Source: Streptomyces showdoensis (GTDB taxonomy: Bacteria; Actinomycetota; Actinomycetes; Streptomycetales; Streptomycetaceae). From it: a DNA stretch of 64,000 nt. How positions within the stretch are numbered: position 1 is the stretch's first letter; each line of letters opens with the position of its first letter. Under the pieces are notes generated by a model. That model ran no database searches. It was not told where the DNA came from and saw only the letters and a program-made list of their open reading frames with translations. Location: contig NZ_BAAAXG010000026.1 in the NCBI RefSeq assembly GCF_039535475.1, positions 2,971,501 to 3,035,500 on the forward strand, read 5' to 3'. Below are positions 1 through 64,000 of this stretch, one piece after another. The position numbers and the translations under genes are program-made.

Positions 1-395
1 ACGTCCTTCCACACGTAGATGACGAAGGTGCCGATCGACGGCAGCACCGCGCACGCGACCGCGGCCGTGAAGCTCCACTTCCCCTTCACGCCGAACATCC
101 GCAGCGTGACGACCACGTAGGCCAGCGCCGCGGCCATGGCCACGGACTGGGCGAAGGTCAGCAGCGCCAGGTCACCGGTGAGCTGGAGCGACAGCCAGAC
201 CAGACCGTCGTACGCCACCGAGTGGTTGGACATCCAGTGACCCGTGGTGACGTGCCACACGTACGAGATCGAGTCGTAGCTCATCCCGCCCGGGTAGAAC
301 GCCGCCCACCACACCAGGAAGATCAGCTGCGTCGCGGCGTACACGGCCAGCGGCAGCCGCCGCTGGGCCGGGATCCGCTCGACTATCCGGTTCAC
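1..395 (-). CDS. GT-C-like polytopic membrane protein, partial (C-terminus beyond window)
   Basis: The leftward frame opens at GTG (393-395), 20 bases after the stop of the gene upstream, and runs off the window edge after about 131 codons. The visible part begins with a basic segment (VNRIVERIPAQRR), then a hydrophobic helix, then YPGGMSYDSISYVWHVTTG followed by NHSVAYDGLVWL. An acidic Asp-Ser pair just after the first helix, with a downstream H-x(n)-D region, is typical of GT-C glycosyltransferase-like or DUF6020-type proteins. At least two more hydrophobic segments follow. Close spacing behind the TagF-type fusion suggests the same transcription unit and a role in wall polymer assembly. 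The family call is tentative because most of the protein is missing. Confidence 0.6.
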   Translation of the reverse strand, partial: MNRIVERIPAQRRLPLAVYAATQLIFLVWWAAFYPGGMSYDSISYVWHVTTGHWMSNHSVAYDGLVWLSLQLTGDLALLTFAQSVAMAAALAYVVVTLRMFGVKGKWSFTAAVACAVLPSIGTFVIYVWKD

Positions 396-415
396 AAAGG
401 GGATGGATGGCGTCT

Positions 416-3400
416 TCAACGCTGCTCCGCGGGATCGGTGGAGGGGCTGTCGGGGTGGGCGAGCTCCAGCATCCGCGTGATCACGCGCTCGGCGGCGTGG
501 CCGTCGTCGAGGTCGCAGAACACGTCCCGGAACTCGCGGTACGCGTCGGTGTAGCCGGCACTGATCCGGTCGATGTCACCCAGTGCCTCGATCAGCTCGT
601 CCGACGTCTGCAGCAGCGGACCGGGGGCCCGCTTCTCGAAGTCGAAGTAGAAGCCGCGCAGCTGGTCGCGGTAGTACTCCAGGTCGTACGTGAAGAACAG
701 CATCGGACGGCCCGTGTTCGCGAAGTCGAACATGAGCGACGAGTAGTCCGTGACCAGCACGTCGGTGATCAGGAACAGCTCGGCGATGTCCGGGTAGGAC
801 GAGACGTCGAAGACGAAGCCGTCCCCCGCGCCCGGGACCGCGTCCACGATGTTCGAGTGCTTGCGCACCAGCAGGACGTGGTCCTCGCCGAGCCGCTCGG
901 CGGCCTTCTCGATGTCGACGCGGAGATCGAACTTGTAGTTGCCCGCCTGGTAGAACTGGTCGTCCCGCCAGGTCGGCGCGTACAGCACGACCTTCTTGCC
1001 CTCCGGCAGCCCGATCCGCTCCCGCACGGTCCGCGCCAGGTCGTCGGTCTTCTCCGACAGCAGCACGTCGTTGCGGGGGTAACCGGACTCCAGGATCTCC
1101 CCGTCGTACTGGAACGCCCGCTTCATGATCGGGGTCGAGAAGCGGTTGGGGGAGACCAGGAAGCTCCAGCTCGGGGTCTCCTCGGCGACCTTCGACAGGT
1201 ACTTGCGGTCCGCGAACTGCACGCTGTCGATGTCGTGGCCGATCCGCTTGAGCGGGGTGCCGTGCCAGGTCTGGACGATCACCTGGCCCTCACGGCGCCG
1301 GATCCAGAACGGCAGGTGGGTGTTGGTCACGATGTACCGGCTGTTGCCGAGCGCCTCGTACCACTCGTGGCTCCAGCGGCGGATGACCCGCACGCCCTCC
1401 GGGATCTCGGCCCGGCGGTCCTCCACGACCCACACGTGCTCCAGCTCGGAGCCCTGGCGCAGCAGCTCCTCGTAGACCGCGCGCGGCGAGTCGGAGAACT
1501 GGCGGCCGGAGAAGGAGGCGTACAGCACGGTGTCCTTCAGCGGCGCCGTCCGGGCCTCCTGGTACACCGTGGTGCGCATCTCGCGCTGGCGGAACCAGCC
1601 GACCTCCTCCGCGTTCAGGTCGGGGGAGGCGTCGACCAGCAGCCGGTCGTAGAACCGGTGGGTCAGCGCGTACTCGCGGCCGCGCACCGAGAAGGTGACC
1701 GGCAGGGTGCCGAGGGCCGTCGGGACGGCCCGGACCGGCACCTCGACGCGGCTGTCGACGGTGCGGACGAAGAGGTACCAGCGGCCCTGGCGGAGCGGCA
1801 CCTTGGTGAGCCCGCCGGGCACCGGCAGGAAGTCGGCGTGGAAGACGCCGTCCTCGACGGTGACCGGGTGGCGGTGCTCCTCGGCGTGCCGGCTGTGGCG
1901 CAGCACCAGCTCCAGCGGCTCCTCGGTGCTCGCCGGCAGGGCGCCCTCCAGGACGATCCGGCCCTCGGGGCTCACCGTCGCCTTGGCGACCATGGGCTGG
2001 ACCGGCTGGGTGCGCAGCACCAGGCGGCCGACGCCGTCGTTGGCGACCGCGATCGTCCTGGCCCCCCACGGGGTGGTGACGGAGCCGTCGACGGGGTGCT
2101 GACGGCCCAGGTCGCCCTGGCGGTCGTTCACCGCGACGGGGTGGGCCCGCTTGCCGAGCACCAGCTCGGCCGTCCACTTGTCGGTGACCTCCAGGTCCGC
2201 GGAGTCGCGGCCCTCGACGTCCAGGTCGGCCAGCGGGACCCGGACCGAGAACTCCGCGGACGCGGCGCCGGTCCGGGTGACCGGGAACTCCAGCTTCGCC
2301 TCGGAGGTGCCGTGGGTCAGGCGCAGCACGGGCTTGGCCCCGGCGGCCGCGGCCTCGTGGCCGAGGACGCCGGACAGCTCGACGACGCCGTCGGCGACCT
2401 GGTGGCCGGTCAGCCGGGCGCGGATCAGCTCGACGCGCAGGTACAGGTGGCTGTCGGAGACGAACGGGACGACCCGGACGTCCTTCTCCACCCAGTGCGG
2501 GGACGGGCTCTCGGCGTTGCCGCTCTCGCCGGCCTTCAGCCGGGTGCGGCGGGCCACGCCCTCCTGGACGGTGGCCATGGTCAGCCGCCACACGCCGTCG
2601 CGCCAGCCGCCGCGGCCCTTGAGCTTGGCCGGGTTGACGTCGAGGGAGAAGCCGGACCAGTCGTAGTTGTGCAGCGACTGGCCGGAGGTCTGGGTGGCCT
2701 TCGGCGCCTTGGTGCGGGTCGGGCGGACCAGGACGGTGCGCCGGCTGCCGCTCTCGCGCAGCATCAGCACGCGCAGCGAGGGCTTGGGCGAGGGGGCCGC
2801 CAGGTTGCGGATGTAGGCGTGCCCGTCGATGTGCAGCCGGCCGTTCTGCCACAGGATCTGCTCGGCGCGGGCGCGGGCCGAGAACTCGGCGCCGACCTTC
2901 AGCACCTCGCGCGGCACCGAGCCCTTGTCCTTGTCGAGCACCGGGTAGTCGGCGAAGTGCCGCAGGCCCTGGCGGGCGACCGGGATCGCCCGGCCGGTCT
3001 CGCGCTCGAAGGCCAGCAGGTCGAGGAGCTCGGCGAGCCGGCCCTCGGTGATCAGGTGGCACTTGAGCCGCAGCGACACGTCGATCCGCGGCAGCACCCG
3101 GGGGTCGACCCGGCTGAGGAAGTCGGCGGCGCCCGTCATGAACAGCTCGCGGAACTCCTCGCCGGCCTCGTCGAGCACGCCCATGAACAGCGGCAGCTCG
3201 TCGCTGATGAAGATCTCGTCGTACCAGCGCTTGTGCTCCGCGAACTCCTCGCCCGGCTGCGCGCCGAGGAAGCGGCTCACGGAGTCGCACGACCTTATGC
3301 GGTCGCGGACGTTGACCGGCTCGGTGCGGCGCTGGGTGATGGACGGCGCGCCGCCGGTCCGCTGGCGCCACAGGTAGACGGGGTCGCCGAGGACGTCCAC

Positions 3401-3991
3401 GCTCTTCGCCCGGAAGTGCGCGGGCAGCGTCACCGGGGCGTCCTCGTAGAGGATGCCGGGGAACTCGAAGGCGTGCCGCTCCCAGAAGGAGCGCCGGAAG
3501 ACCTTGTTCCACGCGGTGCGGTCGTAGACCAGTGCCTTGTCGTGGGAGATGTGGGTGCGGTCGCGGTCCTTGTTGAGGCGCTTCTCGTGCAGCGGGGAGA
3601 TCAGGATCTCGCCGGCCTTGAGCAGGTTCACGTTGCCGCTGGCGAAGTCCGAACCGGTCTCGTCCAGCTTGGCGATGAACCGCTCGTAGGCGTCCGGCAG
3701 CACGATGTCGTCGCTGTCGACGAACGCGAGGTACTCGGTGCCCTCCGTGAGGTGCGCGACACCGGTGTTACGGGCGGGCCCCAGCCCCTGGTTCTCCTGC
3801 GCGACCACCCGGATCCGCGCGTCCTTCGCCGCCCAGCTCTCCGCGATCGCGAGGCTGCCGTCCTTGGAGCCGTCGTCGACGACGATCGCCTCCCAGTCGG
3901 TGAACGTCTGGTCGGCAAGGGACTGCAGGCACTCGTCGAGAAAGAGCTCCACGTTGTACACGGGAACGATTACTGACAGGCGGGGAGGCAT
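416..3991 (-). CDS. Bifunctional GT2 glycosyltransferase / CDP-glycerol glycerophosphotransferase (TagF-type)
   Basis: The protein has 1191 residues. Residues about 3-240 form a GT-A family 2 glycosyltransferase, with LSVIVPVYN near the start, VVDDGSKDGS, and the metal-binding FVDSDD. A long beta-rich middle of unknown function (about 400-850) carries Ala/Gly-rich Ig-like segments. The last third is a CDP-glycerol:polyol-phosphate glycerophosphotransferase: WHGTPLKR at 909-916, YAPTWR near 1005 and TDYSSLMFD at 1081-1089 are the family's catalytic signatures. It should transfer a sugar and a glycerol phosphate (or similar polyol phosphate) during synthesis of a teichoic-acid-like wall polymer at the inner membrane face. 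GAGGAAAGG lies upstream of the ATG. The next gene upstream is a second fusion of the same architecture. Confidence 0.88.
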   Translation of the reverse strand: MPPRLSVIVPVYNVELFLDECLQSLADQTFTDWEAIVVDDGSKDGSLAIAESWAAKDARIRVVAQENQGLGPARNTGVAHLTEGTEYLAFVDSDDIVLPDAYERFIAKLDETGSDFASGNVNLLKAGEILISPLHEKRLNKDRDRTHISHDKALVYDRTAWNKVFRRSFWERHAFEFPGILYEDAPVTLPAHFRAKSVDVLGDPVYLWRQRTGGAPSITQRRTEPVNVRDRIRSCDSVSRFLGAQPGEEFAEHKRWYDEIFISDELPLFMGVLDEAGEEFRELFMTGAADFLSRVDPRVLPRIDVSLRLKCHLITEGRLAELLDLLAFERETGRAIPVARQGLRHFADYPVLDKDKGSVPREVLKVGAEFSARARAEQILWQNGRLHIDGHAYIRNLAAPSPKPSLRVLMLRESGSRRTVLVRPTRTKAPKATQTSGQSLHNYDWSGFSLDVNPAKLKGRGGWRDGVWRLTMATVQEGVARRTRLKAGESGNAESPSPHWVEKDVRVVPFVSDSHLYLRVELIRARLTGHQVADGVVELSGVLGHEAAAAGAKPVLRLTHGTSEAKLEFPVTRTGAASAEFSVRVPLADLDVEGRDSADLEVTDKWTAELVLGKRAHPVAVNDRQGDLGRQHPVDGSVTTPWGARTIAVANDGVGRLVLRTQPVQPMVAKATVSPEGRIVLEGALPASTEEPLELVLRHSRHAEEHRHPVTVEDGVFHADFLPVPGGLTKVPLRQGRWYLFVRTVDSRVEVPVRAVPTALGTLPVTFSVRGREYALTHRFYDRLLVDASPDLNAEEVGWFRQREMRTTVYQEARTAPLKDTVLYASFSGRQFSDSPRAVYEELLRQGSELEHVWVVEDRRAEIPEGVRVIRRWSHEWYEALGNSRYIVTNTHLPFWIRRREGQVIVQTWHGTPLKRIGHDIDSVQFADRKYLSKVAEETPSWSFLVSPNRFSTPIMKRAFQYDGEILESGYPRNDVLLSEKTDDLARTVRERIGLPEGKKVVLYAPTWRDDQFYQAGNYKFDLRVDIEKAAERLGEDHVLLVRKHSNIVDAVPGAGDGFVFDVSSYPDIAELFLITDVLVTDYSSLMFDFANTGRPMLFFTYDLEYYRDQLRGFYFDFEKRAPGPLLQTSDELIEALGDIDRISAGYTDAYREFRDVFCDLDDGHAAERVITRMLELAHPDSPSTDPAEQR

Positions 3992-4061
3992 TGGGTACTG
4001 CGCCTTTCCTCAAGGTGTTTCGTGCGTGACGGCGACGCATGGCTCGCCGGACACGGTAGCT

Positions 4062-6299
4062 CTAGCCGCGGGTGCGAGGGCTCGGGCGCTCCGGAGGAAG
4101 CGCCACCGGCGGTACATTCTCCTGCTTCAGGAACACCCTGCGTACCACCCGCTCGGCCGCGGCACCGTCGTCGAACTCACAGAAGCGCCGACGGAACTCC
4201 GTTCGCAGCTTCGCCGACTCGTCGTCCGACCAGCGCCCCGAGAGGAAGACGTCGAGCAGCTCGGGCTCGGTTGCCACCACGTGGCCGGGCTTCTCGACGT
4301 GGATGTCGAAGTAGGTGCCGCGGGTCGCGCGGTAGACCTCCCAGTCGTTGGCGTAGACGACGACGGGCCGGTCCAGCAGCGCGTAGTCGAACATCAGCGA
4401 CGAGTAGTCCGTCAGCAGGCAGTCGGCGGCGAGGAACAGCTCCTCGACCGAGGGGTGGCGGCTGACGTCCACGACGCCGGAGCCGTCCTTCGGGCCGGTG
4501 CCGCCGGGGCTGTCCAGCAGGAAGTAGTGCGCCCGGGACAGCACGGTGAAGCCCTCGCCGAGCCGGGCCGCCAGGTGCTCCAGGTCGAGCAGCGGCTGCG
4601 GCACGTTCTGGTAGTCGCGGTGGGTCGGCGCGTACAGCACGACCGTGGTGTCCTCGGGCAGCCCGAGCGCGGCGCGGGCCCGCAGCCGCTCCTCCTCGCC
4701 GGCCCGGACCAGCACGTCGTTGCGCGGGTAGCCGTAGTCCAGCTTGGTGTACTCGGCCGGGTAGGCGCGGTCCCAGATCGCGGTGGTGAAGCTGTTGGAG
4801 GAGACGCTGTAGTCCCAGCGGTCCACCCGCTCCATGAGCGAGGGCAGGTCCAGGTCGCCCTGGGCGACGGGGAACTCGGCCAGGTCGACGCCCATCCGCT
4901 TCAGCGGGGTGCCGTGGTGCGTCTGCACGTGGATCTGGCCGGGCCGCTTGACCACCCGGGTGGGGAAGTTGACGTTGTTGACGAAGTACTTGCCCCGGGC
5001 CATCGCGCGCCAGAACCCGAAGGAGCCGGGGTGCACGACGTTCGTGCCGGGCGGCGGGGTGTTGCGCGAGCCGGGCTTCAGCACCCAGGTCGTCTTCACC
5101 TTCGGCGCGAGCTCCAGGAGCTTCTGGTGGACGGCGGCCGGGTTGCAGGCGTAGTCCGTGTTCCAGTACGCGGCGAAGACGGCCGTGTCGTTCTGCACGG
5201 GCAGCATCCGCTGCGCCCGGTAGTAGCCGGCCAGCACCGCGGTGCGCAGCGGCTTGCGCAGCCGACGCGGGGCGGCCTTGACCTTGCGGGCCGTCCGGTA
5301 CGCGCGCCGGGCGGCGCCGCGCAGCGGGGCGGGCAGCTTGCCGACGGCCTTGCGGCGGGCGGAGGCGGCGCCCTGCGGGGTGGCGTGGCCGGCCGGGCGG
5401 TACTGCTTCTCGTACTGCTGGAAGGTCGTGCGGAACTCGGCGCGGGCCTCGTCGGGGAGGCGGCCCGGGGAGTTCTCGATCACCCGGAAGTGGGTGATCA
5501 TGCGGTCGAAGAGGGGGCCGCGCCAGCGGTCGAACTCGGGGTGCGCGTCGATGAACGCGAACACCAGGCCGTACTGGTCGAAGACGTCGAAGTGCTTGCG
5601 GCTGGTGCTGTGCAGGATGCTGCCCTGGCGGCGCTGGCGGTAGTGCACGCAGACCCGGGGGAGCACCGCGATGGTCTCGGCGGCGATCAGCACCGGGTAG
5701 GTCCAGGGGGTGTCCTCGTAGTAGCCGGTGGGGTACTCGAAGCCCCAGCGCTCCACGAAGTCCCGGCGGTACGCCTTGTTCCAGGCGACCTGGAGCAGCC
5801 CGAGCAGGCCCGGGTTGTCGTCCAGGGCGACGGCCCCGCGCGGGCTGTCGGCGAGCACCTTGGCCTTGGCGTTCGGGGTGATCCGGCCGTCCCAGTGGGT
5901 GCGGGAGTAGTCGAAGACCAGCAGCTCCGGGTCGCCGGTCTCGTCGAGCCGCTGGGCGATCGCCGCGAGCGAGCCGGGCAGCAGGGTGTCGTCGCTGTCC
6001 AGGAAGAGCAGGTAGGTGCCCTTCGCCCGTGCCATGCCGGCGTTGCGGGCGCGCCCCAGGCCCACGTTCTGCGCGAGCTGCAGCGCCTCCACGCGCGGGT
6101 CGAGCGCCGCGTACTCGTCCATGATCGCGCCGCAGGCATCCGGCGAGGCGTCGTTGACCGCGATCAGCTCGAAGTCCTGGAACGACTGGCTCAGCACCGA
6201 GTCGAGGCAGTCGCGCAGGTACGCCTCCACCCCGTAGGCCGGGACGACGATGCTGAACCGGGGGGCGTCGGAACGCCGCGCTGCTTGCGTGGGAGTCAT
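4062..6299 (-). CDS. Bifunctional GT2 glycosyltransferase / CDP-glycerol glycerophosphotransferase, short paralogue
   Basis: The 745-residue protein has the same domain order as its downstream neighbour but lacks the long beta-rich middle. An N-terminal GT2 domain (FSIVVPAYGVEAYL, VNDASPD, FLDSDDTLL) is joined through a basic linker to a TagF-like domain with HHGTPLKR at 461-468, YAPTHRD near 556 and TDYSSLMFD at 630-638. The first His of the HHGTPLKR motif replaces Trp of the paralogue; this pattern also occurs in family members. The likely role is elongation or priming of a phosphodiester-linked wall glycopolymer. A 70-base gap separates it from the next gene, so the two are probably co-transcribed. 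A strong hairpin lies between it and the gene upstream, so this pair may have its own promoter. Confidence 0.88.
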   Translation of the reverse strand: MTPTQAARRSDAPRFSIVVPAYGVEAYLRDCLDSVLSQSFQDFELIAVNDASPDACGAIMDEYAALDPRVEALQLAQNVGLGRARNAGMARAKGTYLLFLDSDDTLLPGSLAAIAQRLDETGDPELLVFDYSRTHWDGRITPNAKAKVLADSPRGAVALDDNPGLLGLLQVAWNKAYRRDFVERWGFEYPTGYYEDTPWTYPVLIAAETIAVLPRVCVHYRQRRQGSILHSTSRKHFDVFDQYGLVFAFIDAHPEFDRWRGPLFDRMITHFRVIENSPGRLPDEARAEFRTTFQQYEKQYRPAGHATPQGAASARRKAVGKLPAPLRGAARRAYRTARKVKAAPRRLRKPLRTAVLAGYYRAQRMLPVQNDTAVFAAYWNTDYACNPAAVHQKLLELAPKVKTTWVLKPGSRNTPPPGTNVVHPGSFGFWRAMARGKYFVNNVNFPTRVVKRPGQIHVQTHHGTPLKRMGVDLAEFPVAQGDLDLPSLMERVDRWDYSVSSNSFTTAIWDRAYPAEYTKLDYGYPRNDVLVRAGEEERLRARAALGLPEDTTVVLYAPTHRDYQNVPQPLLDLEHLAARLGEGFTVLSRAHYFLLDSPGGTGPKDGSGVVDVSRHPSVEELFLAADCLLTDYSSLMFDYALLDRPVVVYANDWEVYRATRGTYFDIHVEKPGHVVATEPELLDVFLSGRWSDDESAKLRTEFRRRFCEFDDGAAAERVVRRVFLKQENVPPVALPPERPSPRTRG

Positions 6300-6360
6300 G
6301 TGGGCTTCAGTGCTTCCGGACGGACGGTGTGCTGGACACGGGGTACGGGGCGGACCACGC

Positions 6361-6400
6361 CCGAGCGGGGCGGCGGGATCGTTCCCGCCGCCCCGCTCGG
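6361..6400 (-). terminator. Intrinsic terminator after leftward GT2 gene
   Basis: A perfect 18-bp stem (6361-6378 with 6383-6400) closes a four-base loop and starts five bases past the stop of the GT2 gene at 6405. There is no T-run, which is common for Streptomyces terminators. It separates the DUF2304/GT2/GT2 unit from the TagF-type genes. Confidence 0.8.
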
Positions 6401-6404
6401 ACGG

Positions 6405-7310
6405 TCACTGCGAGCTGGTCAGGGCATAACCGAGCAGCTTGCGCACGGCGGCCGACTGCCGGTGCCGCAAGGCCCCCGGCACCATGGTCAGCGCGTGCAG
6501 CCGCATCGACAGATGGCGGCGCGCCGCCTTCGCGGCCTTCGGCCAGCCGTGCCGGTCGAGCTCGTCGGCCACCTCGTTGAAGAAGCGCACGGCCTCGCCG
6601 AAGCGGGCCCCGGTGGCGGCCTCGGAGGACGACAGGCTGCCCGAGTGGCGCCGGTAGCGGAACGCGGTGGCCGGCTCGACCACCAGCTTCTCGCCGCGCC
6701 GGATCAGCTCGATGATCAGCGCCAGGTCCTGGATGACCGACAGGTCCTCGCGGAAGCTGACCGCCTTGACGGCGTCGGCGCGCCACACGATCGACGGGAA
6801 GTAGAGCCAGTTGCCGCCGAGCAGGTTGGCGGCCAGCGGCTCGCCCGAGAGGACCAGCCGGCGGCCGTCGTCCTTCGGCGCGTACAGCCGCTTCTTGACC
6901 TCGTCGCCCAGCGAGGTCGACGGGGCGCCGTGCTCGTCGATGACCTCGACGCCCGGCTGGTAGATCGCCGCACCGGGCTCGGCCTCGATCGCGGCGCGCA
7001 TCGTCTCGACGTAGGTCGGCAGCAGCAGGTCGTCGCTGCCGAGCATCGAGAAGTACGGGGCCTCCACGAGCTCGACGCACTTGCGGAAGTTCTTGGTGAT
7101 GCCGAGGTTCTGCTCGTTGCGCAGGTAACGGACCCGGCTGTCGCCGAGGGAGGCGAACCACTCGGGCACGCCCTCCTCCTTGCCGTCGTCCACGACGGTC
7201 AGCCGCCAGTCCTCGTCGGTCTGGTCGAGCACACTGCGGACGGCGGCCTGCATCAGGCCGGTGTCGCCGTAGTGCGGCAGCATGATGTCGAGCGTGCCCA
7301 CCGCCGTCAC
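6405..7310 (-). CDS. Family 2 glycosyltransferase (rhamnosyltransferase-like)
   Basis: The 301-residue protein starts at GTG 7308-7310, inside a 4-base overlap with the stop of the preceding gene. Longer upstream reading is the shadow of that neighbour. GT-A features are LDIMLPHYGDTG at the start, LTVVDDGKEEG, NLGITKNFRKC and SMLGSDDLLLP, so the nucleotide-sugar binding and DxD-type metal site are intact. A C-terminal basic/hydrophobic region (about 255-300) may associate with the membrane. With rmlABCD nearby a rhamnosyltransferase role is reasonable, but the acceptor and donor cannot be read from sequence. Confidence 0.85.
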   Translation of the reverse strand: MTAVGTLDIMLPHYGDTGLMQAAVRSVLDQTDEDWRLTVVDDGKEEGVPEWFASLGDSRVRYLRNEQNLGITKNFRKCVELVEAPYFSMLGSDDLLLPTYVETMRAAIEAEPGAAIYQPGVEVIDEHGAPSTSLGDEVKKRLYAPKDDGRRLVLSGEPLAANLLGGNWLYFPSIVWRADAVKAVSFREDLSVIQDLALIIELIRRGEKLVVEPATAFRYRRHSGSLSSSEAATGARFGEAVRFFNEVADELDRHGWPKAAKAARRHLSMRLHALTMVPGALRHRQSAAVRKLLGYALTSSQ

Positions 7311-8041
7311 TTGCCCTTCCCCTTGGGGCCGAGGGCGGAGCGGCGGCTGAGCGCCAGCAGCAGGATCATGCCGATGCGGCCCAGGTAGAGCGTGGCCTTC
7401 CACGGCGACTGGCTCGGGGTGCCGGTCGCGCGCGGGCGCATGGCGACGGGCACCTGCTCGATGCGGTAGCCGGCCCGGACCACGGCGATGGAGGACTCCA
7501 CCGTGTCGCCCAGGTACTCCACCGGGTACCAGTGCGCGAAGACGTCGATCAGGTCGCGGTTGGAGGCGCGGAAGCCGGAGGTGACGTCGGTGAGCTTGGT
7601 CTTCGCCATGCGCGACAGCCAGAAGGCGAGGACGAGCATGGCCCACTTGCGCGGGCCGCGGGTCTCGTAGTCACCGGTGCCGGCGAAGCGGGCGCCCATG
7701 ACGAGGTCCGCGCCGGCGTCCAGGCGGGCGAGCAGCTCCGGCACGTTGCGCGGGTCGTGCTGCCCGTCCGCGTCGACCTGGATGGCCACGTCGTAGCCGC
7801 GGTCGTGCGCGTAGCGGTAGCCGGCGCGCATCGCGCCGCCGACGCCGAGGTTGTACGGGAGCGTCATCACGGTCGCGCCGGCACCCCGCGCCACGGCGCT
7901 GGTGTCGTCGGCGGAGCCGTCGTCGACGACGAGGACGTCGACGCCGGGGAGGGTCGTGTAGACCTCCTTGACGACGTCGGCGACGCCCTCGGCCTCGTTC
8001 CACGCCGGCATGATGATCAGTACGCGCTTGCCGTCGATCAC
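7307..8041 (-). CDS. Family 2 glycosyltransferase, polyprenyl-phosphate-sugar synthase (DPM1-like)
   Basis: The 244-residue protein starts at GTG 8039-8041, overlapping the DUF2304 stop by four bases. It carries VLIIMPAWNEAEG, VLVVDDGSADDTS, LPYNLGVGGAMRAGY and the DxD motif QVDADGQHD, the pattern of dolichol/polyprenol-phosphate mannosyl- or glucosyltransferases. A short C-terminal hydrophobic helix (LGRIGMILLLALS) ends the protein. It probably charges a polyprenyl phosphate carrier with a sugar that membrane GT-C enzymes then use. Pairing with a DUF2304 gene and translational coupling on both sides are typical of actinobacterial surface-polysaccharide clusters. Confidence 0.85.
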   Translation of the reverse strand: MIDGKRVLIIMPAWNEAEGVADVVKEVYTTLPGVDVLVVDDGSADDTSAVARGAGATVMTLPYNLGVGGAMRAGYRYAHDRGYDVAIQVDADGQHDPRNVPELLARLDAGADLVMGARFAGTGDYETRGPRKWAMLVLAFWLSRMAKTKLTDVTSGFRASNRDLIDVFAHWYPVEYLGDTVESSIAVVRAGYRIEQVPVAMRPRATGTPSQSPWKATLYLGRIGMILLLALSRRSALGPKGKGK

Positions 8042-8424
8042 TTGGAGCTCCCCTGCCCGGCCGTGTCGGCCTTCTCCGCCAGCTCCTCGCGCAGCTCGTT
8101 CACGTCGATGCGCAGCAGGGCCACTTCCTCCGAAAGGGTGCGGCCCTCCTCCTCGAGGTGGCCCACCTCCCAGCTCAGCTGGAGGCAGACGATGAAGAGG
8201 AACGCGACGCTGAGGAAGAGGATGAGGCTGACGCCGGAGGCGACGCCCACCGCGCGGGCGATCGAGTCCAGGCCGCTCGGGAAGAAGCCGAGCGGGATGA
8301 TCACCAGGCCGGTGAGCACCCACAGGAACGCGTACTTCTCCTTGAGCTTGCGACGGCGCAGCAGCTCCACGATGCACGCGACGAGAAAGACTCCGGTGAC
8401 CGAAGTCAGCATCCACAACTTCAT
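8038..8424 (-). CDS. DUF2304 family small membrane protein
   Basis: This 128-residue protein has three hydrophobic segments (about 5-20, 33-50 and 60-84), with the conserved RRRKLKEKYAFLW stretch after the first, and an acidic helical C-terminal tail (about 88-120) likely to form a coiled coil. This matches DUF2304, whose genes sit next to polyprenyl-phosphate glycosyltransferases in polysaccharide loci; no enzymatic role is established. It is the first gene of a tightly coupled leftward trio. The 136 bases upstream hold its promoter region and the end of the flippase gene. Confidence 0.8.
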   Translation of the reverse strand: MKLWMLTSVTGVFLVACIVELLRRRKLKEKYAFLWVLTGLVIIPLGFFPSGLDSIARAVGVASGVSLILFLSVAFLFIVCLQLSWEVGHLEEEGRTLSEEVALLRIDVNELREELAEKADTAGQGSSK

Positions 8425-8548
8425 GCATGGCTCCGGTGTATGGGACGACTCATGGAAAGGGCCTGTCTACTCTTCCAGGGGTGGGCGGCTGGAGAAGGAG
8501 CCACCGGATTGCAGTCCACTGTCCGTCGCGATGGTCACGGAGAGTGAG

Positions 8549-8565
8549 GGAATGGTGATCATTCC
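8549..8565. repeat. Short inverted repeat between flippase end and DUF2304 promoter
   Basis: GGAATG and CATTCC (8549-8554, 8560-8565) form a perfect 6-bp inverted repeat with a five-base centre, touching the flippase stop codon. It could be an operator for the DUF2304 unit or a weak terminator. The arms are too short to say more. Confidence 0.3.
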
Positions 8566-9833
8566 TATGAGTGCACCGAACGGTAGCCTACACGAGAGCG
8601 AAGGACGAGAGTCATGTAGGTGACGACCGCGAGCGACCCCACCGCATAGGCGATTTCGACCCTCGTGCGCAGTTCGAGGGGACTCAGAGTGACCGCCAGC
8701 AGGACGGCCGTCCCCACCACCCACGCGAGCAGCTGCTGACGCGCCGCGCCACTCGTGAGCAGGGCCTGGCCGAGCACCATCGCCAGCATGTAGAGCATCG
8801 TGCCGAGCGAGAGCCACGCGAAGTCCACCGGCCCCAGCACGTCCGGCGAACCGAACAGCACCGGCAGCAGGACCGGCCCCAGCGCGACCGCCCCGATGCC
8901 GAACGCCGCCCCGAGACCCGCCGTCAGCGCGCACGCCCGCAGCAGCAGCCGGCGGTAGGCGGGGGCGTCGCCCTCGGCCTGCGCCGTGGAGAGCCCCGCG
9001 AGCAGCGAGGCCTGGAAGGCGCCGAACGCGAACAGCGGAACCCGCGCCAGGACCAGCGCCGACAGCAGCGCGGCCACCAGGGCGCTGTCGTCCGTCGCGA
9101 TCAGCTTGGTGCTGATCACCGCGATGTTGACGAGCACCTGCGCCAGCAGCGTCGAACCGACGAGCAGCCCCAGGTGCTCGATCAGCTCCCGCCACCGCGC
9201 CGTCGAGCCGGCCTTGGCCCCGCGGAACACCTGCGGCAGCGTGACCGCCACCGCGATCAGCGGCGCCACGGTCATCACCGCGGCGAACGCGAAGGCCGAG
9301 GTCACCCCGGCCAGCGCCATGCCCACGGACAGCAGGATCCGCAGCAGGCCGTCGAGGCCGAGCTGCAGCCCGTACGCCTCGAAGCGGCCGAGACCCGCCA
9401 GTATGCCGCGGGTCACATGGGCGCAGGCCAGCGCCGCGAAGGCGCCGCCGACCGCGACGATCAGGCTCTCGTCCCCGTGGAAGAACAGGTCCGCGAGCGG
9501 CCCGGCGAACAGCGCCAGCGGCAGCAGCACCGCCGCCAGCAGGCCGAACGAGAGCACCGCACCGCGCCGCAGCACGGGCAGTGCCCCGTCGCCGGCCACC
9601 ACGCGGGCGGCCACCACCCGGGTGACCTCCTGCTCGACCGGGAAGAAGAGACCCAGGCCTATGGAGGCCACCGCAGTCCACAGGACCGAGAAGCTCGCCA
9701 TGTCGTCGACGGAGAGCGAGTGGCCCGCCGCCGCGAGATGGACGTAGTTGGCGCCGCCGAGCACCGCGGTGCCGATGCCGACGAAGGCGGTGCCGCGCGG
9801 CAGCGCCGTGCCGATCCGGTCGAGCAGGCTCAC
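8565..9833 (-). CDS. Polysaccharide export flippase-like membrane protein (Wzx/MATE-like)
   Basis: This 422-residue protein is almost wholly hydrophobic with about 12 predicted membrane helices and short charged loops, the pattern of the MOP superfamily (Wzx, MurJ, MATE). The N-terminal region (GTAFVGIGTAVLGGANYVHL) and FFPVEQEVTR in the second-third helix region resemble actinobacterial polysaccharide-biosynthesis flippases. Its ATG overlaps the rmlD stop by four bases (ATGA), so rmlB-rmlD-flippase are translated as a coupled set. It probably moves the lipid-linked, rhamnose-containing oligosaccharide across the membrane. Substrate specificity is inferred only from context. Confidence 0.72.
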   Translation of the reverse strand: MSLLDRIGTALPRGTAFVGIGTAVLGGANYVHLAAAGHSLSVDDMASFSVLWTAVASIGLGLFFPVEQEVTRVVAARVVAGDGALPVLRRGAVLSFGLLAAVLLPLALFAGPLADLFFHGDESLIVAVGGAFAALACAHVTRGILAGLGRFEAYGLQLGLDGLLRILLSVGMALAGVTSAFAFAAVMTVAPLIAVAVTLPQVFRGAKAGSTARWRELIEHLGLLVGSTLLAQVLVNIAVISTKLIATDDSALVAALLSALVLARVPLFAFGAFQASLLAGLSTAQAEGDAPAYRRLLLRACALTAGLGAAFGIGAVALGPVLLPVLFGSPDVLGPVDFAWLSLGTMLYMLAMVLGQALLTSGAARQQLLAWVVGTAVLLAVTLSPLELRTRVEIAYAVGSLAVVTYMTLVLRSRVGYRSVHS

Positions 9834-10708
9834 GCGCCGGACCGTCCCGGAGCCATGACCCGCAGGGCCTCGGTCAGCTGGTCACGCCAGTGCGGCTGCG
9901 CCGCGACGCCCGCCTCGGCCCAGCGCTCGTGCGCGAGCACGCTGAAGGAGGGCCGGCGCGCCGGACGCACGAACTTCTCCGAGGTGGTCGGCCGCACCCG
10001 CTCCGGGTCCAGACCGGTCAGCTCGAAGGCCGCCCGCGCCAGGTCGAACCAGGTCGCCGTCTCGGAGGCCGTGCCGTGGTAGACGCCCGCCGGGGCCTTC
10101 CCCGCCACGGCCGCCTCGCCCAGCTCGCGCAGCTGGCGGGCCAGCGCACGGGTCCAGGTCGGCTGGCCGCGCTGGTCGTCGACCACGTCGACGGTGTCGA
10201 GACGCTCGGCCAGGCCCAGCATCGTCGACACGAAGTTGCGGCCGTGCGCCCCGTACAGCCACGCGGTGCGCACCACGTAGCCGCGCTCGGGCAGCAGCTC
10301 GGTCACGGCGAGCTCGCCGGCCAGCTTGCTGCGGCCGTAGGCGTTCACCGGGGCGGTGGGCGCGTCGTGCCGGTACGGCTCGGTCGCGTCGCCCGGGAAG
10401 ACGTAGTCCGTGGAGACCTGGATCAGCACGGCGCCCGTCTCGGCGCAGGCCGCCGCCAGGGCACGGGGTCCGTCGCCGTTGATCCGGGTGGCCGCGGCCT
10501 CCTCGGTCTCGGCGCCGTCGACGTCGGTCCACGCGGCGGCGTTGACCACCACGTCATGACCGGCCACCGCCGCGCGGACCGCGGCGGCGTCGGTGACGTC
10601 CAGCTCCTGGCGGGTCAGCGCGGTGTACTCCACGCCGTCCGCCGCGAGCACCTCGGCGAGGTCGCGGCCGAGCATCCCGGCCGCACCGGTGATCAGCCAG
10701 CGGCTCAT
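9830..10708 (-). CDS. rmlD: dTDP-4-dehydrorhamnose reductase
   Basis: The enzyme reduces dTDP-6-deoxy-L-lyxo-4-hexulose to dTDP-L-rhamnose with NAD(P)H, the last step of the pathway. The 292-residue protein begins [17 protein letters not shown] at ATG 10706-10708, giving the Rossmann GxxGxxG. NAAAWTDVDGAE, STDYVFPGD, and the catalytic YGRSKLAGE (Tyr-x3-Lys) and AWLYG stretches follow, all typical of RmlD. The start codon overlaps the rmlB stop by four bases. Length agrees with the family. Confidence 0.95.
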   Translation of the reverse strand: MSRWLITGAAGMLGRDLAEVLAADGVEYTALTRQELDVTDAAAVRAAVAGHDVVVNAAAWTDVDGAETEEAAATRINGDGPRALAAACAETGAVLIQVSTDYVFPGDATEPYRHDAPTAPVNAYGRSKLAGELAVTELLPERGYVVRTAWLYGAHGRNFVSTMLGLAERLDTVDVVDDQRGQPTWTRALARQLRELGEAAVAGKAPAGVYHGTASETATWFDLARAAFELTGLDPERVRPTTSEKFVRPARRPSFSVLAHERWAEAGVAAQPHWRDQLTEALRVMAPGRSGA

Positions 10709-11694
10709 GCGGACAGCGCCGCCTTCGCCTTCAGCGGCTCCCACCAGGCGCGGTTGTCGCGGTACCACTGCACGGTGGTGGCGAGACCCTGCTCGAAGGT
10801 GACCTGCGGGGTGTAGCCGAGCTCTTCCTGGATCTTGGCGATCGACAGGGAGTAGCGCAGGTCGTGGCCCTTGCGGTCCTCGACGTGCTCGACCATGTCC
10901 CAGCCGGCGCCGCAGGCGTCCAGCAGGAGACCGGTGAGCTCCTTGTTGGTGACCTCGGTGCCGCCGCCGATGTGGTAGATCTCGCCGGCGCGGCCGCCGC
11001 GCAGCACCATCTCGATGCCACGGCAGTGGTCCGAGACGTGCAGCCAGTCGCGGATGTTCAGGCCCTCGCCGTAGAGCGGCACCTTCTTCCCGTCCAGCAG
11101 GTTCGTGGTGAACAGCGGGATCATCTTCTCGGGGAAGTGGTACTGCCCGTAGTTGTTGGAGCAGCGGGTGACGACGACGTCCATGCCGTGCGTGCGGTGG
11201 TACGACAGCGCCAGCAGGTCCGAGCCGGCCTTGGAGGCCGAGTACGGGGAGTTCGGCGCGAGCGGCCAGTCCTCGGTCCAGGAGCCCTCGGAGATCGAGC
11301 CGTAGACCTCGTCCGTGGAGACGTGGACGAAGCGGCCGACGCCGTGCCGCTTGGCGGCGTCCAGCAGGACCTGGGTGCCGAGCACGTTGGTGGTCACGAA
11401 CGGGGAGGCGTCCAGGATCGAGCGGTCCACGTGGGACTCGGCCGCGAAGTGCACGACCGCGTCCTGGCCGCGCATCGCGTCGTCGACGACCGCGTAGTCG
11501 CGGATGTCGCCGTGGACGAAGGTGTAGCCGGGCTTGTCCGCCACCGGGGCGAGGTTCGCCTCGTTGCCGGAGTAGGTCAGGTTGTCCAGGACGGTGACCT
11601 GGGCGCCCTTGCCCGAGGGCAGCTCTTCGGAGAGCAGTGCCCGCACGAACTGTGAACCGATGAACCCGGCGCCGCCGGTGACGAGAATCTTCAT
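10705..11694 (-). CDS. rmlB: dTDP-glucose 4,6-dehydratase
   Basis: The enzyme converts dTDP-D-glucose to dTDP-4-keto-6-deoxy-D-glucose using bound NAD+. The 329-residue protein starts [16 protein letters not shown] at ATG 11692-11694 with GGTGG five bases upstream; an in-frame ATG at 11706 lacks a ribosome site. It shows the Rossmann motif, [18 protein letters not shown] (Thr-Asp-Glu catalytic triad part), YSASKAGSD (YxxxK) and [14 protein letters not shown], all diagnostic of RmlB. It heads the leftward rmlB-rmlD-flippase unit and is divergent from rmlA across 103 bases. Confidence 0.96.
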
Positions 11695-11783
11695 AAGGGC
11701 CACCATTCTATGGGGTGGGCTTCGCGCACCGTTCCGTGGCCGTTCTCACGGTCGCGATGGTGAGCGGCCCCGCGGGGCTGCCG

Positions 11784-11789
11784 TAGGCT
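11784..11789 (+). promoter_or_regulatory. Predicted -10 box for rmlA (leaderless layout)
   Basis: TAGGCT lies eight bases before the rmlA ATG, with no Shine-Dalgarno sequence between. No convincing -35 is visible. Confidence 0.45.
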
Positions 11790-11797
11790 GCGTGCCC

Positions 11798-12676
11798 ATG
11801 CGTGGAATTTTGCTTGCCGGTGGTACCGGCTCCCGACTGTGGCCGATCACCCGAGCCGTGTCGAAGCAGCTGATGCCGGTCTTCGACAAGCCGATGATCT
11901 ATTACCCCCTGACCACCCTCGTGATGGCCGGGATCAAGGACATTCTGATCATCACCGGTCCGGAGGAGCGCCCCCAGTTCGAGCGGCTCCTGGGCGACGG
12001 GTCCGATTTCGGACTCGACATCCAGTTCGCCACTCAGGAGCACCCCAACGGAATTGCCGAGGCTTTCGTCATCGGCGAGGAATTCATCGGCGACGAGCCC
12101 GTCGCGCTGATCCTCGGCGACAACATCTTCCACGGCACCGGCCTCGGCCGGCAGCTCGCGGACTACCGCAAGCCCGAGGGCGGGGTGGTCTTCGCCCACG
12201 CCGTCTCCGACCCCACCGCCTACGGTGTCGTCGACTTCGACGAGAACGGCGTGGCCCGTTCCATCGAGGAGAAGCCGAAGAACCCGAAGTCCCGCTACGC
12301 GGTGCCGGGCCTCTACTTCTACGACAGCCGGGTCGTCGAGATCGCCAAGAACCTGGAGCCGAGCGCCCGGGGCGAGCTGGAGATCACCGACGTCAACAAG
12401 CACTACCTGGACCGCGCCGAGCTCCAGGTCTCGGTCCTCGACCGCGGCACCGTCTGGCTCGACACCGGCACCTTCCAGTCCCTCGTCCAGGCCTCCGAGT
12501 TCGTCCGCGTGGTCGAGGAGCGCCAGGGCATGAAGATCGGCTGCCTCGAAGAGGCCGCCTGGCGCGCCGGGTTCATCGACGACGAGCAGCTGCGCGCGCT
12601 CGCCCAGCCGCTCACCAAGAGCGGCTACGGCGACTACCTGCTCGACCTGCTGGCCTACGAGGCCGAGAAGGCCTGA
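11798..12676 (+). CDS. rmlA: Glucose-1-phosphate thymidylyltransferase
   Basis: The enzyme joins glucose-1-phosphate and dTTP to make dTDP-glucose, the committed and feedback-regulated first step of dTDP-rhamnose synthesis. The 292-residue protein starts [18 protein letters not shown], the nucleotidyltransferase G-G-x-G-x-R-L motif. [26 protein letters not shown] (metal-binding Asp), EEKP and TVWLDTGTF follow. All are diagnostic of the RmlA family, and the length is standard. It is followed after 17 bases by rmlC. The divergent arrangement with rmlB means that the four rml genes form two opposed units. Confidence 0.96.
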
Positions 12677-12693
12677 GAGGACCGATCGTTTCC

Positions 12694-13299
12694 ATGAAGG
12701 TCAACCCCCTTGGCATCGAGGGCGCCTGGGAGTTCGTCCCGCAGCAGTTCGGCGACTCCCGAGGCCTCTTCCTGGAGTGGTACAAGGCCGAGCGCATGGC
12801 CGAGGCCGTCGGTCACCCGCTGAACCTGAAGCAGGGCAACCTCTCCGTCTCCTCCGCCGGCGTCGTGCGCGGCATCCACTTCGCCGACGTGCCGCCCGGC
12901 CAGGCGAAGTACGTGACCTGCGTCCGCGGCGCGGTGCTCGACATCATCGTCGACGTACGGGTCGGCTCGCCGACCTTCGGCCGGTGGGAGGCCGTGCGCC
13001 TCGACGACAAGGACCGCAAGGCCGTCTACCTCTCCGAGGGCCTCGGCCACGGCTTCTGCGCGCTCACCGACGACGCGACCGTCAGCTACCTCTGCTCCGA
13101 GGGGTACGCCCCCGAGCGGGAGCGCACGATCCACCCGCTCGACCCCGCCATCGGCATCGAGTGGCCGGTCGACGGCGAGCCCGAGCTGTCCGCCAAGGAC
13201 ACCCAGGGCCCGACCCTCGCGCAGGCGCGCGAGGCCGGCATCCTGCCGGTCTACGAGGAGTGCCTGGCCTTCCGCGCCTCGCTGGCCGAGCGCGGCTGA
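12694..13299 (+). CDS. rmlC: dTDP-4-dehydrorhamnose 3,5-epimerase
   Basis: The enzyme epimerises C3 and C5 of dTDP-4-keto-6-deoxyglucose. The 201-residue protein has the RmlC cupin signatures: RGLFLEWYK, QGNLSVSSAGVVRGIHF (catalytic His), GHGFCAL, SYLCSEGYAPERERTIHPL and DPAIGIEW. The ATG at 12694 follows the rmlA stop by 17 bases with GAGAGGACC upstream. The C-terminus is slightly longer than in enteric RmlC. A strong hairpin follows, ending the rmlAC unit. Confidence 0.95.
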   Translation: MKVNPLGIEGAWEFVPQQFGDSRGLFLEWYKAERMAEAVGHPLNLKQGNLSVSSAGVVRGIHFADVPPGQAKYVTCVRGAVLDIIVDVRVGSPTFGRWEAVRLDDKDRKAVYLSEGLGHGFCALTDDATVSYLCSEGYAPERERTIHPLDPAIGIEWPVDGEPELSAKDTQGPTLAQAREAGILPVYEECLAFRASLAERG

Positions 13300-13334
13300 G
13301 CCCCGCGCGCTCCGTCCGCACCCGTCCGTGACAG

Positions 13335-13368
13335 GGCCCGGCGATTCCCCTCGGGGAGTCGCCGGGCC
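13335..13368 (+). terminator. Intrinsic terminator of rmlAC
   Basis: A 16-bp stem (13335-13350 with 13353-13368, one G-T wobble) closes a two-base loop 35 bases past the rmlC stop and ahead of galE. Confidence 0.75.
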
Positions 13369-13393
13369 GCCGTCGTTCCGTACCCCTTCGCGT

Positions 13394-13399
13394 TAGGCT
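13394..13399 (+). promoter_or_regulatory. Predicted -10 box for galE (leaderless layout)
   Basis: TAGGCT lies six bases before the galE ATG, leaving no room for a ribosome-binding site. Confidence 0.45.
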
Positions 13400-13405
13400 G
13401 CCCGA

Positions 13406-14395
13406 ATGACGTGGCTCATCACCGGCGGCGCCGGCTACATCGGTTCCCATGTCGTCAAGTCCATGGCCGAGGCCGGTGAGCGGGTGGTCGTCCTGGACGA
13501 CCTCTCCTCCGGCGACCCGGGCAGAGTCCCGGCGGGAGTGCCGCTGGAGCGCGGCACCGTCCTCGACCGGGCCTTCCTCGACCGGGTCCTCGCCGACCAC
13601 TCCGTCAGCGGGATCGTCCACCTCGCCGCGAAGAAGGCCGTCGGCGAATCCGTCGAGCGCCCGCTCCACTACTACCGCGAGAACGTGACGGGCCTGACGG
13701 TCCTGCTCGAAGCGGCCGCGGCGGCCGGCGTCGGCTCCTTCCTCTTCTCCTCCTCCGCCTCGGTCTACGGGACGCCCGACACCGACCTGGTCACCGAGGA
13801 CACCCCCTGCGCGCCGCTCAGCCCGTACGGCGAGACCAAGGTCGCCGGCGAGTGGATGGTCCGCTCCGTCGGCCGCGCCCACTCCATGGCCACCGCCTGC
13901 CTGCGCTACTTCAACGTCGCCGGCACCGCCACCCCCGAGCTCGCCGACACCGGCGTCTTCAACCTGGTCCCCATGGTCTTCCAGCGCCTCGACGCCGGGC
14001 AGCCGCCGCTGGTCTTCGGCGACGACTACGCCACCCCCGACGGCACCTGCGTCCGCGACTACATCCACGTCGCCGACCTCGCCGAGGCCCACCTGGCCGC
14101 CGCCCGGCGTCTCGCCGAGCTCGCCGCCGCCGGGGACCACCGCGACCTCACCCTCAACATCGGGCGCGGCGAGGGCGTCTCGGTACGGGAGATGATCGAC
14201 CTGATCCGCGAGGTCACCGGCCTCTCCGTCGAGCCCGAGGTCACCGCCCGCCGCCCCGGCGACCCGGCGAAGGTGGTCGCCTCCGCCGAGCGGATCTCCG
14301 CCGAGCTGGGCTGGAAGGCCCGCCACGACGTCCGCTCGATGATCGCCTCGGCCTGGGCCGCGCACACCGGCGGCGCCGTCCAGCCCGCGGAATAG
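13406..14395 (+). CDS. galE: UDP-glucose 4-epimerase
   Basis: The enzyme interconverts UDP-glucose and UDP-galactose with bound NAD+. The 329-residue protein begins MTWLITGGAGYIGSHVV (Rossmann), then HLAAKKAVGESVE, YYRENVTG, SSSASVYG (catalytic Ser), SPYGETKVAGE (Tyr-x3-Lys), CLRYFNVAG and DGTCVRDYIHVADLA, the full GalE set. It sits beside the rhamnose genes with its own predicted promoter and could supply UDP-galactose to the same surface polymer. It could also act on N-acetylated sugars; specificity is not visible here. Confidence 0.93.
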   Translation: MTWLITGGAGYIGSHVVKSMAEAGERVVVLDDLSSGDPGRVPAGVPLERGTVLDRAFLDRVLADHSVSGIVHLAAKKAVGESVERPLHYYRENVTGLTVLLEAAAAAGVGSFLFSSSASVYGTPDTDLVTEDTPCAPLSPYGETKVAGEWMVRSVGRAHSMATACLRYFNVAGTATPELADTGVFNLVPMVFQRLDAGQPPLVFGDDYATPDGTCVRDYIHVADLAEAHLAAARRLAELAAAGDHRDLTLNIGRGEGVSVREMIDLIREVTGLSVEPEVTARRPGDPAKVVASAERISAELGWKARHDVRSMIASAWAAHTGGAVQPAE

Positions 14396-14463
14396 AGGGG
14401 CGCCGCGGAAACGCACTCGCGTAGATTGCGCGACGGACAGCCGAGGCGAGCAGGACAGGCACG

Positions 14464-15600
14464 ATGGGGTCGACGCAGGTGACAGTGGCAAGGCAGTACG
14501 TGACGGAAGCCCGCAGGATCGTCGTGAAGGTCGGCTCCTCCTCGCTGACCACCGCCTCCGGCGGGCTCGACGCCGACCGGGTCGACGCCCTCGTGGACGT
14601 GCTCGCCAAGGTCCGCAGCGGCGGAGAGAAGGAGATCGTCCTGGTCTCCTCCGGCGCCATCGCCGCCGGGCTCGCCCCGCTCGGCCTCACCCGCCGCCCC
14701 AAGGACCTGGCCCGCCAGCAGGCCGCCGCCAGCGTCGGCCAGGGGCTGCTCGTCGCCCGCTACACGGCCTCCTTCGCGCGCTACGGGGTGCGCGTCGGCC
14801 AGGTCCTGCTCACCACCGACGACACCAGCCGCCGCGCGCACTACCGCAACGCCTACCGGACCCTCGACCAGCTGCTCGCCATGGGCGCCCTGCCGGTCGT
14901 CAACGAGAACGACACCGTCGCCACGGACGAGATCCGCTTCGGCGACAACGACCGGCTCGCCGCCCTCGTCGCCCACCTCGTCCGCGCCGACCTGCTGGTC
15001 CTCCTCTCCGACGTGGACGGGCTCTACGACGGCGACCCGGCCAAGCCCGGCACCGCGCGGATCGCCGAGGTCGCCGGACCCGAGGACATCGCCCACGTCG
15101 AGATCGGCGCGGCCGGCAAGGCGGGCGTCGGCACCGGCGGCATGGTCACCAAGGTCGAGGCGGCCCGGATCGCCGCCGCCGCCGGCATCCCGGTCGTCCT
15201 GACCTCCGCGAGCCGCGCCGCCGACGCCCTCGCCGGCCGGGACACCGGCACGTACTTCCACCGGACGGGCCGGCGCTCCGCCGACCGGCTCCTCTGGCTC
15301 GCGCACGCCTCCACCCCGCGGGGCGCGCTCGTCCTCGACGACGGCGCCGTACGGGCCGTGGTCGAAGGCAAGAAGTCGCTCCTGGCGGCCGGGATCGCTG
15401 CCGTCGAGGGCGAGTTCACGGCCGGCGACCCCGTGGAGCTCCGCGACACCGACGGCCGCGCGGTCGCCCGCGGCCTGGTCAACTTCGACGCCAAGGAACT
15501 GCCCCGGCTCCTCGGCCGCTCCACCCACGAGCTGGCCAGGGAACTCGGCCCGGAGTACGAGCGGGAGATCGTCCACCGCGACGACCTCGTCGTGATGTGA
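14464..15600 (+). CDS. proB: Glutamate 5-kinase
   Basis: The enzyme phosphorylates glutamate to gamma-glutamyl phosphate, the first step of proline synthesis. The 378-residue protein has an N-terminal amino-acid kinase domain (RIVVKVGSSSLT, LVSSGAIAAG, VNENDTVAT, FGDNDRLAALVA, LLSDVDGLY, GTGGMVTKVEAA) and a C-terminal PUA domain (about 285-365), the usual ProB layout. The ATG at 14464 is used here; an in-frame GTG at 14479 is possible. TAGATT at 14422 could be the -10 box. Proline feedback control is expected from the family but cannot be read from the sequence. Confidence 0.95.
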   Translation: MGSTQVTVARQYVTEARRIVVKVGSSSLTTASGGLDADRVDALVDVLAKVRSGGEKEIVLVSSGAIAAGLAPLGLTRRPKDLARQQAAASVGQGLLVARYTASFARYGVRVGQVLLTTDDTSRRAHYRNAYRTLDQLLAMGALPVVNENDTVATDEIRFGDNDRLAALVAHLVRADLLVLLSDVDGLYDGDPAKPGTARIAEVAGPEDIAHVEIGAAGKAGVGTGGMVTKVEAARIAAAAGIPVVLTSASRAADALAGRDTGTYFHRTGRRSADRLLWLAHASTPRGALVLDDGAVRAVVEGKKSLLAAGIAAVEGEFTAGDPVELRDTDGRAVARGLVNFDAKELPRLLGRSTHELARELGPEYEREIVHRDDLVVM

Positions 15601-15644
15601 ACCGGGGGCGCGGTCAACCGGCGGCCGACGAGCGACGTCCTCTG

Positions 15645-15689
15645 AAGCGGGGTCCCGTGGAACGGGGTCTTGTGAAACGGGTCTTGTGA
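15645..15689. repeat. Short imperfect tandem repeat between proB and the next gene
   Basis: Two near-identical units, AACGGGGTCTTGTGA (15661-15675) and AACGGGTCTTGTGA (15676-15689), follow a degenerate copy at 15645-15660. They lie in the 256-base gap after proB, which holds no gene that I can support. Its right half (about 15720-15850) is less G+C-rich and may hold the promoter of the next gene. Confidence 0.6.
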
Positions 15690-15856
15690 ACCGAAACGGC
15701 TGAAAGTCTGGTCATCCGGTAGGGACCTTTACCAAAACCGCCCCACGCACCGCCCCGGGCTGGTCAACTTTGTCTCGGGGGCACGGAGAGGGCGGGGAAC
15801 ACCAGCACGCGCACACACAGCAGCACGCAGCACAGGCATCACACAGGAGGCCGCCG

Positions 15857-16342
15857 GTGAGACGAGCGCGCCCAGGGGCACTGCCCCGCGGGACGGCCGA
15901 ACGCGCCCTGACGAGCGTCGAAGCCGGAGCCGACTTCGACGAGTTCGACGAGTCCGACACCACGGACGAGACGACGGGCACCAAGGCTCCGGAGCGGGAG
16001 CTCTCCAAGCTCTGGCACATCACCCTCAGCGTCTCCGGCGCCGAGGCCCCGCTGAAGGAGGTGCGCCGTGCCCTGGAACAGCTGGCCCACGACCACCCCT
16101 TCCTGCTGACCAGCCGCTACGCCAACGACCACGCCGAGATCCGCTACTGGGAGGAGGCCCGCGACCTCCACGACGCCGCGGCCGTCGCCCTGCGGCTGTG
16201 GGGCGAGCACCGGCAGAGCGCCAAGCTGCCGCCCTGGGAGATCGTCGGCCTCGAGGTCATCGACCGGGAGACCTACCACCAGCGGATCGCCGAGGGCTAC
16301 GGCCCCCCGCCGGCCGCCCCGGTCGGCGTCCACCCGTACTGA
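15857..16342 (+). CDS. Conserved hypothetical protein between proB and proA
   Basis: The 161-residue protein starts at GTG 15857 with CAGGAGG six bases upstream, a much better site than any upstream codon. A basic N-terminus leads into an acidic stretch (about 15-40, [12 protein letters not shown]). A folded domain follows (about 45-150) with [30 protein letters not shown], the motif [22 protein letters not shown] and [18 protein letters not shown] recognise it as a conserved streptomycete protein of unknown function. Position between proB and proA suggests co-expression, but no role in proline synthesis can be claimed. Confidence 0.85.
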
Positions 16343-16421
16343 CGTCGCGCCGGCCCCTCGCCGACGTCTCGCAGTACGGGACGGGCGAGGCATACGTGAG
16401 GGATGTCCGCAGAGGTGCCAG

Positions 16422-16427
16422 TACCCT
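16422..16427 (+). promoter_or_regulatory. Predicted -10 box for proA (leaderless layout)
   Basis: TACCCT lies six bases before the proA ATG, so proA may have its own leaderless transcript. Confidence 0.45.
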
Positions 16428-16433
16428 GCGGGC

Positions 16434-17717
16434 ATGACCTCGCTCACGCCCTTCGACAACATGTCCCCGGTCGCCCAGGCCGCCTACCGGGCCCGCGCCG
16501 CGGCCGCCGAAATCGCGCCACTCCCGCGCGCGGCGAAGGACGACGCCCTGCTCGCCGTCGCGGACGCCCTGGAGGTGCGCACGGCCGAGATCGTCGAGGC
16601 CAACGCCGAGGACATCGCGCGCGCCCGCGAGGCCGGCACCAGCGAGGCCATCATCGACCGGCTCACCCTCACCCCCGAGCGGGTGCGGGCCATCGCCGAG
16701 GACGTCCGTCACGTGGCCGCCCTGCCCGACCCGGTCGGCGAGGTCGTCCGAGGCTCCACCCTCCCCAACGGCATCGACCTGCGCCAGGTCCGCGTCCCGC
16801 TCGGCGTCGTCGGCATCATCTACGAGGCCCGGCCCAACGTCACCGTCGACGCCGCCGCCCTCTGCCTCAAGTCCGGCAACGCCGTCCTGCTGCGCGGCTC
16901 GTCCTCCGCGTACTCCTCCAACACCGCCCTGGTGAAGGTCCTGCGCGACGCCGTCGGCGGCGCCGGACTGCCCGCCGACGCCATCCAGCTGGTCCCCGGC
17001 GAGTCCCGCGACTCGGTGCGCGAGCTGATGCGCGCCCGCGGCCTGGTCGACGTCCTGATCCCGCGCGGCGGCGCCTCCCTGATCAAGACCGTCGTCGAGG
17101 AGTCCACCGTCCCGGTCATCGAGACCGGCACCGGCAACTGCCACGTCTACGTCGACGCCCAGGCCGACCTCGACATGGCCGTCGAGATCCTGATCAACTC
17201 CAAGGCCCACCGGGTCAGCGTCTGCAACTCCGCCGAGACCCTCCTGGTCCACCAGGACATCGCCGCCGCCTTCCTGCCCCGCGCCCTGGACGCCCTCGCC
17301 GAGGCCGGCGTCACCGTCCACGCCGACGAGCGGGTCCTCGCCCACGCCGAGGGCACCAAGGCCACCGTCGTCCCGGCCACCCCCGAGGACTGGGAGACCG
17401 AATACCTCTCCTACGACATCGCCGCCGCCGTGGTCGAATCCCTCGACAAGGCCGTCGAGCACATCCGGCTCTGGTCCTCCGGCCACACCGAGGCCATCGT
17501 CACCACCTCCCAGGCCGCGGCCCGCCGCTTCACCCAGCTGGTCGACTCGACCACCGTCGCCGTGAACGCCTCCACCCGCTTCACGGACGGCGGACAGTTC
17601 GGCTTCGGCGCCGAGATCGGCATCTCCACCCAGAAGCTGCACGCCCGGGGCCCCATGGGCCTTCCGGAGCTCACCTCCACCAAGTACATCGTGACCGGCG
17701 ACGGTCACGTCCGGTAA
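16434..17717 (+). CDS. proA: Glutamate-5-semialdehyde dehydrogenase (gamma-glutamyl phosphate reductase)
   Basis: The enzyme reduces gamma-glutamyl phosphate with NADPH to glutamate semialdehyde, which cyclises toward proline. The 427-residue protein shows the ALDH-superfamily ProA motifs: [48 protein letters not shown] and the catalytic Cys in [10 protein letters not shown] (Cys264). The length is standard. It is separated from proB by one small conserved gene in the same orientation and is followed by two related membrane-protein genes. Confidence 0.95.
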
Positions 17718-17782
17718 CCGGAAAGCCGCGTCCGGGGCGGGGACAGTTCGCGCTCTCCCTGCCCAAAACCCCCTCCCAGGTC

Positions 17783-17788
17783 TACTCT
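17783..17788 (+). promoter_or_regulatory. Predicted -10 box for the 17795 gene (leaderless layout)
   Basis: TACTCT lies six bases before the GTG start. Confidence 0.45.
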
Positions 17789-17794
17789 GAACCC

Positions 17795-18370
17795 GTGCCG
17801 GACGACGTGGGGGGCACGCCGTTCCAGGACGGCGAAGACCCTGAGGACTCTGTCGACCGCGGAGGCGTGGACGACTTCGCCACCGTGGTCTTCGACGAGG
17901 ACTTCGTACGGGCCGCCGCCTTCCACGAACCGACCGCCGTCGAGCGCCTGCTCGCCGCCGCCCAGGCCCGCGCCGAGGCGGAGGCGGCCCGCGCCCGGGC
18001 CGTCGCAGGACTCGCCGACGACGAGCTCTACGAGGACGGCTACGACCCGGAGCCGCGCCGCTACGCGGACGGCTACGACCCCGACACCGCCGACGACGAC
18101 TTCGGCCCCTACGGCCCCCACGGCGGCGCCCTGCGCCCCTACCGGGGCAGCGCCCGCTGGCACCGCCCGGTCGCCTGGGTGCTCGCCCTGGTGATGGGCG
18201 TCGGCATGGTCGCCCTCGCCTTCAGCGCGGTCTACCGCGGCGCCTCGGCCAACCGGCAGGACCGCATCCCGCCGCCGGCCACCAGCGGAGTGGACAAGCC
18301 CCGGGCCGTCCCGTCCGGCGCCGGCGTGCCCTCCGTGCCGGCCGTCCCGGCCGTGCCCGGCACCCCCTGA
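17795..18370 (+). CDS. Single-pass membrane protein with cytoplasmic FDExFVRAA motif (first of a pair)
   Basis: The 191-residue protein starts at GTG 17795, directly after a -10-like box. A cytoplasmic acidic segment contains TVVFDEDFVRAAAFHEPTA followed by an Ala/Glu-rich helix (about 50-75). Then come a Tyr/Asp-rich repeat-like stretch (two copies of DGYDP), a basic patch, and one transmembrane helix (WVLALVMGVGMVALAFSAVY, about 132-151). A short external Pro/Val-rich tail ends the protein. The FDExFVRAA block recurs in the next gene, so the two are related in their cytosolic parts. No enzymatic motif is present. Function is unknown; a membrane-associated regulatory or scaffold role is inference. 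Confidence 0.85.
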   Translation: MPDDVGGTPFQDGEDPEDSVDRGGVDDFATVVFDEDFVRAAAFHEPTAVERLLAAAQARAEAEAARARAVAGLADDELYEDGYDPEPRRYADGYDPDTADDDFGPYGPHGGALRPYRGSARWHRPVAWVLALVMGVGMVALAFSAVYRGASANRQDRIPPPATSGVDKPRAVPSGAGVPSVPAVPAVPGTP

Positions 18371-18437
18371 CCCGCGTCCGCCGGGCATCTTCGGAAGTTG
18401 TCCCGCGGCTCGGCGTTTACCGGGGCGTCCACCGACC

Positions 18438-18443
18438 TACCCT
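18438..18443 (+). promoter_or_regulatory. Predicted -10 box for the 18450 gene (leaderless layout)
   Basis: TACCCT lies six bases before the ATG. Confidence 0.45.
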
Positions 18444-18449
18444 GAAGGT

Positions 18450-19526
18450 ATGGCAGGGCGTGGCGACCCGCCTGAGGGGACCCCCGAGGGGCTCCCCGGC
18501 GGTGAGGACGAGTACCGATCCGTCGTCTTCGACGAGGCGTTCGTCCGTGCTGCCCGGCTCCAGGAGTTCTCCGCCCGGGAACGGATGGGCGAGCACGCCC
18601 AGGCCGTCAGGTCCCGCTCCTCCTGGGAGGGCCGGAGCGGCTCCCGGCAGGCCCTGATGCTGGTGCTCCTGATCCTGCTCGCCTTCGGCACCGCGGTGTA
18701 CCTCGGCGTCCGCAACCCGTACCAGCCGCCGGTCGACCAGCAGGCCGAGCCCCTGCGGACCACGGTCGTCCCGCTCGCCCCCCAGGGCCCCGTGACGGGC
18801 GGCGAACCCGACCGCCTCTTCGCCCACAGCCCCGCCGCCGAGTACGCCGCCGGCGCCGCCGGGATCAACTTCCCGCTGACCGGGCGCACCCCCCACTTCT
18901 CGGAGAGCCAGGTCGTGACCGCCCTCGGCATAGCCAAGGAGTACCTGGTCGCCTCCTCCCTCGAACCCGGCGTCCTCACCGGCGCGACCGTCCGCCCGGC
19001 CCGGCTCCTGATCGACCCGGACCAGCTGGAGCAGTTCGACCGGAGCGTCGAGCGGTCCCAGGACGACGGACGGCACGCCGTCGCCGGCTGGCTGGTGCGC
19101 TTCGACCCGCACCGGGTCGCCCTGGCCGCCCCCACCGTCCGCGTCCACGGCACCCTGCACGTCGTGGAGATCGACACCGACCTCCTGGAGGTCACGGCGG
19201 ACCACACCTTCACCTACGCGGTCCGCCCGGCCGGCACCGGCACCGGCCCGACGGCGCAGGCCTCGCTGTTCACGGTCCACCGCGAGCTGCACTTCCGCTT
19301 CGACCGCGAGGACCTGCGGATGCACCGCGCGGAGCTGCTCAGCAGCACCGTCCAGGCCGGCCCGCAGGCCTGCGGCGCCGACACCACCGGCTCGCTGCGC
19401 CCGCTGCTGGCGGGCGAGCGCACCGACCGGGCCCGCCAGGGCGTGACCGACCCGTACGCCACGGGCCGGCCCGCCGCCTCCTCGCTCTGCGGGACGCTGG
19501 CCCCGAGCGCTCAGCCCTCGCTCTGA
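18450..19526 (+). CDS. Single-pass membrane protein with FDExFVRAA motif and large external domain (second of a pair)
   Basis: The 358-residue protein repeats the cytoplasmic block of its neighbour (SVVFDEAFVRAARLQEFSA, about 24-42) and has one membrane helix (LMLVLLILLAFGTAVYLGV, about 69-87). A roughly 270-residue extracytoplasmic region follows with an alpha/beta look: HFSESQVVTALGIAKEYLV, RPARLLIDPDQLEQF, and a section ending in CGADTT and SLCGTL whose two Cys could form a disulphide. No known catalytic motif is seen. The end overlaps the convergent M48 peptidase gene by 16 bases. It probably works with the 17795 product; function unknown. Confidence 0.87.
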   Translation: MAGRGDPPEGTPEGLPGGEDEYRSVVFDEAFVRAARLQEFSARERMGEHAQAVRSRSSWEGRSGSRQALMLVLLILLAFGTAVYLGVRNPYQPPVDQQAEPLRTTVVPLAPQGPVTGGEPDRLFAHSPAAEYAAGAAGINFPLTGRTPHFSESQVVTALGIAKEYLVASSLEPGVLTGATVRPARLLIDPDQLEQFDRSVERSQDDGRHAVAGWLVRFDPHRVALAAPTVRVHGTLHVVEIDTDLLEVTADHTFTYAVRPAGTGTGPTAQASLFTVHRELHFRFDREDLRMHRAELLSSTVQAGPQACGADTTGSLRPLLAGERTDRARQGVTDPYATGRPAASSLCGTLAPSAQPSL

Positions 19527-20665
19527 CCGCCCTTGGCCCCCCGGCCGCCGTCGGCGTCACCGTCGGTGCCTCGGCCCGTGCCGCCGTCCGTGCCGCCCTC
19601 GGGGCCGCCGTCCGTGCCGTGCCCGCCGCTGTTGCCGCCGCCGAACCGGCCGAACAGCTTGCCGCTCAGGTCCCCCGCGAGGTCCCCGGCGCCGCCGGCT
19701 ATGTCGTTGACCAGCTTCATCAGCGGATCCTTGCTGCTGCGCACCGTGTCGGCGTAGTGCCGGCCCGACTCGCGGAAGGAGTCGGTCACCGAGGTGTCCT
19801 TGTCCTCGGTCCGCTTCGGGTAGTGCCCGTCCATGATCCGCTGGTAGTCGCGGGTCTCGGACCACTTCTTCAGCTCGGCCGCCCGGACGGTGGTGAACGG
19901 GTGCGAGCGCGGCAGCACATTGAGGATCTTCAGCACGGAGTCGCGCAGGTCGCCGCCCTTCTCGTACTCGTCGGCCTGGGCGAGGAAGGCGTCCACGTTC
20001 ATCTCGTGCAGGTGGTTGCCGCCCGCGATCTTCATCAGGCCGCGCATGGAGGCCTGGACGTCCTGTCCCACGAGCAGCCCCGCCCGGTCCGCCGAGAGCT
20101 CCGACTTGCGGAACCACTCGCGCAGCGCGGTCACGATCGCCATGATCGCGACGTTGCCCAGCGGGATCCAGGCGACCTTCACGGCCAGGCTGGTGAGGAA
20201 GAGCAGGATCGTCCGGTACACGGCGTGGCCCGACAGGGCGTGGCCCACCTCGTGTCCGACGACGGCCCGCATCTCCTCCTCGTCGAGCAGCTCCACCAGG
20301 CCGGTGGTGACCACGATGATCGGCTCGTCCAGGCCGATGCACATGGCGTTGGGCTTCGGGTCCTGCGTGACGTACATCGGCGGGACCTTCTCCAGGTCCA
20401 GGATGTAACACGCGTCCCGCAGCATGTCGTTGAGGTGGGTGAACTGCGCGTCGCTCACCCGCACGGAGTCGGAGAGGAACAGCAGGCGGAGACTGCGCTC
20501 GGGCAGCAGCCCGCTCAGCGCCTTGAAGACGGTGTCGAAGCCGCTCAGCTTGCGCAGCGCGACCAGGGCCGAGCGGTCGGCCGGGTGCTCGTAGGCCCGC
20601 GAGGAGATACCGGCGAAGCGCTTGCGTCGGCGCCCCGGAAGGTTCCCGTCATGGTTCTCGGTCAT
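19511..20665 (-). CDS. M48 family membrane-associated zinc metallopeptidase
   Basis: The 384-residue protein starts at ATG 20663-20665, six bases after a GGGGG ribosome site. The zinc motif is HEVGH (138-142), with the third ligand likely in SELSADRAG. A hydrophobic segment after the motif (about 150-180, RTILLFLTSLAVKVAWIPL) inserts in the membrane. The last 70 residues are a Gly/Asp-rich low-complexity tail with repeated TDGG-like units. It lacks the multiple N-terminal helices of HtpX, so it is a shorter M48 type. It is likely a membrane quality-control peptidase. The terminal 16 bases overlap the convergent membrane-protein gene. Confidence 0.9.
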   Translation of the reverse strand: MTENHDGNLPGRRRKRFAGISSRAYEHPADRSALVALRKLSGFDTVFKALSGLLPERSLRLLFLSDSVRVSDAQFTHLNDMLRDACYILDLEKVPPMYVTQDPKPNAMCIGLDEPIIVVTTGLVELLDEEEMRAVVGHEVGHALSGHAVYRTILLFLTSLAVKVAWIPLGNVAIMAIVTALREWFRKSELSADRAGLLVGQDVQASMRGLMKIAGGNHLHEMNVDAFLAQADEYEKGGDLRDSVLKILNVLPRSHPFTTVRAAELKKWSETRDYQRIMDGHYPKRTEDKDTSVTDSFRESGRHYADTVRSSKDPLMKLVNDIAGGAGDLAGDLSGKLFGRFGGGNSGGHGTDGGPEGGTDGGTGRGTDGDADGGRGAKGGQSEG

Positions 20666-20793
20666 GGATGCCCCCAATTCGTACGAGTCGGTGCTCGTCC
20701 CCCTGACGCAACCCAGACTAGGCGAGGGGGCTACCGTGTGCCGGAGCCTGTGGATAACTCGGGCACTGCGGACAACCGAGGAGCACGACCGCC

Positions 20794-21084
20794 ATGACGG
20801 ACCACGCGACCACCGCCGTCACCACCCTGCTCGCCGCGACGGAGCAGCAGGGCCCCGGCGACACCCTCCGCATCGTGCTGCTCGTCTCGATCGTGGGCGG
20901 CGCGCTGCTGGCCTGGTTCCTGCTGCGGGGCTACGGGAGCGGCGCGGACGACGCGCAGGGCGCGGAGGACGGGAACGGCGCCGGCGGCGGCACCGGGACG
21001 GACGGGGGCGCGGCGAGCGCCGGGAACGCCGAGACCGCCGGGAACGGGACTGCCGAAAAGGGTGCCGGTGACGCCAACGCCTGA
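20794..21084 (+). CDS. Small single-pass membrane protein
   Basis: The 96-residue protein has ACCGAGGAGCACG before the ATG, a good ribosome site. One transmembrane helix (about 25-44, LRIVLLVSIVGGALLAWFLL) is followed by a Gly/Ala/Asp/Asn-rich low-complexity tail. Nothing indicates function. It is divergent from the M48 peptidase gene. Confidence 0.7.
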   Translation: MTDHATTAVTTLLAATEQQGPGDTLRIVLLVSIVGGALLAWFLLRGYGSGADDAQGAEDGNGAGGGTGTDGGAASAGNAETAGNGTAEKGAGDANA

Positions 21085-21167
21085 GTCGGCGTGAGCGCGC
21101 CGCGACGTCCCGCATACGATGTGCGCGAAGTCTCCGCTCCCATCCCCGATCGAAGGTCCTGCCGAAG

Positions 21168-21332
21168 ATGAGCCTCCACGCCACCGCCGCCAACCTGGTC
21201 ACGCTCGCGAACGAGGGTGCCGAGCACGGCGGCAACCACGAAAGCCTCAGCCCGTACGTCACGGGTGGCGGCGCCCTCCTCGCGCTGCTGCTTCTGCTCT
21301 GGATCACCACCCGCTTCAACCGCGACCGCTGA
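21168..21332 (+). CDS. Small membrane protein, 54 residues, upstream of nadD
   Basis: The short gene runs from ATG 21168 (CGAAGATG context) to TGA 21330-21332. The product starts [17 protein letters not shown], contains a His/Asn-rich loop, then one hydrophobic helix ([18 protein letters not shown]) ending in a basic tail. It belongs to a tiny membrane-protein family that I recognise next to nadD in streptomycetes; function unknown. TACGAT at about 21115 could be its -10 box. Confidence 0.72.
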
Positions 21333-21371
21333 GCCGAGAGGCCGCTGATCCGGCGTCCGTCGCCGTGCCAG

Positions 21372-21377
21372 TAGGCT
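21372..21377 (+). promoter_or_regulatory. Predicted -10 box for nadD
   Basis: TAGGCT lies eight bases before the chosen ATG. If this promoter is used, the transcript would be leaderless or start just inside the gene. Confidence 0.4.
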
Positions 21378-21385
21378 CTGCACGC

Positions 21386-22006
21386 ATGGGAGAGCAGGAA
21401 GTGCCTACTGGCGGCCGCGGCAAGCGCCGACTCGGCGTGATGGGCGGAACGTTCGATCCGATCCATCACGGACACCTGGTGGCCGCCAGTGAGGTGGCCG
21501 CCCTGTTCCACCTCGACGAGGTGGTGTTCGTGCCGACCGGACAGCCGTGGCAGAAGAGCCACAAGGCCGTGTCGGCGGCCGAGGACCGCTATCTGATGAC
21601 GGTCATCGCGACCGCCTCCAACCCGCAGTTCTCGGTCAGCCGCATCGACATCGACCGCGGCGGCCCGACGTACACCATCGACACGCTGCGGGACCTGGCT
21701 TCCCTCAACAGCGACTCGGACCTCTTCTTCATCACCGGCGCCGACGCGCTGTCGCAGATCCTCACCTGGCGGGACGCCGAGGAGCTGTTCTCGCTCGCCC
21801 ACTTCATCGGCGTCACCCGTCCGGGCCACGACCTCACCGACGACGGCCTGCCCAAGGGCGGGGTCTCGCTGGTCGAGGTCCCCGCGCTCGCCATCTCGTC
21901 CACCGACTGCCGGGCGAGGGTCGCACAGGACGACCCCGTCTGGTACCTGGTCCCGGACGGCGTGGTGCGCTACATCGACAAGCGCCAGCTGTACCGCGGC
22001 GAGTGA
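21386..22006 (+). CDS. nadD: Nicotinate-nucleotide adenylyltransferase
   Basis: The enzyme adenylates nicotinate mononucleotide in NAD biosynthesis. The 206-residue protein carries [15 protein letters not shown] (the nucleotidyltransferase HxGH site), [16 protein letters not shown] and [10 protein letters not shown] (ISSTxxR motif), all diagnostic. The ATG at 21386 has no ribosome site. A GTG at 21401 has GGGAGAG six bases upstream and may be the real start. It is followed by the LCP gene, rsfS and a phosphatase, the usual actinobacterial order. Confidence 0.93.
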
Positions 22007-22025
22007 GTCTCGGGGAGGGGCACCG

Positions 22026-23777
22026 GTGAACGATCAGCAGAACCCGTACGACCCGTACTATCCGCAGCCGCAGATCATCGGCTACGACGAGTACGGGCAG
22101 CCGGTGTACCAGCAGCAGGTCCCGCAGCAGCACTACGACCCGTACGCGCAGCAGCAGCCGCAACAGCACCAGCAGCCGCAGCAGCCGCAGGGCCAGCAGC
22201 ACTACGGCTACGACCCGTACGGACAGCCGGTCCAGCCGCAGCAGCCCGTCCAGCCGCAGCCGCAGTACGACCCGTACGCCCAGCAGACCTCGTACGACTA
22301 CCAGCAGTACGACACCGGTCAGCAGGTCCAGCAGCCGCAGCAGCCCGTGCAGCCGGTCCAGTCCCTCGACGTGGACCACACCGGGCAGCAGTGGGCCGTC
22401 CGGACCGAGGCCGCCCCCGTCGTGCCGCCGCCCGCCGCCGAGCCGCAGACCCCGTCGCCCGCCCCGCAGGCCGGCGTGCCCGGGCAGCGCCCGGCGCCGG
22501 AGGACGACGGGCGCGCGTACCGCACCGAGCAGTTCTCGTTCATCGAGGAGCCCGACGAGGACTCCGAGGACGTCATCGACTGGCTCGCGTTCACCGAGAG
22601 CCGCTCCGAGCGGCGCGAGGAGGCCCGGCGCCGCGGCCGCAACCGTGTCGTCGCCCTCGTGGTGGCCCTCGTCCTCGTCGTGGTCGGCGGCGTCGGCTAC
22701 CTCTGGTTCGCCGGCAAGCTCCCCGGCACCTCCGGCGACGAGCAGAAGCAGAACGCCGCCACCGGGCCGCAGAAGCGCGACACGATCATCGTCCACCTGC
22801 ACAACACCACCGGCGGCGGCACGTCCACCGCCCTCCTGGTGGACAACACCACCACCAAGCAGGGCACCACCGTCCTGCTGCCCAACACCCTCGCCGTCGC
22901 CGACGACGAGGGCTCCACCACCACGCTCGCCAAGTCCGTCGAGGACGACGGCTCCAGCGGCACCCGCGAGGCGGTCGGCAACCTCCTGGGCACGAAGATC
23001 ACCGGCACCTGGCGGCTCGACACCCCCTATCTGGAGAGCCTCGTCGAGCTCGTCAGCAGCATCGACATCACCACCGACACCGACGTGCCCGGCGCCAAGC
23101 CCGGTGCCGAGCCGCTGGTCAAGAAGGGCGAGAACCAGACCCTCAACGGCCGGGCCGCCGTCGCCTACGCCACCTACCGGGCGCCCGGCGAGGCCGAGGC
23201 CAAGCAGCTCCAGCGCTTCGGCCAGGTCATGTACGGGGTGCTGCGGAAGATCTCCGACGACCCCCAGGCCGCCACGCTCACCGTCGGCACCCTCGCCCAG
23301 ATCCTCGACCCCTCGCTGCCGGAGAAGGACCTCGGCGCCTCCCTCGCCAAGCTGGCCGAGCACGCCAAGGTCGGCGACTACAAGACGGCGGTCCTGCCGG
23401 TCGAGCCCGACGGCTCGCTCAGCGAGGCCACCGGCGACAGCGTGGTCAAGGACATCCTCGGCGGCAAGGTCTCCGCTCCGGAGCAGGGCGCGGCGACCCG
23501 CGTCGCCATCCGGGACGCCAGCGGCTCCGGCGCCACCGAGGCGGCCCGGGTGGTCCTGACCAACGGCGGCTACGTCGTGGTCGGCGGCACCAAGGCCGAC
23601 GAGCAGGAGAAGTCCCAGGTGATCTACGGCGACGAGGCGCGGAAGGCGGACGCGGTCGAGGTCGCGGCCACCCTCGGTCTGCCCGCCGGATCCGTCACCA
23701 AGGGCAAGGCCGCCGGAAACGCCGAGGTCACCGTGGTGCTGGGGCAGGACTACAAGGTTCGCGGAGCCGAACGGTGA
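22026..23777 (+). CDS. LytR-CpsA-Psr (LCP) family membrane protein with Gln/Tyr/Pro-rich cytoplasmic N-terminus
   Basis: The 583-residue protein has three parts. Residues 1 to about 130 are low complexity, with repeated YDPY and QPxQPQ units. Residues 205-230 contain a membrane anchor (VVALVVALVLVVVGGVGYLWF). An external LCP-like domain follows (about 255-420), then a LytR_C-like domain (about 480-583). Typical LCP enzymes attach wall glycopolymers to peptidoglycan and bind the lipid pyrophosphate with arginines. Here QKRDTIIVHL keeps the first Arg-Asp pair, but the usual P-R-D-T of the next strand reads LLPNTLAV, so one expected arginine is absent. YATYRAPGEAEAKQLQRFGQ retains the later R...QRF section. 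It may therefore be a divergent or non-catalytic LCP. GTG start at 22026. Confidence 0.85.
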   Translation: MNDQQNPYDPYYPQPQIIGYDEYGQPVYQQQVPQQHYDPYAQQQPQQHQQPQQPQGQQHYGYDPYGQPVQPQQPVQPQPQYDPYAQQTSYDYQQYDTGQQVQQPQQPVQPVQSLDVDHTGQQWAVRTEAAPVVPPPAAEPQTPSPAPQAGVPGQRPAPEDDGRAYRTEQFSFIEEPDEDSEDVIDWLAFTESRSERREEARRRGRNRVVALVVALVLVVVGGVGYLWFAGKLPGTSGDEQKQNAATGPQKRDTIIVHLHNTTGGGTSTALLVDNTTTKQGTTVLLPNTLAVADDEGSTTTLAKSVEDDGSSGTREAVGNLLGTKITGTWRLDTPYLESLVELVSSIDITTDTDVPGAKPGAEPLVKKGENQTLNGRAAVAYATYRAPGEAEAKQLQRFGQVMYGVLRKISDDPQAATLTVGTLAQILDPSLPEKDLGASLAKLAEHAKVGDYKTAVLPVEPDGSLSEATGDSVVKDILGGKVSAPEQGAATRVAIRDASGSGATEAARVVLTNGGYVVVGGTKADEQEKSQVIYGDEARKADAVEVAATLGLPAGSVTKGKAAGNAEVTVVLGQDYKVRGAER

Positions 23778-23827
23778 CCTTCCGTTAATCCTTTTCGGGC
23801 CCGTCGGCGGTACGTGAGACCCTTGAG

Positions 23828-24295
23828 GTGACTCAGACCGCCGACGAAAGCCTGCTTGTGACCGCCACGGACCGCTCCATCGAGCTCGTCACCCTCGCCG
23901 CCCAGGCGGCGGCCGACCGACTCGCGCACGACATCATCGCTTACGACGTCAGCGATGTGCTGTCGATCACCGACGCCTTCCTGCTCGCCTCCGCCCCCAA
24001 CGACCGCCAGGTCAAGTCGATCGTCGACGAGATCGAGGAGCGCCTGAACAAGGAGCTCGGCGCCAAGCCGGTGCGCCGGGAGGGCGACCGCGACGCCCGC
24101 TGGATCCTCCTCGACTACGTCGACATCGTCGTCCACGTCCAGCACAGCGAGGAGCGTGTCTTCTACGCCCTCGAGCGGCTGTGGAAGGACTGCCCCGAGA
24201 TCGCGCTCCCCGAGGACGCCGTGCAGACCCGCGGCAAGGCCGAGGAGCACGCCCGTCTCATGGGCACCGACGGGGCGGACGGTGAGCTGAGCTGA
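23828..24295 (+). CDS. rsfS: Ribosome silencing factor
   Basis: RsfS binds ribosomal protein L14 and prevents subunit joining when nutrients are low. The 155-residue protein contains AHDIIAYDVSDVLSITDAF, APNDRQVKSIVDEIEE, GDRDARWILLDYVDIVVHV and the YALERLWKD end typical of the YbeB/Iojap family. The first GTG (23828) is given; GTG at 23858 is an alternative that trims ten residues. The last codons overlap the start of the phosphatase gene. Confidence 0.93.
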   Translation: MTQTADESLLVTATDRSIELVTLAAQAAADRLAHDIIAYDVSDVLSITDAFLLASAPNDRQVKSIVDEIEERLNKELGAKPVRREGDRDARWILLDYVDIVVHVQHSEERVFYALERLWKDCPEIALPEDAVQTRGKAEEHARLMGTDGADGELS

Positions 24296-24945
24296 CCGGC
24301 GGCAAGGGCGGCACGGGCCGCCGCATCGTCCTGTGGCGGCACGGCCAGACCTCCTGGAACCTGGAGCGCCGCTTCCAGGGGTCCACGGACATCGAGCTGA
24401 CCGAGACCGGCGTCGCCCAGGCGCGTCGGGCCGCCCGGCTGCTCGCCGCCCTGGAGCCCGACGCCATCGTCGCCTCCGACCTGAAGCGGGCGGCGGCCAC
24501 GGCCGCCGAGCTCTCCGCGATCACGGGTCATGTGGTCGCCCATGACTCCGCCCTGCGGGAGACCTACGCGGGGGAGTGGCAGGGGCTGACCCACGACGAG
24601 ATCACCTCGCGCTACGGCGAGCAGTACGCCGCCTGGAAGCGGGGCGAACCGGTGCGCCGCGGTGGCGGCGAGCTGGAGACCGAGGTGGCCGACCGGGCCG
24701 CCCCGGTGGTCCTGGAGCACGCCGATAAGCTGCCCGAGGACGGCACGCTCGTCGTGGTCAGCCACGGCGGCACCATCCGCACCACCATCGGCCGGCTGCT
24801 CGGTCTGGAGGCCCAGCACTGGGAGAGCCTTGGCGGGCTCTCGAACTGCTGCTGGTCCGTCCTCGGCGAGGGCGCGCGGGGCTGGCGCCTCATGGAGCAC
24901 AACGCCGGCACGCTGCCCGAGCCCGTGCTCGGCGACGACGACTGA
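24292..24945 (+). CDS. Histidine phosphatase (phosphoglycerate mutase-like; possible glucosyl-3-phosphoglycerate phosphatase), CTG start
   Basis: The frame is closed by a TGA at 24283-24285. The only upstream start compatible with the catalytic motif is CTG 24292-24294, which overlaps the rsfS stop as CTGA with GGTGAG upstream. The first ATG in frame (24532) lies after the active site. The 217-residue product has RRIVLWRHGQTSWN (phospho-accepting His in RHG), RFQGSTDIELTETG, SDLKRAAATA, ETYAGEWQG and VVSHGGTIR (second His). In mycobacteria the gene at this nadD-rsfS position encodes glucosyl-3-phosphoglycerate phosphatase. That function is inferred here only from synteny. Confidence 0.85.
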   Translation: MTGGKGGTGRRIVLWRHGQTSWNLERRFQGSTDIELTETGVAQARRAARLLAALEPDAIVASDLKRAAATAAELSAITGHVVAHDSALRETYAGEWQGLTHDEITSRYGEQYAAWKRGEPVRRGGGELETEVADRAAPVVLEHADKLPEDGTLVVVSHGGTIRTTIGRLLGLEAQHWESLGGLSNCCWSVLGEGARGWRLMEHNAGTLPEPVLGDDD

Positions 24946-24974
24946 GCCCGGCCCGGGCCCCGCAGACCCCGGAT

Positions 24975-25004
24975 TTCACTTTCCGGTAGGTCTCAGGCTA
25001 GAGT
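24975..25004 (+). promoter_or_regulatory. Promoter of first tRNA-Ala gene
   Basis: TTCACT (24975-24980) and TAGAGT (24999-25004) are spaced 18 bases apart and match a vegetative HrdB-type promoter, 36 bases before the tRNA. Confidence 0.55.
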
Positions 25005-25040
25005 TCTTCTTGTTCGCAGCGCAGAGCGCGAAGAACACGA

Positions 25041-25113
25041 GGGGCTATAGCTCAGTTGGTAGAGCACTTGCATGGCATGCAAGGGGTCAGGAGTTCAAAT
25101 CTCCTTAGCTCCA
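25041..25113 (+). tRNA. tRNA-Ala (anticodon GGC)
   Basis: The 73-base cloverleaf has acceptor arm GGGGCTA pairing with TAGCTCC, D-arm GCTCAGTTGGTAGAGC, anticodon stem CTTGC/GCAAG around loop ATGGCAT (anticodon GGC) and TTCAAAT in the T-loop, with discriminator A. CCA is not encoded. It reads GCC, the dominant alanine codon here. An identical copy lies at 29497. Confidence 0.97.
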
Positions 25114-25120
25114 CAATCCT

Positions 25121-25152
25121 CGAATCCCGTCCCCACAAGGGGGCGGGATTCG
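25121..25152 (+). terminator. Terminator of first tRNA-Ala gene
   Basis: A 14-bp stem (25121-25134 with 25139-25152, one G-T wobble) closes loop ACAA, eight bases past the tRNA and followed by TCGTTT. The next 90 bases before the stop of the regulator gene hold CCGGCG-type simple repeats and no gene. Confidence 0.8.
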
Positions 25153-25244
25153 TCGTTTCCCGCCCCTCGTCGGATTCCGCCGGCCTTCCCGCGGATTCCG
25201 CCGGCTCCGCCGGACGCCATCGGCCTCCTGCGGCCTCCGCCGGG

Positions 25245-26105
25245 TCAGGCGCCTTCGCACAGCGCGCCGATGGCGCGACGGCTCGCCTCGTCGTTCGGCG
25301 TGTAGGTGACGATCCGGCACCCCGGCATCCCGTTGATGGAGAGCGACACCGAGGTCATCCGTATCTCGCCCACCGCCTGGTGCCGGAAGCTCTTCACCCG
25401 GGTGCCCGGCGGCAGGACGTCGCCGCTGCGCCACAGCTCCGCGAAGTACGGGCTGGCCTCCGACAGGCACCGGACGAGCTCCTCCCAGGCGGGCTCGCCG
25501 ACATGGCGCCCGTACGAACCCCGCAGCTGGGCCACCATCAGGGGCAGCTCCAGCCGCTTGTCGACCAGGGGGCACTCCAGGTCGGGCATCGTGAACAGGC
25601 TCCACAGCACGTTCCGTATCCCGCCGGGGCCGGGCTCCCGGGTGAGTGCCTCGACGTCGAACAGCAGGTCGTACGTCGTGTTCGTCGCCAGCACGTCGTA
25701 CCGCGCGTTGTAGACGACCGCGGGCTGGGGCGCCAGGGCGTCCAGGACGCCCTGGATCTCCGGGCTGACGCCCGCCGCGTCCTCGGTGGCCGTCTCCGGC
25801 TCGTACGGCACCTCCGCCAGGTGGTAGAGGTGCTCGCGCTCGGGCCGGTCCAGGCGCAGGGTGCGGGCCACCGCGTCGAGGACCTGGGCCGAGGCGTTGA
25901 TCGGACGGCCCTGCTCCAACCACGTGTACCAGGTCACGCCCACGCCCGAGAGCTGGGCCACCTCCTCCCGGCGCAGGCCCGGCGTGCGCCGCCGCAGGCC
26001 GGGGGCCATGCCCACGTCCTCCGGTGTCACCCGCGCCCGGCGGGCGCGCAGGAAGGCGGCCAGCTCCGGTCTGCGGCGCTGTTGGATCGCTGCCAACGTC
26101 GTCAC
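25245..26105 (-). CDS. MmyB-type XRE-family transcriptional regulator
   Basis: The 286-residue protein starts at GTG 26103-26105. The N-terminal helix-turn-helix (about 35-85) reads TPGLRREEVAQLSGVGVTWYTWLEQGR, the signature of the streptomycete MmyB-like group. The C-terminal domain (about 100-280) is the MmyB ligand-binding PAS-like fold, with AVVYNARYDVLATN, LFTMPDL and a Leu/Trp-rich core. Some members bind fatty acids. It is divergent from an MFS exporter with about 100 bases between them, so the exporter is its most likely target. No clear operator palindrome is visible in the gap. Confidence 0.88.
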   Translation of the reverse strand: MTTLAAIQQRRRPELAAFLRARRARVTPEDVGMAPGLRRRTPGLRREEVAQLSGVGVTWYTWLEQGRPINASAQVLDAVARTLRLDRPEREHLYHLAEVPYEPETATEDAAGVSPEIQGVLDALAPQPAVVYNARYDVLATNTTYDLLFDVEALTREPGPGGIRNVLWSLFTMPDLECPLVDKRLELPLMVAQLRGSYGRHVGEPAWEELVRCLSEASPYFAELWRSGDVLPPGTRVKSFRHQAVGEIRMTSVSLSINGMPGCRIVTYTPNDEASRRAIGALCEGA

Positions 26106-26206
26106 ACCCCCATGGTCGAGTCCCCGTGCCGCCGTTGCCAGGTGCTGCCGGTACCAGCATCGGCGGGCTCTCGTCACCCGTATCGGACCGGCGTCACGCT
26201 GCTCGT

Positions 26207-27640
26207 ATGACGACGACCACAACACGTCCCGTACTCAGTAAAGACGGTGGCACCGACAATCGTCGCGGTCCGCTGCTCGCCGTCGTGCTCGCCGCCCAGT
26301 TCATGGCGCTCCTCGACGTCTTCATCGTCAACGTCGCCGCCCCCACCATCCGCCTCGAACTCGCCGCCTCCGGCGCCGGAATCCAGCTGGTCGTCGCCGG
26401 ATACGCCATCGCCTACGCCGTGTTGCTCATCACCGGGGCCCGCCTCGGCGACCTGGCGGGCCACCGGCGCATGTACCTCGTGGGCCTCGCCCTCTTCACC
26501 GCCGCCTCGCTCGCCTGCGGACTGGCCGCCGGCACCGGGCAGTTGATCGCCTTCAGGATCGCCCAGGGCGCGGGATCGGCGCTCATGATCCCGCAGGTGC
26601 TCAGCCTCATCCAGCGCAACTTCACCGGGGAGGCCCGGGTCCGGGCGCTCGGCGCCTACGCGGCCGTCCTCGCCACCGGCGCCGCGGCCGGCCAGGTCGC
26701 CGGCGGCCTCCTGGTCAGCGCCGACCTGTTCGGCACCGGCTGGCGGCCGGTCTTCCTGGTCAACGTGCCCATCGGGCTGGCCCTGCTCCTCCTCGGCGCC
26801 AAGGTGCTGCCCCGCGACGCGCGCACCGCGCCCGGGCGGGCCCGCTCCCTCGACCTGCCGGGGCTGCTCCTGCTGGCCGCCACCGTGTCCCTGCTCACCG
26901 TCCCGCTCGTCCTGGGCCAGGAGGCGGACTGGCCGCTGTGGACCTGGCTCTCGCTGGGCGGCTCCGCGCTCTTCCTGGCCGCCTTCGGGGCGTACGAGGC
27001 CCGGCTGGCCCGGCGCGGCGGCGCCCCGCTCATCGCCCCCCGGGTCCTGCGGATCCCGGGCATCGGGCGGGCCGCGCTGCGGATCGCCGCGGTCATGGCC
27101 GTCAACGCGGGCTTCCTGTTCACCCTCACCCTGCACCTGCAGGGCGCGCTCGGGCACAGCGCCCTGCGGGCCGGGCTCACCTTCGCGCCGACCGCCGCCG
27201 TCTTCGGCCTCGTGGGCCTCACCTGGCGGCGCTGGCCGGCCGCCTGGCAGCGCTTCCTCGTCCCGTGCGGCTTCCTGCTGACGGCCGTCGCCGCGCTCGC
27301 CGTCGGCGGCGTCCTGGCGGACGGCGGCGACGGCGGCCGGGAGCTCTACCCGGTGCTGTGCGCGATGGGCGCCGGGCTCGCGCTGGCCTTCAGCCCGGCC
27401 CTGACCGGCGCGCTCGCGACCGTACGGCCCGAGGACGCGGCCGACGCCAGCGGGCTGCTCGCCACCGTCACCCAGCTCGGGCAGCTGATCGGGGTCGCCG
27501 CCTTCGGCAGCCTCTACTTCGGCGGGATCACCGCACCGGGGGCGCGCGCGTCGGCGGACGCGCTCTGGTTGTGCGCCGTCGCGCTGGCCGCGACGGCGAT
27601 CACGGGCGCCGCCACCGGTCTCGTCCGCAGACGGCGCTGA
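26207..27640 (+). CDS. MFS multidrug-type exporter (DHA2 family)
   Basis: The 477-residue protein starts MTTTTTRPV at ATG 26207; no good ribosome site is seen. It has 14 predicted membrane helices. QFMALLDVFIVNVAAPTI is the DHA2 helix-1 signature (D-x-x-x-V-N-V-A), GARLGDLAGHRRMYLVG is the loop 2-3 motif, and GAAAGQVAGGLL is the antiporter motif C region. It likely exports a drug-like compound with the proton gradient. Divergent pairing with the MmyB-type regulator is a common resistance-module layout. It lies between two identical tRNA genes, so it may be an accessory insertion. Confidence 0.88.
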   Translation: MTTTTTRPVLSKDGGTDNRRGPLLAVVLAAQFMALLDVFIVNVAAPTIRLELAASGAGIQLVVAGYAIAYAVLLITGARLGDLAGHRRMYLVGLALFTAASLACGLAAGTGQLIAFRIAQGAGSALMIPQVLSLIQRNFTGEARVRALGAYAAVLATGAAAGQVAGGLLVSADLFGTGWRPVFLVNVPIGLALLLLGAKVLPRDARTAPGRARSLDLPGLLLLAATVSLLTVPLVLGQEADWPLWTWLSLGGSALFLAAFGAYEARLARRGGAPLIAPRVLRIPGIGRAALRIAAVMAVNAGFLFTLTLHLQGALGHSALRAGLTFAPTAAVFGLVGLTWRRWPAAWQRFLVPCGFLLTAVAALAVGGVLADGGDGGRELYPVLCAMGAGLALAFSPALTGALATVRPEDAADASGLLATVTQLGQLIGVAAFGSLYFGGITAPGARASADALWLCAVALAATAITGAATGLVRRRR

Positions 27641-27709
27641 CCACCTTGCGGGGCCATGGCAGAATCGGACCGCCGGAGGGGACGTGGGTCCGGGCGGGAG
27701 GGAGCGCGC

Positions 27710-27802
27710 ATGGCCGTGGACGGTGCCGAGGTGACCGAAGCCGATGCCGTCGCGGAACCAGCCGCGCCCCGTGCGTGTACGTCCCGCCGCGACCGGAGCT
27801 GA
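27710..27802 (+). CDS. Candidate 30-residue leader ORF before the CxxC protein
   Basis: An ATG at 27710 with GGAGGGA seven bases upstream opens 30 codons that end at TGA 27800-27802, three bases before the next ATG. The predicted peptide (MAVDGAEVTEADAVAEPAAP...) is Ala/Glu-rich and then Arg-rich. The strong ribosome site and near contact with the next gene suggest translational coupling. No similarity is recognised, so it may only serve to bring ribosomes to the downstream gene. Confidence 0.4.
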   Translation: MAVDGAEVTEADAVAEPAAPRACTSRRDRS

Positions 27803-27805
27803 CCG

Positions 27806-28039
27806 ATGGGTGCACACAGGCGGAAGTGCGACTGGTGCGGCAGCGGCACGCCCATCGTCCGGGACATGGACCCGGTCAATCCCGAGTTCCAGTACTGGTG
27901 CGAGGAATGCGCGCGGGCGCTGATCATAAAAGGCGACCCGATCGAGACCTACCGTGAGCTCGAAGGGGAGCCGATCTACGGCCGGCTCCTCGACGAACAC
28001 TGCACCCTCAAGCGCTTCTACTCCTTCGCGACGGCCTGA
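27806..28039 (+). CDS. Small two-CxxC protein (putative zinc-binding)
   Basis: The 77-residue protein has two Cys pairs, CDWC (8-11) and CEEC (32-35), separated by 20 residues, a treble-clef or zinc-ribbon spacing. PIVRDMDPVNPEFQYWCEE and GDPIETYRELEGEPIYGRLLDE follow. It is a small conserved streptomycete protein of unknown function. GGAG lies eight bases before the ATG. Its last 22 bases overlap the convergent GT87 gene. Confidence 0.82.
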   Translation: MGAHRRKCDWCGSGTPIVRDMDPVNPEFQYWCEECARALIIKGDPIETYRELEGEPIYGRLLDEHCTLKRFYSFATA

Positions 28040-29364
28040 GCCGACGCCCGCGGAGCCCCGTGGGCCGAGGGAGCCGCGGGGGCCTCGTGGGCCTCACGGG
28101 CCGTGGGCGCCGAGGACTCCTCACGGGCCGGGCGCCGACCGCCGGCCGCCCGGCGCCGCAGCGCGATCGCATAACCGGCGAACACCGCCGTGGCCGTCAG
28201 CGGATAGACCGCGGAGAGCAGCATCTGGCCCGCGTTCTGGTCCAGTTCGGGACGGCCCGGGTCGTGCGGCACCCACCAGAGCGCGAACGAGGCGAAGGCC
28301 AGCGCCACCGCTCCCGTCACCGGCCAGAAGCGCGTGGTCCGGTCGTACAGCAGGATCAGCAGCGGCACGCACCACACCCAGTGGTGGGACCAGGAGATCG
28401 GGCTGATCATCAGCGCCGTGAAGGCGGTCACGACCACGGCCACCGCCCTGTCGCCGCGCACCGCCGCCCGGACCGCCAGCACCATCGCCGCGCCGCCCAG
28501 CAGGGCGGCCGCCGCCACCCACCACAGGCCCGGCGCGTCGGTGTGCATCAGCCGGGCCAGGACCCCGCTGATCGACTGGTTGGCGGTCTCCTCGGCGTGA
28601 CCGACCCGGCCCGTCTCGAACAGGGTCTGCGTCCAGAACTTCTTCGAGTCGGCGGGCAGGGCCAGCGCCATCGTGAGCGTCGTCACCAGGAAGACCCCGG
28701 TCGCCGTCAGCGCCGTCCGCAGCCACTGGTTCAGGTTCCGGTCCCGGCGCCACAGCAGCAGTCCCGCGGCGAGCAGCAGGACCACGAAGAGGCCCGGGGT
28801 GAGCTTCACCGCGGTCGCGAGCCCGATGCCCAGCCCGGCCCAGCGGCTGCCCTCGCGCCGGGTGAGGTCCCACAGCACCGCCACCGCGACGAGCAGGTTG
28901 ATCTGCCCGTACCGCAGCGTCGTCCACACCGGCTCGCACCAGACCACGATCGCGGCGACCCACAGGGTCGTGCGCCACAGCTCGGCGCGGGACCCCGCGC
29001 GGGACAGCGCCGGGCGGACCAGCTGGAGCGACAGCTGGACCAGCGCCACCACCAGGAGCAGGTTCCCCGCGGTGGTGAGCGTCCGCATCAGCGGGACGCT
29101 CACGAGCGTCAGCGGCAGGAAGAGCACGGCCGCGAACGGCGGATAGGTCATGGCGAGGTTCGCCGACGTGGCCCGCATCGCGTACAGGTCGCCGCCGGCC
29201 CGCAGCGTCTCGCCCTCGGCCCGGTAGACCATCACGTCGAGCATGTTCACGTGGGCGAGGCGCTGCGCCACCCAGAAGGCCGCGAACGAGAGCAGGCAGA
29301 CGGTGGCGGCGGTGGCCAGGGGCCATCGGCGGGCGGGGGATCGGGCAAGCACGGACTGGGTCAC
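28018..29364 (-). CDS. GT87 polyprenyl-phosphate-mannose-dependent alpha-(1-2) mannosyltransferase-like membrane protein
   Basis: The 448-residue protein starts at GTG 29362-29364, eight bases after a TAGGGT box. It has about 10-11 membrane helices. Early features are LDVMVYRAEGETL (acidic residue after helix 1) and MTYPPFAAVLFLPL, then WTTLRYGQINLLVAVAVL and AVKLTPGLFVVLLL, then SPISWSHHWVWCVPLLI. This matches the GT-C family GT87 (DUF2029). It likely adds mannose or a related sugar to a lipid-linked glycan outside the membrane. The C-terminal 40 residues are Ala/Pro/Arg-rich. It overlaps the convergent CxxC gene by 22 bases. Confidence 0.86.
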   Translation of the reverse strand: MTQSVLARSPARRWPLATAATVCLLSFAAFWVAQRLAHVNMLDVMVYRAEGETLRAGGDLYAMRATSANLAMTYPPFAAVLFLPLTLVSVPLMRTLTTAGNLLLVVALVQLSLQLVRPALSRAGSRAELWRTTLWVAAIVVWCEPVWTTLRYGQINLLVAVAVLWDLTRREGSRWAGLGIGLATAVKLTPGLFVVLLLAAGLLLWRRDRNLNQWLRTALTATGVFLVTTLTMALALPADSKKFWTQTLFETGRVGHAEETANQSISGVLARLMHTDAPGLWWVAAAALLGGAAMVLAVRAAVRGDRAVAVVVTAFTALMISPISWSHHWVWCVPLLILLYDRTTRFWPVTGAVALAFASFALWWVPHDPGRPELDQNAGQMLLSAVYPLTATAVFAGYAIALRRRAAGGRRPAREESSAPTAREAHEAPAAPSAHGAPRASAQAVAKE

Positions 29365-29372
29365 AGGGGGCG

Positions 29373-29378
29373 ACCCTA
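29373..29378 (-). promoter_or_regulatory. Predicted -10 box for GT87 gene
   Basis: Read leftward, TAGGGT lies eight bases before the GTG start with no ribosome site between. Confidence 0.4.
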
Positions 29379-29409
29379 CCCGCAGGGCCCGGACCTGCCG
29401 GGAACCGAT

Positions 29410-29439
29410 TTGGCGATCTGGCGAGGAGCCGGTTAATGT
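29410..29439 (+). promoter_or_regulatory. Promoter of second tRNA-Ala gene
   Basis: TTGGCG (29410-29415) and TAATGT (29434-29439) are 18 bases apart, 57 bases before the tRNA. Confidence 0.45.
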
Positions 29440-29457
29440 TCTGTCTGTCGCCGCGAG

Positions 29458-29475
29458 GGAAACGGAAACGGAAAC
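29458..29475. repeat. Three tandem GGAAAC hexamers
   Basis: GGAAAC occurs three times in direct succession in the 5' leader of the second tRNA-Ala gene. Confidence 0.6.
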
Positions 29476-29496
29476 CGAAGCGGGGATGAACGACAA

Positions 29497-29569
29497 GGGG
29501 CTATAGCTCAGTTGGTAGAGCACTTGCATGGCATGCAAGGGGTCAGGAGTTCAAATCTCCTTAGCTCCA
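29497..29569 (+). tRNA. tRNA-Ala (anticodon GGC), second identical copy
   Basis: All 73 bases match the copy at 25041, including the GGC anticodon and discriminator A. Flanking sequences differ, and each copy has its own promoter and terminator. Confidence 0.97.
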
Positions 29570-29573
29570 CAGA

Positions 29574-29613
29574 AAAGAAGCGGGTCATCCGGATCGGATG
29601 GCCCGCTTTCTTT
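29574..29613 (+). terminator. Terminator of second tRNA-Ala gene
   Basis: AAAGAAGCGGGTCATCC pairs with GGATGGCCCGCTTTCTTT around a five-base loop, ending in a T-rich run. Confidence 0.82.
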
Positions 29614-29665
29614 ATGTGCCGGCCCGCCCCCTGGAACGTCGATGCGGCCCGCGCAGGCGCTGCGG

Positions 29666-29671
29666 TACCCT
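29666..29671 (+). promoter_or_regulatory. Predicted -10 box for leuS leader transcript
   Basis: TACCCT lies six bases before the leader-peptide ATG, so transcription would start at or near that ATG. Confidence 0.5.
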
Positions 29672-29677
29672 GGCGCC

Positions 29678-29716
29678 ATGCGTGCCGTACGCCTTCTGCT
29701 TAGCGAGCCGCGCTGA
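29678..29716 (+). CDS. leuS leader peptide (12 residues, three consecutive Leu codons)
   Basis: The ORF reads MRAVRLLLSEPR then TGA. The leucine codons are CTT CTG CTT. CTT is rare in this G+C-rich genome, which makes the ribosome sensitive to low charged tRNA-Leu. An 11-bp pairing is possible between 29707-29717 (over the peptide's end and stop) and 29747-29757. A smaller hairpin (about 29723-29744) lies inside, and a terminator follows at 29760-29783. This is the layout of ribosome-mediated attenuation. I could not identify an unambiguous antiterminator strand by eye. Confidence 0.7.
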   Translation: MRAVRLLLSEPR

Positions 29717-29759
29717 TCAGTCCCGACGGATGAAGATCCGGTCGGCATCGGCGCGGCGC

Positions 29760-29783
29760 CCCCTCCTGTGCGAGGGGTTTTTT
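29760..29783 (+). terminator. leuS attenuator (intrinsic terminator in leader)
   Basis: CCCCTC and GAGGGG form a 6-bp stem around CTGTGC, followed by six T residues, 56 bases before the leuS ATG. A T-run is unusual among terminators in this window and suggests a true Rho-independent stop that must be bypassed to express leuS. Confidence 0.75.
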
Positions 29784-29839
29784 CGTTTCGTGGCAGTTGC
29801 TGGCAGTGGGCAGAGACGATCGATGGAGCTTCAAGGATC

Positions 29840-32710
29840 ATGACCGAGATCAACACGGCTGCCGAGACGGCGGCCCAGCATCGCTACACGGCGGCCATGG
29901 CCGCCGACATCGAGGCACGCTGGCAGGACGCCTGGGACGCCGAGGGCACCTACGAGGCCCCGAACCCCACCGGTGACCTGGCCGGGGACGCGGCCGTCGT
30001 GGCCCGCCCCAAGAAGTTCATCATGGACATGTTCCCGTACCCCTCCGGCGCGGGCCTCCACGTCGGCCACCCCCTGGGGTACATCGCCACCGACGTCTTC
30101 GCCCGTCACGCGCGCATGACCGGGCACAACGTCCTCCACACCCTGGGCTTCGACGCCTTCGGCCTGCCGGCCGAGCAGTACGCCGTGCAGACCGGCACGC
30201 ACCCGCGCGTGTCGACCGAGGCCAACATGGAGAACATGAAGGTCCAGCTGCGCCGGCTGGGCCTGGGTCACGACAAGCGCCGGTCGTTCGCCACGATCGA
30301 CCCGGAGTACTACCGCTGGACCCAGTGGATCTTCCTGCAGATCTTCAACTCCTGGTACGACACGGACGCCGCGAAGGCCCGCCCGATCGCCGAGCTGGTC
30401 GAGCAGTTCGAGAACGGCACCCGCGAGGTCCCCGGCGGCCGTGACTGGAACGCCCTGAGCGCCGTCGAGCGCGCCGACGTCCTGGGCGAGTACCGCCTGG
30501 CGTACGCCTCCGACGCCCCGGTCAACTGGTGCCCCGGCCTGGGCACCGTGCTGGCCAACGAGGAGGTCACCGCCGACGGCCGTTCCGAGCGCGGCAACTT
30601 CCCCGTCTTCAAGTCCAAGCTGCGCCAGTGGAACATGCGCATCACCGCCTACGCGGACCGCCTGCTGGACGACCTGGACGCGCTGGACTGGCCCGAGGCC
30701 ATCAAGCTGCAGCAGCGCAACTGGATCGGCCGCTCCGAGGGCGCCCGCGTCGACTTCCAGGTCGGCGAGGCCGGTGCCATCACCGTCTTCACCACCCGCC
30801 AGGACACCCTGTTCGGCGCCACCTACATGGTGCTGGCCCCCGAGCACGAGCTGGTCGAGAAGATCGTCCCGGCAGCCTGGCCCGAGGGCACCCACGCCGT
30901 GTGGACCGGCGGCCACGCCACCCCGGCCGAGGCCGTCGACGCCTACCGCAAGCAGGCCGCCTCCAAGTCCGACGTCGAGCGTCAGGCCGAGGCCAAGGAG
31001 AAGACCGGCGTCTTCACCGGCGCGTACGCGACCAACCCGGTCAGCGGCGAGCAGGTCCCCGTCTTCATCGCCGACTACGTCCTGATGGGCTACGGAACCG
31101 GCGCGATCATGGCCGTCCCGGCGCACGACGGCCGCGACTTCGCCTTCGCGCGCGCCTTCGAGCTGCCGATGCGCTGCGTGGTGGAGCCCTCCGACGGCCG
31201 CGGCACCGACCCGGCCACGTGGGACGACGCCTTCTCCTCCTACGAGGCGAAGCTGGTCAACTCCTCCAACGAGGACGTGGCGCTGGACGGCCTGGGCGTC
31301 GTCGAGGCCAAGGAGCGGATCACCGCCTGGCTGGCCGACCGCGGCATCGGCGAGGGCACCGTCAACTTCCGCCTGCGCGACTGGCTGTTCAGCCGCCAGC
31401 GCTACTGGGGCGAGCCCTTCCCGATCGTCTACGACGAGGACGGCGTCGCCCACGCGCTGCCCGAGTCCATGCTGCCGCTGGAGCTGCCGGAGGTCGAGGA
31501 CTACTCGCCGCGCACCTTCGACCCCGAGGACGCGGACACCCAGCCGGAGACCCCGCTGTCGCGCAACGAGGACTGGGTCCACGTGACCCTGGACCTGGGC
31601 GACGGGGCCGGCCCGAAGAAGTACCGCCGCGAGACCAACACCATGCCCAACTGGGCCGGTTCCTGCTGGTACGAGCTGCGCTACCTGGACCCGCACAACG
31701 ACGAGAAGCTGGTCGACCCGGCCGTCGAGCAGTACTGGATGGGTCCGCGCGAGGGCATGCCCACCGGCGGCGTCGACCTGTACGTCGGCGGTGCCGAGCA
31801 CGCCGTGCTGCACCTGCTGTACGCCCGCTTCTGGTCCAAGATGCTGTTCGACCTGGGCCACGTGTCCTCGGCCGAGCCCTTCCACAAGCTGTACAACCAG
31901 GGCATGATCCAGGCCTTCGTGTACCGGGACGCCCGCGGCATCGCGGTCCCGGCCGCCGAGGTCGAGGAGCGCGACGGCGCGTTCTGGTACGAGGGCGAGA
32001 AGGTCAGCCGCGTCCTGGGCAAGATGGGCAAGTCCCTGAAGAACGCGGTCACCCCGGACGAGATCTGCGTCGAGTACGGTGCCGACACCCTGCGCCTGTA
32101 CGAGATGGCCATGGGCCCCCTGGACGTCTCCCGTCCGTGGGACACCCGCGCCGTGGTCGGCCAGTACCGGCTGCTGCAGCGGCTGTGGCGCAACATCGTC
32201 GACGAGTCGACCGGCGAGGCCACCGTCGTGGACGAGCCCGCCGACGAGGACACCCTGCGCGCCCTGCACAAGGCCATCGACGGTGTCTCGCAGGACATGG
32301 CCGGGATGCGCTTCAACACGGCCATCGCCAAGATCACCGAGCTGAACAACCACCTGACCAAGTCCGGTGGCGCGCTGTCCCGCCCGGTCGCCGAGCAGCT
32401 GGTGCTGCTGGTCGCCCCGCTGGCCCCGCACATCGCCGAGGAGCTGTGGCACCGCCTGGGCCACGGCGACTCGGTCGTCCACCAGGACTTCCCGGTCGCC
32501 GACCCGGCGTACGTCGTCGACGAGACCGTGACCTGCGTCGTGCAGATCAAGGGCAAGGTCAAGGCCCGCCTCGAGGTCTCCCCGTCGATCACCGACGCGG
32601 AGCTGGAGGCCCTGGCGCTGGGCGACGCGCACGTGGTCGCCGCGCTGGGCGGTGCGGAGATCCGCAAGGTGATCGTCCGCGCGCCGAAGCTGGTCAACAT
32701 CGTCGCCTGA
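29840..32710 (+). CDS. leuS: Leucyl-tRNA synthetase
   Basis: The enzyme charges tRNA-Leu in the cytoplasm. The 956-residue class Ia synthetase has the HIGH-equivalent HVGH at 74-77 (in [16 protein letters not shown]), a CP1 editing domain with [19 protein letters not shown] and [14 protein letters not shown], and KMGKS at 728-732. A C-terminal anticodon-binding region ends in [18 protein letters not shown]. Start ATG 29840 has AAGGA just upstream. Leucine codons inside the gene are nearly all CTG, unlike the CTT codons of the leader peptide. Expression is probably set by the attenuator upstream, and a strong terminator follows. Confidence 0.97.
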
Positions 32711-32718
32711 CGCGCGGC

Positions 32719-32774
32719 GTGTGATGCACGGCGTGTGATGCACGGCCTGTGATGCACGGCGCCTGATGCACGGC
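32719..32774. repeat. Four tandem 14-bp repeats after leuS
   Basis: GTGTGATGCACGGC occurs four times in direct succession (units start at 32719, 32733, 32747 and 32761; the last two differ by one or two bases), beginning eight bases past the leuS stop. Confidence 0.9.
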
Positions 32775-32795
32775 GTCCCCTAGGGGGATGCTGGG

Positions 32796-32832
32796 GGCAG
32801 GTTGGGGGTTCCGATGGAACCCCCGGCCTGCC
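32796..32832 (+). terminator. Strong terminator after leuS
   Basis: GGCAGG-TT-GGGGGTTCC pairs with GGAACCCCC-GG-CCTGCC around loop GAT, giving a 17-bp stem (two G-T wobbles), followed by CTTTCCGTTT. Confidence 0.85.
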
Positions 32833-32883
32833 CTTTCCGTTTACCGTGGAAGAACCACAAGCGAAGGCGGAGGGGCGAGGCAC

Positions 32884-33651
32884 ATGGAAGCCGCGATCAC
32901 GATCATGGCGCTGCTCTTCGTCGCCTTCGTGGCGCTGGGGGTCTACGCCACGGTGAAGGTGGCCAAGGCGGCCAAGCGCGGGGTCGACCGCACGATCGAC
33001 CAGGCCCGGCGCACGGTCGAGGACACGACCCTGCGGGCCAAGAGCTTCGGCCAGACCGGCACCGCGGGCGAGCTGGCGCAGCTGCGCCTCTCGCTGCGGA
33101 CCTCGATGCGGGCCACCCAGGACGCGCTGCAGGCGGGCGTCGCCGAGGACGCCTCCCTCAAGGAGTCCCTGGACCTGTTCCAGCGGCTGAGCACGCACGG
33201 GCGCGAGCTGGACGAGGACCTCAAGCGGCTCGAACGGGAGCCGGACAAGGCGCGGGTCCGGGACCAGCTGGGGGAGCTCCGCCGGCGCACGGAGCAGATC
33301 ACCCACTCCGCCGACTCGCTGCGCTGGGCGGCCAGGGACCGGGCCCACCGGTTCGCCGAGGACGAGCTGTCCTCGCTGAGCGCCCAGATCGACATGGAGG
33401 CCGGTGCCCTGCGCCACTGGACGGGCTCCGACACCGGGGCCGCGGGCGGTGGGGCGGCCGGGAGCACGGCGGGCGCGGCCGGGTTCTCGTGGCCCGAGGC
33501 GGGGGCTCCGGCGGCCGCCGCCGAGCAGGGGCGGAGCTGGGCGGGAGCCGAGTCCGCGGCGCCCGGGCGGCCGCAGGCGATCACCGGCCCCGACCCGCTG
33601 CGGACGCCCTATCCGTGGGAGAAGACGAGCCGGCCGGAGACCACCACCTGA
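32884..33651 (+). CDS. Membrane-anchored coiled-coil protein of unknown function
   Basis: The 255-residue protein starts at ATG 32884 with GGAGGGG upstream. One N-terminal membrane helix (ITIMALLFVAFVALGVYATV, about 5-24) is followed by a charged helical region (about 30-175) with heptad-like Leu spacing (LRLSLRTSMRATQDALQAG, KESLDLFQRLSTHGRELDE). An Ala/Gly/Pro-rich tail ends PYPWEKTSRPETTT. It is a conserved streptomycete protein; the shape suggests a membrane-tethered scaffold. No catalytic motif is seen. Confidence 0.82.
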   Translation: MEAAITIMALLFVAFVALGVYATVKVAKAAKRGVDRTIDQARRTVEDTTLRAKSFGQTGTAGELAQLRLSLRTSMRATQDALQAGVAEDASLKESLDLFQRLSTHGRELDEDLKRLEREPDKARVRDQLGELRRRTEQITHSADSLRWAARDRAHRFAEDELSSLSAQIDMEAGALRHWTGSDTGAAGGGAAGSTAGAAGFSWPEAGAPAAAAEQGRSWAGAESAAPGRPQAITGPDPLRTPYPWEKTSRPETTT

Positions 33652-33692
33652 GAGCGGTGGGGGCCGGGCTGCCGTGCCGCGGCCCCTGCGGG

Positions 33693-33698
33693 TAACCT
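33693..33698 (+). promoter_or_regulatory. Predicted -10 box for degV-like gene (leaderless layout)
   Basis: TAACCT lies seven bases before the ATG. Confidence 0.4.
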
Positions 33699-33705
33699 CC
33701 CGCTC

Positions 33706-34551
33706 ATGTCCCGGCATGTCGCGATCGTCACCGATTCCACGGCCTACCTGCCACCCCAGACGATGGAGCGGCACGCCATCACCTCCGTCCCGCTCACCGT
33801 GGTCATCGGCGACCGCGCGCTGGAGGAGGGCACCGAGATCTCCGCCCGTTCCCTCGCCGAGGCGCTGCAGAAGCGCCGTTCGGTGACCACCTCGCGGCCC
33901 GGCCCCGAGGTCTTCGCCGCGGCCTACCGCACGGCCGCCGAGGCGGGGGCCCGCGGCATCGTCTCGCTGCACCTGTCCGCCGAGTTCTCCGGTACCTACG
34001 ACGCCGCCGTGGTGGCCGCCAAGGACGCCCCCGTGCCGGTACGGGTCGTCGACACCCGGATGGTCGGGATGGCGCTCGGCTTCTGCGCCCTGGCCGCGGC
34101 CGAGGTCGCCGACGCGGGCGGCTCGCTCGACGAGGCCGTCGCGGCGGCCGAGAAGCGGGCCGAGGGGACCTCCGCGTTCTTCTACGTCGACACCCTCGAC
34201 TACCTGCGCCGCGGCGGGCGCATCGGGGCGGCGCAGGCGCTGCTCGGATCCGCGCTGGCCGTGAAGCCGCTGCTCGAACTGGACGGCGGGCGGATCGAGC
34301 TGCGCGAGAAGGTGCGCACGGCCTCGAAGGCGATCGCCCGGCTGGAGGAGATCGCCGTCGAGCGGGCCGGCGCCGGACCCGTCGACATCGCCGTCCACCA
34401 CCTCGCCGCCCCCGACCGCGCCGCCGCGCTGGCCGAGCGGCTGCGCGGCAGGCTGCCCGCCATCGAGGACCTGGAGGTCAGCGAGGTGGGCGCGGTGATC
34501 GGCGCACACACCGGGCCGGGCCTGCTCGCGGTGGTCGTCTCTCCACGCTGA
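33706..34551 (+). CDS. DegV family fatty-acid-binding protein
   Basis: The 281-residue protein has the DegV motifs AIVTDSTAYLPP near the start, TSRPGPEVF, HLSAEFSGTYDAA (fatty-acid carboxylate binding) and YVDTLDYLRRGGRIG. DegV/FakB proteins present fatty acids to FakA-type kinases. No kinase partner lies beside it, so the partner must be elsewhere or the role differs. It precedes comEA by 120 bases. Confidence 0.93.
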   Translation: MSRHVAIVTDSTAYLPPQTMERHAITSVPLTVVIGDRALEEGTEISARSLAEALQKRRSVTTSRPGPEVFAAAYRTAAEAGARGIVSLHLSAEFSGTYDAAVVAAKDAPVPVRVVDTRMVGMALGFCALAAAEVADAGGSLDEAVAAAEKRAEGTSAFFYVDTLDYLRRGGRIGAAQALLGSALAVKPLLELDGGRIELREKVRTASKAIARLEEIAVERAGAGPVDIAVHHLAAPDRAAALAERLRGRLPAIEDLEVSEVGAVIGAHTGPGLLAVVVSPR

Positions 34552-34658
34552 CGGTTCCCGCCGCGTCCGGTATCCCCCGTCCGAGTGGCGAGGTTTTCCC
34601 CAACCGGACCGTTTTCCCCGGGAATCGGGGCGTCTCGGCGAGATCCGAGGAATCTGCC

Positions 34659-34664
34659 TACCGT
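34659..34664 (+). promoter_or_regulatory. Predicted -10 box for comEA (leaderless layout)
   Basis: TACCGT lies seven bases before the chosen ATG. Confidence 0.35.
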
Positions 34665-34671
34665 CTCGTCC

Positions 34672-35673
34672 ATGACTCTTCGCACACACATCGCAACGAC
34701 CCGTCGGCGTGCACGCGGCGCCGTGGCCACGAGCGGTCCCGGCCGGCCGCCCGGCTCGGACGGGAGGGCCCGGCGGCGGACCCGGGCGAGGCACGCGGCG
34801 GGGGCTCCGGGAGGGCCTCCGGGAGCGGCTGCGGGAGGGCCTCCGGGAGGGGTACGGCTCCGGGGCGACGCGCTGTTCCCGGCGGCGGAGCCCCCGGCCG
34901 TCCCCACGCCTCCGCCACCACCTCCGCCGCCTCCGCCCCCACCCTCGCCGGCACGGCGACCGGAGCCGCCTCGACGGAGGGAACGGCTGTGGCTCGCGCT
35001 GCGGGAGCGGATGCCCTTGTGGGTCCAGTCCCGGTGCGGGCTCGAACGGCGCTCGCTGGCCGCGCTCGCCGTGGTCCTCGTCGTGGCCGCGGGCGTCGCG
35101 GGCGCGTTCTTCTGGGCGGGGCGGCCCCAGCAGGTCAGGGCGCCCGAGGTGGTGGGCGCGGCCAGGCCGCTGCCCCCGGCGGACGTTTCCCCCGCGGAGC
35201 CGGGGTTCCCGTCGCCCGCGGCCTCGGCCCCGCCGGTGGTCGTCGTGGACGTCGGCGGCAAGGTGCTCCGGCCGGGGGTGCTCACGCTGCCCGCGGGATC
35301 CCGGGTCGCCGACGCCCTGCGTGCGGCGGGCGGGGTCCGGCCGGGTGCGGACGTCACGGGCCTCAACCGGGCCCGGGTCCTCCTGGACGGCGAGCAGGTC
35401 GTGGTCGGGCTGCCGGGGATGGCCGGGACGGCCGGGATGCCCGGCGCGGGCGGGACGGGTGTGGGGGCGGCGGGGCCCGCGCAGCCGCTGAGCCTCAACG
35501 CGGCGACCGCGGAGCAGCTCGACACCCTGCCGGGAGTGGGCCCGGTGCTGGCCCGCCACATCGTGGAGCACCGGATCGAGCACGGCGGCTTCCGGTCGGT
35601 GGCCGAGCTGCGCGAGGTCGACGGGATCGGCGAGCGCCGGTTCGCGGACCTCGAACCGCTGGTGCGGCCATGA
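34672..35673 (+). CDS. comEA: ComEA family DNA-binding protein
   Basis: The 333-residue protein starts at ATG 34672. A long N-terminal low-complexity region (Arg/Gly-rich, then an uninterrupted run of twelve Pro) precedes one membrane helix (LAALAVVLVVAAGVAGAFF, about 125-143). A SLBB-like beta-grasp domain follows (about 175-245, VVVDVGGKVLRPGVLTLPAGSRV). The C-terminal helix-hairpin-helix pair reads SLNAATAEQLDTLPGVGP and ELREVDGIGERRFADLEPL. In transformable bacteria ComEA binds incoming double-stranded DNA outside the membrane. Streptomyces is not known to be naturally competent, so the role is open. It overlaps comEC by four bases. Confidence 0.92.
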   Translation: MTLRTHIATTRRRARGAVATSGPGRPPGSDGRARRRTRARHAAGAPGGPPGAAAGGPPGGVRLRGDALFPAAEPPAVPTPPPPPPPPPPPPSPARRPEPPRRRERLWLALRERMPLWVQSRCGLERRSLAALAVVLVVAAGVAGAFFWAGRPQQVRAPEVVGAARPLPPADVSPAEPGFPSPAASAPPVVVVDVGGKVLRPGVLTLPAGSRVADALRAAGGVRPGADVTGLNRARVLLDGEQVVVGLPGMAGTAGMPGAGGTGVGAAGPAQPLSLNAATAEQLDTLPGVGPVLARHIVEHRIEHGGFRSVAELREVDGIGERRFADLEPLVRP

Positions 35674-38198
35674 GCCCCGCCGTCCCGGCCGGAGGCGGAC
35701 GTCCCGAGGGGCCCGCCGGGTGGGACGAGGGCCCGGCCGATCTGCGGCTCGTGCCGCCTGCGCTGGCCGCGTGGGGCGGGGCGGCCGTCGCCGTGGGCGT
35801 CGTCGGCTGGTGGAGCGTGGCGGGCGTGCTGCTCTGTCTGGCCGGGGCCGCGCTGTTGCTCCGCCCGGCCGCCCGGCGCGGGTTACGGGCGACCGCCTGT
35901 GCCGGGGTGCTGCTCTGCGCCGCCGCCGGGGCCGCGTCCGGCGGGCTGCACGCGGCCGATCTGCGGCGCGGTCCGGTGCCTGGACTCGCCCGGGACGGCG
36001 GCCGGGTGGGGGCGGAGGTGGTCGTCGCCTCCGATCCGCGGCTGACCCGGCCGAGGGCGGGCGGGAGCCGGGCGGCTCCGGTCTCGGTGGTCCTGGAGGG
36101 CGAGGTGGTCCGCGTCGAGGACCGGGACGGCGCGGTGCACCGGACCAGAGCCCCGGTCCTGGTCGTGGTGGTGGCGGGAGACGGGCGCCGGGAGTGGCTG
36201 CGACTGCTGCCGTCGACCCGGCTGCGGGTGACGGGGCGGCTCGCGCTCCCGGCCCGGGCGGGCGACCCCTTCGCCGCGGTGCTGCGGGCGGACGGTGCGG
36301 GACCGCCCCGCGTCACGGGGCCGCCGAGCGGGCTCCAGCGCACCGCCGGGAGCCTGCGGGCAGGGCTGCGGCGGGCGACGGAGGGCCTGCCCCCGGACGC
36401 GCGGGCCCTGCTGCCGGGCCTGGTGGTCGGGGACACCTCCCGGATCGGTCCGGAGCTGGAGGAGGCCTTCGAGGCGACCGACCTCACGCACCTTCTGGCC
36501 GTGTCCGGGTCGAACCTCACGCTCGTGCTGCTCCTCCTCATCGGCCGTCCCGGCAGCGCGCAGCGGAGCGAGCGGGGCGGTCTCGCCCCGAGGCTCGGCA
36601 TCCCGCTGCGGACCACCGCACTGGCCGGGGGCGGTCTCACGCTCGCCTTCGTCGTGGTCTGCCGTCCCGACCCGAGCGTGCTGCGGGCGGCGGCCTGCGG
36701 GCTCGTCACGCTGCTGGCCATCGCGACGGGCCGCCGCCGGTCGCTGATCCCGGCGCTCGCGGCGGCGGTGCTCGTCCTGGTGCTGTACGACCCGTGGCTG
36801 GCCCGCAGTTACGGCTTCCTGTTGTCGGTCCTGGCCACCGGGGCGCTGCTGACGGTGGCCCCACGATGGAGCGAGGCGCTGGCCCGGCGCGGGGTGCCGG
36901 GCCGGGTCGCGGAGGCGCTGGCGGCCACGCTGGCGGCGCAGGCGGTGTGCGCGCCCGTGGTGGCGGTGTTCGCGGCCCGGGTGAGTCTGGTGGCGGTCCC
37001 CGCCAACGTCCTCGCGGAGCCCGCGGTGGCCCCGGCCACGGTGCTCGGGTTCGCCGCCCTGGGGCTCGCGCAGGTGTGGCCGTGGGCCGCCGGGGCCGTG
37101 GCGTGGGCCGCCGGGTGGCCCGCCGGCTGGATCGCGGGGGTGGCCCGTGCCGGGGCGGGGCTGCCGGGGGCGGAGACGGAGTGGCCGGACGGCTGGTGGG
37201 GCGGGCTGCTGCTCGCGCTGCTCTCCGGGATCGTGGTCCTGGCCGCGCGGCGGCTGCCGTACCGGCGGTGGATCGGGGCGGGCTGCGGGGTGCTGCTGTT
37301 CCTGGCGGTGGTGCGGCCGCCGCCGTTGGCCCGGCTGGTGACCGGGTGGCCGCCGTCGGGCTGGGTGTTCGCGATGTGCCAGGTCGGCCAGGGCGACGCG
37401 ACGGTGCTGGCGGCCGGCGGGGACGCGGCCGTCGTGGTGGACGCGGGGCCCGAGCCGGCGCCGGTCGACCGGTGCCTGCGGGACCTCGGGGTGCGCCGGA
37501 TCCCGCTGCTGGTGCTGACCCACTTCCACGCGGACCACGTCGCGGGGCTGCCCGGTGTGCTGCGCGGACGGGCGGTGGGAGCGATCCAGACGACCGGGCT
37601 CGCGGAGCCGCCGGAGCAGGCCGAGTTCGTGCGCCGGACGGCCGCGGCGGCGGGGGTCCCGCTGGTGCCGGCCGGGGCGGGGGAGCGGCGCGTGCTGGGC
37701 CCGCTGGAGTGGCGGGTGCTGTGGCCGGGGGCCGTACCCGGCCGGGCCGGGCACGGGGGGACGGGTTCCGGCGGGGCGGACCCCGGTGGCTCGGATTCCG
37801 GAGGGGCGGAGGGCGGTTCCGGGGCCAACGACGCCAGCGTCACGCTGTTCGTCCGCACCGCGGGAGGGCTGACCCTGCTGCTCCTCGGGGACCTCGAACC
37901 CCCGGCCCAGCGGGGCCTGTTGCGGGCGTATCCGGCGCTGCCGCCCGTCGACGTGCTCAAGGTCGCCCATCACGGGTCCGCCCATCAGGACCTGGGGCTC
38001 ATACGGGCGGTGCGGCCCCGGCTGGCCCTGGTGTCGGCGGGCCGGGACAACCCCTACGGGCACCCCTCGCCGCTGACCCTCGGGGCGCTGCGGGCCGGCG
38101 GGGCCCGGGTGCTGAGCACCGACAGGGACGGGGCGATCGCGGTGACCGGGGCAGGTCCGGCGCTGGTGGCGCACGCGCTCGGGGCCGGGGCGGACTGA
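35670..38198 (+). CDS. comEC: ComEC/Rec2 family DNA translocation channel protein
   Basis: The 842-residue protein overlaps comEA as ATGA. An N-terminal region with several membrane helices and a DUF4131-like external domain precedes the competence core: LLPGLVVGDTSRI, LTHLLAVSGSNLTLVLLLL and SYGFLLSVLATGALL. The C-terminal metallo-beta-lactamase domain (about 565-842) has HFHADH at 618-623, KVAHHGSAHQD and NPYGHPSP. A Gly/Ser-rich insert sits near 695-720. ComEC passes one DNA strand across the membrane in competent species. Codon 72 (35883-35885) is TTA, in frame, so translation should depend on the rare bldA tRNA-Leu(UUA). Confidence 0.93.
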   Translation: MSPAVPAGGGRPEGPAGWDEGPADLRLVPPALAAWGGAAVAVGVVGWWSVAGVLLCLAGAALLLRPAARRGLRATACAGVLLCAAAGAASGGLHAADLRRGPVPGLARDGGRVGAEVVVASDPRLTRPRAGGSRAAPVSVVLEGEVVRVEDRDGAVHRTRAPVLVVVVAGDGRREWLRLLPSTRLRVTGRLALPARAGDPFAAVLRADGAGPPRVTGPPSGLQRTAGSLRAGLRRATEGLPPDARALLPGLVVGDTSRIGPELEEAFEATDLTHLLAVSGSNLTLVLLLLIGRPGSAQRSERGGLAPRLGIPLRTTALAGGGLTLAFVVVCRPDPSVLRAAACGLVTLLAIATGRRRSLIPALAAAVLVLVLYDPWLARSYGFLLSVLATGALLTVAPRWSEALARRGVPGRVAEALAATLAAQAVCAPVVAVFAARVSLVAVPANVLAEPAVAPATVLGFAALGLAQVWPWAAGAVAWAAGWPAGWIAGVARAGAGLPGAETEWPDGWWGGLLLALLSGIVVLAARRLPYRRWIGAGCGVLLFLAVVRPPPLARLVTGWPPSGWVFAMCQVGQGDATVLAAGGDAAVVVDAGPEPAPVDRCLRDLGVRRIPLLVLTHFHADHVAGLPGVLRGRAVGAIQTTGLAEPPEQAEFVRRTAAAAGVPLVPAGAGERRVLGPLEWRVLWPGAVPGRAGHGGTGSGGADPGGSDSGGAEGGSGANDASVTLFVRTAGGLTLLLLGDLEPPAQRGLLRAYPALPPVDVLKVAHHGSAHQDLGLIRAVRPRLALVSAGRDNPYGHPSPLTLGALRAGGARVLSTDRDGAIAVTGAGPALVAHALGAGAD

Positions 38199-38217
38199 GC
38201 ACCATCTAAAGAAACCC

Positions 38218-38246
38218 TTGTAAAGGAATCTTTCTAAAGATATGTT
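38218..38246 (+). promoter_or_regulatory. Promoter with embedded palindromic operator for ArsR-like regulator
   Basis: TTGTAA (38218-38223) and TATGTT (38241-38246) are exactly 17 bases apart; the ATG follows six bases later. ATCTTT-CT-AAAGAT (38228-38241) is a perfect palindrome filling the spacer. TAAAGA/G also occurs at 38207, 38221 and 38235, a 14-base period. The low G+C of this stretch stands out. It is a credible autoregulatory operator. Confidence 0.7.
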
Positions 38247-38252
38247 TCCATC

Positions 38253-38849
38253 ATGACGGAGCAGTCGCACAGCATCGAGCTCACCGACCCGCGCGCCCTG
38301 CGCGCCTACGCCCATCCCACCCGGATGACCCTCGTGGGCCTGCTGCGCAAGAGCGGCCCGTTCACCGCCACCAAGGCGGCCGAGCTGACCGGCGAGTCCG
38401 TGGCCAGCTGCTCGTACCACCTGCGGATACTCGCCAAGTACGGGCTCGTCGAGCAGGCCCCGGGCGGCAAGGGACGGGAGAAGCCCTGGCGGGCGACGGC
38501 CCGGTTCACCGAGTGGCCGGACCGCAGCGAGGACGCCGCGGTGGCCCAGGCGGCGGACGCGCTCAGCGCCGCCGTGACGGAGCACTACTTCCAGCGGGTC
38601 CTGAAGGCCCTGGAGAACCGGCACGCCCTGCCCGAGGAGTGGCGCGAGGCCGAGCAGTTCGGCGACACGCTGCTCCACCTCACCCCCGAGGAGCTGACCG
38701 GGCTCGGGCAGCGGATCGACGAGCTGCTGCGCCCGTACGAGGAGCGGGAGGCCGAACCGGCCCTGCGGCCCGAGGGCGCCCGTCCCGTGGGCATCCTGCG
38801 GATCGCCTTCGTGGACCGCGAGTCCGACTCCGACGCAGGGGAGGCGTGA
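38253..38849 (+). CDS. ArsR-like winged-helix transcriptional regulator
   Basis: The 198-residue protein has an N-terminal winged helix (about 10-80): DPRALRAYAHPTRMTLVGLL, TATKAAELTGESVASCSYHL (recognition helix), LAKYGLVEQAPGGKGREKPW (wing). A helical C-terminal domain of about 110 residues is longer than in metal-sensing ArsR proteins, and no CxC metal site is visible; the single Cys lies in the recognition helix. This type usually represses an adjacent MFS exporter gene. That gene follows after three bases, and an operator palindrome overlaps this gene's own promoter. Confidence 0.9.
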   Translation: MTEQSHSIELTDPRALRAYAHPTRMTLVGLLRKSGPFTATKAAELTGESVASCSYHLRILAKYGLVEQAPGGKGREKPWRATARFTEWPDRSEDAAVAQAADALSAAVTEHYFQRVLKALENRHALPEEWREAEQFGDTLLHLTPEELTGLGQRIDELLRPYEEREAEPALRPEGARPVGILRIAFVDRESDSDAGEA

Positions 38850-38852
38850 GCG

Positions 38853-40112
38853 ATGGCGATCGCCGACCGCCTACCCGCGCTGTTGCGCGAGCGCCCCTTC
38901 CGGCGGTACTGGACCGGGCAGACCGTCTCCTTCGTCGGCGACCAGATCTCGCTGATGGCGCTCCCGCTCGCCGCCGTCCTGGTCCTGGGGGCCGACGCCG
39001 CCGAGATGGGCTGGCTGAAGACGGCCGAGCTGCTGCCCGCGCTGCTGCTCAACCTGCCGCTCGGCGCCTGGGTCGACCGGCAGGCCCGGCGCCGCCGCGC
39101 CATGATCGCGGCGGACCTCGGCAGGGCGGCGCTGCTGCTCACCCTCCCCGTCGCCTACCTGCTCGACGCGCTGACGCTCGCCCAGCTGTACGCGGTGGCC
39201 TTCGGGGTGGGCGCGCTCACGGTGCTGTTCGAGGTGTGCAACACCACCCTGTTCGTGGCGATGGTCCCCACCGAGAGCTACGTCCGGGCCAACTCGCTGG
39301 TCAACGGCAGCCGTTCGATGGCGTGGCTGGCGGGCCCCGGCATCGGCGGCGTGCTGGTGCAGGTGCTCACGGCGCCCTTCGCCCTGCTCGCGGACGCGCT
39401 CACGTACCTCGTCTCGGCCGGGTACCTGGCCCGGATCAGCCCGGTGGAGCCGCCGCCCGCGCCCGTCGAGAAGGGGCACTTAGTCCAGGGGCTGCGCTGG
39501 GTGGTGCGGAACCCGTCGATGCGCGCGCTGTTCGCCGCCTCCGGGACGGTCCAGTTCTTCAACTACATGTTCCACACCCTGTTCGTGCTCTACGCCACGG
39601 CCGAACTCGGCCTGAGTGCCGGCGTGCTGGGCGCGGTGCTCGCGGCGGGGGCGGTGGGCGGCCTCCTCGGGGCGGCGTGGAGCGGCGCGATCGTCGCGCG
39701 GATCGGGATCGGCCCGTCGCTGGTGGCCGGGTTCGTCGGCTTCACCCTGCCGCTGGTCCTGATACCGCTCGCCGCGGGGCCGCTGCCGCTGGTGCTCGGG
39801 CTGCTGTTCGTGGCCGAGTTCCTGTCCTGCGCCGGCGTGATGACGGCGGACATCGCCGCGGGCTCGTTCCAGATGGCGCTGATACCCGACGCCATCCGCG
39901 CCCGGGTGATGGGTGCCTTCCGGACGCTCAACCACGGATTCCGTCCGCTCGGCGCCCTCGCCGGCGGCCTGCTCGGGACGACCCTCGGGCTGCGGCCCAC
40001 GCTCTGGCTGGCGACGGCCGGGGCCGTCCTGGCCGTGCTGTGGCTGCTGCCCTCGCCGCTGGCCCGCCTGCGGGACCTGCCGGAGCGGGAGCCCGTCCCG
40101 GCGCGGGCCTGA
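38853..40112 (+). CDS. MFS exporter linked to ArsR-like regulator
   Basis: The 419-residue protein has about 12 membrane helices. RYWTGQTVSFVGDQISLMALPL is typical of the DHA3/EntS-like exporters. PLGAWVDRQARRRRAMIAADLGRA is the loop 2-3 motif, and VNGSRSMAWLAGPGIGGVLV the motif C region. The start follows the regulator's stop by three bases, so the two are co-transcribed. Codon 210 (39480-39482, in GHLVQG) is TTA, in frame, predicting bldA dependence. Substrate unknown. Confidence 0.9.
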   Translation: MAIADRLPALLRERPFRRYWTGQTVSFVGDQISLMALPLAAVLVLGADAAEMGWLKTAELLPALLLNLPLGAWVDRQARRRRAMIAADLGRAALLLTLPVAYLLDALTLAQLYAVAFGVGALTVLFEVCNTTLFVAMVPTESYVRANSLVNGSRSMAWLAGPGIGGVLVQVLTAPFALLADALTYLVSAGYLARISPVEPPPAPVEKGHLVQGLRWVVRNPSMRALFAASGTVQFFNYMFHTLFVLYATAELGLSAGVLGAVLAAGAVGGLLGAAWSGAIVARIGIGPSLVAGFVGFTLPLVLIPLAAGPLPLVLGLLFVAEFLSCAGVMTADIAAGSFQMALIPDAIRARVMGAFRTLNHGFRPLGALAGGLLGTTLGLRPTLWLATAGAVLAVLWLLPSPLARLRDLPEREPVPARA

Positions 40113-40240
40113 AGGGAACACTTCGGACTCCCGGTAACACTTACGCCGTTTGCCTCGAACAACTCAACAGTGATCGAATGCCCTTTTGTCGACGAGGAAA
40201 CGCCGGTGGACAGCCGGTGGTTGGTCCGGGGGTACGTGGA

Positions 40241-41125
40241 ATGTTCGGTGGTCTGTTCGGCAAGCGCGGCTCCGCGGCCGCCCGTAGCGGCCCGCTCGCG
40301 GGGCTCACGGTCCCGCCGTCGGCGGGCGTCCTGAGCTGCCGGGTGCTGGACCCCGTCGACGAGCCGGTCCGGCAGGCCGAGTTCGTGCTCAGCGACACCG
40401 CGGGCCGCAAGGTCCTCGCGGGCGAGACCGACCCGTACGGCAGCGTGCTGGCGACGGTCCCGGCGGGGGAGTACCGGCTCGCGGTCACCGCGGAGGGCTA
40501 CACCCCGTACCACGGCGCCGCCGTCGTCGCCGAGCACGGGCACGCGGGCCTGGGCGACCTGAAGCTCCAGATCGCGCCCCAGGCGCAGCTCCCCGCGCCC
40601 GGCGACTGGGAGATCGATCCGACGCACTCCCAGGTCGGCTTCACCGCACGGCACATCGGCCTGGCCCGGATCCACGGCCGGTTCAACGGCTTCGCCGGCG
40701 TCGTCCGGATCGCCGAGCGCATGGAGCAGTCGGCCATGCACGTCGTGATCGACGCGGCCTCCATCGACACCGGCGTGCAGATGCGCGACGACCACCTGCG
40801 GTCGAGCGACTTCCTCGACGTCGGCGCGTACCCGACGATGGAGTTCTACAGCGAGCGCTTCGTCCACCGGGGCGGCAGCCGCTGGGGCGTCACCGGCGCG
40901 CTCACCCTGCACGGCGTCAGCCGCACGGTGACCCTCGACACCCAGTACCTCGGCCTCGGCAGCGGCCTGGAGGGCGAGACCCGGGGCGCCTGCCGGGCCA
41001 CCACGGAGCTGCACCGCGAGGACTTCACACTGACCTGGCAGACGCTGCTCGCGCGGGGCATCGCGGCGGTCGGCTCCAGCATCACCATCGACCTGGACGT
41101 CCAGATCGTCCCCAAGAAGGGCTAG
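40241..41125 (+). CDS. YceI-family lipid-binding protein fused to a carboxypeptidase-regulatory-like domain
   Basis: The 294-residue protein starts MFGGLFGKRGS at ATG 40241; an upstream ATG (40178) would add an unlikely 21 residues. Residues about 25-100 form a transthyretin-like/CarboxypepD_reg domain (VLDPVDEPVRQAEFVLSD, GETDPYGSVLATVPAGEYRL, EGYTPY). Residues about 118-294 are YceI: WEIDPTHSQVGFTARHIG, GRFNGFAGVV, MRDDHLRSSDFLDV and VTGALTLHGVSRTV. No signal peptide is seen, which differs from periplasmic YceI. YceI lipocalin-like barrels bind isoprenoids. The 128-base upstream gap contains AACACTT twice (40117 and 40136), possibly promoter elements. Confidence 0.88.
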   Translation: MFGGLFGKRGSAAARSGPLAGLTVPPSAGVLSCRVLDPVDEPVRQAEFVLSDTAGRKVLAGETDPYGSVLATVPAGEYRLAVTAEGYTPYHGAAVVAEHGHAGLGDLKLQIAPQAQLPAPGDWEIDPTHSQVGFTARHIGLARIHGRFNGFAGVVRIAERMEQSAMHVVIDAASIDTGVQMRDDHLRSSDFLDVGAYPTMEFYSERFVHRGGSRWGVTGALTLHGVSRTVTLDTQYLGLGSGLEGETRGACRATTELHREDFTLTWQTLLARGIAAVGSSITIDLDVQIVPKKG

Positions 41126-41193
41126 GCCCCTTCACCCGGATCAGGCCGGAAGGAAGAGCCCGGCTCCCGCCCGGCGGACCAGGGGGCCTCTGC

Positions 41194-41439
41194 CTACGGG
41201 GCCTCCAGCCAGCCCTCGTGCTCGGCGGCCAGCGCGTCGAGGGCCGCCGGGTCGAGCAGGCCCCGCGGGTCCTCCACGACCACCAGCCACTGGGCGTCCT
41301 CGGCGTCGTCCTCGCCGGCCAGGGCGTCCCGGAACAGCTGCGGCTCCTCGGTCAGGCCGAAGCGCTCGGGCAGGGCCTCGGCGACCTCCTCGGCGGCGTC
41401 GCGGTCGGGGAGTACCAGTACGTGTCTCACATCGCTCAC
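41194..41439 (-). CDS. Small conserved acidic protein
   Basis: The 81-residue protein starts at GTG 41437-41439, eight bases after GAGA. An in-frame GTG two codons upstream is also possible. It reads VSDVRHVLVLPDRDAAEEV, then LAGEDDAEDAQWLVVVEDP and LDPAALDALAAEHEGWLE. Very acidic, with alternating beta and helix; I recall close relatives at this position in other streptomycetes but know no function. It is divergent from holA. Confidence 0.72.
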   Translation of the reverse strand: MSDVRHVLVLPDRDAAEEVAEALPERFGLTEEPQLFRDALAGEDDAEDAQWLVVVEDPRGLLDPAALDALAAEHEGWLEAP

Positions 41440-41495
41440 GTGCACATTCTCGACGATGGTCCGGCTGTCGGTGGCCCGTGGGATGCTGGATCGCG

Positions 41496-42485
41496 ATGGC
41501 CACCAGAAAGACTTCCACCGACGACCTCCTCGCCCCCGTCACGCTCGCCGTGGGCCAGGAGGACCTGCTGCTCGACCGCGCGGTCCGCGAGGTGGTGACG
41601 GCGGCCCGCGCCGCCGACGCCGACACGGACGTCCGCGACCTCATGCCCGAGCAGCTCCAGCCCGGCGCCCTCGCGGAGCTGACCAGCCCCTCGCTCTTCG
41701 CCGAGCGCAAGGTCCTGGTCATGCGGAACGCCCAGGACCTCCCGGCGGAGACGATCAAGGAGATCAAGGCGTACCTCGACGCGCCGGCCGAGGAGATCAC
41801 CCTCGTGGTGCTGCACGCCGGCGGCGCGAAGGGCAAGGGACTGCTCGACGCGGCCCGCAAGGCGGGCGCGCGCGAGGTGGCCTGCCCCAAGACGACCAAG
41901 CCGGCGGAGCGGCTGAGCTTCGTGCGGCAGGAGTTCCGCTCGCTGGGGCGCTCGGCCACGCCCGAGGCGTGCCAGGTGCTGGTCGACGCGATCGGCAGCG
42001 ACCTGCGCGAGCTGGCCGCGGCGGTGGCCCAGCTGACGGCGGACGTCGACGGCACGATCGACGAGGCGGTGGTCGGGCGCTACTACACGGGCCGCGCCGA
42101 GGCCTCCTCCTTCACGGTCGCGGACCGGGCCGTCGAGGGGCGGGCGGCGGAGGCCCTGGAGGCCCTGCGCTGGTCCCTCTCGACCGGTGTCGCGCCCGTC
42201 CTGATCACCAGCGCCCTGGCCCAGGGCGTCCGCGCCATCGGCAAGCTCTCCTCGGCCCGCGGCGGCCGGCCCGCGGACCTCGCGCGCGAGCTGGGCATGC
42301 CGCCGTGGAAGATCGACCGCGTGCGCCAGCAGATGCGCGGCTGGACCCCCGACGGGGTCTCCCTCGCGCTGCGGGCGGTCGCGGAGGCGGACGCCGGGGT
42401 CAAGGGCGGCGGCGACGACCCGGAGTACGCGCTGGAGAAGGCGGTCGTCACGATCGCCAGGGCGGCGCGGATGCGACGGGGCTGA
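41496..42485 (+). CDS. holA: DNA polymerase III subunit delta
   Basis: This clamp-loader subunit opens the sliding clamp. The 329-residue protein (ATG 41496, with GATGCT eight bases before it) has LAVGQEDLLLDRAVREVV, LTSPSLFAERKVLVMRNAQDL, EEITLVVLHAGGAKGKGL, AIGSDLRELAAAVAQL and a C-terminal helical lid with PPWKIDRVRQQ, the HolA pattern. In many bacteria comEC-holA-rpsT are neighbours, as here. Confidence 0.92.
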   Translation: MATRKTSTDDLLAPVTLAVGQEDLLLDRAVREVVTAARAADADTDVRDLMPEQLQPGALAELTSPSLFAERKVLVMRNAQDLPAETIKEIKAYLDAPAEEITLVVLHAGGAKGKGLLDAARKAGAREVACPKTTKPAERLSFVRQEFRSLGRSATPEACQVLVDAIGSDLRELAAAVAQLTADVDGTIDEAVVGRYYTGRAEASSFTVADRAVEGRAAEALEALRWSLSTGVAPVLITSALAQGVRAIGKLSSARGGRPADLARELGMPPWKIDRVRQQMRGWTPDGVSLALRAVAEADAGVKGGGDDPEYALEKAVVTIARAARMRRG

Positions 42486-42501
42486 CCCCGACGGTGACAC
42501 G

Positions 42502-42548
42502 CCGAAGGCCCCGCGTCCTCCTGGGGAAGGAGGGCGCGGGGCCTTCGG
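42502..42548. terminator. Terminator between holA and rpsT (bidirectional)
   Basis: CCGAAGGCCCCGCG...TCCTCCT pairs with AGGAGG...CGCGGGGCCTTCGG, a stem of over 20 bp closing GGGGA with one bulged G, followed by TTTCAC on the plus strand. holA and rpsT converge on it. The 120 bases between it and the rpsT stop hold no gene. Confidence 0.85.
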
Positions 42549-42668
42549 TTTCACGCTTGGGTGGCCCGTACACGCGTGGCGAACGCGTCTCGCGTACGTG
42601 GCCGGGGTGGCCGGGCGGGAGCGGTTAGAGGGCCCGCTTGGTTCCCGTGCGGCCGTTCACATCAGAGC

Positions 42669-42935
42669 TCAGCCCTGGAGGGAGGCAACCTTGATCGCCA
42701 GCGCCGACTTCTTGTTGGCGGCGGCGTTCTTGTGGATGACACCCTTCGAGACAGCCTTGTCGAGCTGACGCGAGGCGGCACGAGCGGCAACGGTGGCCTT
42801 CTCGAGGTCGCCGGCGGCGACAGCCTCACGGGCCTTGCGGATCGCGGTCTTGAGCGACGACTTGACGGCCTTGTTGCGCAGGCGCGCCTTCTCGTTGGTC
42901 TTGTTCCGCTTGATCTGGGACTTGATGTTCGCCAC
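42669..42935 (-). CDS. rpsT: Ribosomal protein S20
   Basis: The 88-residue protein binds 16S rRNA in the small subunit. It starts at GTG 42933-42935 and shows [53 protein letters not shown] and [13 protein letters not shown], the complete S20 pattern. The 186-base gap to the divergent lepA gene carries both promoters, but I cannot place them with confidence. Confidence 0.97.
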
Positions 42936-43121
42936 GAAAAGAGCCTTTACAGGTTCGATGTTTCTTCAGGATGTGCCGCGCAAGCTGAGAGGGCATACGA
43001 GACACAGCTGTCCACGGTATCAGCCGCACTCCACCCCGCCCAAACCGAGCGTCGGACCGCAGTCATGGGACCATGGAGCCTACGTATCCGTTCTGAACAT
43101 CGCCCGAGACGAGAACCCTGC

Positions 43122-44993
43122 GTGCCCGCGACTCCTACCAACGTGCCCGAGCCGAGCCGAACCGACCCGGCTCAGATCCGCAATTTCTGCATCATCGCGC
43201 ACATCGACCACGGCAAGTCCACGCTCGCCGACCGGATGCTCCAGCTGACCGGTGTGGTCGACCAGCGGCAGATGCGCGCCCAGTACCTCGACCGGATGGA
43301 CATCGAGCGTGAGCGCGGCATCACGATCAAGTCCCAGGCGGTCCGTCTCCCCTGGGCCCCCACCGAGGGGCCGGAGCAGGGCCGGACGCACATCCTGAAC
43401 ATGATCGACACGCCGGGGCACGTCGACTTCACCTACGAGGTCTCGCGATCGCTCGCGGCCTGCGAGGGCACGATCCTGCTCGTGGACGCGGCGCAGGGCA
43501 TCGAGGCGCAGACCCTGGCCAACCTGTACCTGGCCATGGAGAACGACCTCACCATCGTCCCGGTGCTGAACAAGATCGACCTGCCGGCCGCCCAGCCGGA
43601 GAAGTTCGCCGAGGAGCTGGCGAACCTCATCGGCTGCCAGCCGGAGGACGTCCTCAAGGTCTCCGCCAAGACCGGCATGGGCGTCGAGGCGCTGCTCGAC
43701 CGCGTGGTCCGGGACATCCCGGCCCCGGTGGGCGTCGCGGACGCCCCGGCCCGCGCGATGATCTTCGACTCGGTCTACGACTCGTACCGCGGCGTCGTGA
43801 CCTACGTCCGTGTCGTCGACGGCCAGCTCAACAAGCGCGAGCGCATCAAGATGATGTCGACCGGCGCGACCCACGAGCTCCTGGAGATCGGCGTCTCCTC
43901 GCCGGAGATGACCGCGTCCGACGGTCTCGGCGTGGGTGAGGTGGGCTACCTCATCACCGGTGTGAAGGACGTCCGCCAGTCCAAGGTCGGTGACACGATC
44001 ACCTCCCTCAACAAGGGCGCGACCGAGGCCCTCGGCGGCTACAAGGACCCGAAGCCGATGGTCTTCTCGGGTCTCTACCCGCTCGACGGCTCGGAGTACC
44101 CGGACCTTCGCGAGGCCCTGGACAAGCTGCAGCTCAACGACGCCGCGCTGGTCTACGAGCCGGAGACCTCCGCCGCGCTGGGCTTCGGCTTCCGCGTCGG
44201 CTTCCTCGGCCTGCTCCACCTCGACGTGATCCGCGAGCGCCTGGAGCGCGAGTTCGGGCTCGATCTGATCGCCACCGCCCCCAACGTGGTCTACCGCGTG
44301 GTCATGGAGGACGGGAGCGAGCACACGGTCACCAACCCGAGCGAGTTCCCCGAGGGCAAGATCAGCGACGTGTACGAGCCCGTCGTGCGCGCCACGATCC
44401 TCGCCCCCAGCGAGTTCATCGGCGCGATCATGGAGCTGTGCCAGACCCGTCGCGGCACGCTCATCGGGATGGACTACCTCTCCGAGGACCGGGTCGAGAT
44501 CCGCTACACCCTGCCCCTCGCCGAGATCGTCTTCGACTTCTTCGACCAGCTGAAGTCCAAGACGCGCGGTTACGCCTCCCTCGACTACGAGCCCACCGGC
44601 GAGCAGGCGTCCAGCCTGGTCAAGGTGGACATCCTGCTGCACGGCGACAAGGTCGACGCCTTCTCCGCCGTCACCCACAAGGACGCCGCCTACGCCTACG
44701 GCGTGCGGCTGGTCGCCAAGCTGCGCGAGCTGATCCCGCGGCAGGCCTTCGAGGTGCCGATCCAGGCCGCGATCGGCTCCCGGGTCATCGCCCGCGAGAC
44801 CATCCGCGCCATCCGCAAGGACGTCCTCGCCAAGTGCTACGGCGGTGACATCTCCCGTAAGCGGAAGCTGCTGGAGAAGCAGAAGGAGGGCAAGAAGCGG
44901 ATGAAGATGGTCGGCTCCGTGGAGGTCCCGCAGGAGGCCTTCATCGCCGTCCTGTCGAGCGACGACGCGGCGGGCGGCAAGGGCAAGAAGTAG
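43122..44993 (+). CDS. lepA: Elongation factor 4 (ribosome back-translocase)
   Basis: The GTPase acts on stalled ribosomes. The 623-residue protein starts at GTG 43122. G1 is [11 protein letters not shown], then [16 protein letters not shown] (G3) and NKIDLP (G4). The EF4-specific C-terminus (CTD with [16 protein letters not shown]) follows domains II, III and V. A good ribosome site is not seen. Confidence 0.97.
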
Positions 44994-45028
44994 CCCCGGC
45001 CGGCGGCCGCAGGATAGCTGCCATGTAC

Positions 45029-45071
45029 AACGAACGGGTCTGGGCGCCGAGAGCGCTCAGACCCGTTCGTT
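45029..45071 (+). terminator. Terminator after lepA
   Basis: AACGAACGGGTCTG pairs with CAGACCCGTTCGTT (14 bp) around a partly paired inner loop, 35 bases past the lepA stop. The 126 bases from here to the ligase start hold a promoter region with a CCGCAGCGCYTGA direct repeat. Confidence 0.88.
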
Positions 45072-45197
45072 ATATGCAAGCCCTTACGCGCCAGTCTCCG
45101 GCGCTCTACGCTGAAGCCGCTCGAAGGTTACTCGCCAGTTAATTCCGCAGCGCCTGACCGCAGCGCTTGACCGCACCGCCGCCGCCCGGAGGACGTC

Positions 45198-47075
45198 GTG
45201 AGCGACACACAGACCCTGATCGAGAACCGGCCGCCGTCCGTGGCGACCCTTTTCCTTGAGCGCGTCGAGCGGACCCCGGATGCGGAGGCCTACCGCTACC
45301 CGGTGCCCGCCGCCTCCGGCCAGGGCCCCGACGAGTGGAAGTCGCTCAGCTGGGCGCAGGCCGCCGAGCGGGTGTTCGGGATCGCCGCCGGCCTCATCGA
45401 CCTCGGCGTCCAGCCGGAGGAGCGGATCGCGCTCGCCTCCTCGACCCGGGTCGAGTGGATCCTCGCCGACCTCGGCGTGATGTGCGCGGGCGCCGCCGTG
45501 ACCACGGTCTACCCCCAGACCAACGCCGAGGAGTCGGCGTTCATCCTCTCCGACTCCGACTCGCGCGTCCTGATCGCGGAGGACGCCGCCCAGCTCGCCA
45601 AGGCCGTCGAGCGCCGCGCCGACCTGCCCCACCTCCACCACGTGGTCGTCATCGACCCCACGGGCGCCGACACCGACGACGAGTGGGTGCTGACCCTCGC
45701 CGACCTGGAGGCCCGCGGCAAGGCGTACCTGGAGAAGCACCCGGAGGCCGTCAAGGAGCGGGTCGGGGCGATCACCGCCGAGCAGCTCGCCACCCTCATC
45801 TACACCTCGGGCACCACCGGCCGCCCCAAGGGCGTCCGCCTCCCGCACGACAACTGGTCGTACATGGCGAAGGCCATCGCCGCCACCGGCCTGGTCACCC
45901 AGGACGACGTGCAGTACCTGTGGCTGCCGCTCGCCCACGTCTTCGGCAAGGTGCTCACCTCGGGCCAGATCGAGGTCGGCCACGTCACCGCCGTCGACGG
46001 GCGCATCGACAAGATCATCGTGAACCTGCCGGTCGTGCAGCCCACCTACATGGCCGCCGTCCCGCGCATCTTCGAGAAGGTCTACAACGGCGTCGCCGCC
46101 AAGGCCCGCGAGGGCGGCGGGGCCAAGTACAAGATCTTCCAGTGGGCGGCCGGGGTCGCCCGCGAGTACGCCAAGGTCACCCAGGACAACTTCCGCCGCA
46201 CCGGCACCGCCTCCGCGCCCTTCGGCCTCGCCGCCAAGCACAAGGTCGCCGACGCGCTCGTCTACAAGAAGCTCCGCGAGGCCTTCGGCGGCCGGCTGCG
46301 CGCCGCCGTCTCCGGCTCCGTCGCGCTCGCCCCGGACATCGGCTACTTCTTCTCCGGCGCCGGCATCCACATCCTGGAGGGCTACGGCCTGACGGAGTCC
46401 TCCGCCGCCTCCTTCGTCAACCCGGGCGAGGCCTACCGCACCGGCACCGTCGGCAAGCCGCTGCCCGGCACCGAGGTCCGCATCGCCGACGACGGCGAGA
46501 TCCTGCTGCGCAGCCCCGGCATCATGGAGGGCTACCACGGCCTGCCGGAGAAGACGGCGGAGGTCCTGGAGGCCGACGGCTGGTTCCACACCGGCGACAT
46601 CGGCGAGCTGTCCGCCGACGGCTACCTGCGGATCACCGACCGCAAGAAGGACCTGTTCAAGACCTCCGGCGGCAAGTACATCGCCCCGACCGAGGTCGAG
46701 GGCCAGTTCAAGGCCGTCTGCCCGTTCGTCTCCAACATCGTGGTGCTCGGCGCCGACCGGAACTACTGCTCCGCGCTCATCGCCCTCGACGAGCCCGCCA
46801 TCCTCGGCTGGGCGGCCGAGCACGAGCTCGGCGGTCTGTCGTACGCGGACGTCGTCGCCGCCCCGCAGACCCAGAAGCTCATCGAGGGCTACGTCGCCCG
46901 CCTCAACGAGGGGCTGCAGCGCTGGCAGACGATCAAGAAGTTCCGTCTGCTGCCGCGCGACCTCGACGTCGAGCACGGCGAGCTCACGCCCAGCCTCAAG
47001 ATGAAGCGGCCGGTCGTGGAGCGGACCTACCAGCACCTGATCGAGGAGATGTACGAGGGGGCGCGCGAGGCCTGA
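45198..47075 (+). CDS. AMP-dependent long-chain acyl-CoA ligase (FadD15-like)
   Basis: The enzyme activates a fatty acid with ATP and CoA. The 625-residue protein starts at GTG 45198 with CGGAGG six bases upstream. LIYTSGTTGRPKGVRLPHDN is the AMP-binding P-loop, GYGLTESSAASFVN is motif II, and DGWFHTGDIGELSADGYLRITDRKKD with KTSGGKYIAP is the C-terminal hinge and catalytic Lys region. The length and motif spelling match the actinobacterial FadD15 group. Acyl specificity is not readable. Confidence 0.92.
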   Translation: MSDTQTLIENRPPSVATLFLERVERTPDAEAYRYPVPAASGQGPDEWKSLSWAQAAERVFGIAAGLIDLGVQPEERIALASSTRVEWILADLGVMCAGAAVTTVYPQTNAEESAFILSDSDSRVLIAEDAAQLAKAVERRADLPHLHHVVVIDPTGADTDDEWVLTLADLEARGKAYLEKHPEAVKERVGAITAEQLATLIYTSGTTGRPKGVRLPHDNWSYMAKAIAATGLVTQDDVQYLWLPLAHVFGKVLTSGQIEVGHVTAVDGRIDKIIVNLPVVQPTYMAAVPRIFEKVYNGVAAKAREGGGAKYKIFQWAAGVAREYAKVTQDNFRRTGTASAPFGLAAKHKVADALVYKKLREAFGGRLRAAVSGSVALAPDIGYFFSGAGIHILEGYGLTESSAASFVNPGEAYRTGTVGKPLPGTEVRIADDGEILLRSPGIMEGYHGLPEKTAEVLEADGWFHTGDIGELSADGYLRITDRKKDLFKTSGGKYIAPTEVEGQFKAVCPFVSNIVVLGADRNYCSALIALDEPAILGWAAEHELGGLSYADVVAAPQTQKLIEGYVARLNEGLQRWQTIKKFRLLPRDLDVEHGELTPSLKMKRPVVERTYQHLIEEMYEGAREA

Positions 47076-47160
47076 GCCGGGCCACGCCCTTCTGAGCTGG
47101 GGTTTCCCCGGTTATCCACAGGTTCGACGGTCACGTCGGGCAGTACGGGACAATGGCTGC

Positions 47161-48393
47161 ATGCCTTCCGTACTGCCCGATGGTGAGCCCATGCCCGAGG
47201 ACGGGGCGCTGCCCGCCCACGCCCTGGAAGGGGCCGGCGAGCGGCCGCTCGGGTTCTATCTGCACGTGCCGTACTGCGCGACCCGCTGCGGCTACTGCGA
47301 CTTCAACACGTACACCGCGAGCGAGCTGCGCGGTGCCGGCGGCGTGCTCGCCTCCCGCGACAACTACGCGGGCCAGGTCACCGAGGAGATACGGCTCGCC
47401 CGCAAGGTCCTCGGCGACGACCCGCGCCCGGTCCGGACCGTCTTCGTCGGCGGCGGCACGCCCACGCTGCTCGACGCGGGCGACCTGGTCGCGATGCTCG
47501 GGGCGATCCGGGACGAGTTCGGGCTCGCCGACGACGCCGAGGTGACGACCGAGGCGAATCCGGAGTCCGTCGACCCCGCGTACCTGGCCACGCTGCGCGA
47601 GGGCGGCTTCAACCGGATCTCCTTCGGGATGCAGAGCGCCCGGCAGCACGTGCTGAAGATCCTCGACCGCACCCACACCCCCGGGCGGCCCGAGGCCTGC
47701 GTCGCCGAGGCGCGGGCGGCCGGCTTCGAGCACGTCAACCTCGACCTCATCTACGGCACCCCCGGCGAGTCCGACGACGACTGGCAGGCCTCCCTCGACG
47801 CGGTGATCGGCGCCGGACCCGACCACGTCAGCGCCTACGCGCTCATCGTGGAGGAGGGCACCCAGCTGGCCCGGCGGATCCGCCGCGGCGAGATACCGAT
47901 GACCGACGACGACGTCCACGCCGACCGGTATCTGATGGCGGAGGAGGTGCTCTCCGGGGCGGGCTTCGCGTGGTACGAGGTGTCCAACTGGGCCACCTCG
48001 GAGGCCGGGCGCTGCCTGCACAACGAGCTCTACTGGCGCGGCGCCGACTGGTGGGGCGCCGGGCCCGGCGCCCACAGTCACGTGGGCGGGGTGCGCTGGT
48101 GGAACGTCAAGCACCCGGGCGCGTACGCGGCGGCGCTCGGCGAGGGCCGCTCGCCCGGCGCCGGGCGCGAGGTGCTGTCGGCGGAGGACCGGCGAGTGGA
48201 GCGCGTCCTGCTGGAGCTGCGCCTGCGCGAAGGCTGCCCGCTGGAGCTGCTGAAGCCGGCGGGCCTGGCGGCGGCGGAACGGGCCCTCGCGGACGGACTC
48301 CTCGACGACGGCCCGTACGCCGAGGGACGGGCCGTCCTGACCCTGCGCGGCCGCCTGCTGGCCGACGCGGTGGTCCGGGACCTGGTCGACTAG
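47161..48393 (+). CDS. hemW: Radical SAM haem chaperone HemW
   Basis: The 410-residue protein has the 4Fe-4S motif CATRCGYC (Cys39, 43, 46) preceded by LGFYLHVPYC. TVFVGGGTPTLL, VTTEANPES, GFNRISFGMQS, VNLDLIYGTPGE and WYEVSNWA follow. HemW inserts haem into target proteins rather than making coproporphyrinogen, and the CxxxCxxC without an extra Cys matches HemW. ATG 47161 follows a GACAAT box by six bases. Confidence 0.93.
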   Translation: MPSVLPDGEPMPEDGALPAHALEGAGERPLGFYLHVPYCATRCGYCDFNTYTASELRGAGGVLASRDNYAGQVTEEIRLARKVLGDDPRPVRTVFVGGGTPTLLDAGDLVAMLGAIRDEFGLADDAEVTTEANPESVDPAYLATLREGGFNRISFGMQSARQHVLKILDRTHTPGRPEACVAEARAAGFEHVNLDLIYGTPGESDDDWQASLDAVIGAGPDHVSAYALIVEEGTQLARRIRRGEIPMTDDDVHADRYLMAEEVLSGAGFAWYEVSNWATSEAGRCLHNELYWRGADWWGAGPGAHSHVGGVRWWNVKHPGAYAAALGEGRSPGAGREVLSAEDRRVERVLLELRLREGCPLELLKPAGLAAAERALADGLLDDGPYAEGRAVLTLRGRLLADAVVRDLVD

Positions 48394-48477
48394 CCGCCCG
48401 GGCGGGCCACCGCCCGGACGGCCGGGGCCGTGCGAACGGACCCCGCCCGCGCGGGCCCGTCCCCTGGCCCCGTCGGG

Positions 48478-49281
48478 CTACGGGGCCGTCACGAAGTCGA
48501 TCAGTTCCTCCACCCGGCCCAGGAGCTCCGGCTCCAGGTCCTTGTACGAGGTCACCTTCGACAGGATGTGCTGCCAGGCCGCGCCGGTGTTCTCCGGCCA
48601 GCGCAGGGCGCGGCAGACGCCGGTCTTCCAGTCCTGGCCGCGGGGGACCGCGGGCCAGGCCGGGATGCCGACGGAGGAGGGCTTCACGGCCTCCCAGACG
48701 TCGATGTACGGGTGGCCGACCACCAGGACGTCGGGGGAGGTGACCCGGGCGGCGATGCGGGACTCCTTGGAGCCCGGCACCAGGTGGTCGACCAGGACGC
48801 CCAGGCGGGCGTCCGGGGCGGGCGCGAACTCGGCGACGATGGCCGGGAGGTCGTCGATGCCCTCCAGGTACTCCACGACGACGCCCTCGATGCGCAGGTC
48901 GTCGCCCCAGACCCGTTCCACCAGCTCGGCGTCGTGGCGGCCCTCGACGTAGATCCGCCCCGCCCGGGCCACCCGCGCCCGGGCGCCCGGGACCGCGATC
49001 GAGCCGGAGGCCGTACGGCTGGGCCGGGACGGGGCCGGGCGGGAGGGGCGGACCAGGGTGACGACCCGGCCCTCCAGGAGGAAGCCGCGCGGCTCCATCG
49101 GGAAGACCCGGTGCTTGCCGAAGCGGTCCTCCAGCGTCACCGTGTCCGCCTCGCAGCGGACCACGGCCCCGCAGAAGCCGGTCGCGGCCTCCTCCACGAC
49201 GAGATCGTGGTCCGCCGGGACCTCCGGGACGGGCGACGGGCGCTTCCAGGGGGGCGTCAGATCCGGGTTGTAGCTGCGCAT
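48478..49281 (-). CDS. DUF3097 family protein (Toprim-like core)
   Basis: The 267-residue protein starts [15 protein letters not shown] at ATG 49279-49281. An N-terminal beta-rich part (about 20-85) precedes a core reading [52 protein letters not shown] and [13 protein letters not shown]. The Glu-Gly early and the Asp-His later resemble Toprim catalytic acids (E...DxD-like). The family is conserved in actinobacteria and has no assigned function. The 84-base gap to hemW contains GC-rich self-complementary sequence likely acting as a shared terminator. Confidence 0.85.
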
Positions 49282-49387
49282 GGGCTCGATTCTGTTCTGT
49301 CCTGGGGCCCGGGTGGGGTCGTCGCATCCGGGCCGGACGGCCGAGGGGGCGTCAGATCCCGTCCCGGGGACGGGCATCCGGCCGACG

Positions 49388-50110
49388 CTACGACACCCCG
49401 AAGCGCCGTGCCAGCTCACCGCGCTGGCGCCGCACGAACGCGGCGTCCACCACCGCGCCGTGGCCCGGCACGTACGCCGCGTCCTCGCCGCCCAGGGACA
49501 GCAGCCGGTCCAGGGCCGCCGGCCAGCGGCCGGGGATCGCGTCCGGACCCGCCTGGGGCTCGCCGGACTCCTCGACCAGGTCGCCGCAGAAGACGACCTC
49601 CGGCGCGCCCGGCACGAAGACGGCCAGGTCGTGCCCCGAGTGGCCGGGGCCGACGTTGGCGAGCAGCACCTGGCGGCCGCCCAGGTCCAGGGTCCACTCG
49701 CCCGAGACCGTGTGGCGCGGCGCCACCAGGACCTCGGCCGCCTCCGCCGCGGTCCGCTCGTCCACGCCCTGCTGCACGGCGTCCCGGCACAGTGCCTCCC
49801 GCTCGCGCGGCAGCAGGGTGTCCATGCCCACCGCCCCGAAGACCTCCGCCCCGGCGAAGACCGCCGTGCCCAGCACGTGGTCGAAGTGCGGATGGCTCAG
49901 TGCGATATGCGTCACCCGGCGGTCGCCCGTCAGCGCCGCCACCTGGGCCCGCAGCTCGGCGCCCTCGGCGAGGCTCGATCCCGTGTCGCACAGGAGCACC
50001 GCGTCCCGCCCGACCACCAGGCCCACCGTGGCGTCCCAGCCCGGCAGCCGCCGCCTGCCGACGCCCTCCGCGAGCCGCTCCCAGCCGTACTCTTCCCATG
50101 CGATGTCCAT
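49388..50110 (-). CDS. Metallo-beta-lactamase fold hydrolase
   Basis: The 240-residue protein has the zinc motif [10 protein letters not shown] (HxHxDH), CDTGSS upstream, [14 protein letters not shown] (fourth ligand His) and CGDLVEE (bridging Asp), with [10 protein letters not shown] near the end. This is the common single-domain MBL hydrolase; the substrate cannot be read. It is divergent from hrcA across 155 bases that carry the CIRCE operator. Confidence 0.88.
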
Positions 50111-50150
50111 GCGGCGACGCTAACCGCTGCGACCCCGCCGACCCGCCTCC

Positions 50151-50181
50151 TTGCCAGGAGCGATGTCGGCCGCCGTACACT
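50151..50181 (+). promoter_or_regulatory. Predicted hrcA-dnaJ promoter
   Basis: TTGCCA (50151-50156) and TACACT (50176-50181) are 19 bases apart. The expected transcription start (about 50188) lies just before the CIRCE element. Confidence 0.5.
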
Positions 50182-50194
50182 GGCCGGGGGATTC

Positions 50195-50221
50195 CTGGCA
50201 CTCGGGCAGGGCGAGTGCCAA
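50195..50221 (+). promoter_or_regulatory. CIRCE operator (HrcA-binding inverted repeat)
   Basis: TGGCACTC (50196-50203) and GAGTGCCA (50213-50220) form a perfect inverted repeat with exactly nine bases between, close to the CIRCE consensus TTAGCACTC-N9-GAGTGCTAA. It lies just downstream of the predicted start, so HrcA would block its own operon until heat shock. Confidence 0.9.
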
Positions 50222-50265
50222 AACCGGAAGAACCGGAACCGGATCGACAGCTGGAGGTGTGCGCG

Positions 50266-51285
50266 GTGCTCAGCGAACGCAGACTCGAGGTGCTGCGCGC
50301 CATCGTCCAGGACTACGTCGGGACGGAGGAGCCGGTGGGCTCCAAGGCGCTGACCGAGCGCCACAAGCTCGGCGTGTCGCCCGCCACCGTGCGCAACGAC
50401 ATGGCGGTGCTGGAGGAGGAGGGCTACATCGCCCAGCCTCACACCAGCGCCGGGCGCATCCCCACCGACAAGGGCTACCGCCTCTTCGTGGACCGGCTGG
50501 CCGGCGTCAAGCCGCTGTCGACCCCCGAGCGGCGGGCGATCCACAACTTCCTCGACGGAGCCGTCGACCTCGACGACGTCGTCGGCCGCACGGTGCGGCT
50601 GCTCGCGCAGCTCACCCGGCAGGTCGCGGTGGTGCAGTACCCCTCGCTGACCCGTTCGACGGTCCGGCACGTGGAACTGCTGTCGCTGGCTCCCGCCCGG
50701 CTGATGCTGGTGCTCATCACCGACACCGGCCGGGTCGAGCAGCGGGTGATCGACTGCCCGGCGCCCTTCGGCGAGACCTCGCTGGCCGACCTGCGGGCCC
50801 GGCTCAACAGCCGGGTCGTCGGCCGCCGCTTCGCGGACGTGCCGCAGCTGGTGCAGGACCTGCCGGAGTCCTTCGAGGAGGTCGAGGACCGCGGCACGGT
50901 CACGACCGTGCTGGCGACCCTCCTCGAAACGCTCGTGGAGGAGCAGGAGGAGCGGCTCATGATCGGCGGCACCGCCAATCTGACCCGCTTCGGACACGAC
51001 TTCCCCCTGACGATCAGGCCCGTCCTGGAAGCCCTGGAGGAGCAGGTCGTGCTCCTCAAGCTGCTCGGCGAGGCCAAGGAATCGGGCATGACCGTACGCA
51101 TCGGGCACGAGATCGCCCACGAGGGGCTGACGTCCACGTCGGTCGTCTCGGTCGGCTACGGTTCCGGCGGCGAGGCAGTCGCCAAACTCGGCGTGGTCGG
51201 ACCGACCCGCATGGACTACCCCGGAACGATGGGAGCGGTACGCGCAGTGGCACGTTACGTCGGACAGATCCTGGCGGAGTCGTAA
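50266..51285 (+). CDS. hrcA: Heat-inducible transcription repressor HrcA
   Basis: The 339-residue protein starts at GTG 50266 with GGAGG about nine bases upstream. The N-terminal winged helix reads [40 protein letters not shown] and [16 protein letters not shown], followed by the dimerisation and GAF-like domain. It represses dnaJ and other CIRCE genes and needs GroEL-assisted folding in other bacteria. Its stop codon abuts the dnaJ start. Confidence 0.96.
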
Positions 51286-52422
51286 GTGGCCACGGACTAC
51301 TACGCCGTACTCGGCGTACGCCGCGACGCGTCGCAGGACGAGATCAAGAAGGCCTTCCGCCGACTCGCCCGCGAGCTTCACCCGGACGTGAACCCGGACC
51401 CGAAGACCCAGGAGCGGTTCAAGGAGATCAACGCCGCTTACGAGGTGCTGTCGGACCCGCAGAAGAAGCAGGTCTACGACCTCGGCGGCGACCCGCTCTC
51501 CGCCTCGGGCGGCGGTGGCGCCGGCGGCTTCGGCGCGGGCGGCTTCGGGAACTTCTCGGACATCATGGACGCCTTCTTCGGGACGGCGTCCCAGCGCGGC
51601 CCGCGCTCGCGCACCCGGCGCGGCCAGGACGCGATGATCCGCCTGGAGATCACCCTCGACGAGGCCGCGTTCGGCACGACGAAGGACATCCAGGTCGACA
51701 CGGCCGTGGTCTGCACCACCTGCTCCGGGGAGGGCGCCGCGCCCGGCACCTCCGCGCAGACCTGTGACATGTGCCGCGGCCGCGGTGAGGTCTCCCAGGT
51801 CACCCGGTCCTTCCTCGGCCAGGTCATGACCTCCCGCCCCTGCCCGCAGTGCCAGGGCTTCGGCACCGTCGTCCCGACCCCGTGCCCCGAGTGCGCGGGC
51901 GACGGCCGGGTCCGCTCCCGCCGCACGCTCACGGTCAAGATCCCGGCCGGTGTCGACAACGGCACCCGGATCCAGCTGGCCGGCGAGGGCGAGGTCGGCC
52001 CCGGCGGCGGCCCCGCCGGCGACCTGTACGTCGAGATCCACGAGACCCCGCACGAGGTCTTCCAGCGGCGCGGCGACGACCTGCACTGCACGGTCACCAT
52101 CCCGATGACGGCCGCCGCGCTCGGCACGAAGGTGCAGCTCCAGACCCTGGACGGTCTCGAGGACGTCGACATCCGCCCGGGCACCCAGTCCGGCCAGTCG
52201 ATCCCGCTGCACGGCCGCGGCGTCACCCACCTGCGCGGCAACGGCCGGGGCGACCTGATCGTCCACGTCGAGGTGCAGACCCCGTCCAAGCTGGACCCGG
52301 AGCAGGAGCGCCTGCTCCGCGAGCTGGCCAAGCTGCGCGGCGAGGAGCGCCCGACGGGGCAGTTCCAGCCCGGGCAGCAGGGGCTGTTCTCGCGACTGAA
52401 GGACGCGTTCAACGGGCGCTGA
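51286..52422 (+). CDS. dnaJ: Chaperone DnaJ (type I, second streptomycete DnaJ)
   Basis: This is a co-chaperone that stimulates DnaK ATPase. The 378-residue protein begins with GTG directly after the hrcA stop. The J-domain has YYAVLGVRRDASQDEIKKA and HPD at 32-34. A Gly-rich linker (about 75-90) leads to four CxxCxGxG zinc repeats at 143, 160, 186 and 200. C-terminal substrate-binding domains follow. The hrcA-dnaJ pairing without grpE/dnaK marks the DnaJ2 locus of actinobacteria. Confidence 0.96.
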   Translation: MATDYYAVLGVRRDASQDEIKKAFRRLARELHPDVNPDPKTQERFKEINAAYEVLSDPQKKQVYDLGGDPLSASGGGGAGGFGAGGFGNFSDIMDAFFGTASQRGPRSRTRRGQDAMIRLEITLDEAAFGTTKDIQVDTAVVCTTCSGEGAAPGTSAQTCDMCRGRGEVSQVTRSFLGQVMTSRPCPQCQGFGTVVPTPCPECAGDGRVRSRRTLTVKIPAGVDNGTRIQLAGEGEVGPGGGPAGDLYVEIHETPHEVFQRRGDDLHCTVTIPMTAAALGTKVQLQTLDGLEDVDIRPGTQSGQSIPLHGRGVTHLRGNGRGDLIVHVEVQTPSKLDPEQERLLRELAKLRGEERPTGQFQPGQQGLFSRLKDAFNGR

Positions 52423-52441
52423 GCCCGGCTTCGTTCCGTCC

Positions 52442-52474
52442 GAGGGCGGTCCCGCAGCGTGCGGGGCCGCCCTC
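52442..52474 (+). terminator. Terminator after dnaJ
   Basis: GAGGGCGGTCCCGC pairs with GCGGGGCCGCCCTC (14 bp, one wobble) around AGCGT, 19 bases past the dnaJ stop. Beyond it, CTCCCGCGTACCCCCTC occurs twice (52472 and 52506). Confidence 0.85.
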
Positions 52475-52567
52475 CCGCGTACCCCCTCCCGGCGCCGTCG
52501 CGCCCCTCCCGCGTACCCCCTCGTCGGCCGATTCGGCGCGTCCGCGCGGGCATGGCACGATGCCTGC

Positions 52568-53647
52568 ATGTCCACCGCACTGAACGATCTCTTTCGTCAT
52601 CCGATCGTGCAGGCCCCCATGGCGGGTGGCGCCTCCTCTCCCGAGCTCGTCGGTGCCGTGTGCGAGGCGGGAGCCCTCGGGTTCCTGGCCGGCGGCTACA
52701 AGACCGCGGGCGGGCTGTACCAGGAGATCAAGCGGGTCCGCGGCCTCACCGCGCGGGCGTTCGGGGTCAACCTCTTCATGCCGCAGAGCGGACAGCCCGC
52801 CGACCCCGCCGCCGTCGAGGTCTACCGGCACCAGCTGGCCGGCGAGGCCGGCTGGTACGACACCGAGCTCGGCGACCCCGACCAGGGCCGCGACGACGGG
52901 TACGAGGCCAAGCTGGCGATCCTCCTGGACGACCCGGTGCCGGTGGTCTCCTTCACCTTCGGCTGTCCCGACCGCGACGCGCTCGACGCCTTCGCCCGGG
53001 TCGGTACGTTCACGATCGTCACCGTCACCTCCGCCGAGGAGGCCCGCACCGCCCAGCGCGCCGGGGCCGACGCCCTGTGCGTGCAGGGCACCGAGGCGGG
53101 CGGGCACCAGGGCACCCACCGCGACGACCCGGCCGACGGGCCGTCCGCCGGCAGCGGCGGCGGGCTGCTCGCGCTGCTCACCGAGGTGCGCGAGAGCGTC
53201 CGGCTGCCGATCGTCGCCACCGGCGGGATCATGCGCGGCCGCCAGATCGCCGCCGTCCTCGCCGCCGGCGCCGACGCCGCCCAGCTGGGCACCGCCTTCC
53301 TGCCCTGCCCCGAGTCCGGCGCGGACCCGCTGCACAAGCGGGCCCTGACCGACCCGCTGTTCACCCGCACCGAACTCACCCGGGCCTTCTCGGGCCGCCC
53401 GGCCCGCGGCCTGGTCAACCGCTTCATGCGCGAGCACGGGCCGTACGCCCCCGCCGCCTACCCCGAGGTCCACCACCTCACCGCCCCGCTGCGCAAGGCC
53501 GCCGCGACCGCCGGCGACCCGCAGGGCATGGCCCTGTGGGCCGGGCAGGGCCACCGCCTGGCCCGGGACCTCCCGGCCGGCCGGCTCGTCGAGGTCCTCG
53601 CCGAAGAACTCCACACCGCCCTCGCAAGCTCCAGGAGCGCCTCGTGA
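52568..53647 (+). CDS. Nitronate monooxygenase (FMN-dependent, 2-nitropropane dioxygenase family)
   Basis: The 359-residue TIM-barrel protein begins FRHPIVQAPMAGGASSPELV and has GFLAGGYKT, FGVNLFMPQ, VVSFTFGCP and CVQGTEAGGHQGTH (catalytic His region). VATGGIMRGRQIAAVLAAGADAAQLGTAFL gives the FMN-phosphate site. It detoxifies propionate-3-nitronate or similar nitronates. CACGAT lies six bases before the ATG. The stop overlaps the rsmE start by four bases (GTGA), so the two are coupled. Confidence 0.92.
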   Translation: MSTALNDLFRHPIVQAPMAGGASSPELVGAVCEAGALGFLAGGYKTAGGLYQEIKRVRGLTARAFGVNLFMPQSGQPADPAAVEVYRHQLAGEAGWYDTELGDPDQGRDDGYEAKLAILLDDPVPVVSFTFGCPDRDALDAFARVGTFTIVTVTSAEEARTAQRAGADALCVQGTEAGGHQGTHRDDPADGPSAGSGGGLLALLTEVRESVRLPIVATGGIMRGRQIAAVLAAGADAAQLGTAFLPCPESGADPLHKRALTDPLFTRTELTRAFSGRPARGLVNRFMREHGPYAPAAYPEVHHLTAPLRKAAATAGDPQGMALWAGQGHRLARDLPAGRLVEVLAEELHTALASSRSAS

Positions 53648-54387
53648 CCGCACCCGTCTTCGTCGTCGACACCGTCCCCCCGCCGGGCGGTTTCCTCCTC
53701 GACGGGCCCGAGGGCCGCCACGCGGTGTCCGTGAAGCGGCTGCGCGCGGGCGAGGAGCTGGTGCTGACCGACGGGAACGGCGCCTGGGCCGCGTGCACGG
53801 TCGCCGCCGCCGAGGGCAAGGACCAGCTGACCGTCGAGGTCACCGCCGTCCACGAGGACCCGGCGCCCGCGCCCCGCATCACCGTCGTCCAGGCCCTCCC
53901 CAAGGGCGACCGCGGCGAGCTGGCCGTCGAGACCATGACGGAGACCGGCGTGGACGCGATCGTGCCGTGGGCCGCGTCCCGCTGCATCACCCAGTGGAAG
54001 GGCGAGCGCGGGCTCAAGGCCCTCGCCAAGTGGCGGGCGACGGCCCGCGAGTCCGGCAAGCAGTCCCGCCGCACCCGCTTCCCCGAGGTCGCCGACGCGA
54101 TGAGCGGCAAGCAGGTCGCCGCCCTCCTCGCCGGCGCGGACTTCGCGGCCGTGCTGCACGAGGACAGGGAGCACCCGAGCGGGGCGCTCGCCACCGCCGA
54201 ACTCCCCGCGCGGGGCGAGATCGTGCTCGTCGTCGGGCCCGAAGGGGGCGTGTCGCCGGAGGAGTTGGCGCTCTTCGAGGAGGCCGGCGCCAAGCCGTAC
54301 CGCCTCGGCCACAGCGTGCTGCGCACCTCCACCGCGGGCACGGCGGCGGCCGCGCTCGTGCTGGGCCGCACCGGGCGCTGGTCGTAG
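53644..54387 (+). CDS. rsmE: 16S rRNA (uracil(1498)-N(3))-methyltransferase
   Basis: The 247-residue protein has an N-terminal PUA-like domain (GPEGRHAVSVKRLRAGEELVL) and a C-terminal SPOUT fold: VVQALPKGDRGELAVETMTETGV, RWRATARESGKQ-type region, VVGPEGGVSPEEL (SAM knot) and LGHSVLRTSTAGTAAAAL. This is the RsmE pattern for m3U1498. GTG start overlaps the previous stop. Confidence 0.93.
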   Translation: MTAPVFVVDTVPPPGGFLLDGPEGRHAVSVKRLRAGEELVLTDGNGAWAACTVAAAEGKDQLTVEVTAVHEDPAPAPRITVVQALPKGDRGELAVETMTETGVDAIVPWAASRCITQWKGERGLKALAKWRATARESGKQSRRTRFPEVADAMSGKQVAALLAGADFAAVLHEDREHPSGALATAELPARGEIVLVVGPEGGVSPEELALFEEAGAKPYRLGHSVLRTSTAGTAAAALVLGRTGRWS

Positions 54388-54490
54388 GGGCGACGTGACC
54401 TGCCGGACTCTTCCCGGCCCCGGCCCCGCCCCGGCGGGGTCCCGATAGCATGCGCGGGTACTGATCAACGGAGTCGAGGAGGACCGGGCC

Positions 54491-54850
54491 ATGGCCGGAG
54501 AGCCGCAGAGCGACTGCCTGTTCTGCAAGATCGTGGAAGGGGAGGTCCCGGCGACGATCGTGCGCGAGACGGAGACGACCGTCGCGTTCCGCGACATCAA
54601 CCCCCAGGCACCCACCCACGTCCTGGTCATCCCGCGCCTGCACTACCCGGACGCCGCCTCCCTCGCCGCCGCCGCGCCGACGGTCGCCGCGGACGTGCTG
54701 CGCGAGGCCGGCGAGGTCGCCGCGGAGGAGAAGATCGACGGCCACGGCTTCCGGATCGTGTTCAACACCGGCGCCGGCGCCGGCCAGACCGTCTTCCACG
54801 CCCACGCGCACGTCCTCGGCGGCCGCGGCCTCAACTGGCCCCCCGGATAG
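54491..54850 (+). CDS. HIT family nucleotide-binding protein
   Basis: The 119-residue protein has [33 protein letters not shown] and the histidine triad HAHAHVLGG (nucleophile in the middle), a branch-I HIT (HinT-like) hydrolase of AMP-linked substrates. GAGGAGG lies before the ATG, and TAGCAT at about 54447 may be the -10 box. It is followed after 14 bases by the RNase Z-like gene. Confidence 0.93.
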
Positions 54851-54864
54851 GACCGGACGTCACC

Positions 54865-55767
54865 GTGTCCGTACGCGAACTGGTCGTCCTCGGCACCGCG
54901 AGCCAGGTGCCGACCCGGCACCGCAACCACAACGGCTACCTGCTGCGCTGGGACGGGCAGGGCATCCTCTTCGACCCCGGCGAGGGCACCCAGCGGCAGA
55001 TGCTGAGGGCCGGGGTCGCGGCGCACGACCTCGACCGGATCTGCGTCACGCACTTCCACGGCGACCACTCGCTCGGCCTGGCCGGGGTGATCCAGCGGAT
55101 CAACCTCGACCAGGTCCCGCACCCGGTCACCGCGCACTACCCGGCGAGCGGGCAGCGCTTCTTCGAGCGGCTGCGGTACGCCACGGCCTACCGCGAGACC
55201 GTACGGCTGAGCGAGGCGCCGGTCGACGCCGACGGGCCGCTCGCGGTCACCGGGGCGTACACCCTCGACGCCCGGCTGCTCTCCCACCCCGTGGAGTCCT
55301 ACGGCTACCGGCTCACCGAGCCGGACGGCCGCCGCATCCTGCCCGAGCGGCTCGCCGCGCACGGCATCAAGGGCCCCGACGTCGGCCGGATCCAGCGCGA
55401 GGGGGTGCTGGACGGCGTGACCCTCGACGAGGTGAGCGAGGTCCGGCGCGGCCAGCGCTTCGCCTTCGTGATGGACACCCGGCTGTGCGACGGGGTGTAC
55501 GCGCTCGCCGAGGGCGCCGACATGCTCGTCATCGAGTCGACCTTCCTCGACGAGGACGTCCGGCTCGCCACCGACCACGGGCACCTGACGGCCGGCCAGG
55601 CCGCGGCGGTCGCCCGGGACGCGGGCGTGCGCCATCTCGTCCTGACCCACTTCTCGCAGCGGTACTCCGATCCCGCGGAGTTCGAGCGGCAGGCGCGGGC
55701 GGCCGGGTTCGAGGGCGAGCTGAGCATCGCCCAGGACCTGATGCGGATCCCCGTACCCAAGCGCTAG
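54865..55767 (+). CDS. rnz: Ribonuclease Z-like MBL-fold protein
   Basis: The 300-residue protein has [32 protein letters not shown] and [17 protein letters not shown] (HFHGDH at 63-68), the tRNase Z signature. Then come [30 protein letters not shown] and [10 protein letters not shown]. tRNase Z trims tRNA 3' ends where CCA is not encoded, which fits the CCA-less tRNA genes in this window. Start GTG 54865. Confidence 0.92.
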
Positions 55768-55786
55768 ACCAGAAAGCACCAGCACC

Positions 55787-56782
55787 ATGCCCGTACCCAA
55801 GGCCGAACTGCACCTCCACATCGAGGGGACCCTCGAACCCGAGCTGGCCTTCGCCCTCGCCGCGCGCAACGGCGTCACCCTGCCGTACGCGGACACCGAG
55901 GCCCTGCGCGAGGCCTACCGCTTCAGCGACCTGCAGTCCTTCCTGGACCTGTACTACGGCCTGATGGCGGTCCTGCGCACCGCCGAGGACTTCACCGAGC
56001 TCGCCGACGCCTACCTCGCGCGGGCCGGGGAGCAGGGCGTGCGGCACGCCGAGATCTTCTTCGACCCGCAGGCGCACACGGCCCGCGGGGTCCCGTTCGG
56101 GGTCGTGGTGGAGGGGCTCTGCGCCGCCCTCGACCGTGCGGAGGAGCGGTACGGGATCTCCACCCGGCTGATCATGTGCTTCCTGCGCGACGAGTCGGCC
56201 GAGTCCGCGATGGCGACCCTGGAGGCCGCGAAGCCGTACCTCGGCCGGATCACGGGGGTGGGCCTCGACTCGGCGGAGGTCGGTCACCCGCCGGCGAAGT
56301 TCCGCGAGGTGTACGAGGAGGCCGCCCGGCTCGGTCTGCGCCGGGTCGCGCACGCGGGAGAGGAGGGTCCGGCGGCGTACGTCCGCGAGGCGCTGGACGT
56401 CCTCGGCGTGGAGCGGATCGACCACGGGCTGCGCTGCCTGGAGGACCCCGAGCTGGTCGAGCGGCTGGCGCGGGAGCGGGTGCCGCTGACGCTCTGCCCG
56501 CTGTCCAACGTGCGGCTGCGGGCGATCGACGCCATCGGGGACCACCCGCTGCGGACGATGCTGGCGGCCGGGCTCGTGGCGACGGTCAACTCCGACGACC
56601 CCGCGTACTTCGGGGGCTACGTGGAGGACAACTTCGACGCGGTGCGGGACGCGCTGGGGCTGGGCGAGGAGGAGCTGCGGACCCTGGCGCGGAACTCGTT
56701 CCTGGCGGCGTTCCTGGAGGACGACGAGGAGTTGCGGGGGCGGTATCTCGCGGAGGTCGAGGCGTACGGGTTCGGGGCGTAG
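55787..56782 (+). CDS. Adenine deaminase-like member of the adenosine deaminase family
   Basis: The 331-residue TIM-barrel amidohydrolase begins MPVPKAELHLHIEGTLEPEL (metal His pair). It has FLDLYYGLMAVLRTAEDF, FDPQAHTARGVPFGVV, VGLDSAEVGHPPAKF, RVAHAGEEGP, ERIDHGLRCL and ATVNSDDPAYFGGYV. The H-L-H-x-E-G-T, D-S-x-E-V-G-H-P-P and S-D-D-P-A-Y-F-G-G spellings match bacterial adenine deaminases (Pa0148 type) better than classical adenosine deaminases. Annotation pipelines usually label it adenosine deaminase. Substrate should be treated as likely adenine. Confidence 0.85.
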   Translation: MPVPKAELHLHIEGTLEPELAFALAARNGVTLPYADTEALREAYRFSDLQSFLDLYYGLMAVLRTAEDFTELADAYLARAGEQGVRHAEIFFDPQAHTARGVPFGVVVEGLCAALDRAEERYGISTRLIMCFLRDESAESAMATLEAAKPYLGRITGVGLDSAEVGHPPAKFREVYEEAARLGLRRVAHAGEEGPAAYVREALDVLGVERIDHGLRCLEDPELVERLARERVPLTLCPLSNVRLRAIDAIGDHPLRTMLAAGLVATVNSDDPAYFGGYVEDNFDAVRDALGLGEEELRTLARNSFLAAFLEDDEELRGRYLAEVEAYGFGA

Positions 56783-56882
56783 GCGGGGCGTAGGCGGGGC
56801 GTCGGGATCGGCCGGACGGGGGCGCCCGCGGCGGGCTCTCCCCGCCCGCCCCTTCCCGGACCGGGGCTCCGCCCAGGACCCC

Positions 56883-56935
56883 GCGCCTCGAACACCGGCG
56901 GGGCCGGATGCGCCTCACACGCCTGCGGGGCTGGG
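56883..56935. repeat. Two tandem copies of a streptomycete dispersed intergenic repeat
   Basis: Copies at 56883-56908 and 56910-56935 share GCGCCTC, an A-C core and GCGGGGC(C/T)GG. The left flank GGACCGGGGCTCCGCCC (56858-56874) completes the familiar streptomycete intergenic element. The second copy runs into the MFS gene and supplies its stop codon. Confidence 0.7.
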
Positions 56936-58117
56936 TTTCGGGACGGCGACGACCTCCCGCCCGGGAGCCGGCACCGGCAGCGCCGGGCGGCCCGCCGCGT
57001 GCCGGGCCACCGCCGTCATGGGGGCCGCCACGGCGAGGAGCAGGGCGCACAGGGCCAGGCCCATGCCGGGGTAGCCGGCCGTCTCCGCGAGGAGGCTGCC
57101 GGTGACGGGGCCGCAGGCCACGCCGAGGGAGGAGGCCGAGCCGACCAGGACGGCCCAGCGGCCGCGCGGGTCGAGGGAGGCGGCGAGGCCGAGCAGGTAG
57201 GACAGGACGACCGGGTAGACCGCGTTCCACAGGATCTCGCCGGTCGCGAAGGCGTACGGGCCCTCGGCCGCCGAGCTGAGCAGCACGCACAGGGCGATGA
57301 CGGCCGTGCCGGCGCCGATGGTGAGCGCGCGGCCGAGGCGTCGGCCGAGAGCCCCGGCCACGGTCACGCCGGCCAGGCCGGCGCCGAGGGCGACGGCGAA
57401 GACCAGCCCGAGGGCGACCTCGGAGAGGCCCGCCTGGGTGAGGCCGATGCGGCCGCTGACGCCCCAGAGCGCGTTCTGCGCCATCGACCAGCAGAGGATC
57501 GAGCCCGCGAGCACGGCTCCGGCGCGGGGGTACGGCAAGGGCGCCGAGGCGGGCGCGAGCGGGGTGCTCGTGGCCGGGGCGGCCGGCCCGGACAGCCGTC
57601 CCGTCACCGGCCACACCAGTGCCGCGGCCACCGCTATGGCCGCGAAGGGCAGCATGTGGCCGCCGCCCAGGTGCGGCAGCGTCAGGTAGAGGGCGCCCGC
57701 CGTCGCGGAGACGGTGAGGAGGCCCAGGGTGGCCGCGCGGTGGGGGTCGGGGCGGCCGGCGATGCCCGCCGCGGCGACGGCGGTCGCGGTGCCGGAGCCG
57801 AAGCCGCCGAGGACCGCGCCCGCCACGACCGGCGGCACCGTGCCGCTCGCGGCGGCCGTCCCGTACCCCAGGACCATGGCGAGCAGGCCGAGGCGGGCGG
57901 CCCGGCGGGGGCCGATCCGTTCCACGCGGGAGGCCAGGGTGAAGCCGGCGCCGGCGGAGCCGAGCAGCAGGATCGAGCCGATCAGACCGGCTTGGGCGGT
58001 ACTGAGGGCGAGCCCGGCGGAGAGCCTGCCGACGACCGTCGGCAGCAGGTACGGGGCGAGGTATCCGGCCGTGAAAAGGGCGACGAGGGCCCCCAGGGCA
58101 CGCGGGCGCGCGGGCAT
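56915..58117 (-). CDS. MFS transporter
   Basis: The 400-residue protein starts MPARPRALGALVALF at ATG 58115-58117 with GGAACG upstream. About 12 membrane helices; FTAGYLAPYLLPTVVGRL opens the first, FTLASRVERIGPRRAARLG is the loop 2-3 motif, and FGSGTATAVAAAG follows. A C-terminal tail of about 20 residues ends KPSPAGV, encoded by a repeat element. Substrate unknown. It is divergent from a PfkB kinase gene; no functional link can be shown. Confidence 0.83.
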   Translation of the reverse strand: MPARPRALGALVALFTAGYLAPYLLPTVVGRLSAGLALSTAQAGLIGSILLLGSAGAGFTLASRVERIGPRRAARLGLLAMVLGYGTAAASGTVPPVVAGAVLGGFGSGTATAVAAAGIAGRPDPHRAATLGLLTVSATAGALYLTLPHLGGGHMLPFAAIAVAAALVWPVTGRLSGPAAPATSTPLAPASAPLPYPRAGAVLAGSILCWSMAQNALWGVSGRIGLTQAGLSEVALGLVFAVALGAGLAGVTVAGALGRRLGRALTIGAGTAVIALCVLLSSAAEGPYAFATGEILWNAVYPVVLSYLLGLAASLDPRGRWAVLVGSASSLGVACGPVTGSLLAETAGYPGMGLALCALLLAVAAPMTAVARHAAGRPALPVPAPGREVVAVPKPSPAGV

Positions 58118-58185
58118 GGGCGTTCCAGGGACTGAACGGGGAAATGAGATGGCGCCCGGTGATCCACGGGGTCGCGGCACCATGT

Positions 58186-58284
58186 GTATCAAGCATCCGA
58201 GTGGGCGGAGAAGGCGTTGTCCCCCGATTGGATCTGTGAGACGGGTCACGATCGGTTTGGACTGGGATTCGATGGGTATCAAGC
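58186..58284. repeat. Direct repeat in the MFS/PfkB divergent region
   Basis: GTATCAAGC occurs at 58186-58194 and 58276-58284, 90 bases apart, in the 270-base gap between the divergent MFS and kinase genes. The gap has lower G+C than its surroundings and holds no gene I can support; it probably carries both promoters. Confidence 0.45.
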
Positions 58285-58387
58285 GGCGACCTCGTTGCGT
58301 CACCCCTGCCCCGCCACCCCCTTCGGGCACACTGTCCGGATCAGCACCAGGGTGCCGATCCGCCGCACCACGACCGGGGAGCCTGCC

Positions 58388-59500
58388 GTGACCGAACGCG
58401 ACACCGACGTCGACCCGCTGGTCCGGCTGCGCGAGCCGACCGACCCGGACTGCGACGTCTTCCTCACGGGCACGGTCTTCCTCGACATCATCTTCACCGG
58501 CCTCGACAGCGCCCCCGTGCGCGGCACCGAGTCCTGGGCCCGGGGGATGGGGTCGAGCCCCGGCGGCGTCGCCAACATGGCCACCGCGCTCGCCCGGCTG
58601 GGGCTGCGCACCTCGCTCGCCGCCGCGTTCGGCGACGACCACTACGGCGAGTACTGCTGGGACGCCCTGGAGCAGGGCGAGGGGATCGACCTCTCGCTGT
58701 CGCGGACCGTGCCCGGCTGGCACTCGCCGGTCACCGTCTCCATGGCGTACGAGGGCGAGCGCACCATGGTGTCCCACGGGCACGCCGCCCCGCCGCTCGA
58801 CGGCTCCCTGCCGGCCTACCCCACGCACGCCTACCCGCCGCACGCCCGCGCCGCCGTCGCCTCCCTGGTGCCCGGCCGCAGCGAGGAGTGGGTGGCCCGG
58901 GCCGCCCGCGGCGGCGCCAAGGTCTTCGCCGACGTCGGGTGGGACGACACGGGCCGGTGGGACCTGGCGGGCCTCGCCGACCTGGAGCACTGCGAGGCCT
59001 TCCTGCCCAACGCGGCCGAGGCGATGCGCTACACCCGCACCGACTGCCCGCGCGCCGCCGCCCGGGCCCTCGCCGACAAGGTGCGGTACGCCGTCGTCAC
59101 GCTGGGCTCCGAGGGGGCCTACGCCGTGGACGGGGCCACCGGCGAGACCGCCGAGGTGCCCGCGATCCAGGTGGCCGCGCTCGACCCGACCGGCGCCGGG
59201 GACGTCTTCGTCGCCGGCTTCGTCACCGGCACCCTGGCCGGCTGGCCGCTCGCCGACCGGCTCGCCTTCGCCGGGCTGACCGCCGCGCTGTCCGTGCAGG
59301 AGTTCGGCGGCTCGCTCTCGGCGCCCACCTGGGGCGAGATCGCCGCCTGGTGGCAGACCGTCCAGGGCCACGAGGGCCAGGACCCGGAGGCGCTGCGCAG
59401 CCGCTACGCCTTCCTGGAGCGGTTGCTGCCGGTCCCGGACCGCGCCTGGCCGCTGCGCCGCGCGGTGCCCACCATCGGTTTCCGGGCCGCGGCCTCCTAG
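58388..59500 (+). CDS. PfkB family carbohydrate kinase
   Basis: The 370-residue protein starts at GTG 58388 with GGGGAG upstream. CDVFLTGTVFLDIIFTGL and SSPGGVANMATALARLGL (N-terminal PfkB GG motif) precede GDDHYGEYC. The catalytic ALDPTGAGDVFVAGFVTG (anion hole and catalytic Asp) follows near 280. Sugar or nucleoside substrate is not evident. The N-terminal 25 residues are acidic and variable. Confidence 0.88.
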   Translation: MTERDTDVDPLVRLREPTDPDCDVFLTGTVFLDIIFTGLDSAPVRGTESWARGMGSSPGGVANMATALARLGLRTSLAAAFGDDHYGEYCWDALEQGEGIDLSLSRTVPGWHSPVTVSMAYEGERTMVSHGHAAPPLDGSLPAYPTHAYPPHARAAVASLVPGRSEEWVARAARGGAKVFADVGWDDTGRWDLAGLADLEHCEAFLPNAAEAMRYTRTDCPRAAARALADKVRYAVVTLGSEGAYAVDGATGETAEVPAIQVAALDPTGAGDVFVAGFVTGTLAGWPLADRLAFAGLTAALSVQEFGGSLSAPTWGEIAAWWQTVQGHEGQDPEALRSRYAFLERLLPVPDRAWPLRRAVPTIGFRAAAS

Positions 59501-59636
59501 GACGGGAGCCCGGGAAGGCGCCCGCCGTAAACCGCTTCGGGGTTGTCCGTACCGAGTCGTAGGCTTGGTACCCGAGAGGTTGTCGAGCAGCGAGAACCCT
59601 GCAACGGGAGGTATGCGCAGGCCTCAGTGCCGGCCC

Positions 59637-60722
<1,086 letters not shown>

Positions 60723-60734
60723 AAACAGCAGCAC

Positions 60735-61232
60735 ATGTCGATCGACGTCAACAACGAGTCCGGAACCGAGGTCGACGAGCAGGCGATCCTCGACATCGCC
60801 CGCTACGCGCTCGCCCGCATGCGGATCCACCCGCTCTCCGAGCTCTCGGTGATCGTGGTGGACGCCGACGCGATGGAGCAGCTCCACATCCAGTGGATGG
60901 ACCTCCCGGGCCCGACGGACGTCATGTCCTTCCCGATGGACGAGCTCCGGCCGCCCCAGAAGGACGACGAGGAGCCCCCGCAGGGGCTCCTCGGCGACAT
61001 CGTGCTCTGCCCCGAGGTCGCCACCCAGCAGGGCAAGGACGCCCCGACGCAGCACTCCATGGACGAGGAGCTCCAGCTCCTCACCGTCCACGGGGTGCTG
61101 CACCTGCTGGGCTACGACCACGAGGAGCCGGACGAGAAGGCCGAGATGTTCGGTCTCCAGGCCGCCATCGTGGACGGCTGGCGCGCGGAGAAGGGCCTGA
61201 CCGGCCCGTCCCCGGCCCCCACCGTCTCCTGA
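60735..61232 (+). CDS. ybeY: Endoribonuclease YbeY (rRNA maturation)
   Basis: The 165-residue zinc-dependent RNase acts in 16S 3' end maturation and ribosome quality control. [11 protein letters not shown] (HxxxHxxxxxH zinc site) near 120 and [11 protein letters not shown] near 55 are diagnostic. An acidic insert (about 65-80, [12 protein letters not shown]) is typical of actinobacterial versions. It lies between phoH and a CBS-domain protein in one operon. Confidence 0.94.
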
Positions 61233-61242
61233 GCGGGCGGCC

Positions 61243-62550
61243 ATGAGTGCTCAGCTGATCCTGGGCGCGGTCGCCCTGGTCGTCGTCGCCTGGCTCGCCG
61301 CCTGCGCCGAGGCCGGCATCGCCCGCGTCTCCAGCTTCCGCGCCGCCGAGGCCGTGCGGTCCGGGCGGCGCGGCGCCGAGAAGCTCGCGCAGGTCGCCGC
61401 CGACCCGACCCGCTACCTCAACGTGGCGCTGCTCGTCCGGGTCGCCTGCGAGATGGCGGCCGGCGTGCTCGTCACGTACGCCTGCCTGGAGGAGTTCCCG
61501 GAGACCTGGGAGGCGCTGCTCGTCGCCATCGCCGTCATGGTGCTGGTGTCGTACGTCGCCGTCGGCGTCTCCCCGCGCACCATCGGGCGCCAGCACCCGC
61601 TGAACACGGCGACCGCCGCCGCGTACGTGCTGCTGCCGCTGGCCCGGATCATGGGGCCGATCCCGCAGCTGCTCATCCTCATCGGCAACGCGCTCACGCC
61701 CGGCAAGGGCTTCCGCAAGGGCCCGTTCGCCTCCGAGGCCGAGCTGCGCGCGATGGTCGACCTCGCCGAGCAGGAGTCGCTCATCGAGGACGACGAGCGC
61801 CGCATGGTGCACTCCGTCTTCGAGCTGGGCGACACCCTGGTGCGCGAGGTGATGGTGCCGCGCACCGACCTGGTCTGCATCGAGCGCTACAAGACCGTCC
61901 GCCAGGCGCTCACCCTCGCGCTGCGCTCCGGCTTCTCCCGCATCCCGGTGACCGGGGAGAACGAGGACGACATCGTCGGCATCGTGTATCTGAAGGACCT
62001 GGTCCGCAAGACGCACATCAACCGGGACGCCGAGGCGGACCTGGTGTCCACGGCGATGCGCCCGGCGGCCTTCGTGCCCGACACCAAGAACGCGGGCGAC
62101 CTGCTGCGCGAGATGCAGCAGGAGCGCAACCACGTCGCCGTCGTCATCGACGAGTACGGCGGCACGGCCGGGATCGTCACCATCGAGGACATCCTGGAGG
62201 AGATCGTCGGCGAGATCACCGACGAGTACGACCGGGAGCTGCCGCCCGTCGAGGAGCTCGGCGACGACCGCTACCGGGTCACCGCCCGCCTCGACATCGG
62301 CGACCTCGGCGAGCTCTACGGCTTCGGGCCGGACGAGTACGACGACGAGGACGTGGAGACCGTCGGCGGACTGCTCGCCAAGGCCCTCGGCCGGGTGCCG
62401 ATCGCCGGGGCCAACGCCGTGGTGGAGCTGCCGGACAAGCGGCGGCTGCGGCTGACCGCCGAGTCCCCGGCCGGCCGCCGGAACAAGATCGTGACCGTGC
62501 TCGCCGAACCGGTCGAGCCGGCCGGCGCCGAGGAGGACCCGGAGTCGTGA
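61243..62550 (+). CDS. Hemolysin/CorC-family protein (DUF21, CBS pair, CorC_HlyC)
   Basis: The 435-residue protein has an N-terminal DUF21/CNNM membrane domain (about 1-180, four helices; ACAEAGIARVSSFRAAEAV). A CBS pair follows (about 200-320: VMVPRTDLVCIE, YGGTAGIVTIEDILEEIVGEI), then a CorC_HlyC domain (about 340-425). Some relatives transport or regulate Mg2+ efflux. It forms one transcription unit with phoH and ybeY; its stop overlaps the next gene by four bases. Confidence 0.92.
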   Translation: MSAQLILGAVALVVVAWLAACAEAGIARVSSFRAAEAVRSGRRGAEKLAQVAADPTRYLNVALLVRVACEMAAGVLVTYACLEEFPETWEALLVAIAVMVLVSYVAVGVSPRTIGRQHPLNTATAAAYVLLPLARIMGPIPQLLILIGNALTPGKGFRKGPFASEAELRAMVDLAEQESLIEDDERRMVHSVFELGDTLVREVMVPRTDLVCIERYKTVRQALTLALRSGFSRIPVTGENEDDIVGIVYLKDLVRKTHINRDAEADLVSTAMRPAAFVPDTKNAGDLLREMQQERNHVAVVIDEYGGTAGIVTIEDILEEIVGEITDEYDRELPPVEELGDDRYRVTARLDIGDLGELYGFGPDEYDDEDVETVGGLLAKALGRVPIAGANAVVELPDKRRLRLTAESPAGRRNKIVTVLAEPVEPAGAEEDPES

Positions 62551-62900
62551 CCCCCGACCAGCTGCGCGCCTTCTGCCTGGACTTCAACGACGCGACGGAG
62601 GAGTTCCCCTTCACGCCGGAGACCTCCGTCTTCAAGGTCGCCGGGAAGATGTTCGCGCTGGCCGCGCTCGACTCCGAGCCGCTGCGGGTCAACCTCAAGT
62701 GCGATCCGGACGACGCCGTACGGCTCCGCGAGGAGCACCCGGCGATCGCGCCCGGCTACCACATGAACAAGCGGCACTGGAACACCGTGACCGTCGACGA
62801 ACTCCCGGACCGGATGGTCCGGGAGCTCGTCGAGGACTCGTACGACCTCGTGGTCGCCGGACTGCCGAAGGCGGTACGGCTCCGCCTCGACCGCCCCTGA
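62547..62900 (+). CDS. MmcQ/YjbR family protein
   Basis: The 117-residue protein starts at GTG 62547, overlapping the CorC-like stop. LRAFCLDFNDATEEFPF, VFKVAGKMFALAAL, VNLKCDPDDAVRLREEHPAI, PGYHMNKRHWNTV and LVEDSYDLVVAGLPKAVR are the YjbR fold signatures. DNA binding is proposed for the family but not proven. Confidence 0.9.
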   Translation: MTPDQLRAFCLDFNDATEEFPFTPETSVFKVAGKMFALAALDSEPLRVNLKCDPDDAVRLREEHPAIAPGYHMNKRHWNTVTVDELPDRMVRELVEDSYDLVVAGLPKAVRLRLDRP

Positions 62901-62901
62901 G

Positions 62902-64000
62902 TCACCGGCGGCGCAGGCCGAGGGCGACCAGGACGGCCGTGCCGAGCACGATCGCCGCGTCCAGGGCGAGGACCGTGCGGACACCTCCGTACAGGCTCCC
63001 GCCCGTGGTGGCGAGCACCCCGAGCAGCGGGATGCCGACCGTGATGCCGACCTGCTGGGTCGTGGTCACCAGACCGGTCGCCAGGCCCTGCTCCTCGTCC
63101 GGCACGCCGGAGGTGACGGTCACGCCGTACGCGATGATCGCGCCCAGGTGGCACATCGAGGCCAGCGAGACGAAGACGGCGGCCAGGACCGCGCCCGAGG
63201 CGGAGCCGATGCCCAGGATCGCCGCCGTGAACAGGCCCTGACCGACGAGGGAGAGGACCAGGGTGCGGCGGGCGCCGAAGCGGCCGATCACCCTCGGGGC
63301 GAGCGAGCCGGCGAAGACCGACACGAGGCCCTGGACGCCGAAGACCAGACCGGTGAGGAAGCCGGAGAGGCCCAGCGTCTCCTGCAGGTACAGGGTCAGC
63401 ACGAAGACGACCGTCGACATCATCGAGAAGGTGACGAGCCCGCCCACGTTGCCGAAGGCGACCGTGCGCCGCCTCAGCATCGGCAGCGACACCAGCGGGG
63501 AGGGGCTGCGGGACCCACGACCGCGAACGCCGTCAGCAGGGCCAGGCCCGCGACCAGGGTGACCAGGACGTCGGCGCCGCCGAAGCCGCGCTCGGCCGCG
63601 GTCGACAGGGCGTAGATCAGCGAGAGCAGACCGCCGGTGACGGTCACCGCGCCCGGCACGTCCAGCTTCGGCCGGTCCGGGGTCCGGGACTCGGGCAGCA
63701 GGCCCGGCGCCAGCGGCAGCACGATCAGGCTGAACAGGGTGAGCAGGCCCATGGTGGAGCGCCAGCCCAGGGTGTCGGTCATGACCCCGCCGAGCACCAT
63801 GCCGACCGTGAAGCCCAGCGACAGCAGGGTGCCGGAGATGCCGAGCGCCCGGTCGCGCTGCGGGCCCTCGGGGAAGGTGGTGGTCAGCAGGGACATGCCG
63901 GTCGGCACGATCGCCGCCGCGCCGACGCCCTGCAGGGCGCGGGCGGTGAGGAAGGAGGCCGGGTCCCAGGCGAGGGTGGCGAGCAGGGAGGCCGCGCCGA
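62902..64000 (-). pseudogene. MFS exporter (DHA2-like) with a one-base frameshift; N-terminus beyond window
   Basis: Two frames make one protein. The upstream part (64000 to about 63515) runs ARALQGVGAAAIVPTGMS ... GLALLTAFAVV. It then shifts, and the downstream part (63514 to 62902) continues SPLVSLPMLRRRTVAFGN to ALGLRRR. The junction reads GTGGGTCCCGC on the minus strand, where GTGGAGTCCCGC (V-E-S-R) would restore the frame. One base is thus missing near 63514-63515. The intact form would be a 12-14-helix exporter. It is either a recent pseudogene or a sequencing error; both halves keep normal codon bias. Confidence 0.8.

Follow-up and report, generated by a model that had tools for sequence, protein, structure and literature searches.

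The leuS gene in the window (the whole 64,000-nucleotide stretch of Streptomyces showdoensis DNA analysed here) is preceded by a very short open reading frame, leuL, with three consecutive leucine codons, by a stem that straddles its stop codon and by an intrinsic terminator. The initial annotation of this DNA had described the region as a complete-looking leucine attenuator. The question is whether the leader senses leucine and, if it does, by which RNA structure a stalled ribosome could act on the terminator. The features that bear on it are as follows.

29497-29570: tRNA-Ala gene upstream of the leader
29577-29609: terminator-like repeat between the tRNA-Ala gene and the leader
29666-29671, plus strand: -10 box (TACCCT) of the leader promoter, read from the sequence; it ends 6 nt before the ATG
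29678-29716, plus strand: leader reading frame leuL, 12 codons, MRAVRLLLSEPR, with ATG at 29678-29680 and TGA at 29714-29716
29693-29701, plus strand: putative regulatory leucine codons CTT CTG CTT, read from the sequence
29707-29717, plus strand: arm 2, the 5' arm of the stop-straddling stem, by RNA folding; it begins 5 nt past the last leucine codon
29747-29757, plus strand: arm 3, the 3' arm of the same stem, by RNA folding; the terminator stem lies 2 nt further on
29760-29783, plus strand: intrinsic terminator, by folding; a 6-bp GC-rich hairpin (29760-29765 with 29772-29777), then six T residues (29778-29783)
29840-32710, plus strand: leuS, leucyl-tRNA synthetase of 956 aa (TIGR00396), the gene that the leader would control

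Anatomy and published record of the leader

When the leader was folded, the 11-bp stem 29707-29717:29747-29757, covering the last codons and the stop codon of leuL, was returned exactly as the initial annotation had paired it. The -10 box, the 12-codon frame with its CTT CTG CTT run, and the GC stem with its six T residues were likewise found where they had been placed. The leader fold had a z score of -2.19 (7 of 200 shuffles were at least as stable); that of a longer fold, in which the leucine codons paired with RNA beyond the terminator, was -1.06. The position of the -10 box suggests that leuL is leaderless, as had been claimed, and transcription should start at or beside its ATG. A leaderless start has RNA-seq support in S. 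lividans, as described below.

The downstream protein was identified as leucine--tRNA ligase by TIGR00396 (895.5 bits; cutoff 548.4). Its gene uses 72 CTG and 3 CTC codons, with CTT at 0 of 75, and CTT makes up 32 of the 1334 leucine codons (2.4%) in the 27 long, GC3-rich frames of the window; the remark that CTT is rare here while leuS is almost entirely CTG was therefore correct. A search of the 8.5-Mb genome for the pattern of -10 box, ATG and leucine codons, with up to three mismatches allowed, gave one exact match, the leuS leader itself, and one match with three mismatches. Near-uniqueness of the pattern in the genome, together with conservation of the element in the genus, puts the leader beyond chance. 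The tRNA-Ala gene upstream is one of two tRNA-Ala(GGC) genes (25041-25114 and 29497-29570) that lie about 4.5 kb apart and are identical at 72 of 72 compared bases.

No Rfam family reached its gathering score over the leader, and the five matches with E up to 5 between 29000 and 30300 included none to the T-box covariance model. A match to BcKCsr2 was rejected (14.5 bits against a cutoff of 40), and matches to mir-3150 corresponded to the inverted repeat after the upstream tRNA and not to the leader.

The element itself is already known. Seliverstov et al. described in 2005 candidate classical leuS attenuators of S. coelicolor and S. avermitilis, consisting of leader peptide, antiterminator and terminator, and attenuators of both leuS and trpS have been in print since then (PMC1262725). 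An RNA-seq reannotation of S. lividans TK24 lists MRAVRLLLSEPR as leuL2 (SLIV_24828, Table 4) ahead of leuS, leaderless by RNA-seq and followed by a hairpin and a U-run; leaders of alaS, thrS, trpS and leuS stand in the same 2021 table (PMC8079986). A literature search for the peptide string MRAVRLLL returned PMC8079986 as the sole match. The leader of the window is like leuL2 in its 12-residue peptide, its leaderless start, the hairpin with U-run and the leuS gene downstream, and differs from it in nothing at the level of peptide and features, S. lividans being compared through the published table. With the attenuators of PMC1262725 it has in common the reading frame with leucine codons, the hairpins and the terminator; those, however, are termed classical and given an antiterminator, whereas no pairing that competes with the terminator was found here. 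As the element is published, the window itself brings no new kind of system, and the view that attenuation of a synthetase gene is less familiar gives way to these reports. Three points are absent from the portions of PMC1262725 and PMC8079986 available to us, and from the further literature as far as it was covered: that the leader extends outside Streptomyces, that it precedes LeuS of two subfamilies, and that its geometry is free of an antiterminator.

Conservation of the leader and its stem

The leader was detected in 119 of 121 sampled Streptomyces genomes, including that of the window; the raw count was 120, from which the best match in G045 (E 0.0067), short and chance-like, was taken off. 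One genome (G001, 79% complete) gave no LeuS at E <= 1e-10. The sole LeuS detected in G045 belongs to a second subfamily, dealt with below, and no leader is present at that locus (L271). A pattern search that demanded TAnnnT in front of the leader and the leucine codons found it at all 110 Streptomyces loci to which it was applied (L007-L116; 80 are named records). A leader was present at 39 of 40 additional leuS loci (L161-L200) that represent 39 genomes of the family: 36 of the 40 satisfied a strict rule for the leucine run, and three carried variant runs, RLL or LVL (L182, L183, L188). The exception, L179, is a second leuS copy in G213, the first copy of which (L175) has a leader. In 148 of 151 unique elements, drawn from 213 loci, the third leucine codon is the rare CTT; the pattern behind this set called for proline at the penultimate codon and for an arm anchored at the stop, and these two features are therefore there partly by construction. 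The alignment that had been proposed as a check thus found peptide, leucine codons, stem and T-run conserved across Streptomyces. Because these sequences share descent, agreement among close relatives says little about function.

In 62 aligned elements (A2), standard pairs occupied 98.7% of the cells of the stem and terminator helices, compared with 41-55% when the helices were slid; slid controls, here and in the larger set of 167, lean towards the drawn structure. Changes on both sides of a pair were seen in three of the ten stem pairs (C-G to U-A, G-C to A-U and A-U to G-C) and in one of the six terminator pairs. Four of five covariation measures exceeded all 500 shuffles, and the fifth, which counts further pair types, was not extreme (86 of 500). 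In a wider set of 167 unique elements from 268 loci, stem pairs 3 to 8 and 10 had changed on both sides; entry to this set demanded a pairing stem and, no more than 5 nt from its arm, the C-run of a terminator, and it is the pair types and not the percentage that carry weight. Judged by these two-sided changes, the stop-straddling stem is real.

Arm 2 contains the stop codon in 150 of the 167 elements; in 5 the stop codon precedes the arm and in 12 it follows, borderline placements depending on the arm extent chosen. The distance from the last leucine codon to arm 2 was measured on 270 loci (178 unique elements, of which L158 and L318 had no stem) with the arm position left free between 0 and 15 nt. 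It was 5 nt in 137 elements, 4 nt in 20 and 3 nt in 12, that is, 3-5 nt in 169 of the 176 unique elements with a stem; for some of the other seven, another, more distant stem had been picked. Six loci were left out of a 63-locus set, four of them (L305, L309, L315, L333) for a wrong or uncertain leader call and two (L300, L328) because none was called. With a spacing of 3-5 nt, a ribosome waiting on the first leucine codon would have its edge just ahead of arm 2.

Streptomyces elements hardly vary in their terminator loop, CUGUGC (29766-29771), where some drift might be expected of a plain loop. No pairing partner for it survived a permutation test.

Occurrence in other families and ahead of other genes

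In other families of the class, 9 of 20 leuS upstream regions (L221-L240) carried the leader; the remaining 11 had no model match better than E 0.38. A covariance model, R1, was built from 62 elements. At E <= 0.001 it matched 133 of 296 genomes of the class, in 59 of 114 genera; 28 of these 133 belong to the genus of the window, and a minimum of 12 were matched only through a cimA, leuA or leuC leader (G236, G249, G281, G351, G369, G372, G388, G403, G426, G432, G443, G484). Eighty stretches around R1 matches were examined, of which 60 held leuS, one lay at a contig end and 19 had other leaders.

The 60 leuS stretches fall into 24 with the LeuS subfamily of the window (about 62-72% identity) and 36 with a second subfamily (about 37-46%), identities referring to the matched part of a 200-residue N-terminal query. 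A partial protein of the second subfamily (L278) scored best with leuS_bact, TIGR00396 (532.5 bits; cutoff 548.4). In families f9 and f20 a related gene was found upstream at all ten loci examined (L354-L363; seven with first-subfamily and three with second-subfamily leuS), either directly beside leuS or up to about 3.6 kb away. In G232 this upstream neighbour holds a GGDEF domain; as that domain is common, relatedness of the upstream genes does not prove that they are the same gene. Downstream, a DegV gene and its neighbour occur in G232 (second subfamily) as they do in G293 and the window (first subfamily; positions 24000-40000 considered), the comparison in the other two second-subfamily loci of f9 and f20 being limited by contig ends. 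From this gene order, the simplest reading is perhaps that one leuS replaced another in situ behind a retained leader. In G405 leuS genes of the two subfamilies stand apart from each other, and a leader precedes each (L270 and L293; also L364 and L365), which shows that leader and leuS can travel together too.

The 19 other leaders, which account for the weaker R1 matches, comprised eight ahead of cimA, four ahead of ilvB, four ahead of leuA and two ahead of leuC, all assigned by eye, along with L339, of no named type. Representative genes were identified as citramalate synthase (cimA, L329; TIGR00977, 525 bits, cutoff 450), ilvB (L340; TIGR00118, 560 bits, cutoff 538), leuA (L338; PRK03739) and leuC (L336; TIGR00170). 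All eight cimA and all four ilvB leaders have the order seen in leuS leaders: a codon run, 3-5 nt, an arm, a variable loop, the second arm, 0-3 nt and the terminator. In these twelve, 4-5 nt separate the codon run from the arm and 0-2 nt separate the stem from the terminator; the ilvB stems are short (6-10 pairs). We propose here to group them as abutting-stem leaders of branched-chain genes (leuS, ilvB, cimA).

The cimA leaders come from family f17 (L329, L331, L334, L342, L343, L344, L345, L346, at about bases 140-300 of the oriented stretches). They encode isoleucine peptides, for example MPSQVLIIVRRAG with ATT ATC codons, and have a stop-straddling stem and a terminator; citramalate synthase went unmentioned among the literature matches listed for such leaders. 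The LEU element of leuA in actinobacteria, seen by eye at L338, L341, L350 and L351, likewise has its leucine run just before a stem arm; unlike the leuS leader it shows by eye no terminator, and a pseudoknot and pairing of the leucine codons with the Shine-Dalgarno box have been proposed for it (PMC1262725). The two leaders ahead of leuC, MRTVLLLLSGRDETSF and MLIARLLLSGRDES (L332 and L336, at about bases 140-300, oriented), have a stem and by eye no terminator, and resemble the LEU element of leuA.

Ribosome states and a possible control of the terminator

A short reading frame with leucine codons between promoter and gene, and an intrinsic terminator between that frame and the gene, are both present, as in a leader-peptide attenuator. 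The remaining part would be an antiterminator favoured by stalling and excluding the terminator. The leader was folded with a ribosome footprint extending, at the standard value, 12 nt beyond the first A-site base; all folds were thermodynamic. Over the 151 unique elements the mean probability of the terminator hairpin was 0.94-0.985 in five states (no ribosome; ribosome at Leu1, Leu2, Leu3 or stop), and it fell below 0.5 in at most 7 of the 151 in any of them. The folding with and without a ribosome that had been proposed as a check thus favoured the terminator in all states and gave no stall-dependent switch.

Since a Trp attenuator, when folded at full length, likewise comes out in favour of its terminator, nascent RNAs ending before the 3' terminator strand were compared. 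In the 151 leuS elements, the mean pairing of the 5' terminator strand with upstream RNA was 0.01 at Leu1, 0.03 at Leu2, 0.18 at Leu3, 0.34 at the stop codon and 0.18 with no ribosome; the leucine-stalled state is the one that blocks this strand least, not most. A Trp leader of the same genome (L353, MFTQTTQNWWWTAHPAAH), which resembles trpL1 of S. lividans and like the leuS leader has a codon run, a stem after it and a terminator, served as control. For this one sequence the values were 0.78 on the Trp codons, 0.30 at the stop codon and 0.62 with no ribosome. Against this single control, which gave the expected switch, the leuS leaders showed none. The corresponding pairing was 0.04-0.20 at the stall and 0.19-0.26 at the stop in cimA leaders, and 0-0.24 at the stall against 0-0.45 at the stop in ilvB leaders.

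The 151 elements were also scanned for conserved helices of at least five pairs between the terminator and upstream RNA. The best of these, arm 3 with the terminator loop, was rejected, having failed the permutation test and having the wrong sign. As footprint folding, helix scan and permutation test all returned no antiterminator, the leuS switch is, on these models, not classical as drawn. In the initial annotation the antiterminator strand was not resolved by eye; nor was it found by the test that displays one in the Trp leader, and the word complete-looking was the sole overstatement. Its identification of a leucine attenuator stands as the best reading of an element both published and strongly conserved; the classical antiterminator switch did not emerge.

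We consider it probable that the element is a leucine leader-peptide attenuator of leuS in which the stem, once formed, counters the terminator. Against this stand the predicted presence of the terminator hairpin in every ribosome state, the 11 of 20 leuS upstream regions of other families that lack a leader, and an experiment on the ilvB leader of S. coelicolor, of the same geometry, where regulation was unchanged after the regulatory codons had been replaced (Craster et al., cited in PMC1262725). The last result counts against codon sensing in a leader of this design, and the objection stands.

We infer that leuL is translated, that its ribosome can stall, and that control runs in the following direction. 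RNA polymerase would start at or beside the ATG, on which, being leaderless, a ribosome would begin. With charged tRNA-Leu plentiful, the ribosome would pass the leucine codons to the stop codon, cover arm 2 and then leave, and the terminator at 29760-29783 would end most transcripts. With charged tRNA-Leu short, it would wait on the first leucine codons, its leading edge at about 29705-29708, before arm 2; the stem 29707-29717:29747-29757 would fold, read-through would increase and leuS would rise. Stem formation would thus report stalling, because a ribosome on Leu1 frees arm 2 and one on the stop codon covers it.

How the stem might counter the terminator is suggested by distances. Since no competing pairing was found, we suppose that the stem parks the ribosome beside the terminator and does not seize a terminator strand. 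Across the formed stem, 9-14 nt separate the end of the first leucine codon (of a three-leucine run) from the terminator; along open RNA, the path from the stop codon is at least 18 nt (median 43), and below 27 nt in 47 of 167 elements. In E. coli, ribosomes repress the terminator tR2 almost completely when it lies a short way past a stop codon, and they cease to do so at distances above about 27-30 nt (PMC4824070). By analogy with tR2, collapse of the RNA into the stem could convert a distant ribosome into one that blocks the terminator. The 47 elements with a stop-to-terminator path below 27 nt fit poorly unless the threshold differs in these bacteria. The wider proposal, that Actinomycetia possess a design in which the stem, with no competing antiterminator, parks the stalled ribosome so as to block the terminator, that it serves leuS, ilvB and cimA, and that it outlived the exchange of leuS, is tentative, and on balance we doubt it. 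Were the stem to park the ribosome against the terminator, this would be a simpler way of building an attenuator, and it might bear on the puzzling codon-change results in the Streptomyces ilvB leader. The puzzle to be put to the test is a leader of many families that stands before two types of LeuS and looks like an attenuator, with no antiterminator where the Trp leader has one.

Attenuation could instead be constitutive, a fixed fraction of transcripts reaching leuS regardless of leucine, with the leader reading frame loading ribosomes or insulating the promoter. The failure to find an antiterminator would fit this, as would the lack of effect of altered codons in the S. coelicolor ilvB leader (PMC1262725). 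We consider it unlikely, however: elements from many families preserve the leucine codons, the rare CTT and the distance to arm 2, although they differ in where the stop codon falls, in the apical loop and in the sequence of the terminator.

That the attenuator is classical after all, GCGCGG of arm 3 (29751-29756) pairing with the terminator loop CUGUGC and so excluding the terminator, appears quite improbable. This is the best conserved of the competing helices (five pairs in 128 of 151 unique elements) and would account for the near-invariant Streptomyces loop; in nascent folds of the 151 elements with arm 2 covered, its mean probability was 0.38 at Leu3 and 0.28 at the stop codon. However, the fit was no better than with shuffled partners (222 of 300 and 103 of 300 at least as good, over 36 combinations), and the helix is weakened or broken in lineages with other loops. 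For the leader of the window the values were 0.09 (Leu3) and 0.08 (stop) in nascent folds and 0 in the full leader. Its sign is moreover reversed, as it would aid read-through once the ribosome is past the leucine codons.

Finally, it is very improbable that the 12-residue product is a functional micropeptide with incidental RNA features, strongly conserved though it is in Streptomyces, for its conserved Pro-Arg-stop letters are those of the stem arm, and in other families some peptides end in LLLT, LLLS or LLLA and others overrun the arm while the distance from leucine run to stem stays the same.
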